Shown here piece after piece: positions 1-64,000 of a stretch of 64,000 nt of DNA. Position 1 is the first letter of the stretch. The number at the start of each line of letters is the position of its first letter. Under the pieces are notes generated by a model. That model saw only the letters and a list, made by a program, of their open reading frames with translations, was not told where the DNA came from and searched no databases. The DNA is from Lutibacter sp. (GTDB lineage Bacteria; Bacteroidota; Bacteroidia; Flavobacteriales; Flavobacteriaceae), in the NCBI RefSeq assembly GCF_016342705.1, contig NZ_JAEINV010000002.1, positions 186,001 through 250,000 of the forward strand. The letters run 5' to 3'. Made by a program: the position numbers and the translations under genes.

Positions 1-63
1 ATGAAAAACAAACAATAAAAAAAGGAACATATATTGTTTTAAAATAGATGATCTTTTCTTCAA
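1..63 (-). CDS. N-terminal fragment of a secreted protein, probably SprA (runs off left edge)
   Basis: Three bases after the ruvA stop a reading frame opens with TTG at 63-61 and stays open to the window edge. It encodes a typical signal-peptide start: a basic n-region (KKRSS) followed by a hydrophobic core (MFLFLLFVF). An in-frame ATG at 30-28 would remove the basic n-region, so TTG is preferred. In many Flavobacteriia the gene after ruvA is sprA, the very large outer-membrane translocon protein of the type IX secretion system, and that synteny is the only basis for the name. About 21 codons are visible, so identity is not proven. Confidence 0.45.
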   Translation of the reverse strand, partial: MKKRSSILKQYMFLFLLFVFH

Positions 64-66
64 TTT

Positions 67-648
67 TTATAAATTTTTTAGCGCTTTTTTTATTAAAACT
101 TCTACAGTTGCAGCTTTATCTTCAATCAAAATTTTATCTAATACTTTTTCTGCTTGTTTTTTATTAAAACCTAATACTTCTAAAGCAGATAACGCTTCAT
201 TTTTATTAGTATTGCTTTCATTTACTGAAACTTCATCAATAGCAAAAGTGTTTGAAATTTTATCTCTTAAATCAACCAACACTCTTTGAGCTGTTTTTGC
301 ACCAATTCCTTTAACAGATTGAATAACTCCTACATTTCCTGAGGCTATTGCACGCTGAATTTCATCAGTTGTCATGGATGATAACATGGTTCGAGCAATA
401 CTTGGACCAACTCCTGATACCGAAATTAACAACCTAAATATTTCTCTTTCAATTTTTGAAATGAAACCATATAACGTATGAGAATCTTCTTTTACAGACA
501 AGTGTGTATACAAAAAAATAGATTCTTGCTCAGGTATTTGAGAATATGTATTTAATGAAATATTAAGCCAATAGCCTACACCATTGGCTTCTATTATTGC
601 ATTTGTTGGGTTTTTTTCAATTAATTTACCTCTAATATGGGTAATCAT
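67..648 (-). CDS. ruvA: Holliday junction branch-migration protein RuvA
   Basis: 193 residues, normal length for RuvA, which binds four-way junctions as a tetramer and loads the RuvB motor. The N-terminal OB-fold begins MITHIRGKLIE. Two helix-hairpin-helix motifs are visible (SVSGVGPSIA near residue 76 and SVKGIGAKTAQRV near residue 112). The C-terminal RuvB-contacting three-helix domain follows an acidic/Asn-rich linker and includes ALEVLGFNKKQAEKVL. Start is ATG. It follows maeB by 15 bases on the same strand and precedes the probable sprA, so it is likely co-transcribed with its neighbours. Identification is secure. Confidence 0.96.
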   Translation of the reverse strand: MITHIRGKLIEKNPTNAIIEANGVGYWLNISLNTYSQIPEQESIFLYTHLSVKEDSHTLYGFISKIEREIFRLLISVSGVGPSIARTMLSSMTTDEIQRAIASGNVGVIQSVKGIGAKTAQRVLVDLRDKISNTFAIDEVSVNESNTNKNEALSALEVLGFNKKQAEKVLDKILIEDKAATVEVLIKKALKNL

Positions 649-663
649 ATTTTACTATTTCAG

Positions 664-2964
664 TTATCCTTCAAATGTAGTAAAATAATCTTGTTTTTTT
701 GAATTTTCTTGCGCATCCACAACAGCTACACAAACCATATTCACAATTTCATCAACACTACATCCTAATTGAAGAATGTGTACAGGTTTTTTTAAACCCA
801 TAACTACTGGACCAATGGTATCAATATTATTTAAACGTCTTATTAATTTATAACTAATATTTGCTGAATTTAAATCCGGAAAAATTAATCCGTTTACTTT
901 TTTATTATGAAGTTTTGTAAATGGAAATTTCTCATCTCTTGCTTCTGTATCCAAAGCAAAATCTGCTTGAATCTCACCATCAATACATATTTCTGGATAG
1001 TGTTTATGCAAATACGCAACGGCTTTTGAACTTTTTGTAGGCGCTTCAAACTTTGCCGATCCAAAATTTGAATAGGACAACATTGCTAAATTTGGTTCAA
1101 TACCAAATATTTTCATAACTCTATGAGTCATTCTAGAAATTTGAACCAAATCTTCTTCAGATGGATTCACATTAAAGGCGGTATCTGAAAAAAACATTGG
1201 CCCTCTAGCTGTCATCATTATATTTGTGGCTGACACTTTTTCAACGCCATCAGCTTTTCCAATTAATTCAATAATTGGCTTAGCAACTGTAGGATAACTT
1301 CTAGAATAACCTGTTACAAGCGCATCAGCTTCACCTTCATTAACCATCATAGCTGCAAAATAATTACGTTCTCGCATCCATTTACTTGCATCTAATAAAG
1401 AAATACCTTTTCTCTTGCGTTTTTCCCAATATATTTGAGCAAAACGATTTCTTCGTTCTTTTTCTTCATCTGATTTAGGATCTATAATTTGAACATCCGC
1501 TTCAAAATTTAATTCGCGCATTAATTCTTTTATAATTTCTTTATCACCCAATAATATTGGTTTCCCAATACCATCTTCAAGTACAATTTGAGCTGCTTTT
1601 AACACGTTTAAATGATCGGCTTCAGCAAAAACAACACTTTTAGGATTTGCTTTTGCTCTTGAAGTTAGCATACGCATTAATTTACTACTTGTCCCTAACC
1701 TATCAGCTAATGCATCTTTATAAGCTTCCCAATCTGTAATTGGTTGTTTTGCAACTCCTGTTTCCATAGCTGCTTTTGCAACAGCTGGCGGAACTTCAAT
1801 AATTAAACGATGATCAAAAGGTTTTGGAATTATATATTCTCTACCAAATTGAATATGTTTTTCACCATAGGTTATATTCACTTGTTCAGGAACTGGTTCT
1901 TTTGCTAAATTGGCCAATGCATGAACTGCCGCTATTTTCATTTCTTCATTAATTTTGGTTGCTCTAACATCTAAAGCGCCTCTAAAAATAAATGGAAATC
2001 CAAGTACATTATTTACTTGATTAGGATGGTCTGATCGGCCCGTTGCCATAATTACATCTTTTCTTGTAGCTACTGCCACATCATATTCAATTTCAGGGTT
2101 TGGATTTGCCATTGCAAATACAATTGGATCATTTGCCATAGTTAATAACATTTTTGGTGTAAAAACATCGGCTACTGAAAGACCTATAAAAACATCCGCA
2201 TTTTTCACAGCATCTTCCAACGTATGTAAATCTCTATCCGTTGCAAACTCGGCTTTTTGCTCCGTTAAAGTTTCTGCATCTTTTCTAATAACACCTTTGC
2301 TATCGCACATAACCATGTTATTTCTATCTGCTCCAAGCGCTAAATACAGTCTTGAACAAGAAATTGCAGCTGCACCTGCCCCATTAATAACTATTTTAAC
2401 TTTTGCAATATCTTTTTCTGCAATTTCAACTGCATTTTTTAAAGCTGCTGCAGAAATAATAGCAGTTCCATGTTGGTCATCATGCATTACAGGAATGTCT
2501 AATTCCTCTTTTAACCTACGTTCAATTTCAAACGCTTCGGGAGCTTTAATATCTTCTAAATTAATACCTCCAAAAGTTGGCGCAATATTTTTTACCGTTT
2601 GAATAAATTGTTCAACATCTTTTGTATCAACTTCAATATCAAAAACATCTATGTCAGCAAAAATTTTGAATAACAACCCTTTACCTTCCATTACTGGTTT
2701 TCCAGCCAGTGCACCAATATCACCCAAACCTAAAACCGCTGTTCCGTTTGAAATAACTGCAACTAAATTACCTTTAGATGTATATTTATAGGCATCCTCT
2801 GGATTTTTCTCAATTGCTAAACAAGGCTCGGCAACACCTGGAGAATATGCTAAGGATAAATCTTTTTGAGTAGCATGTTTTTTTGTAGGTACTACTTGTA
2901 TTTTACCTGGAGTTGGAAATTGATGATACAATAACGCTTCGCTCTTTATTTTTGAATTACTCAT
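664..2964 (-). CDS. maeB: NADP-dependent malic enzyme with C-terminal phosphotransacetylase-like domain (MaeB)
   Basis: 766 residues, the usual length of the long bacterial malic enzymes. Residues about 1-400 are the malic enzyme part, which converts malate to pyruvate and CO2 with reduction of NAD(P): [12 protein letters not shown], the metal-site region [10 protein letters not shown] and the dinucleotide-binding loop [11 protein letters not shown] are present. Residues about 430-766 match the phosphotransacetylase fold ([18 protein letters not shown]); in this family that domain is regulatory, binding acetyl-CoA, rather than catalytic. Start ATG is unambiguous. A good -7 element lies 28 bases upstream. 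Confidence 0.95.
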
Positions 2965-2991
2965 GTAATTATATGTTTAATTTATAAAAAT

Positions 2992-2999
2992 CAAATTTA
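2992..2999 (-). promoter_or_regulatory. -7 promoter element for maeB
   Basis: On the minus strand the sequence reads TAAATTTG, a full match to the Bacteroidota -7 consensus TAnnTTTG, 28 bases before the maeB start. Only a weak -33 candidate (TTTC) is seen 17 bases upstream. Confidence 0.55.
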
Positions 3000-3102
3000 T
3001 AAATTTTATACCATAAGAAACTGTTTTAAATCATATTTCATAAAGTTTCTTGTAACAATTGTAGCACATTAATAAAGTAATATGAATTTTGTTATGAATT
3101 CT

Positions 3103-4029
3103 TTATTTTTTAAGAAATAACAAATTTCTAACTAAACCAGCATATTTTGTGCGTTTTACGGCTGATTTTTTAAAAATATCTTGAAAAACTTCTTCAGAAA
3201 TCTCTTGCCAATCTCTTTTATTCATTTGCAGTACATTGGTATGAGGAATAAATTTTTCTTCGGAATGTGGTGTTGAAAAACGATTCCACGGACAAACATC
3301 TTGGCAAATATCACACCCAAACATCCAATCTTCAAATTTCCCCTTCATTGAAGTTGGAATTTCATCTTTTAATTCAATAGTAAAATACGAAATGCATTTA
3401 CTACCGTCAATGGTGTTGTTTGGTAATATTGCTTGTGTAGGACAAGCATCAAGACATTTAGTGCAAGTTCCGCAATGGTTTGTTATAAACGGATTATCAT
3501 AAGCTAACTCCGCATCAAAAATAAGTTCAGCTAAAAAGAAAAATGAACCTTTATTTTTTTGAAGTAATAAGGAGTTTTTTCCGCGCCACCCTAAACCTCC
3601 TTTTTCTGCCCAAGCGCGTTCTAAAACTGGCGCTGAATCTACAAAAGCTCTGCCATTTACTTGTCCTATTAAATTTTCAATAAAAAAAGTCAGTTCTTTT
3701 AATTTAGCTTTTATAATATGATGATAATCTTCACCATACGCATATTTTGCAATTTTATACGTGTCATTATTTTGAAGTTCTTTTGGAAAATAGTTGTATG
3801 ATAAACTAATTACGGATTTGGCATCATCAACCAACAAACGTGGATCTAGTCGTTTATCAAAATAGTTTTCCATATATTTCATTTTTCCATGGAAACCATT
3901 TTTTAACCAATTTTCTAAGTTGTAAGCTTCTTCTTCTAAAAAATCTGCTTTTGCAATACCACAACTTTCAAAACCTAATCGCTTAGCTTCTTGCTTTATT
4001 AAAACTGCATATGTTTGAAGATTTTTCAT
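3103..4029 (-). CDS. queG: Epoxyqueuosine reductase QueG
   Basis: 308 residues. QueG performs the last step of queuosine synthesis on tRNA, reducing epoxyqueuosine with cobalamin and two [4Fe-4S] clusters. The active-site region [20 protein letters not shown] and two ferredoxin motifs ([13 protein letters not shown] and [11 protein letters not shown]) are visible. The ATG at 4029 is chosen over an in-frame TTG at 4038, because a TAGCTTTG -7 element at 4043-4036 overlaps that TTG and would place transcription start at about 4030. The message would be nearly leaderless. The protein starts [16 protein letters not shown]. Confidence 0.94.
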
Positions 4030-4035
4030 GTAATA

Positions 4036-4043
4036 CAAAGCTA
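4036..4043 (-). promoter_or_regulatory. -7 promoter element for queG
   Basis: Reads TAGCTTTG on the minus strand, a full TAnnTTTG match seven bases before the chosen ATG. It decides the queG start and implies a leaderless or very short-leader transcript. Confidence 0.55.
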
Positions 4044-4073
4044 AAAAAATCCCGCAATTGCGGGATTTTTTTT
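4043..4073 (-). terminator. Intrinsic terminator after soeA
   Basis: A strong GC stem (ATCCCGCAATTGCGGGAT) flanked by A and T runs directly follows the soeA stop. It is symmetrical enough to work in both directions, but only minus-strand transcription from soeA reaches it. Confidence 0.9.
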
Positions 4074-4074
4074 A

Positions 4075-6972
4075 TTATTCTTCTTTTGGAATGTAATAAC
4101 AACCACCCGGAGATTTATCTGGCGTAAAAGCTCTGTTAAACCATAAAGGTCTGCGTTCTCCGTTTGGACCAGGCGCTGGACGAGTCATTGCTAACCATTC
4201 TTTATAAATTTCGTGAGATTTGTTGGTATCTACAAAAATATCACCATACTTATCTTCGGGTTTTGGTTTTTCAATTCGCACACGTTGATGCCAGCAATGC
4301 ATTCCACTAATTGGATCTGGATGAACTGCATGTGTAATATTTTGATGTACGCCACCATCTTTCCAGAAAATACGTTTAGAATCTTTATCACTAGAATCAA
4401 AAGGATGAATTCCTGAAATAGTGTTCATTTTCCATCCACCTTCACCATTACTTTGAATTTTTACCGTGTTGGTTGCCCAACGATTTCCTATTTTATCTTG
4501 CGGTCTTCTCCATCGTCCAATATGATGGGAACAAGCTACAACTCCAGGCTTCATGCTTTGAGTTACCCAAACTTTATCAATGAAATAACCAATATCCGTA
4601 TTCATTTTTACCAAATCACCTGTTTGGAATCCCCATTTTTTGGCATCATCTGGATGCATCCAAATTGGATTTCTGTTTGAAATTTCAACCAACCATTTTG
4701 CATTTCCTGATCTTGAATGAATTAAAGTTGGCAACCTAAATGTTGGCACTAACACATATTCTCCTTTCGATTTATCTAAATTATCATTATGAATATGGCT
4801 CTTTATATATTTTGGAATAGCATATTCTGGCCATTTCCAATCTACCATAGTTTGTGAATAAAATTCATTTTTCCGTGATGGTGTTGGAAAACCAACCATT
4901 GCTTTTCCGTTAATCATAACTCCAATCTCTTTTCCATCTTTAAAAATCACATCGGAATCCTTATCAACTATAGAACCTTTTAATTGCTCTTCGGTTAATA
5001 ATGTTTCATTCTTTTTGTAAGATTCTCCTTTTTCAATTTCAAAAGCTCCGTACTTTTGCATGTACTGCAATTCTGTAATTCCTTCTTTTTTAGCAGCTTC
5101 CGGCAATCCTTTTACTCTTTCAAATAAATATTGATAATACTCATCAATGGTAATTTTTTCTCCTGGGCGATACGGTGATTCAAAATGTTTACGAATTCCC
5201 ATACTTCCATCCGGATCAATTTTCCAACTTAAGGCAATCCAAAATTCATCTTCTTCCCAAACTTCACCTGGATTTGCCTGATATGTATATTCTACTGGTT
5301 TTCCATTTCTTCTGGCTGCTTCTCTTAAAACTGGTTGACGGAATGCTACCCAAGTTCCACCGTGTGTTGCGTAAGAATTGATGTCGTGACGTTCTGAAGC
5401 CAATCCCATTGGCAACACAAAATCTGCGTGAAAAGCCGTTTCATTCCAAGTTGGAGTTAATGCTGCGTGCAATCCAAATTTACTTTCGTCCATAAACATT
5501 TCCATCCACGTAAAACCATCTGGATAGGTCCAAACTGGGTTGAAAACTCTTGAAAAATATACATCCATTTTACCTCTACCTTCTTTTAAAAAATGAGGTA
5601 ATAACTGGCTCATTTCAAAAAATGCTAACGGATATTCTTTTGGAAAATGCAATTCATTCCATTTTTTTTGAGGTTGCGGTTTATTTGGTTGCGTTGGTGC
5701 AAATTTATTCCAGCTATTTGGAGATGTACCTCCTTTAGCACCAACTGCTCCTGTTAATACAGTTAAAAAATGTAAACAACGTGCAACTGCCCAACCACCT
5801 AAATTTGATGCGCCTGCTGCACGCCAGTTGTGCGATGCAAATCGCTCACCAGCTTCACCAATTTTATGTGCAATTTCAACAATCATATCTGCTTTTACAC
5901 CTGATTCACTTTCGGCATATTCTGGTGTAAATTCCTTATATTCATCAATCATTGCGGCAATATAATTCTCAAAAGTGACCTCTTTATCACTATGCATTGC
6001 TTTTAAATAAGCCTTCCAGTTAGTCCAGTTTTCTAAATAATTTCTATTGTATAATCCTTCTTTTAAAATAATTAATGCCATTGCTAACAAAACAGCTGCT
6101 TCAGTTCCCGGATAAGATGGCAACCAATAATCGGACATACTTGCTGTGTTGGATAAACGAGGATCCATGGTGGCTAATTTAGCTCCTTTCATTTTTCCTT
6201 CAATAATGCGTTGTGCATGCGGATTAAAATAATGTCCCGATTCTAAATGTGCAGAAACTAATAAAATAAATTTTGCTTCGGCGTGATCTGGTGAAGGACG
6301 ATCATATCCATACCATAAATTATACCCAAAACGTGCTCCAGAAGAACAAATATTTGTGTGTGAATTATGTCCATCTATTCCCCAACCTTGTAAAATCCAG
6401 TTCATAAATTTTTCGTGCCCTGGTCTTCCAACGTGGTAGGCTATTTCATTATGTCTATCTTCTTTTATGGCTTTTCTAATTCTATCAGCAAAAGTATCTA
6501 AAACTTCATCCCAAGAAACACGTTCCCATTCACCATCACCACGTTTTCCTTTTCTTTTTAAAGGAAATAAAATACGATCTGGATCTGTTATTTGATTAAT
6601 GGTTGCCGGACCTTTGGCGCAGTTTCTACCTCTACTTCCTGGGTGATAAGGATTCCCTTCAAACTTTTTAACTTCTTGTGTTTCCTTATCAATAAAAGCA
6701 GTTAAACCACAAGCGCTTTCACAATTAAAACACGTTGTTGGAACTATTTGATAGGTTTTTTTCTCTTTTCTCGGCCAAACTTTTGGATTGTATTCTACCC
6801 AATTGTCCCATTTTTCTGGCGGAGGAAAATTCTCGTACATTTTAGCAACTTCTTCATCGGTAAAATGACGCATATCTTTATCAAACTCTTGATATCCTTC
6901 TTTGTGCAGATTTGGGATTAATCCAATTTTCTCTGCAATATTTTCTATAAATGATGGTTTTTTGTATCCCAT
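4075..6972 (-). CDS. Molybdopterin oxidoreductase catalytic subunit, SoeA-like (sulfite dehydrogenase or related)
   Basis: 965 residues, DMSO-reductase superfamily. An N-terminal [4Fe-4S] motif (CFNCESACG, then CAKGPATINQ about 30 residues later) leads into the bis-MGD domains. The likely Mo ligand is the Cys in THTNICSSGARFGY, as in polysulfide/thiosulfate reductases and SoeA. There is no twin-arginine signal, so the enzyme should face the cytoplasm, which fits the quinone-reducing sulfite dehydrogenase SoeABC and not periplasmic PsrA/PhsA. It follows the fused FeS/membrane subunit by 18 bases and ends at a strong terminator. The neighbouring molybdenum-cofactor and YeeE/YedE genes support a sulfur substrate. 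Substrate and direction (sulfite oxidation or sulfur-oxyanion reduction) are inferred. Confidence 0.8.
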   Translation of the reverse strand: MGYKKPSFIENIAEKIGLIPNLHKEGYQEFDKDMRHFTDEEVAKMYENFPPPEKWDNWVEYNPKVWPRKEKKTYQIVPTTCFNCESACGLTAFIDKETQEVKKFEGNPYHPGSRGRNCAKGPATINQITDPDRILFPLKRKGKRGDGEWERVSWDEVLDTFADRIRKAIKEDRHNEIAYHVGRPGHEKFMNWILQGWGIDGHNSHTNICSSGARFGYNLWYGYDRPSPDHAEAKFILLVSAHLESGHYFNPHAQRIIEGKMKGAKLATMDPRLSNTASMSDYWLPSYPGTEAAVLLAMALIILKEGLYNRNYLENWTNWKAYLKAMHSDKEVTFENYIAAMIDEYKEFTPEYAESESGVKADMIVEIAHKIGEAGERFASHNWRAAGASNLGGWAVARCLHFLTVLTGAVGAKGGTSPNSWNKFAPTQPNKPQPQKKWNELHFPKEYPLAFFEMSQLLPHFLKEGRGKMDVYFSRVFNPVWTYPDGFTWMEMFMDESKFGLHAALTPTWNETAFHADFVLPMGLASERHDINSYATHGGTWVAFRQPVLREAARRNGKPVEYTYQANPGEVWEEDEFWIALSWKIDPDGSMGIRKHFESPYRPGEKITIDEYYQYLFERVKGLPEAAKKEGITELQYMQKYGAFEIEKGESYKKNETLLTEEQLKGSIVDKDSDVIFKDGKEIGVMINGKAMVGFPTPSRKNEFYSQTMVDWKWPEYAIPKYIKSHIHNDNLDKSKGEYVLVPTFRLPTLIHSRSGNAKWLVEISNRNPIWMHPDDAKKWGFQTGDLVKMNTDIGYFIDKVWVTQSMKPGVVACSHHIGRWRRPQDKIGNRWATNTVKIQSNGEGGWKMNTISGIHPFDSSDKDSKRIFWKDGGVHQNITHAVHPDPISGMHCWHQRVRIEKPKPEDKYGDIFVDTNKSHEIYKEWLAMTRPAPGPNGERRPLWFNRAFTPDKSPGGCYYIPKEE

Positions 6973-6990
6973 GACTTTCTGTATTTTAAA

Positions 6991-8607
6991 TTAAGCTAAA
7001 GGAATTCTTTGTGGTGCTTCCACCCAAATTTTCTCCGTTGCAATAATTCCTATTAAAACTAATACTGCTGATCCAACTAATAAAGGAAATGTGTTGCCAA
7101 CTAATAAAAATATTAGTGGAATTATATTACCTACCATTACTGTTACAACCCAAAATAAGTTTTTATACCTTCCTTTTGTAATCATTTTCACTACTGTTTT
7201 TGCAGCTGTTGTTGGGTGTGTAATTGTTAATTCTGATATTAATGTAAATAAGTTAACTACTAATGCAATTACCAATATATTTGTTAATATGCTCATCCAA
7301 TTTTCTTGACCAAAAATTAAACCTGCCAACACAAAAATTGATGCTCCGGCCATAACGCTATGAACTAACATATGTAAAGGTAATGTTGGACTTTGCCAAA
7401 AATCGCGTCCTTTAGCTTGTGCAAATAAAAAGGCTGTGTATACTGCTAATAAAATAGCAAAAATTGCCGTAATCCAAAGTAATGCAGTTTCTCCAGTTTC
7501 AATTTCAAAAAATGTAATTGCTCCCCAAATGGTTACTAACAATCCGAAAATTGTAATTGTGTAACCACCTTTTACCAACCAAGAATTCCATTGTGGACGC
7601 AATAAAACGTTTAAAAAACGGTCTGGTCTATCTAAATCCATCACCAAGAATAATCCTGTTAACGCTAAAAATGTTAATGAAATTCCAGCAGACCATAATT
7701 TAGCTGTAGAAGAAACTTCATACCCTAAAATAATTGCTAAAAATGGAATTAAAAATGCACCTGCCGCAATTGCTTTTGTAAAAACATAAGCAGAAACTTC
7801 CCAGCCCCAAAGTATTCCTTTATCTGGCGTATCATATACTCTTCGCGCCTTTCCAGTTAACACGTCAATATAATTAGGGTTTTCAGTATCTTTTCTCTGA
7901 TAAGCAGCCTGAATATCATTATCTATAACCATTTGTAATAAATCTACATCTCCATTTGTATGTATCATTTTTTCAGCAGCTTTTGCAAAATGACCAACTC
8001 CACGCGCTTGCGAATTCCACAAACTTGGTCCAGATTTATCTGTAGCTTCCGGAATTAAACTGGCATCATCCGCATCTATATAGAACAGATTAGGATTGGT
8101 TCCTTTTTCTGGCTTACGAACTTTTACTGCCTGACGCGCTAATAATTGAGAAATCTCCGTTGTTGGATTGTGCATATCACCCGCAATAATTGCATGTTCC
8201 GGGCAAACAGTAACACAAGCTGGTTCTCTACCTACATCAACTCTATGTGCGCAATAATTACATTTAGCCGCTGTGTTATTATCTGGATCAATATACAAGG
8301 CATCATAAGGACATGCTTGCATACAAGATTTACAACCAATACAACGGTTGTTATCAAAATCTACAATGCCGTCTTCACGCGTATACAACGCTTCAACCGG
8401 ACAAATTTCTACACAAGGTGCATCTGTACAATGGTTGCAACGCATTACTGAAAAAATTCTTCGTGTATCGGGGAATTCTCCCTTTTCAACTTGCTTTACA
8501 TACGTTCTGTTTACACCAATAGCAACATCGTGTTCTGATTTACAAGCAGTTGTACAAGCATGACAACCTATACACTTTCGGTTATCTATTATAAAACCAT
8601 ACTTCAT
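6991..8607 (-). CDS. Fused four-cluster ferredoxin and NrfD-type membrane anchor (SoeB-SoeC-like)
   Basis: 538 residues. Residues 1 to about 175 are a DmsB/SoeB-type ferredoxin with four cysteine groups (CIGCHACTTACK, CNHCTDAPCVEICP, CIGCKSCMQACP and CNYCAHR with a later CVTVCP). After a hydrophilic linker, residues from about 260 to the end hold about eight hydrophobic segments of the NrfD/SoeC quinone-binding family. It would pass electrons between SoeA and the membrane quinone pool. The electron-transfer and anchor subunits are separate genes in the best-studied SoeABC. It is the first gene of a two-gene operon with a candidate Crp/Fnr operator upstream. Confidence 0.85.
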   Translation of the reverse strand: MKYGFIIDNRKCIGCHACTTACKSEHDVAIGVNRTYVKQVEKGEFPDTRRIFSVMRCNHCTDAPCVEICPVEALYTREDGIVDFDNNRCIGCKSCMQACPYDALYIDPDNNTAAKCNYCAHRVDVGREPACVTVCPEHAIIAGDMHNPTTEISQLLARQAVKVRKPEKGTNPNLFYIDADDASLIPEATDKSGPSLWNSQARGVGHFAKAAEKMIHTNGDVDLLQMVIDNDIQAAYQRKDTENPNYIDVLTGKARRVYDTPDKGILWGWEVSAYVFTKAIAAGAFLIPFLAIILGYEVSSTAKLWSAGISLTFLALTGLFLVMDLDRPDRFLNVLLRPQWNSWLVKGGYTITIFGLLVTIWGAITFFEIETGETALLWITAIFAILLAVYTAFLFAQAKGRDFWQSPTLPLHMLVHSVMAGASIFVLAGLIFGQENWMSILTNILVIALVVNLFTLISELTITHPTTAAKTVVKMITKGRYKNLFWVVTVMVGNIIPLIFLLVGNTFPLLVGSAVLVLIGIIATEKIWVEAPQRIPLA

Positions 8608-8632
8608 TTTTAAAATATATTTGGAATCCTAT

Positions 8633-8676
8633 CAAAGTTAGTTTATAGGAATATTAGTTTTGTAACTAACATCACA
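8633..8676 (-). promoter_or_regulatory. soeBC-soeA promoter with candidate Crp/Fnr-type operator
   Basis: The -7 element TAACTTTG (8640-8633) matches TAnnTTTG, with no recognisable -33 box. Upstream, 8661-8676 reads TGTAACTAACATCACA, matching 10 of 12 arm bases of TGTAAC-N4-GTTACA. Its centre (8668.5) lies 35.5 bp from the last -7 base, near -41.5 from the expected transcription start, the place of a class II activator. The yeeE promoter has the same spacing. An overlapping 16-bp perfect dyad, TTAGTTTTGTAACTAA (8654-8669), is an alternative site. Confidence 0.55.
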
Positions 8677-8735
8677 TATAAATTTATTTAGAATGGTTTT
8701 AAATAAATTAAAGCAATCATGTATTCAAAATGATT

Positions 8736-8743
8736 TATTTTTG
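8736..8743 (+). promoter_or_regulatory. -7 promoter element for moaD
   Basis: TATTTTTG, a full TAnnTTTG match 20 bases before the moaD ATG. No -33 element is visible. Confidence 0.45.
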
Positions 8744-8763
8744 CAAAACCATATAAAAATAAC

Positions 8764-9006
8764 ATGAGAATTCAAATACTATTTTTTGGAATTACAACGG
8801 ATTTAACTGGAGAAAATTCAATTACTTTTGAATTAACTTCTGATAGCTCTGTGGGGATATTAAAAGTGGCGTTAAAAGATAGGTTTCCTAATTTAAAATA
8901 CTTACATCAATTTGCCATAGCAGTAAATGAAGAATATGCTGAAGACAATTTAATTCTTTATGAAAATGATGTTGTAGCTATAATTCCACCTGTAAGTGGT
9001 GGTTAA
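8764..9006 (+). CDS. moaD: Molybdopterin synthase small subunit MoaD
   Basis: 80 residues, ubiquitin-like fold, ending in the diagnostic Gly-Gly (PPVSGG) that is adenylated by a MoeB-type enzyme and thiocarboxylated to donate sulfur to precursor Z. It is divergent from soeBC and sits near moaE, its partner subunit, with a small unrelated membrane gene on the other strand between them. Its stop overlaps the end of that gene by four bases. Confidence 0.92.
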   Translation: MRIQILFFGITTDLTGENSITFELTSDSSVGILKVALKDRFPNLKYLHQFAIAVNEEYAEDNLILYENDVVAIIPPVSGG

Positions 9007-9278
9007 TTTCTGAAGTATTTTTTATCTATATAAAAAGTACCAAAAGGAATAATAGATGCTGCTAAAACTGCAATAAACGTTTTAGATTTCCACTCTAATT
9101 GATATTTTAAAACTATTGCTAAAATAACATAACCAATAAAAAGTATGCCATGAGGCATTCCTAAAATTTTCACATAAGAATCTATGCCGGCCAAATATTT
9201 AATTGGAGTTGCAATGAACAGCAACAATAAATAAGACACTCCTTCTAACACACTTACAATTCTAAATGTTTTCTTCAT
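9003..9278 (-). CDS. Small membrane protein, DUF3817-like
   Basis: 91 residues with about three hydrophobic segments (VSYLLLLFIATPIKYL, the segment after PHGILFIGY, and a C-terminal one ending in DKKYFRN). Length, the GMPHG motif and pattern fit the DUF3817 integral membrane family, which has no assigned function. It lies between moaD and moaE on the opposite strand with its own -7 element (TACTTTTG, 9312-9305). A role in cofactor synthesis is not implied. Confidence 0.75.
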   Translation of the reverse strand: MKKTFRIVSVLEGVSYLLLLFIATPIKYLAGIDSYVKILGMPHGILFIGYVILAIVLKYQLEWKSKTFIAVLAASIIPFGTFYIDKKYFRN

Positions 9279-9304
9279 TAAACTAATTTTAAATTACAAT
9301 CGGG

Positions 9305-9334
9305 CAAAAGTACACTTTTGATTTCTTAACTTTG
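9305..9334. promoter_or_regulatory. Divergent promoters for DUF3817 gene and moaE
   Basis: Two full TAnnTTTG matches face away from each other: TACTTTTG on the minus strand (9312-9305) for the DUF3817 gene and TAACTTTG on the plus strand (9327-9334) for moaE, 19 bases before its ATG. No -33 boxes stand out. Confidence 0.45.
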
Positions 9335-9352
9335 TGAACGTTATCTTAAAAA

Positions 9353-9778
9353 ATGGAAAATAAAACTTCAATAAAAATTACTTCTTCAACTTTAAATCTG
9401 CAAGATTGCTACAATTTTGTACAAGATGCTTCTTGTGGCGGCATTGCTTTGTTTGTTGGCACTGTTAGAAATGCTACTCAAAATAAAGAAGTAACTCTAT
9501 TAGATTTTAGCGGTTACGAACCAATGGCGATAAAAGAAATGCAAAAAATTGCAGATACTGCTTTGGTAAAATTTGCAATTCATAAAATTGCAATTCATCA
9601 TGCGGTAGGCGAATTAATGATTGGTGATATTCCTGTAATTATTGCGGTTTCATCAGCGCATAGAAAAGCAGCTTTTGAAGCTTGTGAATTTGCTATTGAT
9701 ACATTAAAAGAATCTGTTCCTATTTGGAAAAAAGAACATTTTGAAGATGGTGAGGTTTGGGTGAATTCGCATCCATAA
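9353..9778 (+). CDS. moaE: Molybdopterin synthase large subunit MoaE
   Basis: 141 residues, full length. MoaE is the catalytic subunit that uses the MoaD thiocarboxylate to make the molybdopterin dithiolene. Family features visible are GGIALFVGTVRNAT near the N-terminus, YEPMAIKEMQKI, HAVGELMIGD and the C-terminal active-site region SVPIWKKEHFEDGEVW with its conserved lysines. It is convergent with the long moa operon, ending one base from the moeB-type gene. Confidence 0.95.
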   Translation: MENKTSIKITSSTLNLQDCYNFVQDASCGGIALFVGTVRNATQNKEVTLLDFSGYEPMAIKEMQKIADTALVKFAIHKIAIHHAVGELMIGDIPVIIAVSSAHRKAAFEACEFAIDTLKESVPIWKKEHFEDGEVWVNSHP

Positions 9779-9779
9779 A

Positions 9780-10859
9780 TTAAAACTTTTCTATTCCTTC
9801 AAATAAGCTAAAAACGGATAATTGAGGATATTTATTTTTTAATTTACTTGTTATATCGTAACTCAAAATTCCCTTATTACAAACTATAACATAATACTTT
9901 TTAAAATCTGGTATAAAAGTATCTACCTCAAACTTTTTATGCGGAATCTTTTGATGTACATTAAACGGAATAACACTTTCAAGATTATTTACAACACTTA
10001 CAATTTGAATATTAGAATCAGTTAATCTTTTCTTTAATTCTGAAGATGAAATTAACAAAGAACTATCCTGTGTTGTGCAATGTGCATCTAAATAATTAGA
10101 ATTTCTAAATATATCTTTAAAAATTAGGGATTTGTTTTTCTTTAATTTAATTTTTAACTGACTGTTTTCTAAAGTATTATATATCAACAATTGATTTGTC
10201 AGTAGTTTTCCAGTTTTGGTAATTAATTTAACAACTTCATTTACTTGAAATAAAGCAATAATACCAACAATTGGATTTAAAGTTCCTGCTTCTTCACAAT
10301 TAGGAATATCAGTAGCAATTTCCGGAAAAGCATCTCTTAAATTAGTTGTATAATCACCATCACCATTTAACACATTAAACGTTGCAACATAACCATCAAA
10401 CTTATATAAAGAACCATAAACTAGCGGCTTCTTTTTAAGTACACATGCATCATTTATTAAGTATTTTATCTGCAAATTATCGGTTCCATCAACAATTATA
10501 TCATACTTAGCAATTAGTTCTAAAACAGAATTTTTATTGATGGCTTTGTTGGTGTAGGTAACTTTTGTAAACGGCGCTCTTTTTTCAATTTCTTTGGCTA
10601 AAATTTCCACTTTTGGCTGATGAATATCTTTAACTCTAAAAAAAACCTGACGATGTAAATTAGAAACAGAAACAGTATCAAAATCAACCAAATGCAATTC
10701 ACCAATACCACTTGTGGCTAAATATATTGCAATGGGACTTCCTAAACCGCCACAACCAATTACTAAAACTTTGGCTTTTTGCAACAATTCTTGTCCAGCC
10801 AAACCAATTTCAGATAATGTAGTTTGCCTTTTAAAATATGCTTCTTTATTAAAGTCCAT
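9780..10859 (-). CDS. moeB: MoeB/ThiF-type E1-like adenylyltransferase with C-terminal rhodanese-like domain
   Basis: 359 residues. It likely adenylates the MoaD C-terminus for sulfur loading. Residues about 1-240 are the E1-like domain, with nucleotide loop VIGCGGLGSPIAIYL, NLHRQVFF and NCEEAGTLNPIVG. Residues about 260-359 resemble a rhodanese domain and keep a candidate active Cys in VIVCNKGILSYD, as in eukaryotic MOCS3. The first zinc-binding Cys pair usual in MoeB is absent (the segment reads YTTNLRDAFPEI). It is the last gene of the ten-gene operon and overlaps the preceding gene by 11 bases. A dual role with ThiS-like proteins is possible. Confidence 0.85.
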   Translation of the reverse strand: MDFNKEAYFKRQTTLSEIGLAGQELLQKAKVLVIGCGGLGSPIAIYLATSGIGELHLVDFDTVSVSNLHRQVFFRVKDIHQPKVEILAKEIEKRAPFTKVTYTNKAINKNSVLELIAKYDIIVDGTDNLQIKYLINDACVLKKKPLVYGSLYKFDGYVATFNVLNGDGDYTTNLRDAFPEIATDIPNCEEAGTLNPIVGIIALFQVNEVVKLITKTGKLLTNQLLIYNTLENSQLKIKLKKNKSLIFKDIFRNSNYLDAHCTTQDSSLLISSSELKKRLTDSNIQIVSVVNNLESVIPFNVHQKIPHKKFEVDTFIPDFKKYYVIVCNKGILSYDITSKLKNKYPQLSVFSLFEGIEKF

Positions 10860-11694
10860 TACTTAATAATTTACGTTTCCCATTTTCATTTAAATAATAC
10901 TTTTCATTGTTTATTAAAAAGAAGTTATTTAACTCTTTAAGATACGCAAAAAATTGTACATCTCCAAAACCATACACGGTATTTTCATTTTGCCAAAAAA
11001 GTAATTTTTGAACTATTTCCGTCGAAGTTAACGCTTCAGAAGCAACTATTTGAAGCATTTTATTTTCAATTTCATTGAAGCCGTTTTCTTGTGGAAACCT
11101 TTTTAAATGTTGATTTATTGCCGCTTGTAAATAGGTGAATTTTCCAATTTTACTAAAGTTAAATTCTGATAGATTTTTATAATTATTTTCAACAAATAAT
11201 TTCCAAGCCTGATCTGCAAATAATAATTTATGTTTCGTTAGCTTTACTCTATTTTTATAAAGTTCAACATATTCTTCTGAAGAAAAGTCACTTAATGAAT
11301 GTAACTTGGTTTTTCCTTTAACCCTTCCTGTGCAAACTAAATTATAGGTAACATCCTTTCGGTAATTCTGCAACAAAAAAGAACATAAAGCCAGCATGTT
11401 TACCTGGCAAAACAAATCGTATTCAAACCACAATACAATTTCATCGTAAATCGTTAAATCTTCAGTTTTTAATATTTCTTTTATGGTTTTATCAAAATAT
11501 TCTAATTTTCCAACACCAAAATATTTTTCAAAAAAAGCATAGCGTTGTTTCCAAAAATCATCACTGGCAACTTGCTCTAATATTGGACCTTCGCAAAACA
11601 TTTCTCTATAAATAACAATTTCACCTTTTATTCCTGATTTTTGAAATATTGGCAAAATTGCATCACCGTTAAGTACGTGAATTGAATTATTCAT
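10849..11694 (-). CDS. DUF1835-type protein of unknown function in the moa operon
   Basis: 281 residues, soluble, no signal peptide. The N-terminus (SIHVLNGDAILPIFQKSGI, then EMFCEGP) resembles the DUF1835 family, whose function is not established. The C-terminal half (ALTSTEIVQKLLFWQ and a following strand-rich segment) has a winged-helix flavour. It overlaps the genes on both sides (8 and 11 bases), so it is translationally tied to mobA and moeB. I do not assign a function; the position suggests an accessory role in cofactor synthesis or its control. Confidence 0.65.
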   Translation of the reverse strand: MNNSIHVLNGDAILPIFQKSGIKGEIVIYREMFCEGPILEQVASDDFWKQRYAFFEKYFGVGKLEYFDKTIKEILKTEDLTIYDEIVLWFEYDLFCQVNMLALCSFLLQNYRKDVTYNLVCTGRVKGKTKLHSLSDFSSEEYVELYKNRVKLTKHKLLFADQAWKLFVENNYKNLSEFNFSKIGKFTYLQAAINQHLKRFPQENGFNEIENKMLQIVASEALTSTEIVQKLLFWQNENTVYGFGDVQFFAYLKELNNFFLINNEKYYLNENGKRKLLSNGL

Positions 11695-12799
11695 TTATTT
11701 CTTTAAATGCGTATTTAAAATCTTCAGGGGTATTAATATTTCTTATAAAACTATCATCAATTTCAACAATTTCAACATCAGAATTTATCAATACTTTACG
11801 TGGACAAGAATAACCTTGCGCTAAATAATTTAACAACAAAGTATAACTTTTAGGCTCCCAAATGGTAATTAAAGGTTCTGGAAACTGCGCGTTTTTCCCT
11901 TTAATTGTTGTGGCAATTTTTGATGGATTTCTATGTTTCAACAACAACTGAATAACTTCATCATTTACAAATGGCAAATCGGTTGCCAACACCAACCATG
12001 CAACATCTGGGTTTTCTTGAAAAGCAGAACAAATTGCGCCAAACGGGCCTAAACCAATAAATTTATCGGTAATTTTATTTTCATTTGAAATTTCTTGTTC
12101 TTCTCTAACCGATAAATAGGTTTTTAAATGATACTTTTCTAATAATTCTATAGTAACATCGCGCTGATTTTTACCATAAAATTGAAGCGTTCCTTTATCG
12201 GTTCCCATTCTGGTACTTTTTCCTCCAGCTAACACCAAACCTTGAATTGGAGCTATTTTTTGCTTGATAAGATTCTCAATATGAGTTGATATTTTATCAA
12301 TTTCATCAATAGAATAACAGATTAAATTTTTAATTTGAGGATTATGTTCTTCTAAAAAAGAGAAGTATTTTGAATCATTTGTTAATTTTATAACAAACTG
12401 TATATTTGTTAACTGATCTAACCTTTTTAAAACCGAAGCCTCTTTATCATTGTCTAAAATCAACACTTGTTTAGCGCCTTCATAATGATTACCATTGATA
12501 AATAAAAAATCGTACTGTGAAAACTGAATGCGTTGATTGAATTTATTTACCGTTGAATTTACCTCATATTTTGCAGTACCTTTATGGTGATAAACAAACT
12601 TTTCGAAGGCTTTAGATTCAACAGCATCATTATGTGAAGCATCCAAATAAGCCATTTTATACTTGGTTAAATTTTGCGCAACTTGTTGTACTAAATTAGC
12701 TATTACATCACATTTTGTACCTACTATTGAAATTTCATTTGTCGCAAAATTATCGTTATCTCTTAATTTAAGTTTTGCGTGTTTTTGATGTTTACCCAT
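11687..12799 (-). CDS. mobA: Molybdenum cofactor guanylyltransferase MobA with an extra N-terminal domain
   Basis: 370 residues from the ATG at 12799. An in-frame TTG 33 bases upstream is rejected because ATG gives the 8-base overlap with moaC typical of this operon. Residues about 185-370 are a MobA nucleotidyltransferase, with LVLAGGKSTRMGTDKG, GLGPFGAICSAF and ATDLPFV. MobA attaches GMP to make the bis-MGD form that SoeA-type enzymes need. Residues 1 to about 180 are not MobA. The strand EISIVGTKCDVI at the start and the NGNHYEGAKQVLIL segment look like a MobB-type P-loop domain that has lost its Walker A lysine; that assignment is tentative. Confidence 0.82.
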   Translation of the reverse strand: MGKHQKHAKLKLRDNDNFATNEISIVGTKCDVIANLVQQVAQNLTKYKMAYLDASHNDAVESKAFEKFVYHHKGTAKYEVNSTVNKFNQRIQFSQYDFLFINGNHYEGAKQVLILDNDKEASVLKRLDQLTNIQFVIKLTNDSKYFSFLEEHNPQIKNLICYSIDEIDKISTHIENLIKQKIAPIQGLVLAGGKSTRMGTDKGTLQFYGKNQRDVTIELLEKYHLKTYLSVREEQEISNENKITDKFIGLGPFGAICSAFQENPDVAWLVLATDLPFVNDEVIQLLLKHRNPSKIATTIKGKNAQFPEPLITIWEPKSYTLLLNYLAQGYSCPRKVLINSDVEIVEIDDSFIRNINTPEDFKYAFKEINE

Positions 12800-13271
12800 T
12801 TTTAATGTCGCTTTTACCTCCAAATTTTTCAACCAATTTCACTTCTTTAATCACCATTTTTTGCGAAATGGCTTTACACATATCATACACTGTTAATGCA
12901 GCAATATTTGCACCTGTTAACGCTTCCATTTCAACTCCGGTTTTCCCTTCAATTGCAACCGTGCAAAGTATTTCAATATGCTCTTTATCAGTAATTTCAA
13001 TATCAATATCAACACCATTTATAAGTAATGGATGACACATTGGAATTAATTCTGAAGTTTTTTTAACCGCCTGAATACCAGCTATAATAGCCGTTTGAAA
13101 AACCGGTCCCTTTTTAGTAATTAATTCATCATTATTAAAATGGGAAATAATTGCTGAACCTAAAAACATAGTAGCTTTTGCTGTTGCTTGTCTTTTGGTA
13201 ACTTTTTTATCACCAACATTCACCATTTTTGGCTGATTCTTTTTATTAATATGGCTAAAGTTATCTTCCAT
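12792..13271 (-). CDS. moaC: Cyclic pyranopterin monophosphate synthase MoaC
   Basis: 159 residues, standard length. MoaC converts the MoaA product to cyclic pyranopterin monophosphate. Family motifs visible are HINKKNQPKMVNVGDK, IPMCHPLLINGVDIDIE (active-site MCHP), TGVEMEALTGANIAALTVYD with catalytic residues around MEAL, and DMCKAISQKMVI. It sits 36 bases after moeA and overlaps mobA by 8 bases. Confidence 0.96.
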   Translation of the reverse strand: MEDNFSHINKKNQPKMVNVGDKKVTKRQATAKATMFLGSAIISHFNNDELITKKGPVFQTAIIAGIQAVKKTSELIPMCHPLLINGVDIDIEITDKEHIEILCTVAIEGKTGVEMEALTGANIAALTVYDMCKAISQKMVIKEVKLVEKFGGKSDIKNG

Positions 13272-13307
13272 AAATATAGGATTTTTAATGAAGTTCAGAA
13301 CTATGTT

Positions 13308-14501
13308 TTATCTGAATTTAATAATTGGGAAAATCGTTCCTTTTGTAAAATTAGCGCTATCATCTGGCAATTCCAAAAAAGCATCTGCCTGCGTTAAATT
13401 TGCTAAATCACCTGAACCTTTTCCTGCTATTGGTGTTGCAATAATTTCCCCTCCCTTTAGATCTAATTTTACTTGTAAAAAATAGGTTAAATTAGGTTTA
13501 AAATAGAAGTCTTCTGATAAAATTGCTTCATTTATAGGCATTTCTAAATTAACCGATTTATAATACCAAGGATAAAAATATTTTAAACAACTCACAAAAG
13601 TTGACACTGGATTTCCCGGAAAAGCGAAAACTGTTTTATGTTGCTTTTTCCCAAACCAAAATGGTTTCCCCGGACGTTGTTTTACTTGATGAAATAATTT
13701 TTCCACACCTAAATTATTCAAAACTTCAGGAATAAAATCGAATTTTCCTTTTGAAACTGCACCACTAAAAAGCAATACATCATACTCCTTTAAAAAGCCC
13801 TTAATTGTTGATGTTAGTGTTTCTTTATCATCTAAAATATGAGCGGTATCCGACTTAATATGCAGCTTTTCTAATAAGGAAGCCAATGCATACACATTAC
13901 TTCTTCTTATCTGATGTTCCGCTGGAATTTGATCAACTTCAACCAACTCATTTCCTGTTGAAACAATCATAACTTTTGGTTGTTTAGCAACTTTAATTGT
14001 GGCTTTTCCAACCGTTGCAAACACGCTAATTTCAGCTGCAGAAATTAAGGTGTCTTTGGGAATTAAAACATCGTGTTGCTTTCTGTCCAATCCTTTTAAA
14101 TGCACATTTTGAAATTCCTTTACAGCATCTAAATCAACAGTTGCACTATTATTTTCTATAGTTAATAATTCATATTGAATTACAACATCAGTATTTTTTG
14201 GTAATACAGCACCTGTCATAGCCTCAATACAATTCTCAGTGTTTTTTAATGATAACTGTGGACTTCCAGCGGCCTGAATTCCTTCAATTTTAAAGGAGCG
14301 AATTCCTTTATTAAAAGCTGTTGATGAAATAGCAATTCCATCCATACTAACTCTGTTAAATGGCGGAAAATCTCTATCTGCAACAATATTTTCTTTTAAA
14401 ATTCTACCTGAAGATTGTAAAAAATCAATCTCTTCAACCCCAAAATCTTCAGAGTTTTTTAAAATAATATCAAGAGCTTCTTTGACTGTTGTTAATTCCA
14501 T
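13308..14501 (-). CDS. moeA: Molybdopterin molybdenumtransferase MoeA
   Basis: 397 residues. MoeA inserts molybdate into adenylated molybdopterin. Visible motifs are DRDFPPFNRVSMDGIA at residues about 40-55, MTGAVLPKNTDVVIQYE, IVSTGNELVE, SGAVSKGKFD and FAFPGNPVSTFV. One base separates it from the upstream TrpF-like gene. No moaB/mog gene for the preceding adenylylation step is seen in the window, so it must lie elsewhere or be supplied by another protein. Confidence 0.95.
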   Translation of the reverse strand: MELTTVKEALDIILKNSEDFGVEEIDFLQSSGRILKENIVADRDFPPFNRVSMDGIAISSTAFNKGIRSFKIEGIQAAGSPQLSLKNTENCIEAMTGAVLPKNTDVVIQYELLTIENNSATVDLDAVKEFQNVHLKGLDRKQHDVLIPKDTLISAAEISVFATVGKATIKVAKQPKVMIVSTGNELVEVDQIPAEHQIRRSNVYALASLLEKLHIKSDTAHILDDKETLTSTIKGFLKEYDVLLFSGAVSKGKFDFIPEVLNNLGVEKLFHQVKQRPGKPFWFGKKQHKTVFAFPGNPVSTFVSCLKYFYPWYYKSVNLEMPINEAILSEDFYFKPNLTYFLQVKLDLKGGEIIATPIAGKGSGDLANLTQADAFLELPDDSANFTKGTIFPIIKFR

Positions 14502-14502
14502 T

Positions 14503-15159
14503 TTAATTACTTTTTATGGCACTAAAAAATGCATTTAATTTTTGTGAATCTAATTTCCCATTAGTTCTAACTCCGCTGCATACATCTAATCCAAAAGAGC
14601 CAACTTGTTCAATTGCAGTTTTGGCATTTAAAGGATTTAATCCTCCTGCTAAAAACACTGGAATATTTACGCTATTTACAATTTGTTTACTAATTTCCCA
14701 GTTATGCACTCTACCAGTTCCTCCTAATTCTTTAGTGGCTAAATTTGGGTTTCCGCTATCTAATAAAATGATATCAACTTTTGAAGAAATTTCAATAGCC
14801 TCTTCAATAGATTTTTCATTTAGTACATGTAAAACCTGAACAATTTTTACGTTTGGAAGTTCCTCTTTTAATTGCGCATGAGTTCCTTCAGTTAATGCAT
14901 CAACCAATTGAATAGTAGTAGTTTTTACTTTTGAATGGTGTTTTAGAATTTCATCAACCTTAGTTTCACTAGTTAACAAAAAAGTTTCAATATGTTTTGG
15001 GACAGAAAGTGCTATTTCGGCTATTAATTCATCTGATATTATTCCAGGTCCACTTGGCATATTCCCAACCAAACCAACCGCTGAAGCTCCTGCACTAATT
15101 GCCAAATTTGCTTCTTGAATACTGCTTATACAACAAATTTTTATATGAGTTTTATTCAT
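14503..15159 (-). CDS. TrpF-like (phosphoribosylanthranilate isomerase family) TIM-barrel protein
   Basis: 218 residues. It keeps the family landmarks: KICC with the position of the catalytic Cys, the strand ending ILLDSG with the catalytic Asp position, GGTGRVHNW, FLAGGLNPLNA and GLDVCSGVR (phosphate loop). By sequence it could isomerise phosphoribosylanthranilate in tryptophan synthesis. However, it is not in a trp operon: it overlaps moaA by one base and lies one base before moeA. The segment between strands 1 and 2 (VGNMPSGPGIIS) departs from the usual FxxxSPR. It may be a paralogue acting on a different ribosyl compound; I leave the symbol blank. Confidence 0.75.
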   Translation of the reverse strand: MNKTHIKICCISSIQEANLAISAGASAVGLVGNMPSGPGIISDELIAEIALSVPKHIETFLLTSETKVDEILKHHSKVKTTTIQLVDALTEGTHAQLKEELPNVKIVQVLHVLNEKSIEEAIEISSKVDIILLDSGNPNLATKELGGTGRVHNWEISKQIVNSVNIPVFLAGGLNPLNAKTAIEQVGSFGLDVCSGVRTNGKLDSQKLNAFFSAIKSN

Positions 15160-16145
15160 TATCCGCCAATTGTAGACATACTTTCGGAAACATCGTTTCC
15201 TCTATTTGCTTCTGCAATAAAACCGTTTTCCGGTTTGTGATGTACAGTTTTTATAAATAATTCTTTTAACTCATCATCACTTGCACCATTTCTTATAAAA
15301 TCGCGTACATTAAAAACGCCACCATCAAACAAACAATTTTTAAACATTCCGGTTGCTGTAATTCTAATTCTATTACAATCGTTGCAAATGGTTCTTGTAA
15401 ACGCTGGAATTATACCAAAAGTTCCTTTATAACTTGGAATTCTATAGTTTTTTGAAGTTGAAGATTTTTTTGACACAACCGATTCAACAGTTGAATATTG
15501 ATTTTTTATATGATTGATAATTTTATTGAAATCCCAAAGTTCTTCCATATCTCTTTGTCCTTTTCCATTAAAAGGCATTTCTTCAATAAAACGAACTGCA
15601 ATGTCCTTATCTTTAGAAAGCTCAACAAAATCAATAATTTCATCAGTATTAAAACCAGACTGTACAACTACATTTAGTTTTAATTTGAGATTACTTTTTT
15701 CTAATTTTTCAAAAGTATCAAACACATTTTCAAAAACATCTCTACGTGTTATTGTTGCGAACTTTTCTTTATGTAAACTATCAATACTTAAATTAATAGC
15801 ATTTATGTTCAATGCTTCTAACTTATCTATATAGTTTGATATTAATGCGCCGTTTGTGGTAATGTTAATTTCATCTAATTTATCATTAAAGGAAAGCGAT
15901 TCTAAAAAGCTAACAAAATCTTTTCTTACAAAAGGTTCTCCACCAGTTAAACGAACTTTATTTACGCCCAACTCAGAAAGAACGCGGGTAATTCTATACA
16001 TTTCTTTGTATGAAAGTAGTTCTTTTCTATCAACAATATCAATTCCATGAGCAGGCATACAATATTGGCATCGCAAATTACACCGATCAGTAACCGCTAA
16101 ACGTAAATATGAAATTTTCCTACCAAATTTATCTCTTAACTCCAT
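15159..16145 (-). CDS. moaA: GTP 3',8-cyclase MoaA
   Basis: 328 residues. This radical SAM enzyme starts molybdenum-cofactor synthesis from GTP. The N-terminal SAM cluster CNLRCQYC, the GGEPFVRKDF region, the C-terminal cluster (CNDCNRIR with a later CLFDGG) and the terminal Gly-Gly (STIGG) needed for activity are all present. It shares one base with the Crp/Fnr gene upstream and with the TrpF-like gene downstream, so it is tightly coupled in the operon. Confidence 0.97.
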   Translation of the reverse strand: MELRDKFGRKISYLRLAVTDRCNLRCQYCMPAHGIDIVDRKELLSYKEMYRITRVLSELGVNKVRLTGGEPFVRKDFVSFLESLSFNDKLDEINITTNGALISNYIDKLEALNINAINLSIDSLHKEKFATITRRDVFENVFDTFEKLEKSNLKLKLNVVVQSGFNTDEIIDFVELSKDKDIAVRFIEEMPFNGKGQRDMEELWDFNKIINHIKNQYSTVESVVSKKSSTSKNYRIPSYKGTFGIIPAFTRTICNDCNRIRITATGMFKNCLFDGGVFNVRDFIRNGASDDELKELFIKTVHHKPENGFIAEANRGNDVSESMSTIGG

Positions 16146-16774
16146 TAATTGAGCGATATTTTGTTTCTTCCCAATACTATAACTTCTTCCTTTTCCAATT
16201 TTTTTAATACTCTAGAAATTGCTTCTCTAGATACTTTTAAATCTCTGGCAATGTCGAAATGCTTTCTGTTAATTGTAGCGTCATTATAAATTAAACTTGC
16301 ATTCTCTAAATATTTTAACAGTCTAAACTCTAGGCTTTCAAAAGCAATATCATTAATTTTTTCTATTAAAAATGAAGTTTGCTGAACGTTTAATTTATTA
16401 TAAAAAGATCTCCAAGAGCTATATTTCACAAACCACGAATTTACGGTTTTTGTTGGAACTGCAATGTACGTAATTGCACACTCTGCTTTAAGTCTAATTT
16501 CACTATTTTTACATTCCAATGAGTAAGTTATGGCTATTGCACTTGTTTGTTTCGCCGTTAAATAATGCAAAAATATTCCATTTCCTTTACCATCTCTGCG
16601 CATTACTTTTACAACACCTGAAATTACAAAAGGAATAAGTTCAATTTCGCGACGAATTTCAAGAATAATTTTATCGGGTTCTGCCTTTTTTAAAACGCCA
16701 TAATTACACATTTCTTGTCGCAGATTCTCTTCTAAGAACGAAAATTTTTCAGCAACAATTTCATTAATCTTCAT
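16145..16774 (-). CDS. Crp/Fnr-family transcriptional regulator inside the yeeE-moa operon
   Basis: 209 residues from the ATG at 16774 (a TTG one codon earlier is not needed). Residues about 20-135 form the cyclic-nucleotide-binding-like sensor domain, and residues about 145-209 a winged helix with recognition helix VSREAISRVLKKLEKEE, including the E-x-x-S-R pattern of FNR. No N-terminal Cys cluster is visible, so an oxygen-sensing [4Fe-4S] site like that of FNR is unlikely. It sits between the YeeE/YedE genes and moaA. A candidate dyad site lies at the operon promoter, so autoregulation is plausible. Confidence 0.85.
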   Translation of the reverse strand: MKINEIVAEKFSFLEENLRQEMCNYGVLKKAEPDKIILEIRREIELIPFVISGVVKVMRRDGKGNGIFLHYLTAKQTSAIAITYSLECKNSEIRLKAECAITYIAVPTKTVNSWFVKYSSWRSFYNKLNVQQTSFLIEKINDIAFESLEFRLLKYLENASLIYNDATINRKHFDIARDLKVSREAISRVLKKLEKEEVIVLGRNKISLN

Positions 16775-16786
16775 CAAAACAAGTAA

Positions 16787-17200
16787 TTAATGAGGTAATT
16801 TATCCTTTAAAAGTCCATATAAGAACGCTCCTAAAGTAGCTCCAAAAATTACAACTAAAATAGAAACAACTCCTTTTCCAACTAAAACAAACATTGGTCC
16901 TGGACATGCTCCCGCTAAAGCCCAACCCAAACCAAATAAAGTACCTCCTAATAAATTTCTATACAAACCCACTTTTTTAGGAGTAATATGAATTTCGTTT
17001 CCTTCAAATGTTTTTACCATTTTCTTTTTAAATAGAAACATACTTATCATTCCCAAAAGTACTGCCGAACCAATTATTCCATACATATGAAACGATTGAA
17101 ATTTAAACATTTCGTATATTCTATACCACGAAATAATTTCTGCCTTGCTCATTACTATTCCAAAAAGAATACCTACTAAAAAAAATTTAATGTATTTCAT
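16787..17200 (-). CDS. YeeE/YedE half-transporter, DUF6691-type, with GACPGP motif
   Basis: 137 residues with about four hydrophobic segments. The motif GWALAGACPGPMFVL carries the Cys of the YeeE/YedE family, whose studied member TsuA imports thiosulfate by relaying it along membrane cysteines. It appears to be the second half of a split transporter; the first half is encoded 12 bases upstream. Sulfur-compound import is a family-level inference supported by the adjacent molybdoenzyme genes. Confidence 0.82.
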   Translation of the reverse strand: MKYIKFFLVGILFGIVMSKAEIISWYRIYEMFKFQSFHMYGIIGSAVLLGMISMFLFKKKMVKTFEGNEIHITPKKVGLYRNLLGGTLFGLGWALAGACPGPMFVLVGKGVVSILVVIFGATLGAFLYGLLKDKLPH

Positions 17201-17212
17201 ACTGTTTTCTTT

Positions 17213-17773
17213 TTAAAATAATAATGGTAAAATAAACCACGTCATTACTAAACCTCCAATAAAAAATCCGATTACTGAAATTAATGATGGTAATTCTAAG
17301 TTGCTTAATCCAACAATTGCGTGTCCGGAAGTGCAACCGCCAGCCCAACGCGCTCCAAAGCCAACCATAATACCTGCAATAATTAAGATTAAAAATCCTT
17401 TTAATGATAGCATTGTATCAATACTGAAAATTTCATCCGGCAAATATGTAGTTCCTGCATTTAGAATTCCAATATCAGCTAAGTCTTGAACCGTTTGAGG
17501 ATTAATTGCAACTGCTTCTGTAGAAGAAGATAACCAGTATGTAGAAATAAAACCACCTGCAATTGCACCAAGTACAAATATTAAATTCCAGGTATTTTCT
17601 TTCCAATCAATTTTAAAATAGTCAACAAATTTACCAGCTCCTCCAATAGAACAAAGTGTTTCTAAATTTGATGAAACACCAAAACGTTCACCAAAATAAA
17701 AAAGCAAAAACATGACTAATGCAATAACGGGACCTGCTATATACCAAGCCCAAGGTTGAGTAATAAATTCCAT
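17213..17773 (-). CDS. YeeE/YedE half-transporter with GGCTSGH motif
   Basis: 186 residues with about five hydrophobic segments. The signature GARWAGGCTSGHAIVGLS contains the conserved YeeE/YedE Cys. Together with the 137-residue partner it would make one full transporter for a sulfur compound, possibly thiosulfate. It is the first gene of an operon that continues through the Crp/Fnr regulator into moaA to moeB, which links uptake with cofactor supply. Confidence 0.85.
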   Translation of the reverse strand: MEFITQPWAWYIAGPVIALVMFLLFYFGERFGVSSNLETLCSIGGAGKFVDYFKIDWKENTWNLIFVLGAIAGGFISTYWLSSSTEAVAINPQTVQDLADIGILNAGTTYLPDEIFSIDTMLSLKGFLILIIAGIMVGFGARWAGGCTSGHAIVGLSNLELPSLISVIGFFIGGLVMTWFILPLLF

Positions 17774-17797
17774 AATTTATTTAATTAGTTAGTTTTA

Positions 17798-17842
17798 TAA
17801 AAGTATTCTATAAATTATGTTGCTATGTAACTTTTGTTACAT
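17798..17842 (-). promoter_or_regulatory. yeeE-moa operon promoter with perfect Crp/Fnr-type dyad
   Basis: A perfect 18-bp dyad, ATGTAACTTTTGTTACAT, occupies 17825-17842, just after the stop of the upstream Crp/Fnr gene. Its centre lies 35.5 bp from the last base of a -7-like element TACTTTTA (17805-17798, one mismatch to TAnnTTTG), the same distance as at the soe promoter. No -33 box is seen, as expected for an activator-dependent promoter. No T-run follows the dyad on the minus strand, so it is not a terminator. Confidence 0.65.
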
Positions 17843-17845
17843 TAG

Positions 17846-18481
17846 TTAAAACTCAAGTATTTCAATTTTGTTTCTATTCAGTTTTATTTTCCCCTCATTT
17901 TCCAGTTGTTTTAACAATCTAGAAATTACAACTCGAGAAGTATGCATATCATAAGCAATGTCTTGATGTGTTGTATTTAATGAAGTTTCTCGCATAATTT
18001 GAGCTTTATCTTTCAAGTATTTATACAAACGCTCATCCATACGCATAAACGCCAGCGTATCAATAGTTTCCATCATTTCATTTAAACGAATATTATAACT
18101 ATCAATTACAAAATTTCTCCAAGATTTGTATTTTACTAACCATTCATCTAATTTTTCTTTTGGTAAAAAAATGATTTCAGATTCCTTTTCAGCAATTGCT
18201 CTAATTCCACATTTACCATTAGAGATAGCGCTTGCAAACGAACTTGCACAAGTATCACCTCGTTCTAAAAAGTACAATAATATTTCTTCACCTTTTTTAT
18301 CTTCTCGTACAATTTTAATTGCGCCATCTAATAATAAAGGTACTCCTTTCATTTTATCACCTAAATCAACCAGTAACTCATTTTCACGTAGTTTTTTATA
18401 TACACCAACCTGCTCAATTTCGTCTAATAATTCTTTTTCAAAAACAAATGAATAATAGTTGTCTAATTTTTCTCTTATCAT
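17846..18481 (-). CDS. Crp/Fnr-family transcriptional regulator downstream of kdtA
   Basis: 211 residues. It has the Crp/Fnr sensor domain (LLLDGAIKIVREDKKGEEI, followed by GDTCASSFASA) and a winged helix with recognition segment MHTSRVVISRLLKQLENEG. It is clearly related to the regulator encoded 1.1 kb downstream. Its start overlaps the kdtA stop by four bases, and its stop is three bases before the dyad that heads the yeeE operon. It is a prime candidate to bind that dyad, perhaps in response to a redox, NO or sulfur signal. Confidence 0.85.
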   Translation of the reverse strand: MIREKLDNYYSFVFEKELLDEIEQVGVYKKLRENELLVDLGDKMKGVPLLLDGAIKIVREDKKGEEILLYFLERGDTCASSFASAISNGKCGIRAIAEKESEIIFLPKEKLDEWLVKYKSWRNFVIDSYNIRLNEMMETIDTLAFMRMDERLYKYLKDKAQIMRETSLNTTHQDIAYDMHTSRVVISRLLKQLENEGKIKLNRNKIEILEF

Positions 18482-19710
18482 TTTAAATAATTTAAAATTT
18501 TGTTAGTAGCTCCAGTGTTTTTCACAACAAAATCAAGAGCTTTTTTTCCTGCTTCTATTTTTTTACCATTTGGCAATAAAAATTCGTCTAAAAGTACGGA
18601 TAATTTTTGAGAATTATCCACTACAAAACAAGCTTCATTTTTCACCAACTCAACAGCTTCATTAAATTTATAATAATTTGGACCTATAATTATTGGGACC
18701 CCAAAAGTTGCAGGCTCCAAAACATTATGAACTCCAGATTTTGTATATCCACCTCCAACATAAGCAACATCTGCATAACTATAAATTTTAGTTAACACAC
18801 CAACAGTGTCAATTATAAAAACCTGAAATTCTTGAAGGTTTTTATCTTCTTTTTCAGAAAATAACACAGTTTTTTTTGAAATTTCACTCTTTAAGTCTGC
18901 TATATCTTGATGGGTAATGTTATGAGGTGCAATTATAAACTTTTCTTCTGCTGAAGCTTTGTTATTTATATAATCTAACAATAAATCTTCATCTTCTTTC
19001 CAAGTGCTTCCAGCAACTAACGTATGTGTATTATTCTTGAATTCAGCTATAAAATCTAATTGATTATTTTGTTTGGTAATTTCAAAAACTCGGTCAAAAC
19101 GAGTATCACCACTTACAGTAACATTCGTAAAATTGATTGACTTGAGCAATACTTCTGAGTTTTGATCTTGCACAAAAAAATGAGAAAATGTTTGTAATGA
19201 TTTAATCATCCAACCACCATACCATTTAAAAAATGATTGATTTTTTCTAAATATTCCAGAAACAAGAATTGTTTTTATTTTTCTCTTTTGAAGTTCTTTT
19301 AAATAATTTGGCCAAAATTCATATTTTACAAAAATGGCCAATTCAGGATTTACAATATCAAGAAAATTCTTTACATTTTTCTCCATATCTAAAGGTAAAT
19401 AACACACCACATCAGCACCATCATAATTTTTACGAACCTCATAACCCGATGGTGAAAAAAAAGTAAGTACAATTTTTATTGAAGGATAAAGTTGTTTTAA
19501 TTTTTCGATAATTGGTCTTCCTTGTTCAAATTCACCTAATGATGCACAATGTATCCAAATAACTTTATCTGTTTTCAAAATTGCAGCTTTCAGTTTTGTA
19601 AACACATTTTTGCGCCCATCAATAAAAAGTTCTATTTTTTTATTAAAAATCGCAATAAATTTTAGCCCAAAGCTAACCCCAGAAATAACTATGTTATATA
19701 ATTTATACAT
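18478..19710 (-). CDS. waaA: 3-deoxy-D-manno-octulosonic acid transferase (KdtA/WaaA)
   Basis: 410 residues. This GT30 glycosyltransferase adds Kdo to lipid A precursors at the inner membrane. Visible motifs are an N-terminal membrane segment, VIWIHCASLGEFEQGRP, VLTFFSPSGYEV, VAGSTWKEDED, YVGGGYTKSGVHNVLEPA and GVPIIIGPNYYKF. A TAACTTTG -7 element (19725-19718) ends only eight bases before the ATG, suggesting a nearly leaderless message. Confidence 0.93.
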   Translation of the reverse strand: MYKLYNIVISGVSFGLKFIAIFNKKIELFIDGRKNVFTKLKAAILKTDKVIWIHCASLGEFEQGRPIIEKLKQLYPSIKIVLTFFSPSGYEVRKNYDGADVVCYLPLDMEKNVKNFLDIVNPELAIFVKYEFWPNYLKELQKRKIKTILVSGIFRKNQSFFKWYGGWMIKSLQTFSHFFVQDQNSEVLLKSINFTNVTVSGDTRFDRVFEITKQNNQLDFIAEFKNNTHTLVAGSTWKEDEDLLLDYINNKASAEEKFIIAPHNITHQDIADLKSEISKKTVLFSEKEDKNLQEFQVFIIDTVGVLTKIYSYADVAYVGGGYTKSGVHNVLEPATFGVPIIIGPNYYKFNEAVELVKNEACFVVDNSQKLSVLLDEFLLPNGKKIEAGKKALDFVVKNTGATNKILNYLK

Positions 19711-19740
19711 AAAAAATCAAAGTTACAAAATAAGTGCATA

Positions 19741-19776
19741 AAAAAACTCCTAAACCATAAAAGTAAAGGAGTTTTT
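19741..19776 (-). terminator. Intrinsic terminator after rpmA
   Basis: Inverted arms AAAACTCC (19743-19750) and GGAGTTTT (19768-19775) flank a 17-base loop and end in a T-run on the minus strand, 21 bases after the L27 stop. Confidence 0.8.
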
Positions 19777-19797
19777 AAATCAATAAAAATCTATGTA

Positions 19798-20058
19798 TTA
19801 AACCTCAAAAGGTTCTATAGAAACATAAGACTTGTTGTCTTTTCTTTTTTGGAATTTAACCACACCGTCCACTTTTGCGTGTAAAGTATGATCTTTTCCC
19901 ATATATACGTTATCACCAGGATGGTGTGTAGTTCCTCTTTGACGGATTAAAATGTTTCCTGCAATTGCAGCTTGTCCACCAAATATTTTTACTCCTAGTC
20001 GTTTCGATTCTGATTCTCTACCGTTCTTCGAACTACCTACTCCTTTTTTATGTGCCAT
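19798..20058 (-). CDS. rpmA: 50S ribosomal protein L27
   Basis: 86 residues. Starts [20 protein letters not shown], the conserved N-terminus that reaches the peptidyl transferase centre, without the cleaved extension seen in Firmicutes. The body contains [17 protein letters not shown] and [14 protein letters not shown]. It follows rplU by 27 bases in the standard L21-L27 pair and ends at a terminator. Confidence 0.98.
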
Positions 20059-20085
20059 GATGTTATGGTTTTAAAATTGTAAATA

Positions 20086-20586
20086 TTAGTTAGTTAATGC
20101 TTCAATTAATTCAGCTTTCTTCAAAGAAGTGTATCCTGAAATACCTTTTTCTTTAGCTAACTCTTTTAATTCAGCTACAGTCATTGAGCTTAAGTCATCA
20201 GAAGCTGCCGCTGGAGCTTCAACCTCTTTTGCTTTTGGTGCTGCTTTTTGAGCTGGTGCTTTTTTAACTGCACCACTTGCTGCAATACCTTCAATTTGAA
20301 TTTCAGTAAAAGATTGTCTGTGACCATTTTTTACTTTATATCCTTTTCTACGTTTCTTTTTGAAAACGATAACTTTATCACCTTTTAAGTGACCTAAGAT
20401 TTTTGCCGTTACTTCGGCTCCTTCTATAGCTGGGGCGCCAACTGTTACTGTACCTCCGTTTTCTAAAAGAAGAACTTTATCAAAAGATACTTTAGATCCT
20501 TCTTCTCCTTGTAAGCGGTGTACGTAAACCTTTTGGTCTTTTGCTACTTTAAACTGCTGCCCTGCTATCTCTACAATTGCATACAT
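20086..20586 (-). CDS. rplU: 50S ribosomal protein L21 with C-terminal Rho_N/SAP-like extension
   Basis: 166 residues, longer than the usual 100-105. Residues 1 to about 105 are standard L21 ([31 protein letters not shown]). A low-complexity Ala/Lys/Pro linker (residues about 108-130) then joins a small helical domain with [19 protein letters not shown] and [11 protein letters not shown], the pattern of a Rho N-terminal or SAP/HeH domain, which often binds nucleic acid. The role of the extension is unknown. Confidence 0.97.
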
Positions 20587-20624
20587 AAGCTTTATTTTAT
20601 ATTCGCTTTATTAATTATTTAATT

Positions 20625-20642
20625 CGCCTAAAACTTTAGGCG
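20625..20642 (-). promoter_or_regulatory. 5' hairpin at the start of the rplU-rpmA transcript
   Basis: A perfect inverted repeat (CGCCTAAAGTTTTAGGCG on the transcript strand; 8-bp arms, 2-base centre) lies immediately downstream of the promoter, at or next to the predicted transcription start and 39 bases before the L21 ATG. It may be an autoregulatory leader or protect the 5' end. Confidence 0.55.
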
Positions 20643-20646
20643 GGTG

Positions 20647-20677
20647 CAAATATAATTCTTTTTTCTTTTTTGACAAA
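20647..20677 (-). promoter_or_regulatory. rplU-rpmA promoter with both -33 and -7 elements
   Basis: On the minus strand TTTG (20677-20674) is followed after exactly 19 bases by TATATTTG (20654-20647). This is the best full match to the Bacteroidota -33/-7 consensus seen in the window, fitting a highly expressed ribosomal protein operon. Confidence 0.8.
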
Positions 20678-20912
20678 ACATATTTTAAAGAATACTCTCA
20701 CATTAAGTATTTTAACTATTTCTATCTTAATTTTCAGTTAATTTTTTGTTTAAAACTAAGATAACCCAAAAAACTTTAATATTTTTGAAGCTATGGATTT
20801 TGCTATGAATAATGCCCATAAATTTTTATTTCAAGTTAAAAACTGTAACAAGTTTAACCTTTCAGCGACAAATTTCGCGATACTATTTAATTTAATTAAA
20901 CAATTATAAACT
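20678..20912. other. Intergenic region upstream of the M16 protease genes
   Basis: Together with the rplU leader and promoter this makes a 326-base gene-free stretch. The part facing the M16 genes contains a TAnnTTTG match (TATTTTTG, 20780-20787) that lacks a -33 box at normal spacing and would give a leader of about 120 bases. No small ORF, RNA gene or strong hairpin was recognised. Confidence 0.4.
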
Positions 20913-22229
20913 ATGAGAAAAATTTATTTAATAAGTTTTTTAACACTACTTGCAAGTGCTGCTATAATGGCGCAACAAGTAGAATTTGAAGAATACGATT
21001 TAAGTAACGGCTTGCACGTTATTTTACATCAGGACAACTCAGCTCCTGTTGTAACAACCTCTGTGATGTACCATGTTGGCGCAAAAGATGAAGTAACTGG
21101 AAGAACTGGGTTTGCACATTTTTTTGAGCATTTATTATTTGAAGGAACTGAAAATATTCCAAAAGGAGAGTTTTTTAAAATAGTTTCTGCGAATGGAGGA
21201 AGCAATAATGCAAATACCACTCAAGACAGAACTTATTACTACGAGACTTTCCCTTCAAACAATTTAGAATTAGGATTATGGTTAGAATCTGAACGCATGT
21301 TACACCCGGTTATTAATCAGGATGGCGTTGATACACAGAATGAAGTTGTAAAAGAAGAAAAAAGAGCAAGAATTGATAATGCTCCTTATGGTAAAATTAT
21401 TTACAGAACAGGAATTAATCAACACATATTTAAAAAACATCCATACAAAAACTCTGTAATAGGAAGTATGGAAGATTTAGACGCTGCTCAGTTAGAAGAA
21501 TTTAGAGCTTTTCATAAAAAGTTTTATGCACCAAACAATGCAGTATTAGTTGTAGCCGGTGATTTTGAAAAAGCTGCTGCTAAAAAAATGATTCAAGATT
21601 ATTTTGGTGATATTCCTGCAGGAAACCCAGTTGAAAGAGTTAGCATTGTTGAAGATGCTGTTGAAGCTAAAAAAGTAACTGAATACGATTCAAATATTCA
21701 ACTTCCTATAAAATTATTCATTTTTAGAACACCTTCAAGTAAAGATAAAGATGCGTATGCTTTAGATATGGTTTCTTCAATTTTAACTAGCGGAAAAAGC
21801 TCTAGAATGTATAAAAAATTGGTTGAAGAGAAAAAAGCATTACAAGTATTAGCTTTTAATGATTCTCAAGAAGACTATGGAACTTATATTATGGGTGCGC
21901 TTCCTATGGGTGAAACTTCTTTAGATGATTTAGCAGTTGAAATGGAAAATGAAATTACAAAACTTCAAACAGAATTAATTTCAGAAAAAGAATACCAAAA
22001 ATTACAAAACCAGTTCGAAAACAATTTTGTAAACTCAAATTCTGGTGTTGAAAATATTGCAGGAACGCTTGCAGCTAACTATATGTTAAAAGGTAATACT
22101 AAATTAATAAACGATGAAATTAATATTTATCGTTCAATAACTAGAGAAGACATTAAACGTGTTGCTAACGAACTTTTAAATGCAAACAACCGCGTTGAAA
22201 TGGATTACCTAAAAGCAAAAAGCGAATAA
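20913..22229 (+). CDS. M16-family zinc metalloprotease, active subunit, secreted
   Basis: 438 residues with a signal peptide (MRKIYLISFLTLLASAAIMA). The inverted zinc motif HxxEH is intact in GFAHFFEHLLFEGTEN, with the distal Glu in NEVVKEEKRARID. Length and architecture match the short two-domain M16B subunits related to the mitochondrial processing peptidase. The partner lacking the zinc motif is encoded eight bases downstream, so the two probably form a periplasmic heterodimer that degrades peptides. The physiological substrate is unknown. Confidence 0.9.
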   Translation: MRKIYLISFLTLLASAAIMAQQVEFEEYDLSNGLHVILHQDNSAPVVTTSVMYHVGAKDEVTGRTGFAHFFEHLLFEGTENIPKGEFFKIVSANGGSNNANTTQDRTYYYETFPSNNLELGLWLESERMLHPVINQDGVDTQNEVVKEEKRARIDNAPYGKIIYRTGINQHIFKKHPYKNSVIGSMEDLDAAQLEEFRAFHKKFYAPNNAVLVVAGDFEKAAAKKMIQDYFGDIPAGNPVERVSIVEDAVEAKKVTEYDSNIQLPIKLFIFRTPSSKDKDAYALDMVSSILTSGKSSRMYKKLVEEKKALQVLAFNDSQEDYGTYIMGALPMGETSLDDLAVEMENEITKLQTELISEKEYQKLQNQFENNFVNSNSGVENIAGTLAANYMLKGNTKLINDEINIYRSITREDIKRVANELLNANNRVEMDYLKAKSE

Positions 22230-22237
22230 TTATAAAG

Positions 22238-24304
22238 ATGAGAAAACAAATGAAAACAAAAATAACAACATTAATTGCATTGTTTCTTCTTTCTTTAGGA
22301 ATAAATGCGCAAATAGATAGAACAAAACAACCAGTTGCCGGTCCTGCTCCAAAAATTAATTTAGGAAAACCGCAAACTTTTGAACTTAAAAACGGATTAA
22401 AAGTACTTGTGGTTGAAAACCATAAATTACCAAAAGTAACTGCAAGTTTAATATTAGATAACGGTCCTGTTTTTGAAGGTGACAAAGCTGGTTTAACTAG
22501 CATTGCTGGTGGAATGATGGGGAACGGAACAACAAACATGTCAAAAGATGTATTTGTTGAAGAAATTGATTTTTTAGGAGCTTCTTTAAATATTGGAAGC
22601 CAAAGTGCCAATTTCAATACATTATCAAAGTATTTCCCTCGTATTTTTGAATTAATGGCAGATGCTGTTCAAAATCCATTATTTACGGCTGAAGAGTTTG
22701 AAAAACAACAAGCACAATTAATTGAAGGAATAAAATCTGGAGAAAATAGTGTTGCTGAAATTGCTGGAAAAGTAGAAGGTGCTTTAGTATATGGTAAAAA
22801 TCATCCATATGGAGAGTTTGCAACTGAAACAACTGCAAAAAATGTAACTATTGATGATGTTAAAAACTTTTACGCAACATATTTTAAACCAAATAATGGT
22901 TACTTAGTAATTATTGGCGATGTTAACTTTAAAGATGTTAAAAAACTGGTGACTTCAAAATTAGGAAAATGGGGTAAAGGAACGCTTCCAACTTATACAA
23001 TTCCTGAAGTAAAAAATGTTGCAACAACAGAAATCAATTTTGTAGATATGCCTAATGCTGTTCAATCTAGTATTGCAGTTGTAAATACGGTAGATTTAAA
23101 AATGAGCAATCCAGATTATTTTCCACTTTTATTAGCCAACAAAATTTTTGGTGGTGGTGGAGAAGGTCGTTTATTCTTAAACTTACGTGAAGATAAAGGT
23201 TATACTTACGGAGCTTATTCAAGAATTGGTAACGACGAAAGAACTGCTGCTACATTTAAATCATCTGCTTCTGTTAGAAATATGGTTACAGATAGTTCAG
23301 TAGTTGAATTTATTAAAGAAATTAAAACTTTTAGAAACACTAAAGTGTCTGAAGAAGAACTTAAAAATGCAAAAGCAGCATACATTGGAAATTTTGTAAT
23401 GGCTTTAGAAAGAACCTCTACAGCTGCTAGTTATGCTTTAAATATTGCTACTAAAAACTTATCATCAGATTTTTACGAAACGTATTTGCAAAAAATAAAT
23501 GCTGTTACAGTTGATGATATTCAACGTGTTGCTCAAAAATATTTTAGTGCAGATAATGCAAGAGTTGTTATAGTTGGAAAAGCTTTAGACGTATTGCCAA
23601 ATTTAGAGAAGTTACCTTATAAAATTAATTATTTTGATAAAGAGGCTAACCCATCTTCTAAACCAGAAATGACAAAACCAATTCCTGCAGGAGTCACTAA
23701 AATTTCTGTAATTAATAATTATTTTAATGCTATTGGTGGTGCAGATAAAATTAAAGCTTTAAAAAGTACTTTAGTTACTTATGAAGCTACAGCCATGGGA
23801 AGCACTATTCAATCAACTGAAAAAAGAACAGCAACACACTACGCTAATGAAACAAGCATGGGTGGAAATGTACTTGCTAAAGTTGTTATTAGTGATGCTG
23901 GTGTTTTTATGAACAAACAACCATTACCTGCTCCAATGGCTAGTGAAATGACTAATACTTTAGGGACCTTTTTAGAAATGGGACTTTTAAATAATGAAAA
24001 GTCTATTTTAACAGGAATTGAACCTTTAGATGGTAAAGACGCCTACGTAATTTCTACAAAAGGAGAAATTGTATCAACTGCCATTTATTTTGATGTTGCA
24101 ACAGGTTTAAAAGTAAAAGAAGCTCAAACAGTTTCAATGGGTGGCCAAACTCAAAGTCAAGAAGCTACTTTTTCTGATTATAAAGATTTTAACGGTGTTA
24201 AATTTCCAGCAGTAAAAAGCGGAAGTTTAGGACCTCAAAAAGTAGAGTTTAAATTAATTGATGCTAAAGTTAACGAAGGTGTGACTGACGCAGATTTTCA
24301 ATAA
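22238..24304 (+). CDS. M16-family peptidase-like subunit without zinc motif, with extra C-terminal domain
   Basis: 688 residues with a signal peptide whose core is KITTLIALFLLSLGINAQ; ATG at 22238 or 22250 could be the start. Residues about 40-460 are M16-like, but the place of HxxEH reads AGLTSIAGGMMGNGT, so it cannot bind zinc. The glycine-rich loop NKIFGGGGEGRLFLNLRE is kept. From about residue 490 there is an added strand-rich domain, reminiscent of LolA-like lipoprotein-sorting folds. It is likely the regulatory or substrate-binding half of the pair. Confidence 0.88.
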   Translation: MRKQMKTKITTLIALFLLSLGINAQIDRTKQPVAGPAPKINLGKPQTFELKNGLKVLVVENHKLPKVTASLILDNGPVFEGDKAGLTSIAGGMMGNGTTNMSKDVFVEEIDFLGASLNIGSQSANFNTLSKYFPRIFELMADAVQNPLFTAEEFEKQQAQLIEGIKSGENSVAEIAGKVEGALVYGKNHPYGEFATETTAKNVTIDDVKNFYATYFKPNNGYLVIIGDVNFKDVKKLVTSKLGKWGKGTLPTYTIPEVKNVATTEINFVDMPNAVQSSIAVVNTVDLKMSNPDYFPLLLANKIFGGGGEGRLFLNLREDKGYTYGAYSRIGNDERTAATFKSSASVRNMVTDSSVVEFIKEIKTFRNTKVSEEELKNAKAAYIGNFVMALERTSTAASYALNIATKNLSSDFYETYLQKINAVTVDDIQRVAQKYFSADNARVVIVGKALDVLPNLEKLPYKINYFDKEANPSSKPEMTKPIPAGVTKISVINNYFNAIGGADKIKALKSTLVTYEATAMGSTIQSTEKRTATHYANETSMGGNVLAKVVISDAGVFMNKQPLPAPMASEMTNTLGTFLEMGLLNNEKSILTGIEPLDGKDAYVISTKGEIVSTAIYFDVATGLKVKEAQTVSMGGQTQSQEATFSDYKDFNGVKFPAVKSGSLGPQKVEFKLIDAKVNEGVTDADFQ

Positions 24305-24324
24305 ATAATATTGTTTAAATACCG

Positions 24325-24358
24325 AAAGGCGACTTAAGAAATTGAGTCGCTTTTTTTA
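24325..24358 (+). terminator. Intrinsic terminator after the M16 pair
   Basis: Arms GCGACT (24329-24334) and AGTCGC (24345-24350) followed by seven T. It overlaps the end of the convergent EamA gene by three bases. Confidence 0.88.
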
Positions 24359-25228
24359 TTTTGTTTTATTTACCAAATACACACCAAAAATTATAATTCC
24401 TCCTGCTAGTATTTGAACTGCTGAAATTCTTTCACCATCAAAAATTCCCCACAAAATTGCTACAATTGGAATTAAATAGGTTACAGATGAAGAGTACACT
24501 GGCGTAGATATTTTTATTAAATGATTGTATAATATTTTAGCTAAACCAGTTCCAAAAACTGCTAAAATAGCAATATATAGTAATGACATTGCACTGGTTT
24601 CATTAACTTCAAAAGTTGAAAATATACCCGTAAAATATAATATAACAACCGCTGGAATCATTAAAATCATAAAATTTCCAACCGCAATACTAATTGCATC
24701 TAAATCTTGTAAATGTTTTTTTATAATATTTAAGTTAAAGGCATAACAAATTGTTGCAATTAAAACCAACCCAGCGTAGGAGTAATCTTGCGAAGGATTT
24801 ATTTCAGCTCCTTTTAAAATTAAAATTAAAGTTCCTGCCAAACCAATTAACACTCCAAAAAACTGTCTTCTTGTAAAACTAAAACCAAAAATCAACGATC
24901 CAAATAATAAGGTGTTTAAAGGCGTTAGTGAATTTAAAATTGAGGCAATTGAACTATCAATATGTTTTACCGCAAAGGCAAACAAAAAAACAGGAATAAA
25001 GCTACCTATTACACCATTTAAAAACAAATAGTACCACTGGCTCCTATTAATTTTAAAAACACGTTTAAAACCAATTAAAAATAGAAATATCGCAGTAATT
25101 AATATTCTTAATGCACCAACTTGAACTGGTGTAAGGCTTATTAATGCTTTTTTCATTAAAATAAATGAACTTCCCCAAACTAACGAAAGAATTACTAAAA
25201 AAATCCATTTTTGTTTATGTTGCTCCAT
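24356..25228 (-). CDS. EamA/DMT-family metabolite transporter
   Basis: 290 residues with ten predicted membrane helices in two EamA repeats. Visible features are SLVWGSSFILMKKALISL at the N-terminus and SVTYLIPIVAILWGI in the second repeat. Substrates of this family range from amino acids to nucleotides, and none can be deduced here. It is a single gene, divergent from the HMA lipoprotein. Confidence 0.88.
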   Translation of the reverse strand: MEQHKQKWIFLVILSLVWGSSFILMKKALISLTPVQVGALRILITAIFLFLIGFKRVFKINRSQWYYLFLNGVIGSFIPVFLFAFAVKHIDSSIASILNSLTPLNTLLFGSLIFGFSFTRRQFFGVLIGLAGTLILILKGAEINPSQDYSYAGLVLIATICYAFNLNIIKKHLQDLDAISIAVGNFMILMIPAVVILYFTGIFSTFEVNETSAMSLLYIAILAVFGTGLAKILYNHLIKISTPVYSSSVTYLIPIVAILWGIFDGERISAVQILAGGIIIFGVYLVNKTK

Positions 25229-25320
25229 TTTAAAAATAAAACAACAAAAATCGTATAATTATTCGGAAATGAATGTATTAGTTTATAAATTCGTTCTTTT
25301 AATATTAGTATACTTTAATT

Positions 25321-25689
25321 ATGAAAAATTTAATTTTCCTTTTTGTATTTATTTTAAGCTTTATTTCTTGCACTCAAGACAAAAAAAAACCAACTCAAGA
25401 AAATAACTCAACAGAAAAAACAACTATTGCCGCCGTGTATGAAACTTATGAAATGGACATAGAAGGCATGACCTGTGAGATTGGATGCGCACGCACCATT
25501 GAATCAAAATTATCAAAAACAAAAGGTGTTGCTTATTCAAAAGTAGATTTTGAAAGTAAAAAAGGAGTGTTTACCATAGATACAAACATATTGAATGAAC
25601 AAAAAGTTAAAGAAAAAATTGATGGTATTGCTGGCGGAGACCTATATTTTGTTGTGAAATCAAAAAAAATTAACAAAATTTTAAAATAA
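25321..25689 (+). CDS. Heavy-metal-associated (HMA) domain lipoprotein with a CxxxC site
   Basis: 122 residues. A lipoprotein signal peptide ends at FISC, with a Lys/Thr/Asn-rich spacer to about residue 40. Residues about 40-110 are an HMA fold: YEMDIEGMTCEIGCARTIE, then KGVAYSKVDFESKKGVF. The metal site has three residues between the cysteines (C-E-I-G-C) where HMA domains normally have two. An envelope-anchored copper or other soft-metal binder is the likely role. No metal pump is adjacent. Confidence 0.8.
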   Translation: MKNLIFLFVFILSFISCTQDKKKPTQENNSTEKTTIAAVYETYEMDIEGMTCEIGCARTIESKLSKTKGVAYSKVDFESKKGVFTIDTNILNEQKVKEKIDGIAGGDLYFVVKSKKINKILK

Positions 25690-25700
25690 TTTAAAAATAA

Positions 25701-25733
25701 TTTGTGCATATCAATAATTTTGTCGTTAATTTG
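25701..25733 (+). promoter_or_regulatory. Promoter of the acidic lipoprotein gene
   Basis: TTTG (25701-25704), 21 bases, then TTAATTTG (25726-25733), one mismatch to TAnnTTTG, 25 bases before the ATG. Confidence 0.45.
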
Positions 25734-25758
25734 CACCACAAATAAAAATCAATCGAAA

Positions 25759-25953
25759 ATGAAACAAATTAAATTTTTAATCGCAGTTGCATTAGTTAGT
25801 GTATTTGCGTTTTCTTGTAAAGAAGCTCCAAAAGAAGAAGCTGTAGAAGAAGTAGTAGTTGAAGAAGCTGCTCCTGTTGTAGAAGAAGTAGAAGTTGCTG
25901 TTGATACAACTGCAGCTGCTGTTGAAGAAGTTGTTGTTGAAGAAGTAAAATAA
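25759..25953 (+). CDS. Small acidic low-complexity lipoprotein
   Basis: 64 residues from ATG 25759; an upstream in-frame ATG at 25702 is rejected because it would cover the promoter. The signal peptide ends in a lipobox (FAFSC). The mature part of about 45 residues is almost only Glu, Val and Ala, with repeated EEVVVEEA-type units and no recognisable domain. Such proteins are common in Flavobacteriia, may be abundant, and have no known function. It ends 20 bases before a strong terminator. Confidence 0.75.
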   Translation: MKQIKFLIAVALVSVFAFSCKEAPKEEAVEEVVVEEAAPVVEEVEVAVDTTAAAVEEVVVEEVK

Positions 25954-25973
25954 TTCTTTTTACAAAACAAAAT

Positions 25974-26007
25974 AAAAAAGAGCTTCAAATTTGAAGCTCT
26001 TTTTTTT
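25974..26007. terminator. Bidirectional intrinsic terminator between acidic lipoprotein gene and ctaA
   Basis: A perfect dyad GAGCTTCAAATTTGAAGCTC (25980-25999) with A-run before and T-run after, between two convergent genes; it overlaps the ctaA stop. Confidence 0.9.
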
Positions 26008-27061
26008 ATGCCCTTTTGTTTCTTAAAGAATAATACAGAAATAACAAACTCATAAAAAACAACAAGCCTACCAATTGGTGACTAACACCATAAAACAGCG
26101 GTATCTTACCTTTTACATTCATAACAGTTAAAATTCCTAAAGTTACCTGCACTAACACAAGAACAACTGTTAAATTCAACCATTTTTTTGATGCTTTTTC
26201 AACTTTTTTATGTAACTTAAAAAACATAAAAAACACACAGATTACTAATATATAAGCCAACATTCTATGTGTAAATTGTATAAGCGCCGGAGCAAATAAA
26301 TAACTATCATAATTAATCATATTACCCCAATTCCAATGTTCACCATCCAATAAAACACTTGGAATAAATTCTCCATTCATACTTGGCCAAGTAGGGTAAT
26401 AAAGCCCTGCTCTCATTCCAGAAATAATTCCAGCAATTACTAATTGAAAAAAAGTTAAAATTAATACCCAAAGAACTATTTTTTTTGATTTTACTTTTTT
26501 CAAACTTTTAAACGCATACACATCGGCCAAAGTTTTAACCATTGCTGCAATAACCAAAACAGCAAATATGAAATGAATAGTGAGCTTATAAGCATTCACC
26601 CAAGGCCGATCTACTAAACCACTTTTTACCATTATCCAACCTGCTGATGCAGTTAGTATAGTTAACAAAACCACCAATCCAAGTCGTTTTATTAAATAAG
26701 AGTCTATTTTTTTTGTGAAAACAAAAATTAAAAACGGGATTAAAAATATAAATCCTAATGCTCTCACCCAAAATCGATGAAAATACTCCCAGAAATATAT
26801 AAATTTAAATTCTTGAATGGTAAATGTTGAATTTATTTTATGAAACTGAGGTGTTTCTTTATATAATTCAAATTCTTGAACCCATTCTGTTTCATTTAAC
26901 GGCGGAACAACCCCAGTAATTACATCCCATTTTGTTATGGACAATCCAGAGCCTGTTAACCTAGTTATACCTCCTAATATTACTTGGCCAATTAACATTA
27001 TTAATCCAATCAATAGCCAAGCTCTAATTATTTTTGAATATTTGTACGTTTTGTATTTCAT
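26006..27061 (-). CDS. ctaA: Heme A synthase (COX15/CtaA)
   Basis: 351 residues with about eight membrane helices. CtaA oxidises heme O to heme A for cytochrome oxidases. Visible features are ILGGITRLTGSGLSITKWDVI near the N-terminus, YFWEYFHRFWVRALGF with heme-ligand His, and later HFIFAVLVIAA, QFTHRMLAYILV and GVSHQLVGLLFF. The ATG at 27061 forms an ATGA overlap with the gldD stop and is preferred to a GTG nine bases upstream. Confidence 0.94.
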   Translation of the reverse strand: MKYKTYKYSKIIRAWLLIGLIMLIGQVILGGITRLTGSGLSITKWDVITGVVPPLNETEWVQEFELYKETPQFHKINSTFTIQEFKFIYFWEYFHRFWVRALGFIFLIPFLIFVFTKKIDSYLIKRLGLVVLLTILTASAGWIMVKSGLVDRPWVNAYKLTIHFIFAVLVIAAMVKTLADVYAFKSLKKVKSKKIVLWVLILTFFQLVIAGIISGMRAGLYYPTWPSMNGEFIPSVLLDGEHWNWGNMINYDSYLFAPALIQFTHRMLAYILVICVFFMFFKLHKKVEKASKKWLNLTVVLVLVQVTLGILTVMNVKGKIPLFYGVSHQLVGLLFFMSLLFLYYSLRNKRA

Positions 27062-27612
27062 TTTTTCCACTCTATTGTTTCAACTAAATGAATTATATCT
27101 TTCTCAATATATTTTACTGCAGGCAATATAGAATCATAGTTTGGTTTCACGTAAAAATATAGCGCACCTGCTAACACATTATTTACGCTATCTGTAACTC
27201 TAAATTGAATATTAGTTGCAACATCTCCTTCCACTGAATACATTTTTCCATACACTTTTTTATCAAAATTTTCATAAGGAATTGCGTTAATTGCATCTGC
27301 TTTTACGGTATGCTTAAAAGTTAGTTTTTCTACCTCTGCAAGTATTTCATTTATGTTGTTATCCACCTTTCTGTAGGTAATATGAATTGTTGCTTTTAAA
27401 TGAGGGTACTCAATAGTTAACCAACAATTATCTTTTACATGTGTAGTTGCTAAATTTGAAATTTCAAAAGAATAAGGGCAATTAAAATTATGTTTAACAT
27501 ATGTTGGCTCAGGATATTTTAGTGTTAAATAAGGTTTTGGTTTCGGAATAGTTTCGTTGCCACAAGACTGCATAACCATAATTATTAAAAACAAAACAAT
27601 ATTTTTTTTCAT
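27058..27612 (-). CDS. gldD: Gliding motility lipoprotein GldD
   Basis: 184 residues with a lipoprotein signal (MVMQSCGNE). Family features are YLTLKYPEPTY, NCPYSFEIS, WLTIEYPHLKATIHITYR and NIQFRVTDSVNNVLAGALYF. GldD is one of the core Gld proteins needed for gliding and type IX secretion in Flavobacterium. It is followed directly by ctaA and preceded, six bases away, by gldE, the conserved order. Confidence 0.94.
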   Translation of the reverse strand: MKKNIVLFLIIMVMQSCGNETIPKPKPYLTLKYPEPTYVKHNFNCPYSFEISNLATTHVKDNCWLTIEYPHLKATIHITYRKVDNNINEILAEVEKLTFKHTVKADAINAIPYENFDKKVYGKMYSVEGDVATNIQFRVTDSVNNVLAGALYFYVKPNYDSILPAVKYIEKDIIHLVETIEWKK

Positions 27613-27618
27613 ACCAAA

Positions 27619-28929
27619 TTAAGCGTCTCTTTTAATAGTTACTTTCACTTGTTTAATTCTTTTTTTATCCATTAATTCAATTTTAAATGAATAATTATTG
27701 AATTTTATTATTTGATTTTTTCTTGGGAATTTTCCATAAATTTCTAAAATAAAACCAGCAATTGTTTCCGCCTCTCCTCTTTCCTCTTCAAACATCTCAG
27801 AATCATCAGACTCAATAACTTTATAAAAATCTTTTAAGTTTGTTTTGCCCTCAAACAAAAACGTGTTTTCATTTATTTTAGTGTAAAATAAATCATCATC
27901 ATCATATTCATCATTTATATCTCCAACAATTTCTTCAATAACATCTTCTAAAGTAATAATACCGCTTGTACCACCATATTCATCTACCACAATTGCTAAA
28001 TGGCTTTTCATTTCCTGAAACTCATTCAATAAATCGTCTAACTTTTTATTTTCTGGAATAAAATAAGGTTCCCTAATTAACTTTTGCCAATTAAAGTTTT
28101 TCTTATTTAAATGTGGTAATAAATCTTTTGCATATAAAACCCCAATAATATCATCCATATTTTCACCATAAACAGGGTTTCTTGAAAATCCTTTTGAAAC
28201 AATTTTTGAAATTACATCTTCATATTCTTCATCACGTGCAATAGCAAAAATATCCATTCTTGGAGTCATAATCTGACTTGTTTCTGTGTTTCCAAAATTT
28301 ACAATGCCTTGTAATATTTTGTGTTCATCTTTTGAAGTAGCATCATTTGAAGTAATTTCTAATGCCTGAGATAATTTTTCAACAGATAAATTTGATTGTT
28401 TTTTACGTAATTTATTTTCAATAATATTAGTTAAGTTTAATAATGGAATGCTTATAAATGAAAGTAACACATTTAATATTTTCACTGGAATTACCATAAA
28501 AATTGCAAATTTTAAAGAATTACGGGTTGCATAAATTTTTGGTAAAACTTCGCCAAATAACAATATTAAAAAAGTTACAAGAACAACTTCAATTAAAAAT
28601 TTAATAATTTCTGAACTAATTTTAGTAAAAACACTTTCGCCTATATAGGCAAATATTAATACAATTAAAATATTAATAAAATTATTTGAAATAAGAATAG
28701 TAGCTAATAGTTTTTTAGGATTTTCTAATAGTTGAGCTACCATTTTTTTACTACTAGAATTAGAATCTGCAGCTTCATTTAATGTAGTTCTAGATAATGA
28801 GAAAAATGCAACTTCAGCACCTGATATTAATGCCGATAATGTTAACAATAAAAACAAAGCAACAACTCCTAGTGTTAACCAAATGTTTGGGTTTTGCATT
28901 AAAAATAGAAACGTGGGTTCTGGGTCCAA
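27619..28929 (-). CDS. gldE: Gliding motility-associated membrane protein GldE (CNNM/CBS/CorC-HlyC family)
   Basis: 436 residues. An N-terminal DUF21 membrane domain (four helices, LSALISGAEVAFFSLSR) is followed by a CBS pair (MTPRMDIFAIARDEEYEDV, HLAIVVDEYGGTSGIITLED) and a C-terminal CorC/HlyC transporter-associated domain. Homologues affect Mg/Co transport, and GldE supports GldD. The TTG at 28929 gives an MDPEP start that I recall as conserved in gldE; ATG at 28899 is the alternative. Confidence 0.93.
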   Translation of the reverse strand: MDPEPTFLFLMQNPNIWLTLGVVALFLLLTLSALISGAEVAFFSLSRTTLNEAADSNSSSKKMVAQLLENPKKLLATILISNNFINILIVLIFAYIGESVFTKISSEIIKFLIEVVLVTFLILLFGEVLPKIYATRNSLKFAIFMVIPVKILNVLLSFISIPLLNLTNIIENKLRKKQSNLSVEKLSQALEITSNDATSKDEHKILQGIVNFGNTETSQIMTPRMDIFAIARDEEYEDVISKIVSKGFSRNPVYGENMDDIIGVLYAKDLLPHLNKKNFNWQKLIREPYFIPENKKLDDLLNEFQEMKSHLAIVVDEYGGTSGIITLEDVIEEIVGDINDEYDDDDLFYTKINENTFLFEGKTNLKDFYKVIESDDSEMFEEERGEAETIAGFILEIYGKFPRKNQIIKFNNYSFKIELMDKKRIKQVKVTIKRDA

Positions 28930-28952
28930 ATTATTTAAAAATTAAATTAAAC

Positions 28953-29393
28953 TTAGAAAGGCAAATCATCATCTTCAACATTAGAATCAACTTGTTCAGG
29001 CTTGTTTGCTGCTGAAATTTTAGATGCTTCCTGATGTGGGGGAGCATTTAAATCATTTTTTGTTGTTAAAAACGTCATATCTACCACATGAATTTCAGTT
29101 GAATATCTTTTTACACCATCTTCGCCTTCCCATTGACGAGATTTTATTCTTCCTTCAACATATACTTTATCACCTTTACTAAGGTATTTTTCACAAATTT
29201 CGGCCAATTTATTTCTAACTACAATATTATGCCATTCTGTTGTGGTAACTTTTTCTCCAGTTTGCTTATTCGTATAGGTTTCATTTGTTGCTATTGGAAA
29301 ACGGCCAATTGAATTTCCACCTTCAAAATAATGCATTTTAACCTCATCACCAAGGTGACCAATAAGTATTACTTTATTTACAGTTCCTGCCAT
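28953..29393 (-). CDS. ssb: Single-stranded DNA-binding protein
   Basis: 146 residues. The OB-fold starts MAGTVNKVILIGHLGDEVKM and includes TEWHNIVVRNKLAEICEKYL and YVEGRIKSRQWEG. A short linker leads to the acidic tip DDDLPF that recruits repair proteins. A TACTTTTG -7 element (29425-29418) precedes it, so it can be transcribed apart from mutY. Confidence 0.96.
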   Translation of the reverse strand: MAGTVNKVILIGHLGDEVKMHYFEGGNSIGRFPIATNETYTNKQTGEKVTTTEWHNIVVRNKLAEICEKYLSKGDKVYVEGRIKSRQWEGEDGVKRYSTEIHVVDMTFLTTKNDLNAPPHQEASKISAANKPEQVDSNVEDDDLPF

Positions 29394-29417
29394 TTTAAGT
29401 AGATTTTCAGTGAATTA

Positions 29418-29425
29418 CAAAAGTA
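29418..29425 (-). promoter_or_regulatory. -7 promoter element for ssb
   Basis: TACTTTTG on the minus strand, a full TAnnTTTG match 24 bases before the ssb ATG, in the short gap after mutY. No -33 is visible. Confidence 0.45.
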
Positions 29426-29434
29426 CTAAAAATT

Positions 29435-30475
29435 TTAGTTGCTTTTATATTCATTTAAAAAATTGTCAATAAGTATTGGCACTGGAAAACGCTCAATTTC
29501 ATCCCAATTAAACGAAAATTTCACTGAACTAGGCACGCTAATAATCCAAAATTTTGTAAAAATATGCTGATGCGATAACTTATGAACAACCATTGTTTGA
29601 TTAAACAACTTTACAGATACGTTTAACTCTCCAAATAGTTCATTAAATTTATTATGTTCAATTAATTGGTTAATAGCTATCTCTTGTTTGCTTTCTAACA
29701 AGGGGAATTGGTACAAATTTACCCAAATTCCCTGTGTTCTCTTTTCAATTATTGTTTTATTATCAGAAGATTGTACCACTAAATAATTAAAATATCTGTT
29801 TTTAACTTTCAGTTTTTTTTCTTTAACAGGAAGTGCCTTTATTAAATTTTTAGCCAGTGAAATACAACTACTATTTAACGGACAAACCTCACAGTCTGGA
29901 TTTTGAGGCTTACACATCCTAGCTCCAAACTCCATAACAGCCTGATTGTGAGTGCCAGAAATTGAAGTATTTAATAACTTTTGAGCCAATAATTTAAACT
30001 CCTTAATTCCTTTTGTACTATTAATAGGTGTATTAATTCCAAAATAACGAGCTAATACTCTATAAACATTTCCATCTACAACAGCAGTGGGTTCATTATA
30101 ACAAATAGAAGCAATTGCTGAAGCAGTATAATCTCCAACTCCTTTTAACTTTAAAATACCATTATATGTTGCCGGAAAATCACCGCCAAAATCATTCACA
30201 ATACTTTTTGCAGAAAAATGCAAATTTCTAGCACGTGAATAATATCCCAAACCTTGCCATAATTTTAATACCTCTTCTTCAGATGCTTTTGCCAAATGAA
30301 AAACTGTTGGAAAATGTTCCATAAATTTCAAAAAATAGGCCATTCCTTGGTCAACTCTCGTTTGTTGAAGAATAATTTCTGACAGCCAAATTATATAAGG
30401 GTCGTTAGTTTTTCTCCAGGGTAAATCTCTTTTATTTTGTAAATACCACTGTACTAATGTATTAGAAAATTTCAT
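29435..30475 (-). CDS. mutY: A/G-specific adenine glycosylase MutY
   Basis: 346 residues. MutY removes adenine mispaired with 8-oxoguanine. It shows the catalytic Glu in LSEIILQQTRVDQG, the helix-hairpin-helix LKGVGDYTASAIAS with catalytic Asp in VVDGNVYRVLARYFG, the [4Fe-4S] loop CKPQNPDCEVCPLNSSC and a C-terminal NUDIX-like recognition domain (WVNLYQFPL). Its place upstream of ssb-gldE and divergent from HU is the Flavobacteriia arrangement. Confidence 0.96.
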   Translation of the reverse strand: MKFSNTLVQWYLQNKRDLPWRKTNDPYIIWLSEIILQQTRVDQGMAYFLKFMEHFPTVFHLAKASEEEVLKLWQGLGYYSRARNLHFSAKSIVNDFGGDFPATYNGILKLKGVGDYTASAIASICYNEPTAVVDGNVYRVLARYFGINTPINSTKGIKEFKLLAQKLLNTSISGTHNQAVMEFGARMCKPQNPDCEVCPLNSSCISLAKNLIKALPVKEKKLKVKNRYFNYLVVQSSDNKTIIEKRTQGIWVNLYQFPLLESKQEIAINQLIEHNKFNELFGELNVSVKLFNQTMVVHKLSHQHIFTKFWIISVPSSVKFSFNWDEIERFPVPILIDNFLNEYKSN

Positions 30476-30537
30476 TGCTTTTTATATAAAACACAATAAT
30501 ACATGATTTAATCAATTAAATTTTAATGAATTAACTT

Positions 30538-30567
30538 TTTGATTTTGATTAATATATCATATATTTG
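30538..30567 (+). promoter_or_regulatory. HU gene promoter with -33 and -7 elements
   Basis: TTTG (30538-30541), 18 bases, TATATTTG (30560-30567): a near-ideal Bacteroidota promoter 40 bases upstream of the HU start. It rules out the longer upstream reading frame as coding. Confidence 0.75.
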
Positions 30568-30607
30568 CCGTCTTAAATTTATAATAAACTATATAACAAT
30601 AATAAAA

Positions 30608-30898
30608 ATGACGAAAGCAGAGATCGTATCAAATATCTCAGATAAATCTGGGATAGAAAAAACAGATGTTTTAGCAACTGTTGAAGCGTTTATGGAAGAG
30701 GTAAAAAACTCCTTAGAAAAAGGTGACAATGTATACTTAAGAGGATTTGGGAGTTTTATAATTAAAACTAGAGCCGAAAAAACTGGAAGAAACATTTCAA
30801 AAAACACTACTATTAAAATTCCTGCTCACAACATTCCATCGTTTAAGCCTGCAAAAGTATTTGTAGAAGGCGTTAAAAACAAAGTAACTGTTGCATAA
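30608..30898 (+). CDS. HU/IHF-family DNA-binding protein
   Basis: 96 residues from ATG 30608, which follows the promoter; an in-frame ATG at 30539 lies inside it. The sequence MTKAEIVSNISDKSGIEKT, VYLRGFGSFIIKTRAEKTGRN and IPAHNIPSFKPAK is a standard HU/IHF monomer that bends DNA as a dimer. The PAHNIPSFKPAK arm-base motif resembles IHF more than HU. A tiny basic protein gene follows 37 bases later, before the shared terminator. Confidence 0.94.
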   Translation: MTKAEIVSNISDKSGIEKTDVLATVEAFMEEVKNSLEKGDNVYLRGFGSFIIKTRAEKTGRNISKNTTIKIPAHNIPSFKPAKVFVEGVKNKVTVA

Positions 30899-30935
30899 GC
30901 AAAAACAAATTATTAACAAAAAATAACATTTTATT

Positions 30936-31028
30936 ATGCCAAGTGGTAAAAAAAGAAAGAGATCAAAGATCTCTACGCATAAACGCAAGAAAAGAGCAAG
31001 AGCAAATAGACATAAAAAGAAAAAGTAA
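30936..31028 (+). CDS. 30-residue highly basic protein (candidate small ribosome-associated protein)
   Basis: An ATG-to-TAA frame of 30 codons encodes MPSGKKRKRSKISTHKRKKR followed by ARANRHKKKK. Two thirds of the residues are Lys, Arg or His. It lies between the HU gene and rng, and its stop codon is part of the terminator hairpin. I recall similar tiny basic proteins at this locus in other Bacteroidota but cannot confirm their name. Composition suggests RNA or ribosome binding, comparable in style to small ribosomal proteins such as THX or bL36. It is too small for standard gene finders. Confidence 0.75.
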   Translation: MPSGKKRKRSKISTHKRKKRARANRHKKKK

Positions 31029-31049
31029 GCTTTGCTTACTTTTTTTCTT
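31022..31049 (+). terminator. Intrinsic terminator after the HU / basic-protein unit
   Basis: Stem AAAGTAAGC-TTT-GCTTACTTT (31022-31042) followed by further T residues. The left arm overlaps the TAA stop of the 30-residue gene. Confidence 0.85.
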
Positions 31050-31072
31050 TACGTATTAAGTTCATTGAAATA

Positions 31073-31155
31073 AATATTTGCATTTATAAATTGCAAATAT
31101 TGTTGGGTAAATTCCTGCAAAAACATAGTATAAATCGTGCAACTATTTATAGTTG
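31073..31155. promoter_or_regulatory. Two inverted repeats upstream of rng
   Basis: First, 10-bp perfect arms AATATTTGCA (31073-31082) and TGCAAATATT (31092-31101) around a 9-base centre. Second, a 16-bp perfect dyad CAACTATTTATAGTTG (31140-31155), 20 bases before the GTG start of rng. No T-run follows either, so they look like operators or leader hairpins rather than terminators. Confidence 0.5.
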
Positions 31156-31174
31156 TGCATAAAAACAATTCAGA

Positions 31175-32728
31175 GTGAAAACAGAATTAATTATTAGATC
31201 AAATTCCTCTGATATTGATTTTGCCTTATTAAAAGACGGCAAATTAACTGCATTAAATAATGAAACCAATGATAATAAATTTTCTGTTGGTGATATTTTT
31301 TTAGCTAAAATTGGAAAAGTACTATCTGGCTTAAACGCATCATTTGTTGATGTTGGTTATGAAAAAGATGGTTTTTTACATTATCAAGATTTAGGAGCGC
31401 AGTTAAAGTCTTTAAATAAATTTATAAAAGGTGTTAGCACAGGTAAAATTAAAGATTACACTTTAAAAAATTTTCAACTAGAAAAAGACATTGATAAAAA
31501 TGGAAGTATAGTTGATGTATTAAAATCAGGTCAAAATTCATTAGTACAAATTGTAAAAGAACCTATATCTACAAAAGGTCCACGATTGAGTTCAGAAATC
31601 TCAATTGCTGGTAGATATTTAGTTTTAGTTCCTTTTTCAGACAGAGTGTCCGTATCTCAAAAAATTATGGATCCTTTAGAAAAAGAGCGGCTGAAAAGAC
31701 TCATTAAAAGTATTAAACCGAAAGGCTTTGGAGTTATTGTGAGAACAGTAGCTGAAAATAAAAAAGTTGCAGAACTTGATAAAGATTTGCAAAACTCTTT
31801 AGAGCGCTGGGTTGTAATGTGTAAAAAGTTTAGAACTTTAAAAACACAAGATACACCTACCAAAGTTTTAAGTGAATTAAACAGAGCTTCTTCTATTTTA
31901 AGAGATTTGTTTAATGATTCTTTTACAAGCATAGTAACTAATGATGAAGTACTGTTCTTAGAAATTAAAGAATACTTACAAGAAATTGCTCCAGATAAGG
32001 AGTCTATTGTAAGTTTGTATAAATCGCAACTTCCTATATTTGAAAAATATGGAATTGAACGTCAAATAAAAACATCTTTTGGCCGTACTGTTTCTATGAG
32101 TAAAGGAGCTTATTTAGTTATTGAACACACCGAAGCTTTACACGTTATTGATGTAAATAGTGGTAACCGATCTAACAAAGCTTCCTCTCAAGCAGATACT
32201 GCACTTGAAGTTAATTTAATTGCTGCATCAGAAATTGCAAGGCAATTACAATTAAGAGATATGGGCGGAATTATAGTTGTTGATTTTATTGATATGCATA
32301 CTGCTGAACATAGACAAAAACTATATGACTATTTAAAAGCTGAAATGGATTTTGATAGAACAAAACATAAAATATTACCACCAAGCAAATTTGGCTTGGT
32401 ACAAATTACAAGACAAAGAGTTCGACCTGAACTTGTTATTAAAACACAAGAATCTGACCCAAGTGGTGGTTCTGAAGAAGTTGAAGCCCCTATTGTTATA
32501 ATTGACAAAATTGGCGAAGAGCTTGAAAAACTAATAAATTTAAATAAACACAAAAAGATATCATTAAATGTACATCCTTTTATTGCTGCTTATTTAACAA
32601 AAGGTTTTCCATCAATTCAACACAGATGGTTTACAAAATACAAAAAGTGGATTAAAATTTTACCAAGAGATGCTTACCAATATTTAACATATAATTTTAC
32701 CAATAAAGAAGGTGAAATTATTGAATAA
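31175..32728 (+). CDS. rng: Ribonuclease G/E family endoribonuclease
   Basis: 517 residues from a GTG start (no ATG is available before the conserved KTELIIRSNSSDIDFALL). It contains the S1-like domain (GDIFLAKIGKVLSGLNASFVDVGYEKDGFLH), the catalytic core HVIDVNSGNRSNK with metal-binding Asp, and GGIIVVDFIDM. RNase G/E processes rRNA precursors and initiates mRNA decay. Length fits RNase G without the RNase E scaffold tail. Two inverted repeats lie upstream, and it is followed by a GNRA-loop terminator. Confidence 0.95.
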   Translation: MKTELIIRSNSSDIDFALLKDGKLTALNNETNDNKFSVGDIFLAKIGKVLSGLNASFVDVGYEKDGFLHYQDLGAQLKSLNKFIKGVSTGKIKDYTLKNFQLEKDIDKNGSIVDVLKSGQNSLVQIVKEPISTKGPRLSSEISIAGRYLVLVPFSDRVSVSQKIMDPLEKERLKRLIKSIKPKGFGVIVRTVAENKKVAELDKDLQNSLERWVVMCKKFRTLKTQDTPTKVLSELNRASSILRDLFNDSFTSIVTNDEVLFLEIKEYLQEIAPDKESIVSLYKSQLPIFEKYGIERQIKTSFGRTVSMSKGAYLVIEHTEALHVIDVNSGNRSNKASSQADTALEVNLIAASEIARQLQLRDMGGIIVVDFIDMHTAEHRQKLYDYLKAEMDFDRTKHKILPPSKFGLVQITRQRVRPELVIKTQESDPSGGSEEVEAPIVIIDKIGEELEKLINLNKHKKISLNVHPFIAAYLTKGFPSIQHRWFTKYKKWIKILPRDAYQYLTYNFTNKEGEIIE

Positions 32729-32745
32729 GGTAATTCACAATATCT

Positions 32746-32772
32746 ATAAAGTCCTGCGAAAGCAGGGCTTTT
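32746..32772 (+). terminator. Intrinsic terminator after rng
   Basis: Stem AGTCCTGC-GAAA-GCAGGGCT (32750-32769) with a GAAA tetraloop and one G-U pair, followed by a run of T that reaches the stop of the convergent patatin gene. Confidence 0.88.
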
Positions 32773-32774
32773 TT

Positions 32775-35012
32775 TTAAAACCAATACCCAACATTAAAAT
32801 ACCAAAATTTTTCTTTAGTATCTGGAGACCAGGCATAATTAATTTCTATTGGCCCTAAAAAAGTATCAATACCATAACCAACCATATATCCGGATTTAGT
32901 ATTTTCAAAAATCTTTCCTTCATTAAATAAATCATTCTCTACCCTAGCATAATTAGCTGTTAATGAAAAATAGTTTTTAGGTAAAAACTCAAAACGAGTT
33001 GTTAAAGCCGATTTTAAAAAAGCATTTTCATTTAAGGCTGCCATATCATATCCACTAAATGGTATTAAATTATTTATAAAATTTTCTCCATAACCACCAA
33101 TATTATAATCAAGTGCTCTATTTTCATTAATTCCAAAGGTTATACCTGCATCAGATTTAAAATGGAGTGTTAATCTATTAAAAAAAGTATATGCAATTCC
33201 TATTTTACCTTTTAATTGAGAAAAGCTAGAAAATGGATCATGTGTTGATTCAAAATCATTTTCAAAGTTAGAAGATGCTAAATACCATCTAAAATCTACA
33301 TCTAAATAAACTCCTTTTTTCTGAAAATATTTTTTATCATAAGTATCTAACTTTATATAAGAAATTACGTTAAAATAATTAGACTTATCAAAATAGCCTC
33401 TTTTCTTTTTGTTAACTAAATCATTAATTTCTAAGGAAGAAATTGTTTCAGTAAACACTTTTAATTTTTTATGTTCTAACCCAGCTCCTAGCGCAAATTT
33501 TCTACTAAATACAGTTTGAATATAAGCTTGATTTGTAAAATCTTCATACACTAAATTAATTTTATTTACATTAGCTTCATCATATCTCACATTAGAATTA
33601 AAGCTATTATATCTTGATCTAAATCCAAAACTTGTATAAAAACCATTGTCAATAAAATAATTAAAATTATATCTAATATTGTCTCCTAATATTAAATCAG
33701 TTGATGTTACATCATTCTTATTAAATAAATGTTTAGAGGTTACGTTTAACAAAATTCCCGTTTTATATAAATCATCAAAATGAACCCCTAATTGCAAATA
33801 ATTGGAAACTCTATTTTCCTTTATTTTAAATTTAACAATACCTCCACTTTCATCCTTTATCAGTTTATATTGAATGTTTTCAAAATTTCCTGTTGCGGAA
33901 AGGTTATTTACACCTTCAATTAAATTAGAATAGCTAATGGTATCTTGTTTTTTTAAATTAAGTTTCCCAAGAATATAGGCGCGTGTATAATTTTCATTTC
34001 CCTCAATTTCAATATTTTCAACGTGTATTTTTTGAATTTGATTTGTATTTACATGTTGCCTAGGTTTTGCCACTTGATTTTGAGCAATTTTAACTAGTTG
34101 ATCTATTTTTTCTCTTGAAGCTCTATCACCTTCAGCCATAATTTCATTCACTTTATCAAATGAAATTACGTTGAAATCTTTCATATTTGGTTTAATTAAC
34201 AAATCAACTTTTTCATGTTTATATTCCAATGTTTTGTACATTTGAAAACCTACTATTTGATTTAGAATTTTAACCGCTGAGTTTAAATCTTTTTTACTCT
34301 CCAATCCACTTTGAATATCAACTCCAATAATTACATCGGCTCCCATATCTAGCACTTCATTAACTGGAAAATTATTCACAATACCACCATCTGTTAACAA
34401 CATTCCATCTATTTCAACTGGTGCCAATAATGTTGGAAATGAACCACTTGCTTTCACAGCTTCTGGCAAAAAGCCTTTATCTAAAATAACTTGCGTACCC
34501 GTTTCTAAATTAGTTGCAATGCATACAAATGGAATTGGAAGTTTACTGAAATCGTTAATATGATCTACGTGTTGCAATAACTGAGTTAATAAATTTAGCA
34601 CATTTTGACCTTCGGAAATTGCTGTTGGAATCCCTACTTTTTTTGATTTTATAGGTAAAGTTAAAGCGTATTTTTCTCCACTTTCTTTTTCGTAAAAGGG
34701 CTTTGCTTTTCGTGGTAATTCGTCTCTTAATATTTTATCGAAATTAATAGATTTCAATATAGAATCTAGTTGTGAGGCCGTATAACCTGATGCATATAAA
34801 GCACCAACAATTGCACCCATACTTGTTCCGCCAATATAATCAACACGAACTCCCGTTTCTTCCAATACTTTTAACACAGCAACATGTGCAAATCCTTTTG
34901 CGCCACCGCCACTTAAAACTAGTCCGACTTTTAGATCTTTTTTCTCAGAAACTTCTTGTGAAATTCCTAAAAAAAATGACAACATAAAAGCAATTAATAA
35001 TACGTTTTTCAC
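32775..35012 (-). CDS. Patatin-like phospholipase fused to POTRA and outer-membrane barrel
   Basis: 745 residues. After a signal peptide, residues about 25-300 are a patatin domain with oxyanion loop SGGGAKGFAH, nucleophile elbow GGTSMGAIVGALYASG and catalytic Asp in DGGIVNNFPVNE. Residues about 320-390 form a POTRA-like segment (VENIEIEGNENYTRAYIL), and the rest is a Bam/TamA-type 16-strand barrel ending in YWF. The fusion resembles type Vd autotransporters such as PlpD. The GTG start overlaps the uvrC stop as GTGA, so translation is probably coupled. Confidence 0.9.
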   Translation of the reverse strand: MKNVLLIAFMLSFFLGISQEVSEKKDLKVGLVLSGGGAKGFAHVAVLKVLEETGVRVDYIGGTSMGAIVGALYASGYTASQLDSILKSINFDKILRDELPRKAKPFYEKESGEKYALTLPIKSKKVGIPTAISEGQNVLNLLTQLLQHVDHINDFSKLPIPFVCIATNLETGTQVILDKGFLPEAVKASGSFPTLLAPVEIDGMLLTDGGIVNNFPVNEVLDMGADVIIGVDIQSGLESKKDLNSAVKILNQIVGFQMYKTLEYKHEKVDLLIKPNMKDFNVISFDKVNEIMAEGDRASREKIDQLVKIAQNQVAKPRQHVNTNQIQKIHVENIEIEGNENYTRAYILGKLNLKKQDTISYSNLIEGVNNLSATGNFENIQYKLIKDESGGIVKFKIKENRVSNYLQLGVHFDDLYKTGILLNVTSKHLFNKNDVTSTDLILGDNIRYNFNYFIDNGFYTSFGFRSRYNSFNSNVRYDEANVNKINLVYEDFTNQAYIQTVFSRKFALGAGLEHKKLKVFTETISSLEINDLVNKKKRGYFDKSNYFNVISYIKLDTYDKKYFQKKGVYLDVDFRWYLASSNFENDFESTHDPFSSFSQLKGKIGIAYTFFNRLTLHFKSDAGITFGINENRALDYNIGGYGENFINNLIPFSGYDMAALNENAFLKSALTTRFEFLPKNYFSLTANYARVENDLFNEGKIFENTKSGYMVGYGIDTFLGPIEINYAWSPDTKEKFWYFNVGYWF

Positions 35013-36799
35013 TTTTTATTATTTTGATAATGATCATTTATAATTGTGGCCTTACTTTTTCCAACAACACTTTCTAACTCTTCAAAAGTAGCTAAACCAA
35101 CTCTTTTGGCTGATTTAAATTGTTTTAATAAAGATACAACAGTTTGTTTTCCAATTCCAGAAATTTGTTCTAATTCATTTGTAATAGCACTTTTACTTCG
35201 TTTGTTTCTATGATGTGTTATTCCAAATCTGTGTGCTTCGTTACGTAATTGCTGAATAATTTTTAAGCTTTCCGACTTTTTATCTAAATACAACGGAACA
35301 GCATCTCCTGGATAATAAATTTCTTCCAATCGTTTTGCAATTCCTATTATTGCTATTTTATTTCTAAGTCCTAAAATATCTAAACTTTTTAATGCAGAAG
35401 ATAGTTGCCCTTTACCACCATCAATAACTATTAACTGAGGTAAAGGTTCTTCTTCGTCTTGCAATCGTTTATAGCGCCTAAAAACAACTTCTTCCATAGA
35501 TGCAAAATCATCAGGGCCTTCCACCGTTTTTATATTAAAATGCCTATAATCTTTTTTACTCGGCTTTCCATCTTTAAAAACCACACACGCTGCAACAGGA
35601 TTTGTTCCTTGTATGTTTGAGTTATCAAAACACTCAATATGGCGAGGTTCTTTGCTCAAACGTAAATCTTTCTGCATTTGCGCCATAATTCTGTTCACGT
35701 GTCTGTCCGGATCTACAATTTTAATCTGCTTAAATTGTTCTTGTCTATAGTATTTTGCATTACGCAAACTTAAATCTACAATTCTTTTTTTATCACCAAG
35801 CTTTGGAACTGTAACTTTAATATTATCTCCAACTTCCACAGGAAACGGCACATAAATTTCTGTTGATTGTGAGTTAAAACGCTGACGAATTTCAATAATT
35901 GCTAGTTCTAACAAATCTTTATCTGCTTCATCTAATTTCTTTTTTATTTCAGTAGTATGCGATTGAATAATTGCACCATTTGAAATCTTAAAAAAGTTAA
36001 CGTAACTATAACTTTCATCAGAAATAATTGAAAATACATCAACATTTGTAATTGACGGATTTACAACCGTAGATTTTGCTTGATAATTGGCTAATAAATC
36101 TATTTTTTCTTTAATTTTTTGGGCTTCTTCAAATTCCATTTCAGAAGCAAAACGCATCATTAATTCCTGAAAAGATTTTAAAGATTCTTTAAAATTACCT
36201 TTAATAATATCTCTAATTGCTGTAATATCATTCACATAATCTTCTTCACTTTGCAAACCTTCACAAGCACCTTTGCAGTTTCCAATATGAAAATCTAAAC
36301 AAACTTTATATTTCCCGGTTTCAATATTTTTTTCACTTAAATCAAACATGCAAGAACGCAATTGATACAATTCTTTAATTAAATCTAACAAGGCTTTTAC
36401 AGTTCTTACAGAAGTATAAGGTCCGTAATATTCTGAACCATCTTTTATTACATTTCTGGTTAAAAATATTCGCGGAAAACGTTCTTTTTTAATGCAAATC
36501 CAAGGATATGTTTTATCATCCTTTAACATTACATTATAGCGAGGTTGGTATTTTTTAATGAGATTATTTTCTAATAATAACGCGTCGGTTTCCGTATCAA
36601 CAACAATATGTTTGATAGTTACAATTTTTTTAACTAAAACTCTTGTTTTTCCATTTTCCTGAGTTTTATTAAAATAAGAAGCAACTCTCTTTTTTAAGTT
36701 TTTTGCTTTTCCAACATATAAAATCTTGTCGTTTTTATCGTAATATTGATAAACGCCAGGCTGATTTGGTAATGTTTTTATTTGAATTTCTATGTCCAA
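35009..36799 (-). CDS. uvrC: Excinuclease ABC subunit C (UvrC)
   Basis: 596 residues. UvrC makes both incisions in nucleotide excision repair. The GIY-YIG domain is at residues about 12-90 (NQPGVYQYYDKND, ILYVGKAKNLKKRVASYF), the UVR region near 200-235, the RNase H-like C-terminal nuclease in the middle (HIECFDNSNIQGTNPVAACV, LIVIDGGKGQLSSA) and helix-hairpin-helices at the end (ISGIGKQTVVSLLKQF). The start is TTG at 36799; no ATG or GTG is in frame upstream before a stop. Confidence 0.95.
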   Translation of the reverse strand: MDIEIQIKTLPNQPGVYQYYDKNDKILYVGKAKNLKKRVASYFNKTQENGKTRVLVKKIVTIKHIVVDTETDALLLENNLIKKYQPRYNVMLKDDKTYPWICIKKERFPRIFLTRNVIKDGSEYYGPYTSVRTVKALLDLIKELYQLRSCMFDLSEKNIETGKYKVCLDFHIGNCKGACEGLQSEEDYVNDITAIRDIIKGNFKESLKSFQELMMRFASEMEFEEAQKIKEKIDLLANYQAKSTVVNPSITNVDVFSIISDESYSYVNFFKISNGAIIQSHTTEIKKKLDEADKDLLELAIIEIRQRFNSQSTEIYVPFPVEVGDNIKVTVPKLGDKKRIVDLSLRNAKYYRQEQFKQIKIVDPDRHVNRIMAQMQKDLRLSKEPRHIECFDNSNIQGTNPVAACVVFKDGKPSKKDYRHFNIKTVEGPDDFASMEEVVFRRYKRLQDEEEPLPQLIVIDGGKGQLSSALKSLDILGLRNKIAIIGIAKRLEEIYYPGDAVPLYLDKKSESLKIIQQLRNEAHRFGITHHRNKRSKSAITNELEQISGIGKQTVVSLLKQFKSAKRVGLATFEELESVVGKSKATIINDHYQNNKK

Positions 36800-36899
36800 A
36801 GGGTGATCAGATTTAAAAAATAAAATTACTCATTTTTTATTGAATAAATTTCAACTATATATCAGACGTTTAAAGGCATTTTTAATAACATAATTTATG

Positions 36900-36907
36900 T
36901 ACTTTTG
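36900..36907 (+). promoter_or_regulatory. -7 promoter element for the PLP decarboxylase gene
   Basis: TACTTTTG, a full TAnnTTTG match, 62 bases before the ATG. No clear -33. Confidence 0.45.
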
Positions 36908-36969
36908 CGAAAAGTTTAAGATTTGGCGTTTTTTCAGCCTTTTTTTAAATATAATTCAAATTATTACAC

Positions 36970-38199
36970 ATGAAATACTGGAAAAAATATTCAAAAGAAA
37001 AATTAATCGCTAAAATTGATAAAGCTTTGGCGTCTACAATTGATTTTCAAAATAGCAAACATTTGGGTTACCCAGTTTCAAAATTAGATGAAAACGTATT
37101 CAACACAAGTGGTGCTTTTTTGAATGATTCGCCTTTATTAAAGTCTTTTATTGCCAATCCAAATAATATTGGCTGTCACACTTTGGGAAAATCTGAACCA
37201 GCTTTTAAAGGATCTCAGGAGTTAGAAAAAGAAGTAATACAAGTTTTAGCTGTTGATATTTTTAAGGCGAAAGAAAACGAATATGATGGATATATTGCAA
37301 ATGGTGGAACCGAAGCAAACATTCAAGCCTTATGGATTTACAGAAATAAATTCAAAAAAGATTTTAATGCTACTTTAAATGAAATGGTAATTATTTCATC
37401 AGAAGACACGCATTACTCGGTAAATAAAGGCTCTAACCTATTAAGCGTTGATAGTGTTCAAATTCCTGTAGATTTTAATTCTCGCGAAATTATTGTTGAA
37501 GAATTAGATGCAATTGTAGGAAAATTGATTTCAGAAGGTAAAAAGTACTTTATGGTAATTTCAAATATGGCTACAACTATGTTTGGCTCTGTTGATAATC
37601 CAGATATGTATGCCGAAATATTAACCAAACATACTGTGGAATTCAAAATACACGTTGATGGTGCTTTTGGTGGTTTTATTTATCCAATTTCTAACCGAAA
37701 ATCTACTATTAATTTTGAAAATTCAAATGTGTCATCAATTACAATTGATGCACATAAAATGTTGCAAGCTCCTTATGGAACAGGCGTATTTTTATGTAGA
37801 AAAAATTTAATTGAAAATGTTTTAACCAAAGAAGCGCAATATGTTGATGGAATGGATTTAACTATTTCAGGAAGTAGATCTGGTGCAAATGCCATTGCCG
37901 TTTGGATGATTTTATTTAGCTATGGATATTATGGTTGGTTCGAAAAAATAAACACATTATTATTAAGAACTGAATGGTTCTGTAACCAATTAAATGATTT
38001 AGGAATTGAGTATTACCGAAATCCTTTTATGAATATTGTTACCCTAAAATCCGCTCATGTACCAGCAGATTTGGCTAAGAAATTTGGTGTAGTTCCGCAA
38101 ACTCATGAAGGAGAAAACAAATGGTACAAAGTAATTATGATGGACCACGTAGAAATTGATGATTTATTAAAATTTATTGAAGAATTAAAAAGTCTTTAA
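36970..38199 (+). CDS. Group II pyridoxal-phosphate-dependent decarboxylase
   Basis: 409 residues. It has the fold-type I decarboxylase landmarks: YIANGGTEANIQALWIYRNK, EDTHYSVNKGSNLL with the His that stacks on PLP, HVDGAFGGFIYP and the PLP lysine (Lys263) in TIDAHKMLQAPYGTG, followed by SGSRSGANAIAVWM. It resembles histidine, aspartate and tyrosine decarboxylases of the short bacterial type. The substrate cannot be deduced. It is monocistronic with its own promoter and terminator. Confidence 0.85.
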   Translation: MKYWKKYSKEKLIAKIDKALASTIDFQNSKHLGYPVSKLDENVFNTSGAFLNDSPLLKSFIANPNNIGCHTLGKSEPAFKGSQELEKEVIQVLAVDIFKAKENEYDGYIANGGTEANIQALWIYRNKFKKDFNATLNEMVIISSEDTHYSVNKGSNLLSVDSVQIPVDFNSREIIVEELDAIVGKLISEGKKYFMVISNMATTMFGSVDNPDMYAEILTKHTVEFKIHVDGAFGGFIYPISNRKSTINFENSNVSSITIDAHKMLQAPYGTGVFLCRKNLIENVLTKEAQYVDGMDLTISGSRSGANAIAVWMILFSYGYYGWFEKINTLLLRTEWFCNQLNDLGIEYYRNPFMNIVTLKSAHVPADLAKKFGVVPQTHEGENKWYKVIMMDHVEIDDLLKFIEELKSL

Positions 38200-38206
38200 G
38201 CCCTAT

Positions 38207-38259
38207 AAAAGCTGTTTAAAAATTGGAGCGCTACTCCTATATTTTAAACAGCTTTTTTT
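38207..38259. terminator. Long bidirectional terminator between PLP decarboxylase and ars operon
   Basis: A 15-of-16-bp stem (left arm starting AAAAGCTGTTTAAAA at 38207, right arm TTTTAAACAGCTTTT ending near 38256) carries a small inner hairpin GGAGCGCTACTCC. T-runs exist on both strands, so it can end the decarboxylase and the minus-strand ars transcript. Confidence 0.85.
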
Positions 38260-38261
38260 AT

Positions 38262-38375
38262 TTAAAATAATAGGTCTTTAATAAAATTCCAATTAGAGAA
38301 AATCCATCTAAAAACCATAAAAGTTATTACAAACACTACAAGTGCTACAATTATTTTTTGCTTTTCTGACTTCAT
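38262..38375 (-). CDS. 37-residue single-span membrane protein at the end of the ars operon
   Basis: ATG 38375 to TAA 38262. The protein begins MKSEKQKIIVALVVFVITFM and ends WNFIKDLLF: a basic N-terminus, one hydrophobic helix, an Arg-Trp boundary and a short tail. It starts seven bases after the arsG stop and ends at the shared terminator, as expected for the last gene of the operon. No family is recognised. It may be a small accessory subunit of the ArsG-type membrane protein. Confidence 0.6.
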   Translation of the reverse strand: MKSEKQKIIVALVVFVITFMVFRWIFSNWNFIKDLLF

Positions 38376-38382
38376 AAAACGT

Positions 38383-39090
38383 TTAAATTATTTCAATAAA
38401 AATAGAAATATAGTAAATTCCAGTAAGTATAAAAACAACTCCGGCTACTAATCTCATTACTTTTTCAACTTTTGTAATTTTGGCATGAAATATTCCAATT
38501 CTATCAGCAGAAAAAGCCAACAAATACGTAAAAATTAGTACAGGTAATCCAGTACCTATTGCAAACACCATTGGTAAAAACAACCCATCAACACTAGAAA
38601 TTGTCATTGGTATTAGCATTCCAAAATACAATGCTCCACTATATGGGCAAAATGCCAACGCAAAAACAGCTCCAATTAAAAATGAGCCTAATAATCCTTT
38701 TCCTTGAAATTTTTCTGATAATTTATCGGTAAAATTAAATTTATTTAGAAAATTGAATCTTAAAATATTCAACATAATTAATCCAATAATAATTAATAAT
38801 GGCCCTAAATATTTCTCACCATTTTGACTAAAAAAACGAGCAATATGAAATTTACTGGCACCAAAAAAAAGTATTAAACCTATAATTGTATAACTAAAAG
38901 CTCTTCCTAAAGAGTACAAAACACCACTCAAAAAAACTTTCTTTTTATTGGCTATATTTTTTGAAATAAACGCAGTTGCCGTTATATTAGTTGCCAACGG
39001 ACAAGGACTAATGGCTGTCATTAATCCCAATATAAATGCTGACAATAATGGAATATTATAATTTTCTAATAGTGATTGTAAAAAATCCAT
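38383..39090 (-). CDS. arsG: ArsG-family membrane protein (CcdA/DsbD/TauE-like)
   Basis: 235 residues with six membrane segments. Family members are named as efflux permeases for aromatic aminoarsenicals after the arsEFG locus of Shewanella. The sequence has one Cys in helix 1 (Cys30, in ISPCPLATNIT) and one in helix 4 (Cys148, in ALAFCPYSGALYF), each followed by Pro. This is the arrangement of the redox cysteines in CcdA and the DsbD membrane domain, so it could pass reducing power across the membrane. It abuts arsF with no spacer. Confidence 0.8.
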   Translation of the reverse strand: MDFLQSLLENYNIPLLSAFILGLMTAISPCPLATNITATAFISKNIANKKKVFLSGVLYSLGRAFSYTIIGLILFFGASKFHIARFFSQNGEKYLGPLLIIIGLIMLNILRFNFLNKFNFTDKLSEKFQGKGLLGSFLIGAVFALAFCPYSGALYFGMLIPMTISSVDGLFLPMVFAIGTGLPVLIFTYLLAFSADRIGIFHAKITKVEKVMRLVAGVVFILTGIYYISIFIEII

Positions 39091-39528
39091 TTAAATTTTA
39101 GCTAACTCTTTTTCAATTGTACTTTTTAATTTTTCAGAAAATTCGGCTTGTTTTTTACCGTAACTAAATGCAAAATTTGTTAAATCTATCTGTTTTTCTT
39201 TTTTTTCACTTATAACATTTAAGAATAATGAAGTTCCTGCAGCTTGAAATTTTTCAGCTAATTTCTCGTTTTCTTTTTCATCAATATTAATAACTTTAAA
39301 AGTTATTTTACCACTTTTAAGTTCTTTAGCAAAATACGTTTCTAAGGTATATTTTGTATTTGCTTCAATAGCTTTACAAGTTACACATCTGTTTGTTGTA
39401 TGAAAATCGAACACTTCAATAGTGTTTTTTTGTACTTGATTATCTGCCCCTTTATTTTGAGCTTTTCCTGAGCAAGAAACTAAAAAAAGACTCACTGTTA
39501 ACATTGATAAGATTACGAATTGTTTCAT
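39091..39528 (-). CDS. arsF: ArsF-family thioredoxin-like lipoprotein
   Basis: 145 residues. The lipoprotein signal ends at SLFLVSC (Cys19). The mature domain is thioredoxin-like: IEVFDFHTTNRCVTCKAIE with a CVTC redox pair (Cys48/Cys51), then TFKVINIDEKENE. It belongs to the family named ArsF, described as a subunit of a nitrophenyl-arsenical reductase, though a periplasmic thiol carrier is equally compatible. Adjacent to ArsG and in the same operon as a cytoplasmic thioredoxin. Confidence 0.82.
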   Translation of the reverse strand: MKQFVILSMLTVSLFLVSCSGKAQNKGADNQVQKNTIEVFDFHTTNRCVTCKAIEANTKYTLETYFAKELKSGKITFKVINIDEKENEKLAEKFQAAGTSLFLNVISEKKEKQIDLTNFAFSYGKKQAEFSEKLKSTIEKELAKI

Positions 39529-39546
39529 TTTTTATGATTTAAATGG

Positions 39547-40524
39547 TTAAAAAATTAGATTAAATATATATCCTGAAATAATGATACAAACTGTTACTAC
39601 GCCAAAGAAAATTCCTATTAATTTAAATGTCATTACTTTTTTTAGCAACATTGCTTCTGGAAAAGATAAGCCAACAACTCCCATCATAAAAGCTATGGCA
39701 GTTCCTAATGGAATTCCTTTTGAAACTAATACTTGAACCACTGGTAATATTCCCGAAGCATTCATATACATTGGTACTGCCAAAATGGTTGCAACCGGAA
39801 CTGCAAACATATTGTCTTTTGCCATATACTTTTCAAAAAAACCATCTGGAATATATCCGTGCATTAAGCCTCCTATTGCAATACCAGCAATTACATATGG
39901 TATTACACCTTTTAAAATATTCTTTACTTCTTCCCAAATAATTGGTAGTCTATTTAAAAATGGTGTTTTTTCAGCTTCAAAAACGGCTTCTTCTCGTTGT
40001 GCATTTTCCAACACTTGTAAAACCCAAGGTGTTAAAAAGCGTTCTAATTTAAATTTACTTAAAATAACACCTGAGATAACTCCTAATAAAATTCCGGAGA
40101 TAATGTATATAATAGTTGTTTTAAATCCGAAAAGACCTAGAAAAAGACCTATAGCCACTTCATTTACCAATGGTGAAGTAATTAAAAATGAAAATGTAAC
40201 TCCTAACGGAATACCTCCTCTTACAAAACCAATAAACAATGGTACAGATGAGCACGAGCAAAATGGCGTTACAACGCCAAAAAGACTTGCCATTAAGTAT
40301 TCAAAACCGTATAATTTATTGCGGGAAAGGAAATTTCTTACTTTTTCAATGGGAAAATAACTGTTTACAATTCCCATGAAGAAAATAATAACAAAAAGCA
40401 GTAATACAATTTTAATACTATCGTAAATAAAAAAGTTTAATGCTTCAGATAAGTGATTTCCTTTTAATAATCCAAAGGAATCATAAACTACCCAATCAGC
40501 AAATTTTTGAATCCAATCAAACAT
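39547..40524 (-). CDS. ArsP-type permease (DUF318 family)
   Basis: 325 residues with eight or more membrane helices. The signature GVVTPFCSCSSVPLFIGFVRGG carries the Cys cluster typical of ArsP-like permeases; characterised ArsP exports trivalent organoarsenicals. A second half-motif is seen in MYMNASGILPVVQVLVSKG. It sits between the thioredoxin and ArsF genes in the arsR1 operon. Organoarsenical or other metalloid export is a family-level inference. Confidence 0.85.
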   Translation of the reverse strand: MFDWIQKFADWVVYDSFGLLKGNHLSEALNFFIYDSIKIVLLLFVIIFFMGIVNSYFPIEKVRNFLSRNKLYGFEYLMASLFGVVTPFCSCSSVPLFIGFVRGGIPLGVTFSFLITSPLVNEVAIGLFLGLFGFKTTIIYIISGILLGVISGVILSKFKLERFLTPWVLQVLENAQREEAVFEAEKTPFLNRLPIIWEEVKNILKGVIPYVIAGIAIGGLMHGYIPDGFFEKYMAKDNMFAVPVATILAVPMYMNASGILPVVQVLVSKGIPLGTAIAFMMGVVGLSFPEAMLLKKVMTFKLIGIFFGVVTVCIIISGYIFNLIF

Positions 40525-40536
40525 GTTGAATATAAT

Positions 40537-40836
40537 TTAGCAACAACTAGTTCCTGAACAGCAATCTCCAGCTTCTTTTTCGTTTTTAATATTTAACTTC
40601 CCAGTTAAAATTCCAAAAATTTCTTCTTTTGAAGGAACTCTACCTTTTATTTTAACTACTTCATTTACCACAATAGCTGGCGTAGACATTACTTCATAAT
40701 TCATAATTTCCATAATATCTTCTACTTTTTCAATGGTCGCTATAATATTGTTTTCGTTTACAACTTCTTGCACTAATGCCGTTGTTTGTTTACATTTTGG
40801 ACAACCTGTTCCTAAAATTTTAATTGAAATACTCAT
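40537..40836 (-). CDS. Small thioredoxin-family protein with Cys-rich tail (ArsE-like, paralogue 1)
   Basis: 99 residues, cytoplasmic. A TM0996/MTH895-type thioredoxin fold with redox pair CPKC (Cys12, Cys15), cis-Pro in MSTPAIVVNEVV and KGRVPSKEEI. After the fold, a tail ends in DCCSGTSCC with four cysteines, suited to bind As(III) or another soft metal. It is clearly paralogous to the protein encoded at 42923-43228. Likely electron donor in the arsR1 operon. Confidence 0.85.
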   Translation of the reverse strand: MSISIKILGTGCPKCKQTTALVQEVVNENNIIATIEKVEDIMEIMNYEVMSTPAIVVNEVVKIKGRVPSKEEIFGILTGKLNIKNEKEAGDCCSGTSCC

Positions 40837-40887
40837 TCTTTTTATATTTATATTTAACGTAAATAGTTAATGTGTTTATTAAAAAAA

Positions 40888-41193
40888 TCATTCAAAAAAA
40901 TTAGTAAATAATTTCTTTGCGATTTCCCAATTCTCTTTATTAATACAATATTTGATTTTTGGCGGATTTAATTCTCCTTGAATTAAACCTGCATTTTTTA
41001 ATTCTTTTAAATGCTGAGAAATAGTAGATTGTGCTAATGGAAAAATCCCAACCAAATCACCCGTAAAACAGCAACTTTGATTTTCTAAATGTTTTAAAAT
41101 TGCAATTCGGGTTGGATGGCCTAAAGCTTTTGCAAAACGAGCTAAAAGTTCAGTACCTTCTTTGTATTCTATATTTTCTAATGATCTTTTCAT
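40888..41193 (-). CDS. arsR: ArsR-family arsenic-responsive repressor, copy 1
   Basis: 101 residues from ATG 41193. An upstream TTG at 41205 is rejected because the -7 element TATATTTG (41210-41203) covers it. It is a winged helix (LAQSTISQHLKELKNAGLI) with a Cys pair in NQSCCFTGDLV before the recognition helix, the place of the ArsR metalloid sensor. It heads the operon thioredoxin-permease-arsF-arsG. Its operator is shared in sequence with the second arsR. Confidence 0.9.
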   Translation of the reverse strand: MKRSLENIEYKEGTELLARFAKALGHPTRIAILKHLENQSCCFTGDLVGIFPLAQSTISQHLKELKNAGLIQGELNPPKIKYCINKENWEIAKKLFTNFFE

Positions 41194-41200
41194 GTTATAT

Positions 41201-41222
41201 CGCAAATATACGATTGATGTTT
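41201..41222 (-). promoter_or_regulatory. arsR1 promoter and candidate ArsR operator
   Basis: The -7 element TATATTTG (41210-41203) is embedded in a block that matches the arsR2 upstream block at 16 of 22 positions, including plus-strand TACGATT and ATGTT. On the transcript strand ATCG and CGAT flank the -7 box, so bound ArsR would block the promoter. Confidence 0.55.
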
Positions 41223-41259
41223 AAAGTTGAAACTGATTTTTATCACTTTCAACCTTTTT

Positions 41260-42291
41260 TTACATACTGTATTTCTTCTTCAACCAAAAAGAAACACGCA
41301 CCAATAAAATTAATGCTGGCACTTCCACCAAAGGACCAATTACACCTGCAAAAGCTTGTCCAGAATTCAAACCGAAAACTGCAATAGCAACAGCAATAGC
41401 TAATTCAAAATTATTTCCAGCAGCTGTAAATGCTACTGCAGCAGTTTCGCTATATTTCCCTCCCATTGCTTTTGTGGTGAAAAATCCAACCAAAAACATA
41501 CTAGCAAAATAAATTAACAGCGGAATAGCAATAATTACCACATCCATTGGAATTTCAACAATTAATTCTCCTTTTAATGAAAACATTACAACAATTGTAA
41601 ATAATAAGGCAATTAATGTTAGAGGTGAAATTGTTGGAATAAATTTATTAGTATACCAATCTTCTCCTTTTAATTTTACCAAAACAAAGCGACTTACAAT
41701 TCCTAACAGGAAAGGAATTCCTAAATAAATGGCAACACTTTCGGCTATTGTTTCAATTGAAATATCTACAATTGCGCCTTCAAAACCAAAATATGGCGGT
41801 AAAACGGTGATAAATAACCACGCATAAAAACTGTAAGCAAACACTTGAAAAATACTATTTAGCGCCACTAAACCGGCTCCATATTCGCTACTTCCTTCAG
41901 CTAAATCGTTCCAAACTAACACCATTGCAATACAACGCGCCAAACCAATTAATATTAACCCAACCATATATTCTGGATATTCTTGCAAAAAAGTAATGGC
42001 TAAAACAAACATTAAAATTGGTCCAACAATCCAGTTTAACACTAAAGAAATTGTTAGAATTTTCACATTTTTAAAAACTTTAGGTAACAATGCATAATTC
42101 ACTTTTGCCAATGGTGGATACATCATTACAATTAAACCAATAGCAATTGGAATATTTGTTGTTCCACTGCTAAATGAATCAATTAATACTGGAAAAGACG
42201 GAACAAAATACCCAATTCCAACTCCGATTGCCATTGCAATAAATATCCAAAGCGTTAAATAACTATCTAAAAAACTTAATTTCTTTTTCAT
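41260..42291 (-). CDS. acr3: Arsenite efflux permease ACR3
   Basis: 343 residues with ten membrane helices (bile/arsenite/riboflavin transporter superfamily). The conserved [20 protein letters not shown] with the essential Cys is present, followed by [14 protein letters not shown] and [16 protein letters not shown]. It exports As(III) made by the adjacent reductase. It is the last gene of the arsR2 operon and abuts the arsC stop. Confidence 0.95.
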
Positions 42292-42912
42292 TTATTTCTG
42301 TTTAATTTGTGAAAAAACATAGAGCATTTCTGTTGCAATTTGATTGCTTCTTTCCATATATTTTTCTTCTTGTTGAGGCGTATTGTCAAAAGCTTTCGGA
42401 TCATCATATCTAACAGGAATTCGCTGTTCGCAGCCAATTATAAACGGACAATTTTCATCGGCATGAGCACACGTCATTATTGCAGCAAATTCACTTTTAG
42501 GATTAAAAGGATGATCAAAAGTTTTAGAAAACCCAATAATAGGATGTTGGTTTTCCGCATATTTAATACTGTAAACAGGGTTGCTTTCTTCTGATAATTT
42601 TCCAATTTGAAAACCAGCTGAAGACAATGTTTGAGCTGCCATTGGAAACATTGCCGTTGCTTCTGTTCCACCGGAGTAACAATTTACATTTTTAATATTG
42701 AAATAATAGGCTGCAGTTTGCGCCCAAACTTGTGACAAATGACTTCTGCGTGAATTATGAGTGCAAATAAAGTTAAGATTTATAGTTTTATTGTTTGAAA
42801 CTTTATCTTGAATAAAATCTATAAAAGGTCTTAATTCTTCTTTTCTTTCGGTTGAAATTGAATCAATTATTAACAACAATTCAATCTTATTTTTTATATT
42901 TTGAAATAGCAT
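42292..42912 (-). CDS. arsC: Arsenate reductase of the low-molecular-weight phosphatase type
   Basis: 206 residues from ATG 42912; upstream extension would overlap the preceding gene. The P-loop NFICTHNSRRSHLSQ carries the nucleophilic Cys, and MTCAHADENCPF supplies the Cys-x6-Cys pair used by thioredoxin-coupled ArsC of the pI258 type, with the DDP motif later. An N-terminal helical segment of about 45 residues precedes the core. Thioredoxin-like proteins in both ars operons may regenerate it. Confidence 0.9.
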   Translation of the reverse strand: MLFQNIKNKIELLLIIDSISTERKEELRPFIDFIQDKVSNNKTINLNFICTHNSRRSHLSQVWAQTAAYYFNIKNVNCYSGGTEATAMFPMAAQTLSSAGFQIGKLSEESNPVYSIKYAENQHPIIGFSKTFDHPFNPKSEFAAIMTCAHADENCPFIIGCEQRIPVRYDDPKAFDNTPQQEEKYMERSNQIATEMLYVFSQIKQK

Positions 42913-42922
42913 ATTTAGTTTT

Positions 42923-43228
42923 TTAACAACAGTTAATATTATTTGAATTTTCAATATTTTTATCAGCACAACAAGCAATACTTGCAAAATCATCTACCAA
43001 AAAGGCCATTATTTCTTCTTTTGAAGGAACTTTACCTTTAATAACCACTTTTTCATCAATTACAACGGCAGGAGTACTCATAATATCATACTTCATTATT
43101 TCTTGAATATCGGTTACTTTAATTATTTGCGCATCAATATTTAATTCATGAACCACTTCTTTTACTCTTTTTTCTGCACTTGTGCAATTTGCACAACCTG
43201 AACCTAAAATTTTAATAATCTTACTCAT
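42923..43228 (-). CDS. Small thioredoxin-family protein with Cys-rich tail (paralogue 2)
   Basis: 101 residues. Same family and layout as the protein at 40537-40836: ILGSGCANCTSAEKR with a CANC pair, MSTPAVVIDEKVVIKGKVPS, and a tail with ACCADK and a terminal NNINCC. It sits 10 bases upstream of arsC, making it a good candidate reductant for ArsC, with the tail possibly handing As(III) to ACR3. Confidence 0.85.
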   Translation of the reverse strand: MSKIIKILGSGCANCTSAEKRVKEVVHELNIDAQIIKVTDIQEIMKYDIMSTPAVVIDEKVVIKGKVPSKEEIMAFLVDDFASIACCADKNIENSNNINCC

Positions 43229-43244
43229 ATTTTGTTTCTATAAT

Positions 43245-43721
43245 TTAACAACAATTAGAATTTGGTGCACAACAAGAGTTCTCCTGGTCCTTTTTTAATT
43301 CTGCTAATTTTACTCGTGGTTTTGTTTCAGAAATCCCACAATTATCTTTGGCTAAACAATCGGTATGTTTGGCAGTCAATAAAAAGTTTGTTCCATCAAA
43401 ATCCAATCCATATTTTCCAATTGTTGCACCTTGATATTCGATTTCAATCTCTAAGTTTCCCAAATCTAAATACTTATCAGATAACTCAATTATATGAATT
43501 AATTTTTCTGGATGCAACCGATGATCATAATCATTAGCTTCCCACAATTGAAAATTTGCTTTCACTTCATTTCTCAATGTTCCACCACAATCAATAAAAT
43601 GCTTAGTTACTTTCCCCACCTCCGTCACATGAAAGTGATTCGGCACTAATTCTCCGTTTGGCAATTGAAAAGCAATAGTTTTTAAATTGCTTAAATGATT
43701 TTTAATCTCTTGAATATTCAT
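43245..43721 (-). CDS. DUF6428-type protein of ars operons, Cys-rich C-terminus
   Basis: 158 residues from ATG 43721 (a GTG two codons upstream is less likely). Soluble, of unknown function. A strand-rich body contains GELVPNHFHVTEVG and HRLHPEKLIHI. The C-terminal third carries KHTDCLAKDNCGI and ends NSCCAPNSNCC. Related proteins occur next to arsR in Bacteroidota as DUF6428. The clustered cysteines suggest As(III) binding or chaperoning; no catalytic motif is seen. Confidence 0.75.
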   Translation of the reverse strand: MNIQEIKNHLSNLKTIAFQLPNGELVPNHFHVTEVGKVTKHFIDCGGTLRNEVKANFQLWEANDYDHRLHPEKLIHIIELSDKYLDLGNLEIEIEYQGATIGKYGLDFDGTNFLLTAKHTDCLAKDNCGISETKPRVKLAELKKDQENSCCAPNSNCC

Positions 43722-43740
43722 AAACACTTATCTTTAAAAT

Positions 43741-44073
43741 TTAACAACACTGCTTATTTAAGTCAGCATCTTGATTTAAAAAATTTATAAAAATTTGTTT
43801 TTTATTATTCCAAACCTCATCATTAATACAATAACAAACAGTTGTTCCTTCAATAGTTCCTTTTATGATACCCAAATTTTTCAATTCTTTTAAATGTTGC
43901 GATATAGTAGGTTGTGCTAATCCAATTTCCTCCACTAAATCACCACAAATACAAGCATTTAACTTAAATAATTGTTGAAGGATTGCAACTCTTGCTGGAT
44001 GTGCAAAAGCCTTAGCAATTATAGAAATATCATTTTGCTCTGTTGAAAATATGTCAGTTTTTGTAGTTCCCAT
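43741..44073 (-). CDS. arsR: ArsR-family arsenic-responsive repressor, copy 2
   Basis: 110 residues. Winged helix with LAQPTISQHLKELKNLGII and sensor region NACICGDLV close to the classical CxC motif before the recognition helix. It has a further Cys pair in TTVCYCIND and a Cys-Cys C-terminus (LNKQCC). It heads the operon DUF6428-thioredoxin-arsC-acr3 and probably represses it through the upstream block shared with arsR1. Confidence 0.92.
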   Translation of the reverse strand: MGTTKTDIFSTEQNDISIIAKAFAHPARVAILQQLFKLNACICGDLVEEIGLAQPTISQHLKELKNLGIIKGTIEGTTVCYCINDEVWNNKKQIFINFLNQDADLNKQCC

Positions 44074-44090
44074 CTAGCTTATTAATTTAT

Positions 44091-44112
44091 TGCAATATTA
44101 CGATTAATGTTC
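44091..44112 (-). promoter_or_regulatory. arsR2 promoter and candidate ArsR operator
   Basis: Matches the arsR1 upstream block at 16 of 22 positions (GCAA, TACGATT, ATGTT in the same order and spacing). On the transcript strand it contains TAATATTG, one mismatch to TAnnTTTG. The operator would therefore overlap the -7 box. Confidence 0.5.
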
Positions 44113-44117
44113 ATTTA

Positions 44118-44153
44118 AAAAAACCTAAATTCATAAAATTTAGGTTTTTTTAT
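44118..44153 (-). terminator. Intrinsic terminator after rseP
   Basis: Arms AACCTAAATT and AATTTAGGTT around a short CATA-centred loop, with A and T runs on the two sides, directly after the rseP stop on the minus strand. Confidence 0.85.
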
Positions 44154-44157
44154 TATT

Positions 44158-45480
44158 CTAGAAAAACTTGGAAAGTAATTTAACAACATCATTACCGTTT
44201 GCTAAAAGCAACAATCCAATTAATAATACAAACCCAGTTATTTGAGCGTATTCTAAAAATTTATCATTAGGTTTTCTTCCTGAAATCATTTCAAATAAAG
44301 TAAACACAACGTGTCCTCCATCTAAAGCTGGAATAGGTAAAAGGTTCATAAAACCAAGCATTATTGATAAAAATGCAGTAATTGACCAAAAAGCTTCCCA
44401 ACTCCAAGTTGCAGGAAAAATATTTCCGATAGCTATAAAACCACCAATACTTGTAGCGCCTTTTTTAGTGAACACATATTTAAATTGTGTGATATAATCT
44501 TTTAAAGTCCAAACAGCTAAAGAATTTCCTACCGAAATACTTTCAAAAAATGAATAATCTTTATGCTGAATGGTAACACCTCTTAATTTAGAATTTGAAA
44601 CTCCTATTGTATTATCTTCTCTCGGTGAAATTGTGATGTTTTTCGCCAATCCGTCTCTTTCAAAAGCAACATTTATATCTTCTTTTGAATTTAAAACTAG
44701 GTCTGTAAATTCTTGCCAATATGTAACAGGAGCTCCATTTACTGAAACAATTTTATCATTTTTTAGTAATCCCGCTTTAGCGGCAGGTGAATCTACAATT
44801 ACAGTATCTACAACGGCTTCAGTTCTTACAGAAAAAGGCTCCATAACTCCATTTGCCCACATAATACTTCCAATATCTTCAGGAATACTAATTGTTTCAG
44901 TAGTTCCATCCTCATGCAATACCTCTAACGAAGTAATTCCTCTTAAAAATAAATGCTTATTAATATCCGTTACATCTAAAGGCTCTTTATCATTAAATTT
45001 AGTGATTTTATCACCATCTTTAAATCCGTATTCTTTAAATAGTTCATTAACCGCAAAACCATTTTTAACATCTAATGGTTTTACAAATTCAACACCCCAA
45101 GTAAAAGTTATTATTATATAAATAACAATACCTAAAATAAAATTTACAATAACACCACCTAACATTATAATTAAACGTTGCCAAGCTGGCTTAGATCTAA
45201 ATTCCCAAGGTTGAGCAGGTAGTTTTAATTGTTCGGTATCCATACTTTCATCAATCATTCCTGATATTTTCACGTAACCACCTAAAGGAATCCAACCAAT
45301 TCCGTATTCTGTTTCTCCTATTTTTTTCTTCAATAAAGAAAATTTATAATCAAAGAATAAATAGAATTTTTCAACTCTTGTTTTAAATAATTTTGCAGGT
45401 ATAAAGTGTCCTAATTCGTGTAATACAATTAAAAACGATAAACTTAAAATAAACTGCGTTGCCTTTATTAATATTTCCAT
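44158..45480 (-). CDS. rseP: RseP-type site-2 intramembrane metalloprotease
   Basis: 440 residues. Zinc motif HELGH at residues 21-25 in the first helix, a PDZ-containing middle region (residues about 125-310), and the third zinc ligand in NLLPIPALDGGHVVF within a late helix. RseP cleaves membrane-bound anti-sigma factors and signal peptides. The preceding -7 element TACATTTG (45516-45509) gives a short leader. It is divergent from sco. Confidence 0.94.
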   Translation of the reverse strand: MEILIKATQFILSLSFLIVLHELGHFIPAKLFKTRVEKFYLFFDYKFSLLKKKIGETEYGIGWIPLGGYVKISGMIDESMDTEQLKLPAQPWEFRSKPAWQRLIIMLGGVIVNFILGIVIYIIITFTWGVEFVKPLDVKNGFAVNELFKEYGFKDGDKITKFNDKEPLDVTDINKHLFLRGITSLEVLHEDGTTETISIPEDIGSIMWANGVMEPFSVRTEAVVDTVIVDSPAAKAGLLKNDKIVSVNGAPVTYWQEFTDLVLNSKEDINVAFERDGLAKNITISPREDNTIGVSNSKLRGVTIQHKDYSFFESISVGNSLAVWTLKDYITQFKYVFTKKGATSIGGFIAIGNIFPATWSWEAFWSITAFLSIMLGFMNLLPIPALDGGHVVFTLFEMISGRKPNDKFLEYAQITGFVLLIGLLLLANGNDVVKLLSKFF

Positions 45481-45508
45481 AAATGTGTTTCAAATAACTA
45501 AAATCGCA

Positions 45509-45516
45509 CAAATGTA
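45509..45516 (-). promoter_or_regulatory. -7 promoter element for rseP
   Basis: TACATTTG on the minus strand, a full TAnnTTTG match 28 bases before the ATG. Confidence 0.45.
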
Positions 45517-45612
45517 CGGTTTTAAATACAGTTTTTAAAAGCCATGAATTAAGTTAATGAAGGTTTTAACAAAGTTTTAAAACTAAATTGTAACTATAAT
45601 TGCTAATTATAC

Positions 45613-45620
45613 TAAATTTG
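45613..45620 (+). promoter_or_regulatory. -7 promoter element for sco
   Basis: TAAATTTG, a full TAnnTTTG match 20 bases before the sco ATG; a TTG 22 bases upstream is a weak -33 candidate. Confidence 0.45.
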
Positions 45621-45640
45621 TTATTTAATTTTCAAATAAA

Positions 45641-46309
45641 ATGGATATAAATTTCTTCAAAAAATCTATTCCAACACTTGCTATAATGGCAGTTTTTTCT
45701 GTTGGAATGATTTACGCAATATACACGTTACTTACTCCTGAAAAAAAATTACCTGTTTTTAATCCTTCCGATGTAAACCCGAAATTAGTTGATGAAAGCG
45801 TGGTTCATATTAGACGAAATCATAAAGTGGCAGATTTCAGTTTAATCAATCAAAATGGTGATACTATTACTCAGGACGATTATAAAGATAAAATATATGT
45901 GGCGGATTTTTTCTTTACCAGATGCTTAACTATCTGCCCAGTAATGACTAATAATATTGGAAAATTGCAAGAAGTTTTTAAAAATGATGATGATGTTAAG
46001 TTTTTATCTCATTCTGTAACGCCAGATATTGATAGTGTTTCAGTATTAAAAGAATATGCTATTAAAAAAGGAGTAATTGATTCAAAATGGAATATTACTA
46101 CAGGTAGCAAAAAGCATATTTACGAATTAGCCCGAAAAAGTTATTTTGCAGTTTTAGAGGAAGGCGATGGCGGATTACAAGATTTTATCCACACAGAAAA
46201 TTTTATATTGGTTGATAAGAAAAAACAGATTAGAGGATTTTATGACGGAACCAATAATGAAGATATAGAAAGGCTTATTGCGGATATAAAACTACTGCAA
46301 ACTGAATAA
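45641..46309 (+). CDS. SCO1/SenC-family copper chaperone for cytochrome oxidase
   Basis: 222 residues with one N-terminal membrane anchor. The thioredoxin-like domain has the copper motif CxxxC (FFFTRCLTICPVMTNN), and the third ligand His is probably in DFIHTENFILVD. SCO proteins load the CuA site of cytochrome c oxidase. ctaA, another oxidase assembly gene, is in the same window but not linked. Single gene. Confidence 0.92.
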   Translation: MDINFFKKSIPTLAIMAVFSVGMIYAIYTLLTPEKKLPVFNPSDVNPKLVDESVVHIRRNHKVADFSLINQNGDTITQDDYKDKIYVADFFFTRCLTICPVMTNNIGKLQEVFKNDDDVKFLSHSVTPDIDSVSVLKEYAIKKGVIDSKWNITTGSKKHIYELARKSYFAVLEEGDGGLQDFIHTENFILVDKKKQIRGFYDGTNNEDIERLIADIKLLQTE

Positions 46310-46317
46310 AATTATTA

Positions 46318-46362
46318 ATGATATTTATCATAGTTTAGAATCATTCTAATTTACTATATTTG
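46318..46362 (+). promoter_or_regulatory. feoAB promoter with two metal-regulator-like dyads
   Basis: Upstream of feoA are two perfect dyads, ATGATATTTATCAT (46318-46331) and TTAGAATCATTCTAA (46335-46349), followed five bases later by a -7 element TATATTTG (46355-46362). The second dyad covers the spacer between -33 and -7, where a repressor would act. It resembles DtxR/MntR-type sites (TTTAGA...TCTAA) but with a 5-base instead of 4-base core. Confidence 0.6.
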
Positions 46363-46388
46363 CTCATTATTTATAATTATTCTTAATA

Positions 46389-46616
46389 ATGGGCGATACA
46401 ATTGCAAGCTTACGTATAGGAGAAAGTGGAATTATTGAAGATTTTTCTTTAGATGTTATCCCATTATGTTTGTTAGAAATGGGTTGCCTACCTGGAAAAG
46501 AAGTAAGTTTAATTCAAATTGCACCACTTAAAGATCCACTTTATATTAAGGTTAATGGAAGCCATTTAGCAATTAGAAAAGAAATGGCTGATTTAATTAA
46601 TATTACAAAGTTGTAA
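46389..46616 (+). CDS. feoA: Ferrous iron transport accessory protein FeoA
   Basis: 75 residues, SH3-like fold. Family features are LRIGESGIIEDF, LLEMGCLPGKEVSLI and PLYIKVNGSHLAIRKEMADLI. FeoA assists FeoB at the cytoplasmic face. It is three bases upstream of feoB. Confidence 0.93.
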   Translation: MGDTIASLRIGESGIIEDFSLDVIPLCLLEMGCLPGKEVSLIQIAPLKDPLYIKVNGSHLAIRKEMADLINITKL

Positions 46617-46619
46617 TGC

Positions 46620-48731
46620 ATGAAAAATAATGCCGTTTTAAATGTTGCATTAGTGGGAAACCCTAATACTGGAAAAACTTCACTATTCAATCAGCTTACC
46701 GGTTTAAAACAAAAAGTGGGGAATTACCCAGGTATTACTGTAGATAAGAAACATGGAAAATGTAAAATTTCTGATGAATTAACTGCAGAAATTGTTGATT
46801 TACCCGGAACTTACAGTATTAATCCACAAACATTAGATGAAACCATTGTTCTTGAAACACTTTTAAATACAAATAACGAATCGTATCCCGATGCCGTAAT
46901 TGTTGTAGCAGAAGTAGAAAATTTAAAACGTAACTTATTACTATTCTCTCAAATTAAGGATTTACAAATTCCAACCATTTTAGCCATAAATATGTCTGAT
47001 CAAATGGAAAGAAAAGGAATTGATATTGATATTGCAGCACTTAAAACAGCATTAAAAACAGAAATTGTTTTAATAAGTTCTCGAAAAAATAAAGGAATAG
47101 ATATTTTAAAAAATGAACTGGCAAATTATAAAAATTGGAACACTGAAACATTAGCAAATATTTCTACCAAAATTGATGCTAAATATTTTAAAGAACTTGA
47201 AACTACTTTTTTAGAAAATTCATTGTATAAATCTTGGTTATTAATTACACAGCAGGAATATTGTCTTTTTTTAACTGAAGAACAAAACAATAAAATAAAT
47301 GCTTTTAAAACTGATATTGAAAAAATAAAAAAATATCAACACAAAGAAACTATTTTTAGATATCAAAGAATTAATGAAATTCTAAAAACCACCTATAAAA
47401 TAGATAAGTCTAAAGCAACCGATTTACGTTCTAAATTAGATAGTGTGTTAACGCACAAAATTTGGGGGTATGTTATATTTGCAGTTGTTTTACTGTTAAT
47501 ATTTCAATCCATTTTTGAATGGGCAAGCTTCCCAATGGACTTAATTGATAGCGTTTTTGCTAATTTAAGTGAACTTGCAAAAACCAATTTACCAGAAGGT
47601 GTTTTTACCAATTTAATTGCCGAAGGAATTATCCCAGGTATTGGTGGTGTTTTAATTTTCATTCCACAAATTGCCATTTTATTCCTATTCATATCACTGT
47701 TAGAAGAAACAGGATATATGAGTAGAGTTGTTTTTTTAATGGACAAAATAATGCGAAAATTTGGAATGAGCGGAAAAAGTATTATTCCATTAATTTCAGG
47801 AACAGCTTGTGCAATCCCTGCAATTATGGCATCTAGAAATATAAGTAATTGGAAAGAACGCTTAATTACAATATTAGTAGTTCCATTTACAACATGTTCT
47901 GCAAGGCTTCCTGTTTATGCTATTTTAATTGCTTTAATTATTCCAAGTAAACGTGTATTTGGCATCTTTAATTTGCAAGGATTAACATTAATGGCTTTAT
48001 ATTTATTAGGATTTACCGCTGCTATATGTTCAGCTATTTTATTAAATAATATATTAAAAGTTAAAAGCAAAAGTTTTTTTATAATTGAAATGCCTAATTA
48101 TAAAGTTCCTTCAATTAAAAATGTTTTTTACGAAGTTGTTGAAAAAACCAAAGCATTTATTTTAGGAGCTGGAAAAATTATTTTAGCATTATCCATTGTA
48201 TTATGGTTTTTAGCTTCTAACGGAACTTCCGCATATAAAAATGCAGAAAAATATGTTCCAACTCTTGAAGAAAATTCAAATTTAGATACTGAAGCACTTC
48301 AAAAAAAGATAGCCTCTTATAAATTAGAAAACTCCTATATTGGTACAATGGGAAAATTTATTGAACCCGTAATTGAACCTTTGGGTTATGATTGGAAAAT
48401 AGGAATTGCTTTAATAAGTTCATTTGCTGCCCGTGAAGTTTTTGTTGGAGCATTAGCAACAATTTATAGTGTTGAAAGTGAAGGCGAAGATGTTGGCACA
48501 ATAAAAGAACGAATGGGCGCTGAAATAAATACAAAAACAGGTTTAAAACGCTTTAATTTTGCTACAGGAATGTCCTTACTTCTTTTTTATGCTTTTGCAA
48601 TGCAATGTATAGGAACATTAGCAATTGTAAAAAGAGAAACAAAAAGTTGGAAATGGCCCATTTTACAATTAAGCGGTATGGGAGCTCTAGCATATATAGC
48701 TGCATTTATAGCATATAATATATTAAAATAA
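46620..48731 (+). CDS. feoB: Ferrous iron transporter FeoB
   Basis: 703 residues. The N-terminal G domain has G1 GNPNTGKTS, G3 DLPGTYS and G4 NMSD; a helical GDI-like spacer follows, then the membrane domain with two Gate motifs (SGTACAIPAIMASR, FAAREVFVGALATIYS). It imports Fe(II) across the inner membrane. Its stop codon shares the A of the next gene's ATG, so the Cys-rich small protein is translationally coupled. Confidence 0.96.
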   Translation: MKNNAVLNVALVGNPNTGKTSLFNQLTGLKQKVGNYPGITVDKKHGKCKISDELTAEIVDLPGTYSINPQTLDETIVLETLLNTNNESYPDAVIVVAEVENLKRNLLLFSQIKDLQIPTILAINMSDQMERKGIDIDIAALKTALKTEIVLISSRKNKGIDILKNELANYKNWNTETLANISTKIDAKYFKELETTFLENSLYKSWLLITQQEYCLFLTEEQNNKINAFKTDIEKIKKYQHKETIFRYQRINEILKTTYKIDKSKATDLRSKLDSVLTHKIWGYVIFAVVLLLIFQSIFEWASFPMDLIDSVFANLSELAKTNLPEGVFTNLIAEGIIPGIGGVLIFIPQIAILFLFISLLEETGYMSRVVFLMDKIMRKFGMSGKSIIPLISGTACAIPAIMASRNISNWKERLITILVVPFTTCSARLPVYAILIALIIPSKRVFGIFNLQGLTLMALYLLGFTAAICSAILLNNILKVKSKSFFIIEMPNYKVPSIKNVFYEVVEKTKAFILGAGKIILALSIVLWFLASNGTSAYKNAEKYVPTLEENSNLDTEALQKKIASYKLENSYIGTMGKFIEPVIEPLGYDWKIGIALISSFAAREVFVGALATIYSVESEGEDVGTIKERMGAEINTKTGLKRFNFATGMSLLLFYAFAMQCIGTLAIVKRETKSWKWPILQLSGMGALAYIAAFIAYNILK

Positions 48732-48847
48732 TGCAAGAAATATTAGCATATATAGCATTAGGATTTGCCCTTGGATTTTTGATTAAAAAATACTTTTTTA
48801 GTTCCAAAAAAAACAGCAATTGTTCAGATGGTTGCGATTGCCATTAA
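48731..48847 (+). CDS. FeoB-associated Cys-rich small membrane protein
   Basis: 38 residues, ATG overlapping the feoB TAA. One membrane helix (IALGFALGFLIKKYFF), then a short tail SNCSDGCDCH with three Cys and a terminal His. Size, place and Cys-rich tail match the FeoB-associated Cys-rich family found after feoB in several phyla, possibly replacing FeoC. A metal-binding or delivery role at the FeoB pore is plausible but unproven. Confidence 0.8.
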   Translation: MQEILAYIALGFALGFLIKKYFFSSKKNSNCSDGCDCH

Positions 48848-48848
48848 A

Positions 48849-50261
48849 TTATAGTAGAATTCGCCATACTTGAGCAACCACAAAACATACTACAAAACCC
48901 ATAATTAGTGGTAAAACACTTGCTATTACTGTCCATTTTATACTTTTAGTTTCTTTATAAATTGTATAAATTGTTGTGCTACATGGATTATGTAACAAGC
49001 TGAATACCATTAAATTAACCGCTGTTAAAAGCGTCCACCCTCCAGCTTTTAAAATTTCACCAGTTGCCGAAACAGAATCCAATTCAAACATAACACCATT
49101 TCCTTCTCCAACACCAGAAATAGAAACACTCATAACTGTAAGCATTAATATAGTCGGAATTACAATTTCATTCGCAGGAATTGCTACTATATAGGCAACT
49201 AAAATTACACCATTAAGACCTAATATAAAACCGAAACCATTTAAATTTTCTATCAACCAATGTGCAATAGTTGTATCTCCAAAAGTTACATTTGAAATTA
49301 ACCATATAACTGCTCCTGCAGGTGCCGCAAAAACACAAGCTCTCCATAAAACAATAAGTGTTCTATCTATTAATGAAGTGTATATTGTTTTCCAAAAAAT
49401 AGGTGGTCTATAAGGCGGCAGCTCCAATGTGAAGGAAGAAACCTCTCCTTTAAGTACCGTTTTTGATAAAAAATAAGAAACAACAAACGTAAAAAACACC
49501 CCTAAAAGCGCAATACTTATTACTGATAAAGTTGATAATGCTCCTGATAGACTTTGCGGCGCCAATGCTCCAATAAAAATGGATGCAATTAAAATTTGAG
49601 TTGGCCAACGTCCATTACATAAAGAAAAATTATTGGTGATTATTGCTATAAGTCGTTCTCTTGGACTATCAATAATTCTAGTTGCCACAACACCTGCAGC
49701 ATTGCAGCCAAAACCCATACTCATTGTTAAAGCTTGTTTCCCATGCGCGCCCGCTTTTTTAAATAAATTATCTAAATTAAAAGCAGCTCTTGGTAAATAA
49801 CCAAAATCTTCTAACAAAGTAAATAGCGGAAAAAATATTGCCATTGGCGGAAGCATTACAGCTATTACCCAAGCCAACGCTAAATACACACCGTCAAACA
49901 AAAAGCCAGCTAACCAAATTGGAAATCCAATAGAAAGTGAAGTTTCTTTTAACCAAGGCTGAATAGTGTCTAGTAATAATTCTGACAATAAACCAGAAGG
50001 ATAATTTGCTCCGATAATAGTTAACCATAAAACCACAGACAAAATCAGAATCATAATTGGGAATCCCCAAATTTTACTTGTTACAATTTTATCCAAAGAT
50101 CTATCAAAACGAAAACGTTTTGTTTGTCCTTTTTTAAATACAGAATTTTGAGCAATTTGAGCAGCATCAGAATAAATACCTTCCGTTAATTTATCATGAA
50201 AGCCATCTCCTATTTGCCATCTAAGATCATTACTAATATTTAGTATTTTATTGTTTTTCAT
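48849..50261 (-). CDS. Split FeoB-type transporter, membrane half
   Basis: 470 residues. It is the membrane part of a FeoB, with Gate-type segments [17 protein letters not shown] and [17 protein letters not shown] and the motif [15 protein letters not shown]. The GTPase part is a separate gene 32 bases upstream. Split FeoB systems with DtxR regulators include P. gingivalis-type FeoB2, which is implicated in manganese. Metal choice here (Mn or Fe) is inferred. It converges on the feoAB unit with one base between stops. Confidence 0.85.
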
Positions 50262-50293
50262 TTCTATGTATTTCCTTTTTTTAGAAAATTGTA

Positions 50294-51067
50294 TTATTCA
50301 GTTATAAATTCACCTGTTTTTACAGCTTCAATAATACGTTCATCACCATCTAATAATCGCAAGGCAATCCATCTACTATTTGGAATGTTTGGATATTCCT
50401 TTTCTATTTCTGTGCACAATTTTTCAATAGCATTGTTAATTTGCTTTGGTACATTTTTTATACGATGTGGTTTACAAATAATTTCGCCCGTTGCCACTTG
50501 ATGAATTGTACTAATTAATTGTTGAATTCCTTCTTTTGAACGTGCACTTGTTGGAATTACTGGAATTCCTAAATCCCGAGCCAACGTTCTGTCATCAATT
50601 TCAATTTCCATTCGTTTTGCTTCGTCCATCAAGTTTAAACACAAAACCGCCTTATCTGTTATTTCTAAAATCTGTAACACCAAATTTAGGTTTCGTTCCA
50701 ATCTGCTCGCATCAACAACAATAACAGTAACATCTGGTTTCCCAAAAAGTATAAAATTCCGTGCAACCTCCTCATCTTGAGATGTTGATAGTAATGAGTA
50801 AGTTCCGGGTAAATCAACCAATTTATATTTTTTATCTCCAAAACTATAGCCACCTTCTGCTCTTGTTACAGTTTTTCCAGGCCAATTTCCTGTATGTTGC
50901 CTTAATCCTGTTAAAGCATTAAAAACCGTACTTTTTCCGGTGTTTGGATTTCCTGCTAAGGCAACAACAAAGTCCGAATTATCAATATTAATTCCGAGTT
51001 TTTTTAGCCCAGAAGCATTACTATGTTCACAACTTTCACAAGCGCTTTTAGTTACTGTTTGCATCAT
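50294..51067 (-). CDS. Split FeoB-type transporter, GTPase half
   Basis: 257 residues. G1 [17 protein letters not shown]3 [15 protein letters not shown] and G4 NLMDEAKR define a FeoB G domain with its GDI-like helical part. The N-terminus has a CxxC (ACESCEHSN) that may bind metal. It overlaps the upstream DtxR-FeoA gene by 20 bases and works with the membrane half downstream. Start ATG 51067 or 51064. Confidence 0.88.
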
Positions 51068-52085
51068 TTTTAATTTTTTCTATTAAAATATATTTGGCTT
51101 GTTCATTTCTTATGGCAATTGCGGTATCTCTTACTAAATATGATCTTGGATTGTTCATTGGGCTGATTAAATCCAATTCAATTTTAGTGTTTAGAACAAA
51201 CCCTAAATCTAACAATCTTCTTCGTATTTCACCTCTGCATTCGTTTGATATTCCAATAATTTTAGCTTGTTCATTTTCTTTTAAATTGGAAAGTCTAAAG
51301 GTGTTTTCTTCTGAAATTTCTTCTTTTAATAATTGTAAAATAGTAATATTATTTGCAACAATTGGTGCTAATATATACTCTTCTCCTTCCGAATGAAATA
51401 CAATTCGTTTTTCATTATTTTCAACAATATGAACGTGCGAACCAATATGTAAATCTTCAGCTAAAATTTGTTTGTAAATAATATCTGGTTCGTCTTCAAT
51501 ATGAACAATTCTACCAATGGTCCCTTCTTTAAAAACGGGTAATGGTTCTCCTTGAATAGATTCAATTTCCCCAAATTCAGTAGGAATTGGGTCTCCGTGT
51601 GGGTCAAATCTTGGATTTCCTAAATCATTTGCTAGCTCTTTAGTTTGCTGAGAATCTAATTTATGTTCCATTTTTTCAGCAATATCATGCCAATCTTTTT
51701 TATCGAAGCCTGTTTTTTCTGAAAGGTATTTTTCCCATAACCTATGCACTCTTATAATTTTTAGCGCATAATCCATTCCATTCTCCGTCAGCTTAATATT
51801 TCCATTATTAAAATTAATTAATTCATTTGCCTTCATTTGCGCAATGATTTCAATAATTATTTTTGGCCGAATATTGGTTGAAGAAATAATATCGTTTGTA
51901 CTTAATGAATTTCCACCATCTTCTGCGTGATATAATTTCTTTAAAATATCTTCAATTAATGTTTTTGAATCGTTTTTAAAACTGTTTTTTAATCGCCAAT
52001 AAATACCTCCATTCGGATAAAAAACAACTATTAAACCGGTAATTATCAGTAAAAAATACAGTAAATATGTTAAAGGACTTTCCAT
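51048..52085 (-). CDS. Membrane-anchored DtxR-family regulator fused to a FeoA domain
   Basis: 345 residues. Residues about 7-27 form a membrane helix ([17 protein letters not shown]). Residues about 40-210 look DtxR-like: a weak winged helix, then [15 protein letters not shown] and a metal/dimer region with DPHGDPIP. Residues about 265-340 are a FeoA SH3-like domain ([20 protein letters not shown]). It may sense metal and talk to the split FeoB, rather than, or besides, binding DNA. It follows the soluble regulator by four bases. Confidence 0.82.
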
Positions 52086-52089
52086 AGCT

Positions 52090-52749
52090 TTATTTTAAAT
52101 TCACAAAAACGTTTGCACTCACTTTGTTTGATAATGTTAATAAAATGCCATTACTTAATTTTACAGTCATAGAATCATCAAAATCAAATTTATCTACAAT
52201 AGTAATTTCAGAATTAATAGTTATGGCATGCTTATCTAAAAACTGTAAAAGTGATTTTGAATTGTCTTTTACACAAGATACTTCATATACAATATCTGCA
52301 TGGGCATCACTCAATAAAATTGAATTATCCAAAGGCATTTTTCCGTTTTTTGTTGGAATTGGATCTCCATGTGGATCTTTTGTTGGATAATTTAAAAAAG
52401 CATCTAATCTATCTATTAGTTGATCGGATTTAATATGTTCTAATTGTTCGGCAACTTCATGAACTTCATCCCAATTAAAATTTAATTTATCCACCAAAAA
52501 AACTTCCCATAACCTATGTTTTCTAACAACGTTTAAAGCAATAATTTCACCTTGTTTGGTAAGGGTAACGCCTTTATATTTTTCATAATTAACCAATTTT
52601 TTATCAGCTAACTTTTTCAACATATCAGTTACAGATGAAGCTTTTGTTTGTAGTTCATTTGCAATTAAAGTAGTGCTTACATTTTTTGAGTTTGTAAGCT
52701 CTAAATTATGAATAACCTTTAAATAATTTTCTTCTGAATGGGAAAACAT
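52090..52749 (-). CDS. DtxR/MntR-family metal-dependent repressor
   Basis: 219 residues. N-terminal winged helix (LIANELQTKASSVTDMLKKL), metal and dimer domain with VVRKHRLWEVFLVDKL, EVAEQLEHIKSDQ and DPHGDPIP, and a C-terminal SH3-like domain. It is the first gene of the operon with the split FeoB. A perfect dyad at its own promoter suggests autorepression by Mn(II) or Fe(II). Confidence 0.9.
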   Translation of the reverse strand: MFSHSEENYLKVIHNLELTNSKNVSTTLIANELQTKASSVTDMLKKLADKKLVNYEKYKGVTLTKQGEIIALNVVRKHRLWEVFLVDKLNFNWDEVHEVAEQLEHIKSDQLIDRLDAFLNYPTKDPHGDPIPTKNGKMPLDNSILLSDAHADIVYEVSCVKDNSKSLLQFLDKHAITINSEITIVDKFDFDDSMTVKLSNGILLTLSNKVSANVFVNLK

Positions 52750-52765
52750 AAAAACAATATTTAGG

Positions 52766-52797
52766 CAAATATAAATATATTTTTAGACTTGTCTAAA
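52766..52797 (-). promoter_or_regulatory. Promoter and DtxR/MntR-type operator of the split-feoB operon
   Basis: -7 element TATATTTG (52773-52766), and eight bases upstream a perfect 16-bp dyad TTTAGACTTGTCTAAA (52782-52797). The dyad is very close to known MntR-type sites and lies in the promoter spacer, where it would repress. Confidence 0.7.
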
Positions 52798-52811
52798 TTT
52801 AAAATTATTAA

Positions 52812-52843
52812 TTTGATTTGAATTTCTTAAAGTTGTATTTTTG
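52812..52843 (+). promoter_or_regulatory. panE promoter
   Basis: TTTG (52812-52815), 20 bases, TATTTTTG (52836-52843), 16 bases before the panE ATG. Confidence 0.55.
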
Positions 52844-52859
52844 AATAAATTTATACGCA

Positions 52860-53789
52860 ATGAATATAGTAATTTATGGAACTGGTGGCGTTGGCGGCTA
52901 TTTTGGCGCAAGACTTGCAGAAGCAGGAAATAATGTAACATTTATAGCGCGCGGAAAACATTTAGAAACCATACAACAACGTGGTTTGCAACTAAAAAGT
53001 GCGAAAGGAGATTGTTTAATTTATCCTGCAAATGCTACGGACACAATTTCTGAAATTAAGAATATAGATTTAATATTAATCTGTGTAAAAACGTGGCAAT
53101 TAAAAGAAGTTGCTGAAATAATTAAACCCGTTTTAAATGATAAAACTATAGTTATTTCATTGTTAAATGGCGTTGAAAATCAGGATATATTATGTTCAAA
53201 AATTAATTCAAAACATATTATTGGAGGTTTATGCAAAGTAATTAGTAAAGTTGAAGATTACGGGATTATAAATCATATTTCATATGAGCCAACAATAATT
53301 TTTGGAGAACTAACTCATGAAAAATCTAAAAGAGCCATTGAAATTGAACAAGTTTTTAAAAATGCTGGTATTTATACAATTCTAACCGATACTATTCAAA
53401 AAGAAATTTGGACAAAATATTTATATATTTCTACTGTGAGTGCTATTGGTGCATTAACGCGAACATATGTTGATGAAATGGCAGCTTCACCAGAAATAAA
53501 AAAAATAATGTATAAAACTGCTGAAGAAATTTTGGCAATAGCAAACGCAAAAGGAATTGCCATTTCTAAAGAAACTATTGAAAATCAATTTAAAATAATT
53601 GATAATCAACCTCCAAAAACAACTTCATCTTTACAACGAGATATTATGGATGGAAAACCTTCCGAATTAGAGTCACAAAATGGAACAATTGTAAAGTTTG
53701 GAAAAGAATTAGGGATTCCAACACCAATTAATGATTTTATATATTTTTGCTTATTACCTCAAGAAAAAAAGGTGAGATTATTACACTAA
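52860..53789 (+). CDS. panE: 2-dehydropantoate 2-reductase (ketopantoate reductase, PanE/ApbA)
   Basis: 309 residues. N-terminal NADPH-binding loop IYGTGGVGGYFGARLAEAG, middle SLLNGVENQD, then the C-terminal helical domain with catalytic-lysine region WTKYLYISTVSAIGAL and the ligand segment SSLQRDIMDGKPSELE. It makes pantoate for pantothenate and CoA. Some ApbA-family members act on other 2-oxo acids. It converges with, and overlaps by nine bases, the downstream transporter gene. Confidence 0.9.
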   Translation: MNIVIYGTGGVGGYFGARLAEAGNNVTFIARGKHLETIQQRGLQLKSAKGDCLIYPANATDTISEIKNIDLILICVKTWQLKEVAEIIKPVLNDKTIVISLLNGVENQDILCSKINSKHIIGGLCKVISKVEDYGIINHISYEPTIIFGELTHEKSKRAIEIEQVFKNAGIYTILTDTIQKEIWTKYLYISTVSAIGALTRTYVDEMAASPEIKKIMYKTAEEILAIANAKGIAISKETIENQFKIIDNQPPKTTSSLQRDIMDGKPSELESQNGTIVKFGKELGIPTPINDFIYFCLLPQEKKVRLLH

Positions 53790-54689
53790 TTTTGGTTTTT
53801 TACTAATCATATAAACACCAAAAACAACTAATATACAACTGGCAATTTTAATTAGATTAATATCTTGAGCATATTCATTGTTACCAAAAACAGTTGCATA
53901 TAAACTTACTAAAATAAAACTTAACACAGGTTGCAGGTAAATATAACTCCCATTTACAGAAGGCGGAACATGACTAAGTGCATAAATATTAAATAAATAC
54001 GTAAAAAAAGTAGTTCCAATAATAACAAAAGTAATTGCCAAATAGGTATTTGTTGTAAATCCGCTAAGGTCGGTATTCATCAAATCGCTAATTCCAAAGG
54101 GAAAAACAAAAATAAGTCCAAATAAAAACACCCAACTAATTACAGTAATTGCTTTGTATTTTTTCATTAATGGTTTTACCAATACTAAATATAAACCGTA
54201 AGAACAAGCATTTAAAAACACAAATAAATTGCCTAAAAAAGAACTTGTTCCTCCGGCACTTTTACCATAAACGATTAATACTATTGCACCAATGCCACCA
54301 ATTAAAATCCCTATATATTTATTTGTAGTTATTTTTTCTTTTAAAATAAATGCACTTAAAATTAAAACTATTACCGGCGTAGCAGTCATAATTATGGAAG
54401 CATCAATAGGTGAAGTTAAACTTAAACCATGAAAAAAAAGTAACATATTTGTTGAAATCCCAAACAATCCACAAAAAGCCAGCAGTATAAAATCTTTTTT
54501 TTCAACCTTTTCTTTTACAAATTGTTTAATCACCCAAAATAACATTCCTGCCGCTACAACCCTTAATAATACTAACGCTGAAGCTCCAATTTTATCCGGC
54601 ATCAATCCTTTTGCAATTAAAAAATTTGCGCCATATATAATGTTCGCTCCTAAAAGTGCTAAATGTGCTTTCTGTGTGCTTTTAATCAA
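53781..54689 (-). CDS. EamA/DMT-family metabolite transporter
   Basis: 302 residues, ten membrane helices in two EamA repeats (LLGANIIYGANFLIAKGL; NGSYIYLQPVLSFIL). The start is TTG at 54689, because the next in-frame ATG would delete the first helix. Not specially similar to the other EamA gene at 24356-25228. Substrate unknown. Confidence 0.86.
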   Translation of the reverse strand: MIKSTQKAHLALLGANIIYGANFLIAKGLMPDKIGASALVLLRVVAAGMLFWVIKQFVKEKVEKKDFILLAFCGLFGISTNMLLFFHGLSLTSPIDASIIMTATPVIVLILSAFILKEKITTNKYIGILIGGIGAIVLIVYGKSAGGTSSFLGNLFVFLNACSYGLYLVLVKPLMKKYKAITVISWVFLFGLIFVFPFGISDLMNTDLSGFTTNTYLAITFVIIGTTFFTYLFNIYALSHVPPSVNGSYIYLQPVLSFILVSLYATVFGNNEYAQDINLIKIASCILVVFGVYMISKKPKLV

Positions 54690-54824
54690 TTTGTATCGTT
54701 TTTTTTACGCTTGAAAAGTACAATATTTACAGAATTAAACTAATAATATGTGATGTAATAATTCAATTTAAAAAACAATGCGATGAATTAAAAATAAACA
54801 CTTTACTGTTTTCCATATAAAACG

Positions 54825-54832
54825 TAACTTTG
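54825..54832 (+). promoter_or_regulatory. -7 promoter element for leuS
   Basis: TAACTTTG, a full TAnnTTTG match 26 bases before the leuS ATG; -33 not clear. Confidence 0.5.
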
Positions 54833-54858
54833 CGCTTTTCAAAAAGGAATAGCAAAAA

Positions 54859-57800
54859 ATGGAATACAATTTTAGAGAGATAGAAGCTAACTGGCAAAAA
54901 TATTGGGCAGACAACCAAACATTTAAGGCAACAAATAATTCAAAAAAACCAAAGTTTTATGTGTTGGATATGTTTCCATATCCATCAGGAGCAGGTTTAC
55001 ATGTTGGGCATCCGCTAGGTTATATTGCGTCAGATATTTACGCACGTTACAAACGCCATAAAGGATTTAACGTATTGCATCCACAAGGTTACGACTCTTT
55101 TGGATTACCTGCAGAGCAATATGCTATTCAAACAGGTCAACATCCTGCAATTACTACGGAAGCTAATATTGCAACCTATAGAACGCAATTAGATAAAATT
55201 GGATTTTCATTCGATTGGTCGCGTGAAGTAAGAACTTCTGATCCTAATTATTATAAATGGACGCAGTGGATTTTTATTCAATTATTTAATTCGTGGTACA
55301 ATAAAACAAGTGATAAAGCAGAAGATATTTCTACCTTAATTTCAATTTTTGAATCAAAAGGAAATGCAAATGTAAAAGCTGCAAGTGATGATGCTATTGC
55401 CATTTTTACTGCGGCAGATTGGAAAAAATATTCAGAAGAAGAAAAACAAACAATTTTATTAAAATACCGATTAACATTTTTATCGGAAACTGAAGTGAAT
55501 TGGTGTCCTGCTTTAGGAACCGTTTTAGCAAATGATGAAATTGTAAACGGCGTTTCAGAACGTGGCGGACATACTGTTGTTCGTAAAAAAATGATGCAAT
55601 GGAGTATGAGAATTACTGCGTATGCACAACGTTTATTAGATGGAATGGCTAAAATAGATTGGCCACAACCATTAAAAGACTCTCAAACTTATTGGATTGG
55701 AAGATCTGAAGGCGCTATGGTTACTTTTAAAGTAATGCCAAATGCAATTTCTGAAAACAGAGCTATAAAATTATCCTTTAAAGAAATTGAAGAGCTTAAA
55801 GTAAAACGCTTAAATCCATCCGAAGCTACAGCTTTGTTATGGGGAAAATTGAGAAAGAAAAAAGGAACTTCTAAATTTAGAGCCAATTATACTGTTGGAA
55901 ATTTTGAAGTAGATTTTGTATGTTTTTCTAAAAATACCATTGTTGAATTTGCTGGTAAAAAAGATGAAAATGCAAGAGGTCAATTTTTTGAAAAAGAAGG
56001 TTTTAATGTAGTTTATACTACTTTAGAAGAAGTACTAGAAAATGTAGACTCCGTAGTTTCTAAAATAGATACTGCAATACAATTTGCAACACCTAAAAAA
56101 GTTGAAAATAGCGAAAATGTTACCGTTGAAGACTTAGGCTACCAAATTGAAGTTTTCACAACAAGACCAGATACTATTTTTGGTGTAAGTTTTATGACCT
56201 TAGCTCCAGAACATGAATTGGTTTCTAAAATTACAACCCCTGCGCAAAAAGCAGCTGTTGAAGCATACATAAAAGCTACTGCAAAGCGTAGTGAATTAGA
56301 GCGAATGGCCGATGTAAAAACCATTTCTGGCGTATTTACTGGTGCGTATGCATTACATCCTTTTACAGGTGAAAAAGTGCAAATTTGGATTGGTGATTAT
56401 GTGTTAGCAGGTTACGGAACCGGTGCTGTTATGGCGGTTCCTTGTGGTGATGAACGTGATTATGCTTTTGCAAATCATTTTGGAATTGAAATCATAAATA
56501 TTTTTGAAGGTGTTGATATTTCAGAAGAAGCGTTTACAGATAAAGAAAATTCAGTAATTGCAAATTCTGATTTTTTAAATGGATTGCCTTACAAAAAAGC
56601 AATGAAAACCGTTATTGAAGAAATTGAAAAACGCGGATTTGGTTACGGAAAAATAAATTACAGATTGCGCGATGCTGTTTTTAGTCGTCAGCGTTATTGG
56701 GGAGAACCTTTCCCTGTATATTACAAAAATGGCTTGCCGCAAATGATTGACAAAGCACATTTGCCAATTGTATTGCCAGAAGTTGAAAAATATTTACCTA
56801 CCGAAGATGGAAAACCACCATTAGGAAATGCAAATACGTGGGCTTGGGACTCTTCAAAAAATGAAGTTGTTTCAACTAATTTAATAGATAATGTTTCAAT
56901 TTTCCAGTTGGAATTAAATACAATGCCAGGTTGGGCAGGTAGTTCACAATATTTTAATAGGTATATGGATCCTGAAAATACTGAGGAAATGTTTTCAAAA
57001 GAAGCAATTAATTATTGGCAGGACGTAGATTTATACATTGGCGGTAGTGAACACGCAACTGGACATTTATTATACTCTCGTTTTTGGCAGAAATTTATGT
57101 TTGATAGAGGTTTTGTTCCAACCGATGAATATGCTAAAAAGCTAATAAACCAAGGAATGATTACAGGAACTTCGGCTTTTGTTTATAGAGTTGAAGGTGA
57201 AAATAAATTCGTTTCAAAAGGATTAATGAATGATTTTAAAGTACAACCTATTCACTCAGATGTTGCCTTTGTAAATGGTTCAGATGAATTAGATGTTGAA
57301 GCATTTAAAAACTGGAGAGAGGAGTTTAAAGATGCGGAATTTGCATTAGAAGACGGAAAATATATTGTTGGTCGCGAGGTTGAGAAAATGTCGAAATCTA
57401 AATACAATGTTGTAAATCCTGATCAAATTTGTGAAGAATACGGAGCGGACAGCTTGCGTTTGTTCGAAATGTTTTTAGGACCGTTAGAGCAATCAAAACC
57501 ATGGAAAACTTCTGGTATTTCTGGTGTTTACAGTTTTCTAAAAAAATTGTGGAAATTATATATTGTAAACGATGTTTTTGCTGTTTCAGAAGAAGAGCCA
57601 ACAAATGAAGAATATAAAACACTTCATAAAACTATTAAAAAAGTTGAAGAAGATATTGCTAATTTTTCATTCAATACATCGGTTTCAACATTTATGATTG
57701 CGGTAAACGAATTAACGGCATTAAAATGTAACAAGCGTAAAATTTTAGAACCGTTGGCAATTATTATGGAACCATACGCACCTCATATTGCTGAGGAATT

Positions 57801-58065
57801 ATGGAAAAATTTAGGACATACAACATCCATTTCAATAGTTGATTTTCCAGAATTTAAACCAGAATATTTGGTGGAAAGCAGTAAAGTTTATCCTGTTTCG
57901 TTCAACGGAAAAATGCGTTTTACTATTGAATTGGGATTGGATTTAACTGTAAAAGAAATTGAAAATATAGTAATGGCGCACGAAAGAACTCAAGAACAAT
58001 TACAAGGAAGAACACCTAAAAAAGTAATTATAGTTCCGGGTAAAATTATAAATATAGTTGGGTAA
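54859..58065 (+). CDS. leuS: Leucyl-tRNA synthetase with an inserted DUF559-like domain
   Basis: 1068 residues, well above the roughly 860-residue E. coli enzyme. The class I signatures are HVGHPLGY and KMSKSKYN, and the editing domain has IEVFTTRPDTIFGVSFMTLAPEH. Between WIGRSEGAMVTFKV and this strand lies an insertion at residues about 295-410 that reads like a DUF559/Vsr-type PD-(D/E)XK domain: NPSEATALLWGKLRKKKG, SKFRANYTVGNFEVDFVCF, IVEFAG, then FFEKEGFNVVYTTLEEVLEN. The catalytic set is incomplete (usual EVDG reads EFAG). The zinc-binding Cys cluster of E. coli LeuRS is also absent. Confidence 0.96.
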   Translation: MEYNFREIEANWQKYWADNQTFKATNNSKKPKFYVLDMFPYPSGAGLHVGHPLGYIASDIYARYKRHKGFNVLHPQGYDSFGLPAEQYAIQTGQHPAITTEANIATYRTQLDKIGFSFDWSREVRTSDPNYYKWTQWIFIQLFNSWYNKTSDKAEDISTLISIFESKGNANVKAASDDAIAIFTAADWKKYSEEEKQTILLKYRLTFLSETEVNWCPALGTVLANDEIVNGVSERGGHTVVRKKMMQWSMRITAYAQRLLDGMAKIDWPQPLKDSQTYWIGRSEGAMVTFKVMPNAISENRAIKLSFKEIEELKVKRLNPSEATALLWGKLRKKKGTSKFRANYTVGNFEVDFVCFSKNTIVEFAGKKDENARGQFFEKEGFNVVYTTLEEVLENVDSVVSKIDTAIQFATPKKVENSENVTVEDLGYQIEVFTTRPDTIFGVSFMTLAPEHELVSKITTPAQKAAVEAYIKATAKRSELERMADVKTISGVFTGAYALHPFTGEKVQIWIGDYVLAGYGTGAVMAVPCGDERDYAFANHFGIEIINIFEGVDISEEAFTDKENSVIANSDFLNGLPYKKAMKTVIEEIEKRGFGYGKINYRLRDAVFSRQRYWGEPFPVYYKNGLPQMIDKAHLPIVLPEVEKYLPTEDGKPPLGNANTWAWDSSKNEVVSTNLIDNVSIFQLELNTMPGWAGSSQYFNRYMDPENTEEMFSKEAINYWQDVDLYIGGSEHATGHLLYSRFWQKFMFDRGFVPTDEYAKKLINQGMITGTSAFVYRVEGENKFVSKGLMNDFKVQPIHSDVAFVNGSDELDVEAFKNWREEFKDAEFALEDGKYIVGREVEKMSKSKYNVVNPDQICEEYGADSLRLFEMFLGPLEQSKPWKTSGISGVYSFLKKLWKLYIVNDVFAVSEEEPTNEEYKTLHKTIKKVEEDIANFSFNTSVSTFMIAVNELTALKCNKRKILEPLAIIMEPYAPHIAEELWKNLGHTTSISIVDFPEFKPEYLVESSKVYPVSFNGKMRFTIELGLDLTVKEIENIVMAHERTQEQLQGRTPKKVIIVPGKIINIVG

Positions 58066-58075
58066 ATTTTAATTG

Positions 58076-58210
58076 AAAGAAATCATCTAAAAAATACTAA
58101 AATACGTCATTCTGAATTTATTTCAGAATCTCATAAAGCTGTTAAAAAATAGCCTAAGAACCTGAATCAAGTTCAGGTTGACGAAAAGTCTACTTTTAGA
58201 CGATTTCTTT
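58076..58210. repeat. Nested inverted-repeat element (REP/MITE-like) between leuS and SemiSWEET
   Basis: Outer arms AAAGAAATCATCTAAAA (from 58076) and the near-complement ending at 58210 (reverse complement AAAGAAATCGTCTAAAA) enclose an element bounded by CGTCA (58105) and TGACG (58183). Inside are two hairpins, TCTGAATTTATTTCAGA (58111-58127) and CCTGAATCAAGTTCAGG (58161-58177). I recall similar CGTCATTCTGAA...TTGACG repeats as scattered copies in Flavobacteriia genomes. It may also act as terminator or RNA-stability structure. Confidence 0.65.
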
Positions 58211-58226
58211 TATTTCTTCATAAAAA

Positions 58227-58484
58227 ATGATAGACAAATTTGAAATTATTGGCTTAATTGCTGCTTTATTAACAACTTCAGCCTTTGTTCCACAGGTATA
58301 TAAAGCTGTAAAAAGTAAATCTACAGAAAGTTTGTCCTTACCAATGTACCTCATATTTTTTGTTGGCATTATGTTATGGCTAGTGTACGGTTTTCATTTA
58401 AATAGTTTAGCCATGATACTTTCAAATATTATTACAGGAATTTTAGCTTTGGTACTTATAATTTTAAAACTAAAATACAAATAA
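58227..58484 (+). CDS. SemiSWEET sugar transporter
   Basis: 85 residues, one three-helix bundle with the PQ-loop motif FVPQVYKAVKSKSTESLS and MYLIFFVGIMLWLVYGF. SemiSWEETs work as homodimers that let sugars pass down a gradient. The substrate is not deducible. It is probably expressed on its own after the repeat element. Confidence 0.9.
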   Translation: MIDKFEIIGLIAALLTTSAFVPQVYKAVKSKSTESLSLPMYLIFFVGIMLWLVYGFHLNSLAMILSNIITGILALVLIILKLKYK

Positions 58485-58550
58485 CTTAGTTGGTACGTTT
58501 GTTGTTAAATAGACTGTAATTTATTACTTATATTTACTTCAAATTAGAAT

Positions 58551-60014
58551 ATGAAAATCAAACATTTTTCTTTACGAATTCGTATTTTTTTGGCAATGAT
58601 ATTGTTAATATTATTGGCTTCAATATTAATTGCAGCTGTAACTATTTATCAGTACAAAGAACAAACTAATGAATACAACCAAGGCCGTTTAGAACGTAAA
58701 GAAGAATCTGTAAAAGCATCTATTAATTATTGGTTAAATAGTGGAAATGGAAATACTTTTCCACTAGAAACAAAAAATTTACCATTTATTTTTAAAGATA
58801 AAATTTATGAAATTTCTGATATTGAAAAATTAGAAATTAATATTTATGATTTAGACGGAAATATGGTAAAAAGCTCACATTCTGGGTTTGTAAAAAGTGA
58901 TGCGCCAACTAAACTTCCTCAAGAAATATTATATGTTGTTAGCAATAGTTACGACCATAGATATGTAAATGACAAAATTATAAACGATAGCAATTTACAA
59001 TCATCGTACACTTTTATAACCGATAATAAATTTAAACCAATAGGTATTTTAAATTTACAATACTTTCAAGACAATACCGATCAGGAAAGAGATTTGGAAG
59101 AATTTTTGGTGAGAATGGCGTATGTATATTGTTTTATGTTTTTATTGGCTATTGGTTTGGCCTATTTTATTTCGAGCTATATTACCAGAAATATAAAGGC
59201 TGTAACGGATAAAATGAAGCAAACCAGCCTTAATAAAACCAATGAAAAAATTATATTAAAAGATGCTAGTGCTGAAATTTCTACTTTGGTAAATGCCTAT
59301 AATAATATGGTAAATGAATTGGAGAAAAGTGCATTAAAATTAGCGAAAGGTGAACGTGAACAAGCTTGGCGAGAAATGGCAAAACAAGTGGCTCATGAAA
59401 TTAAAAATCCATTAACACCCATGCGTCTAACGGTTCAAAGTTTTCAACGAAAATTTGATCCAACAGATCCAAAAATAAATGAAAAATTAAACGAATATAG
59501 TAAAGCTTTAATTCAACAAATTGACACTATGAGCTCTATTGCTTCTGCATTTTCAAATTTTGCTAAAATGCCTTCGCAAAACAGAGAAGAAATTGATGTT
59601 GTTGAAGTTGTGAAACATGCATTAGATATATTTACGGAAGATTACATATCTTTTTTTCCAAAACAACCAGTAATAATTGCTAATTTAGATAAAAACCAAT
59701 TGATTAGAATTGTAACTAACTTGGTGAAAAATGCAACTCAAGCTTTAGAAGAAGTTGAAAATGAAAAAATTGAAGTAACAGTTTCGGAAGAAGAAAATAA
59801 TTTAAATATTATTATTGCAGACAATGGAAAAGGAATTACAGAAGAAGATAAAACAAAAGTTTTTGAACCACAATTTACCACAAAGTCTAGTGGAACAGGC
59901 TTAGGTTTAGCAATGGTAAAAAACATTGTTGAAGCCTATAACGGAACCATTTCATTTACATCGCAAGAAAATACAGGAACAGTATTTAAAATAATAATTC
60001 CAAAAAATAAATAA
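58551..60014 (+). CDS. Membrane sensor histidine kinase (NtrY-like)
   Basis: 487 residues. Membrane helices at about 13-33 and 187-208 flank a periplasmic sensor of about 150 residues; a HAMP region follows. The phospho-acceptor is His282 in QVAHEIKNPLTPMRL, then N box NLVKNATQAL, G1 DNGKGI, F box FEPQFTTK and G2 GTGLGLAMVKNI. No response regulator is adjacent, so it is an orphan here. The enoyl-CoA hydratase gene starts two bases after it. The stimulus is unknown. Confidence 0.9.
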   Translation: MKIKHFSLRIRIFLAMILLILLASILIAAVTIYQYKEQTNEYNQGRLERKEESVKASINYWLNSGNGNTFPLETKNLPFIFKDKIYEISDIEKLEINIYDLDGNMVKSSHSGFVKSDAPTKLPQEILYVVSNSYDHRYVNDKIINDSNLQSSYTFITDNKFKPIGILNLQYFQDNTDQERDLEEFLVRMAYVYCFMFLLAIGLAYFISSYITRNIKAVTDKMKQTSLNKTNEKIILKDASAEISTLVNAYNNMVNELEKSALKLAKGEREQAWREMAKQVAHEIKNPLTPMRLTVQSFQRKFDPTDPKINEKLNEYSKALIQQIDTMSSIASAFSNFAKMPSQNREEIDVVEVVKHALDIFTEDYISFFPKQPVIIANLDKNQLIRIVTNLVKNATQALEEVENEKIEVTVSEEENNLNIIIADNGKGITEEDKTKVFEPQFTTKSSGTGLGLAMVKNIVEAYNGTISFTSQENTGTVFKIIIPKNK

Positions 60015-60016
60015 GT

Positions 60017-60793
60017 ATGAATTTCGAAAATTTATTAGTAGACCAAAAAAACAATATTGGAATAATTACCATCAACAGACCTTCAAAATTAAATGCTTTA
60101 AACAAAAAAACCATTGAAGAGCTTCATGTTGCGTTTAAAAATTTAAATAACAACAAAGAAATTAAGATAATTATTATTACTGGAAGTGGTGAAAAAGCAT
60201 TTGTTGCTGGAGCTGATATTTCTGAATTTGCAAATTTCAGTATTGAAGAAGGAACAGAGTTAGCTAGAAAAGGACAAGAAATACTGTTTAATTTTGTTCA
60301 AAATTTAGAAACTCCTGTGATTGCAGCCGTAAATGGTTTTGCGTTGGGCGGTGGTTTAGAACTTGCAATGGCTGCACATTTTAGAGTTGCCAGTAACAAT
60401 GCAAAAATGGGATTGCCAGAAGTAAGTTTGGGTGTTATTCCAGGGTATGGAGGGACACAGCGTTTACCGCAATTGGTTGGAAAAGGAAAAGCGATGGAAA
60501 TGATAATGACTGCTGGTATGATTGGAGCAGAAGAAGCGAAAGAATATGGTTTGGTAAATTATGTAGTTGATCAAACAGAGTTATTACCATTATGCGAAAA
60601 ATTGGCTGAAAAAATAACACGAAATTCATCAGTAGCAATTTCGGCTGCCATAAAAGCTATAAATGCAAATTACACAAATGGAGTAAATGGATACAGCATT
60701 GAAATTGAGCAATTTGGAGTGAGTTTTGGTACGGATGATTTTACCGAAGGAACAACTGCCTTTTTAGAAAAACGCAAACCTAATTTTGAATAA
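60017..60793 (+). CDS. Enoyl-CoA hydratase/isomerase (crotonase family)
   Basis: 258 residues. Oxyanion-hole segments AFVAGADISEF and NGFALGGGLELAMAAHF, and both catalytic Glu positions (GGGLELA and GLPEVSLGVIPGYGGTQRL), are present, so true hydratase activity is likely. It would act in fatty-acid or amino-acid oxidation. It is two bases after the kinase gene and 21 bases before the Crp/Fnr gene, likely one transcript. Confidence 0.92.
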   Translation: MNFENLLVDQKNNIGIITINRPSKLNALNKKTIEELHVAFKNLNNNKEIKIIIITGSGEKAFVAGADISEFANFSIEEGTELARKGQEILFNFVQNLETPVIAAVNGFALGGGLELAMAAHFRVASNNAKMGLPEVSLGVIPGYGGTQRLPQLVGKGKAMEMIMTAGMIGAEEAKEYGLVNYVVDQTELLPLCEKLAEKITRNSSVAISAAIKAINANYTNGVNGYSIEIEQFGVSFGTDDFTEGTTAFLEKRKPNFE

Positions 60794-60814
60794 AATTATT
60801 TTATATAAAGTTAC

Positions 60815-61399
60815 ATGAATGCACAACCTCTTCTTAATTATATTAACAAATACGTCAGTTTAACTGAAGAGGAAGCCTTATTTTTAATTTCAAAAATAAC
60901 ATTCAGAAAATATTTAAAAGGGCAATACATTGTTCAACAGGGAGATATTTGTAAAAAACAATGCTTTATAATTTCTGGTTGCACAAAAACATTTTATATG
61001 GATGCTAATGGGCAAGAGCATATTATTTTATTTGCAATTGAAGATTGGTGGACATCTGACATGGGAAGTTTTACAACTCAAACTAGCGCTGATTTTAATG
61101 TACAATGTATTGAAAACACAGAACTTATTGAAATTACGTATGATGATAGTGAAGAGTTACTTTTAAAAATTCCAAAATTAGAACGCTTTTTTAGAAAAAT
61201 TGTTGAAAAAGCATATGCATCATCTCAAAAAAGAATTATAAGAAGTTTTAGTTTGAATGCTAAAGAACAATATCTATATTTTAAAGAGCAATACCCATCA
61301 ATTGAACAACGTGTTCCCCAATATATGATTGCTTCTTACCTTGGTATCACAAAAGAATTCTTCAGCAAAATAAAGAGTCAATTGGCAATAGAAGACTAA
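60815..61399 (+). CDS. Crp/Fnr-family transcriptional regulator (third copy)
   Basis: 194 residues. A cyclic-nucleotide-binding-like domain at residues about 20-120 (YLKGQYIVQQGDICKKQCFIIS) and a C-terminal winged helix (YMIASYLGITKEFFSKIKSQL). The recognition helix lacks the Arg-x-x-x-S-R pattern of the two regulators at 16-18 kb, so it should bind a different site. It belongs to the common Bacteroidota Crp subgroup with few known ligands. A perfect dyad follows three bases after its stop. Confidence 0.85.
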   Translation: MNAQPLLNYINKYVSLTEEEALFLISKITFRKYLKGQYIVQQGDICKKQCFIISGCTKTFYMDANGQEHIILFAIEDWWTSDMGSFTTQTSADFNVQCIENTELIEITYDDSEELLLKIPKLERFFRKIVEKAYASSQKRIIRSFSLNAKEQYLYFKEQYPSIEQRVPQYMIASYLGITKEFFSKIKSQLAIED

Positions 61400-61401
61400 A
61401 A

Positions 61402-61419
61402 AGTTAATCTATATTAACT
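61402..61419. promoter_or_regulatory. 18-bp perfect dyad between crp-like gene and yceI
   Basis: AGTTAATCTATATTAACT, with 7-bp arms and a 4-base centre, the same architecture as the Crp/Fnr-type site at 17825. It could be an operator for yceI or a weak AT-rich terminator, since ATTTTT follows. A -7-like CATTTTTG (61463-61470) precedes yceI. Confidence 0.4.
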
Positions 61420-61511
61420 ATTTTTAATAATCTACCTTCTTTTTATTTCAATAAAACAATTGCATTTTTGCTTCAAATAATATTAATTTAATTTTATAAA
61501 AACATAAGCAC

Positions 61512-62087
61512 ATGAAAACATTTAAAAATTTATGGTTAATAGCAATTGTAGCTATTTTTACATTTTCATTTACAACAGTAAATGCACAACAAAAAGAAAT
61601 TAAAATTGCTAATAGTAAAGTAATTTGGAAAGGATACAAAGTTACAGGCTCTCATGAAGGTACAATTAACTTAAAATCTGGTTTTTTAAACTTTGTTGAT
61701 AACAAATTAACTGGAGGAGAATTTGTAATGGATATGACTACAATTATAACAACTGATTTAACTGGCGAATACAAAGGAAAACTAGAAGGTCATTTAAAAT
61801 CGGATGATTTTTTTAGTGTTGAAAAAAATCCTACTGCAACTATGATTGTGACAAAAGTAGAAGTTTCTGGGAAAAATTCTTACAAAGTAACAGGTGATTT
61901 AACTATAAAAGGAATTAAAAACGCTGTCACTTTTGATCTTTCTGTATACGGAAATAAAGCCAATGCTTCGTTAAAAATTGATAGAACAAAATATGATGTT
62001 AGATACGGTTCAACTAGCTTTTTTGATAACTTAAAAGATAAAGCTATTTATGATGAATTTGATTTAGTAGCTGATTTAGAATTCTAA
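61512..62087 (+). CDS. YceI-family periplasmic lipid-binding protein
   Basis: 191 residues with signal peptide (MKTFKNLWLIAIVAIFTFSF). The lipocalin-like barrel shows SKVIWKGYKVTGSHEGTINL, LEGHLKSDDFFSVEKNPTAT, TGDLTIKGIKNAVTFDL and KIDRTKYDVRYGS. Family members bind isoprenoids such as polyprenol or quinone precursors and are often stress-induced. Single gene with its own terminator. Confidence 0.92.
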   Translation: MKTFKNLWLIAIVAIFTFSFTTVNAQQKEIKIANSKVIWKGYKVTGSHEGTINLKSGFLNFVDNKLTGGEFVMDMTTIITTDLTGEYKGKLEGHLKSDDFFSVEKNPTATMIVTKVEVSGKNSYKVTGDLTIKGIKNAVTFDLSVYGNKANASLKIDRTKYDVRYGSTSFFDNLKDKAIYDEFDLVADLEF

Positions 62088-62100
62088 ATTATAACAATTT

Positions 62101-62133
62101 AAAATGCTCAAGTTTTCTTGAGCATTTTTTTTT
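62101..62133. terminator. Bidirectional terminator between yceI and the LysM gene
   Basis: Stem AAAATGCTCAAG-TTTT-CTTGAGCATTTT (62101-62128) followed by T; the two genes converge here. Confidence 0.9.
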
Positions 62134-63562
62134 ATAAAACTCTATTTATTTGCACAAATCTCTTGGCGTAATATGCCTCTTTTATAGAAGATACTACTAC
62201 ACCTAAACTAGTAGATGAATGAATAAATTTTATCTCATCATCCAACACTTCAGTAATCATTCCAACATGGCTAATTGTTCCTTTTCTGTTGGTGGCAAAA
62301 AATATTAGATCACCCTTTTTAGCTTCGGATTTATTAATTTTCGTCCCATATTTTGCCATTCCTCGAGATGATCTCGGTAAATTCATATTAATTTCCTTAA
62401 AAGTAGTATACATTAATCCTGAACAATCAAAACCTCTAGTACTTGTTCCTCCACTTCTATAAGGCGTTCCTATTTTTTTTGAAGCTTCATCAATTAAAAT
62501 TTCAATTTTTACAGAAGTTGTTTCATCTAATTTTATTTTATTAATAACATCAGGCGATAAACTTAAGCTACTAGTACCTTTCTTAATTAATAATAAATAA
62601 TCTTCTGGCAAATTATTAATAACCTCTGGATTTAACTCATCAATTTTTTCAACAGTAATACCATATTTTTTTGCAATACTATATTTTGTTTCGTTTTCTA
62701 GTACTTTGTGTACTAAATCTTTTGTTTCATCAACAAAAACTGTATAGCTAGAGTCTTTTTTAAATTTATTTCCAGCAATTGAGTCCATTTTATTTAATGC
62801 AACTACAGCTCCAACTTTTAATTTTCTAGGTTCCAATTTTGGATTTAGCGCTTGTAATTGTTGAATACTTAATTTATATTTTTTAGCAATTAACTTTAAA
62901 GTTTCGCCTTTTTTAATTTTATGGGTTTTAAGCTGAAATTGTTCCGAATTAGTAATTATTTCAGTTTGTTGATTTTGAAAAGCATCCGTTTTATTTTCAG
63001 TGTTTTCATGTACATCTGCTAATTTTAAAACAGTTCCAACTTTTATTTTATTTGCATCAACTTCTGGATTTAATTTTAACAAAGCATTTAAACTTAAATT
63101 ATATTTTTGAGCAATTCCACCCAAGGTTTCACCAGATACAACTTTGTGCTCAGCTACAATAGTAGTCGTTTCTTCTTTTTTTTCTGAAGAAGCTATGTGT
63201 AAAACTGTCCCAATCTTTAACCTTCTAGAATCAACATTTGGATTTAATTCCATTAATTTAGAAAGTTTCAAATTGTATTTTTGAGCAATTAAATTTAATG
63301 TTTCTCCAGCTACTATTGTATGTGTTTTTGGAGTAACATCTTCTAAATTTTTAGTTGGAATTAAAAGCGTTGCATTCAATTGTAAATATTTACCCTGAGT
63401 TTCTGGGTTCAACTCATAAATCTCAGTTTCTTTTACATTGTATTTTTTTGAAATGGTATAAATACTTTCTCCTTTTGTAACTTTATGTTTTAAGGTTGCC
63501 TGAGAATAGGCACTACCTGTTAAAAGCAATATGAAAAGCGAAAAAAGTTTTAAAATATTCAT
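62132..63562 (-). CDS. Secreted LysM-repeat NlpC/P60 peptidoglycan endopeptidase
   Basis: 476 residues. Signal peptide, then five LysM-type repeats (YTISKKYNVKETEIYELNPE; LNLIAQKYNLKLSKLMELNP; LGGIAQKYNLSLNALLKLNP; LKLIAKKYKLSIQQLQALNP; and a fifth, YSIAKKYGITVEKIDELNPE). The C-terminal NlpC/P60 domain has catalytic Cys in RGFDCSGLMY and His in ISHVGMI, with a further His in FIHSS. It should bind and cut cell-wall peptides. The many LysM copies suggest firm wall attachment. Confidence 0.94.
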   Translation of the reverse strand: MNILKLFSLFILLLTGSAYSQATLKHKVTKGESIYTISKKYNVKETEIYELNPETQGKYLQLNATLLIPTKNLEDVTPKTHTIVAGETLNLIAQKYNLKLSKLMELNPNVDSRRLKIGTVLHIASSEKKEETTTIVAEHKVVSGETLGGIAQKYNLSLNALLKLNPEVDANKIKVGTVLKLADVHENTENKTDAFQNQQTEIITNSEQFQLKTHKIKKGETLKLIAKKYKLSIQQLQALNPKLEPRKLKVGAVVALNKMDSIAGNKFKKDSSYTVFVDETKDLVHKVLENETKYSIAKKYGITVEKIDELNPEVINNLPEDYLLLIKKGTSSLSLSPDVINKIKLDETTSVKIEILIDEASKKIGTPYRSGGTSTRGFDCSGLMYTTFKEINMNLPRSSRGMAKYGTKINKSEAKKGDLIFFATNRKGTISHVGMITEVLDDEIKFIHSSTSLGVVVSSIKEAYYAKRFVQINRVL

Positions 63563-63695
63563 TTTTTAATAATTTTATAACGCTCTAAAATATTGGTTTT
63601 TAAAAGCGAGCCAAGATATAAAAACCATGAAGTTGAAAAACTATTGACAAAACTTTTAACATTTATTTAATTAGTTCAACGTCTAATAAAATATG

Positions 63696-64000
63696 TTATA
63701 ACTTTCCTTCCCATTCATTATAAAACTGTTGAAGAAAAGTTTCCATGTAATTATGACGATTTTCAGCAATCTTTTTACCAGTTTTGGTATTCATTTTATC
63801 TTTAAGCAATAGTAATTTTTCGTAAAAATGATTGATGGTTGGTGCCTCTGAATTTTTATACTCTTCTTTGGTTTGATTTAATTTTGGTGAAATTTCAGGA
63901 TTGTATAATGGTCTGTTTTTAAAACCACCGTAATTAAAACAACGTGCAATTCCAACAGCTCCAATAGCATCTAACCTATCTGCATCTTGCACAACATCTA
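63696..64000 (-). CDS. HD-domain phosphohydrolase, C-terminal part (runs off right edge)
   Basis: About 101 codons are visible. The second HD-domain motif is present (VQDADRLDAIGAVGIARCF), followed by a helical tail (NHFYEKLLLLKDKMNTKTGK). The pattern fits the YpgQ/YedJ-like nucleotide phosphohydrolases of about 200-220 residues. The frame has no start in the window: the GTG at 63992 encodes an internal Val of the motif, so the N-terminal half with the first HD motif lies beyond 64000. Confidence 0.85.
   Translation of the reverse strand, partial: DVVQDADRLDAIGAVGIARCFNYGGFKNRPLYNPEISPKLNQTKEEYKNSEAPTINHFYEKLLLLKDKMNTKTGKKIAENRHNYMETFLQQFYNEWEGKL

Follow-up and report, generated by a model that had tools for sequence, protein, structure and literature searches.

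Conserved paired promoter boxes at sulfur genes of Lutibacter as candidate sites of two paralogous Crp/Fnr regulators

The two paired boxes at the sulfur genes described here, each a dyad followed by a -7 box, are real and kept across many relatives. We consider it probable that the two dyads of the window, a 64,000-nt stretch of Lutibacter sp. (NZ_JAEINV010000002.1 of GCF_016342705.1, positions 186,001-250,000), are class II activator sites of the paralogous regulators Crp1 and Crp2, which would drive a sulfur-oxidation regulon. Most likely the boxes serve these two neighbouring regulators in switching on sulfur oxidation, and their spelling would follow the regulator that a genome carries.

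Paired boxes in the window

All genes concerned lie on the minus strand. The regulator gene crp1 (17846..18481) is followed by yeeE1 (17213..17773) and yeeE2 (16787..17200), which encode short YeeE/YedE proteins. These match the TsuA model over its C-terminal (yeeE1) and N-terminal (yeeE2) parts and are similar to the PmpA and PmpB halves, respectively, described in PMC11582611. Then come crp2 (16145..16777; start TTG, with an ATG one codon inside), moaA (15159..16145, over the TIGR02666 cut-off), a PRAI (TrpF)-like gene within the moa run (14503..15159), moeA (13308..14501) and moaC (12792..13271), and genes for a MobA-like NTP transferase (11687..12832), a DUF1835 protein (10849..11694) and a ThiF/MoeB-like protein (9780..10859). 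The soeBC-like gene (6991..8607) encodes a 4Fe-4S ferredoxin fused to an NrfD membrane subunit, and the soeA-like gene (4075..6972) a molybdopterin oxidoreductase.

The dyad ahead of yeeE1, TGTAACAAAAGTTACA (17826..17841, minus strand, read 17841->17826), matches TGTAAC-N4-GTTACA at 12/12 positions. It lies 4 bases past the crp1 stop, and its centre lies 60 bp ahead of the yeeE1 ATG. Its -7 box, TACTTTTA (17798..17805, minus strand), is TAnnTTTG with one mismatch. The dyad ahead of soeBC, TGTGATGTTAGTTACA (8661..8676, minus strand, read 8676->8661), matches at 10/12 positions and is a hybrid, TGTGAT-N4-GTTACA, with the Crp2-type half TGTGAT promoter-distal and a perfect Crp1-type half GTTACA promoter-proximal; its box TAACTTTG (8633..8640, minus strand) is exact. 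The sequence-only reading of this DNA had reported both dyads, the single mismatch of the yeeE box and a distance of 35.5 bp from dyad centre to last base of the box at both promoters, and all of this was reproduced on recomputation. Its claim that the geometry is hard to get by chance agrees with a first-order Markov simulation: in 60 randomized copies of the window's sequence, scanned on both strands for spacings of 35.5 or 36.5 bp, composites of equal strictness number 0.033 per 64 kb, whereas 2 are observed in the window itself.

According to an excerpt of PMC9723704, TAnnTTTG spans -12 to -5 by mapped flavobacterial start sites, and the spacing of 35.5 bp therefore places the window dyad centres at about -40.5. 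Hence, of the earlier proposal of a class II position near -41.5, the conserved and position-specific class II activator geometry stands, and the window sites themselves are nearer -40.5. The modal spacing at yeeE and MBL-rhodanese promoters of relatives is 36.5 bp, which corresponds to -41.5. The A in place of the final G of the yeeE box looks inherited, since the A-ending box recurs in 6/12 yeeE promoters of Crp2-bearing relatives (L375, with its yeeE start outside the locus, is not counted, and no yeeE1 is seen in L368 or L372).

The bare 16-mer was dropped as a genome-wide regulon finder. With up to one mismatch it has 28 sites in its own genome, about two-fold over the 13 of the reversed pattern, and 12/28 lie within ORFs of at least 60 aa. 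The weight is therefore given to the composite of dyad and -7 box.

Conservation of the composite in relatives

The exact composite pattern has matches in 82/149 genomes, and its reversed control has 1 match. When the spacer is made 5 bp longer matches are found in 0/149 genomes, so the spacing of 35.5 or 36.5 bp, that is a centre at -40.5 or -41.5, is specific. The gene next after the composite was read in 30 of the matches, those given as loci.

At soeBC, the set comprises the best 80 of 567 relatives (L333, with 2 bp upstream, was left out), divided at 75% protein identity, a cut drawn after the result was seen. Within this set dyad and box occur together in 37/47 of the nearest promoters (at least 75% identity), at 34.5 bp (1), 35.5 bp (30) or 36.5 bp (6), and in 0/32 of the more distant ones (below 75%). 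Control windows inside genes, which are coding and not intergenic DNA, give 0/239; windows further upstream give 19/349, and 13 of these 19 are yeeE promoters. In all 10 near relatives that lack the box soeBC comes after crp1-yeeE1-yeeE2, and in 9/10 the composite is at yeeE.

At yeeE (110 of the 121 YeeE matches; 11 were not fetched), the composite is found in 61/110 promoters. The dyad, with up to 3 mismatches, is found in 65/110, and in 60 of the 65 the box follows at 35.5 bp (14) or 36.5 bp (46). A same-strand frame ends within 45 bp in 23 of the 49/110 promoters without composite versus 0/61 with it; these 23 may be operon-internal, an explanation that the other 26 lack. The composite is also commoner when Crp1 is encoded in the same locus (29/37 versus 32/73, P=0.0006). 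Thus the conservation in relatives on which the sequence-only reading had staked its claim is found at both soeBC and yeeE.

Dyads that are chance or non-regulatory palindromes are scarcely credible: the two-fold excess of the bare 16-mer and its sites in ORFs are what such an origin would give, but it is contradicted by position-specific conservation across genera and by the zero counts of the shifted-spacer and in-gene controls.

The target set is wider than first proposed and takes in MBL-rhodanese and TauE/SafE genes and probably SQR. The composite is present at 25/28 MBL-rhodanese promoters (30 of the matches, those given as loci, without the truncated L209 and L216). Among the 30 best Crp1 loci a composite promoter lies no more than 64 bp from the crp1 stop in 18, and yeeE, TauE, MBL-rhodanese or SulP genes come after crp1 in 20.

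The SQR of the same genome (contig C7) is a Type III SQR, passing NF049943 with 645.9 versus 525 bits. In 19/21 SQR promoters (21 of 22 loci; the truncated L247 was left out) a TGAY-N4-RTCA core with up to one mismatch stands 36.5 bp from the box, and in 13/21 a TGTAAC dyad (up to one mismatch) lies 22-38 bp upstream of this core. A looser TGTRAY scan gives 10 matches at 36.5 bp, nine of the second-core type and one, in L240, a TGTAAC-type dyad. SQR as a simple regulon member was rejected on the second core and the upstream dyad; by their motifs its promoters look doubly controlled and were therefore left out of the class II TGTAAC set.

The Crp1 and Crp2 paralogues and the spelling of the soe box

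Crp1 has a cNMP-binding-like domain and HTH_Crp_2, both over the Pfam cut-offs, and its AF2 model (pLDDT 86, pTM 0.61) contains strands, a long helix and C-terminal helices. Crp2, 34% identical to Crp1, reaches 27.3 versus 27 bits for HTH_Crp_2 and has no match to the cNMP model. The recognition helices are SRVVISR in Crp1 and SREAISR in Crp2, and SRVV[IV]SR is found in 37/37 Crp1 proteins that share a locus with yeeE. The recognition residues of CRP given in an excerpt of PMC1274295 are R180, E181 and R185; in this numbering Crp1 has Arg180, Val181 and Arg185, and Crp2 has Arg180, Glu181 and Arg185. In the Crp/Fnr code of the same excerpt the loss of Glu181 goes with the motif GTAACnnnnGTTAC.

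Cys78 is invariant in 61/61 Crp1 proteins and lies inside the ligand cassette in the model, in a GDTC motif that is often followed by CC; Cys84/85 are common in the family and absent from the window clade. The four-cysteine 4Fe-4S motif of FNR is absent from Crp1, which has only Cys78 and Cys91. With its invariant cassette cysteine Crp1 is a candidate sensor of reactive sulfur.

Lutibacter-type soe boxes have a TGTGA-type half, as TGTGAT/ATCACA or as the hybrid TGTGAT/GTTACA, and many of them have lost both TGTAAC halves. The hybrid halves of the window box recur in L287, L289, L290 and L293, and in 5/5 full hybrids the Crp2-type half is promoter-distal; the partial hybrids L301 and L329 have the opposite orientation. 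Crp2 is present in 16/19 soe genomes with a TGTGA-type half, and two of the other three have a relative with SRETISR, versus 0/18 without such a half (P=9e-8), where box types were assigned by hand and the covariation represents few independent switches, mostly in one genus. One of the 16, L295, is counted on a 47-residue fragment of Crp2; L294, a MAG, has a TGTGA-type box and Crp2 was not found in it. In G047, a genome of the same genus, Crp2 occurs together with TGTGATTTCAATCACA spaced at 35.5 bp. TGTGAT also occurs at yeeE in two Crp2-bearing genomes, and the yeeE box of L379 is mixed.

Probably, therefore, the boxes do not belong to one regulator: judged by this covariation, the TGTGA-type soe half tracks Crp2 and TGTAAC tracks Crp1. 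After this survey a common regulator for both window boxes was dropped as the leading view. Of the single Crp/Fnr regulon first proposed, the link between yeeE and the molybdoenzyme holds by sites and gene order, and the single site type and regulator do not. That Crp1 alone controls both promoters directly and tolerates a TGTGAT half, with Crp2 a side player, seems unlikely to us. The perfect promoter-proximal GTTACA of the window soe box, the geometry common to both promoters and the TGTAAC-type soe boxes of Crp2-less genomes all agree with it; yet it does not account for a TGTGA-type half that occurs almost only alongside a Glu181 paralogue, nor for the many Lutibacter-type boxes in which neither TGTAAC half is left.

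Two further proteins could bind instead. Contig C7 encodes a Crp1 paralogue whose helix is likewise SRVV and whose gene adjoins TauE and lies 3.3 kb from SQR. The third Crp of the genome (L171, contig C24) has SRPTLNLLM, with Pro at 181, the HcpR2 residue, and without Arg185, and its neighbour genes do not resemble sulfur genes; HcpR as binder was on these grounds demoted to a rival. Were one of the two the binder, NO or redox (HcpR-like) or another signal would replace sulfur. We hold this to be quite improbable, even though HcpR2 proteins with Pro181, a residue that L171 has in its SRPT, are predicted in an excerpt of PMC1274295 to read GTAACnnnnGTTAC, and the Crp2 query finds no match at 1e-10 in the genomes of L324 and L325, which have a soe box, so that not even Crp1 is seen there. 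Against it stand the missing Arg185 and the neighbours of L171, as well as Crp1 adjoining the sites in many genomes. The C7 paralogue probably has common targets, and it would widen the two-regulator model, not replace it.

Hence, we favour the two-regulator model, with the following course. A reactive or sulfane sulfur species would probably act at Cys78 of Crp1, which would read TGTAAC-N4-GTTACA and activate, rather than repress, a yeeE1-yeeE2-crp2-moa unit from its TAnnTTTG-type promoter. Crp2, as a product of this unit, would read TGTGAT-N4-ATCACA. The position of crp2 before moaA in 15/15 fetched Crp2 loci suggests a Crp1-Crp2-soe cascade. In Crp2-less relatives soe has a TGTAAC-type box or lies inside the crp1-yeeE unit, and there Crp1 would therefore control soe directly. 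In Lutibacter-type genomes Crp2 would have captured the soeBC-soeA promoter, and the hybrid box of the window species would retain one half of each type. As a wider and still tentative possibility, Crp1 might be the founder of a class of cassette-Cys, sulfur-sensing Crp/Fnr proteins that govern sulfur oxidation throughout Flavobacteriaceae; Crp2, encoded within the operon that Crp1 controls, would then be taking over one of its promoters in Lutibacter, with the window species half-way and its hybrid box maybe read by a Crp1/Crp2 heterodimer.

The pair may represent a natural case in which a regulator was duplicated and its box changed in parallel. With a site, a recognition helix, a candidate cysteine for sensing and a set of targets named, small experiments can address binding, sensing and the regulatory hand-off one by one.

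Comparison with known systems

HcpR2 regulons, as far as an excerpt of PMC1274295 describes them, share with Crp1 the palindrome GTAACnnnnGTTAC and the loss of Glu181. However, residue 181 is Pro in HcpR2 proteins and Val in Crp1, and the predicted targets are hcp (nitrogen oxides) for HcpR2 and sulfur genes for Crp1, which also has the GDTC cassette; by Val181 and its linkage to sulfur genes Crp1 would fall outside HcpR2.

Cyanobacterial NtcA ranks with the top hits for Crp1 in both the model and the structure-sequence comparison. Its site, GTA-N8-TAC, stands at a class II position, its helix is of the Arg-Val type, and it controls nitrogen metabolism via 2-oxoglutarate; NtcA is not known to be linked to sulfur. 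Crp1 is far under the NtcA cut-off (41.3 versus 244.95 bits). Crp2 resembles E. coli CRP in its Arg-Glu helix, and TGTGAT-N4-ATCACA at soe is a CRP-like half-site pair; neither protein passes the PRK11753 (CRP, cAMP) equivalog model (Crp1 43.2 and Crp2 27.6 versus 266 bits).

The window molybdopterin oxidoreductase, which we liken to the SoeABC sulfite dehydrogenase, shares molybdopterin, 4Fe-4S and NrfD subunits with SoeABC and PsrABC/PhsABC, but unlike in these its BC subunits are fused. No NCBIfam model scores over its cut-off, so sulfite is only a presumed substrate.

BigR/SoxR-type (ArsR) and CsoR-type regulators have repressor folds unrelated to Crp/Fnr. They are similar to the present system in controlling sulfur oxidation, as BigR does, in the excerpt available, for the sulfur transferase/dioxygenase Blh. 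Unlike them, the Lutibacter system would use a Crp/Fnr protein that binds where an activator does.

Conservation of the composite promoters

The minus-strand run opens with crp1 (17846-18481), which encodes the first of two Crp/Fnr paralogues, and continues through yeeE1, yeeE2, crp2, moaA, a PRAI-like gene, moeA, moaC, a MobA-like gene, DUF1835 and ThiF/MoeB, ending at 9780. A plus-strand moaE and a DUF3817 gene lie between ThiF/MoeB and the minus-strand soeBC-like gene (6991-8607), and the soeA-like gene (4075-6972) is on the minus strand as well. The nearest SoeBC proteins in named genomes are from Lutibacter, that of L. oceani being 93% identical (among the matches listed); by this similarity the DNA would belong to a Lutibacter or a close relative within the Flavobacteriaceae. 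The PRAI (TrpF)-like gene (14503-15159) sits between moaA and moeA, as it does in at least 3 of 15 Crp2 loci (L369, L371, L374; 1.5-kb loci).

The TGTAAC-N4-GTTACA-type dyads before yeeE1 (17826-17841) and soeBC (8661-8676), together with the TAnnTTTG-type -7 boxes ending at 17798 and 8633, were re-read exactly as the sequence-only reading had described them, and the recomputed distance from dyad centre to last box base is 35.5 bp at both promoters. Composites this strict, each a dyad plus a box at class II spacing, are expected 0.033 times per 64 kb. The finding is real, and its support is stronger than that reading could know. Conservation upstream of orthologous genes, with which the proposal was to stand or fall, holds at both soe and yeeE.

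YeeE1 has matches in 115 of the 149 family genomes (121 matches), 110 of which were used as the promoter set. A dyad (at most 3 mismatches) lies 40-90 bp ahead of the yeeE start in 65/110 loci, and in 60 of these 65 a TAnnTTTG box (at most 1 mismatch) ends 35.5 bp (14 loci) or 36.5 bp (46 loci) from the dyad centre; with distances of 34.5-37.5 bp allowed, 61/110 loci carry a composite. The region from -300 to -150 of the same loci, with three times as many positions, gave 13 dyads versus 71. Among the 49 loci where the composite is absent, 23 have a same-strand open frame ending within 45 bp of yeeE, which none of the 61 composite loci has, and yeeE may thus be operon-internal there. The remaining 26 are without explanation.

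Full-length SoeBC is scarce in the family (7/149 genomes), therefore relatives were taken from named genomes instead (the best 80 of 567; in 79 of them the upstream stretch was long enough). When at most 2 mismatches are allowed in the dyad TGTRAY-N4-RTYACA and at most 1 in the box, the composite occurs in 37 of these 79 loci. All 37 belong to the 47 that are at least 75% identical, whose titles are mostly Flavobacteriaceae or Lutibacter, and none belongs to the 32 at 69% or less, mostly Saprospiraceae. All 10 near loci lacking a box of their own have crp1-yeeE1-yeeE2 ahead of soeBC on the same strand, and 9 of them (the exception is L310) carry the composite at yeeE, hence soe stands behind such a promoter in 46 of the 47 near loci. 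Control windows inside soeBC held 0/239 composites; those further upstream held 19/349, 13 of the 19 being yeeE promoters. In three Saprospiraceae soe loci (L341, L347, L365) TGTGAT-N4-ATCAC-type dyads with a box are found 1.6-1.8 kb before soeBC, perhaps as the operon promoter.

The exact dyad-spacer-box pattern matches 82/149 family genomes, its reversed control gives 1 match, and with the spacer lengthened by 5 bp no match is found in the 149. In a phylum sample the exact composite is present in 29/395 genomes, 20 of the same family and 28 of the same class, with 2 matches for the reversed control.

Two probable regulators at the yeeE and soe promoters

A single Crp/Fnr regulon joining the molybdoenzyme and yeeE-moa promoters had been proposed. 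A shared sulfur regulon remains likely; a single regulator does not, because TGTGA-type soe halves go with Crp2. The two paralogues, predicted readers of TGTAAC-type (Crp1) and TGTGAT-type (Crp2) dyads, fall into separate tree groups (88/100). The recognition helix SRVV[IV]SR is present in the best Crp1 homologue of every yeeE locus holding one (37 loci). Of the best 30 Crp1 loci, 18 have the composite no more than 64 bp from the crp1 stop codon, and in 20 a sulfur gene follows crp1. PMC1274295 places CRP specificity at Arg180 and Glu181 and links Glu181 loss in HcpR2 with GTAACnnnnGTTAC; Glu181 is retained in Crp2.

Lutibacter-type soe boxes are TGTGAT-N4-ATCACA, its variants or hybrids. Crp2 (at least 60% identity) occurs in 16/19 soe genomes with a TGTGA-type half versus 0/18 without (Fisher 8.7e-8, which overstates independence since the rows are related; Crp2 of L295 is counted on a 47-residue fragment). 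Two of the remaining three genomes carry an SRETISR relative, and none was found for L294. Two genomes with TGTAAC-type soe boxes, those of L324 and L325, gave no match to the Crp2 query at 1e-10; with zero matches to that query, Crp1 is likewise unseen there. The presence of a box beside no Crp1 or Crp2 match slightly lowers our confidence in the two-regulator reading.

In Crp2-bearing loci the distal half at yeeE is TGTAAC-type in 10 of 12 boxes and TGTGAT-type in the other 2; yeeE of L381 has a dyad and no box at the distance. moaA follows crp2 in 15/15 loci and yeeE2 precedes it in 14/15, and by this gene order Crp1 control of yeeE would extend to crp2 and cofactor synthesis. At L165, in a genome of the same genus (G047), a phosphonate-type periplasmic binding protein follows crp2 in place of moaA, as the locus is assembled there. 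We suggest that two regulators in a half-finished hand-over, within a family-wide sulfur regulon, are the most likely arrangement, and a fairly probable one.

Wider sulfur regulon

Within the own genome a single dyad is perfect and also stands 35.5 bp from an exact box; it precedes an MBL-rhodanese gene, whose product we infer from its domain make-up to be persulfide-dioxygenase-like. The composite is kept in 25/28 relatives of this gene (8 at 35.5 bp, 17 at 36.5 bp). Other dyads of the genome (at most 1 mismatch) precede a type III SQR, a NiFe hydrogenase small subunit, a thioredoxin and a PhsA-like molybdoenzyme, the last facing a multihaem cytochrome; none of them shows class II spacing to a box, apart from the thioredoxin dyad with a one-mismatch box. 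The hydrogenase dyad (L016, G000:C8:299335; one mismatch) lies between a HypA-like gene, assigned by eye, and the small subunit gene, and no class II box was seen there.

Among the matches listed, the next gene after 30 composite loci is a TauE/SafE-like exporter in 11 (one assigned by Pfam, the rest by sequence likeness), MBL-rhodanese in 4 and yeeE in 2. SulP, rhodanese, peroxiredoxin, a cytochrome bd subunit I-like protein and a SoxA-like cytochrome follow once each, both cytochrome-type assignments lying under the family cut-offs, and at the other 8 loci the gene is different or ambiguous.

Type III SQR promoters (L235-L256; own genome G000:C7) have a second, Crp/Fnr-like core, TGAY-N4-RTCA, 36.5 bp from a box in 19/21, with a TGTAAC dyad 22-38 bp upstream of it in 13/21, and are apparently two-input. 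A Crp1 paralogue (L172, G000:C7:20425-21048), 63% identical and with an identical helix, is followed by a TauE/SafE exporter and has SQR 3.3 kb away; this region is a second sulfur cluster of the genome.

Candidate signal of Crp1 and known systems

All 61 of 61 distinct Crp1-type sequences share Cys78 as the last residue of a G[DE]TC motif. In the predicted structure (pLDDT 86) it lies at the start of a short helix (79-87), at the place that binds the cAMP phosphate in CRP. Most relatives also have CC at 84-85; the clade of the window lacks this pair, having either Cys91 or no further cysteine in that region. The conservation and placement of Cys78, together with the target list, suggest that Crp1 may respond to reactive sulfur. 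Within the wordings searched, the open-access literature, to which the search was confined, gave no prior account of the regulon or regulator. A Crp-like protein of Acinetobacter was found persulfidated, with effect unknown, according to PMC7315123, and the short PmpA and PmpB proteins, as PMC11582611 describes them, are halves of YeeE.
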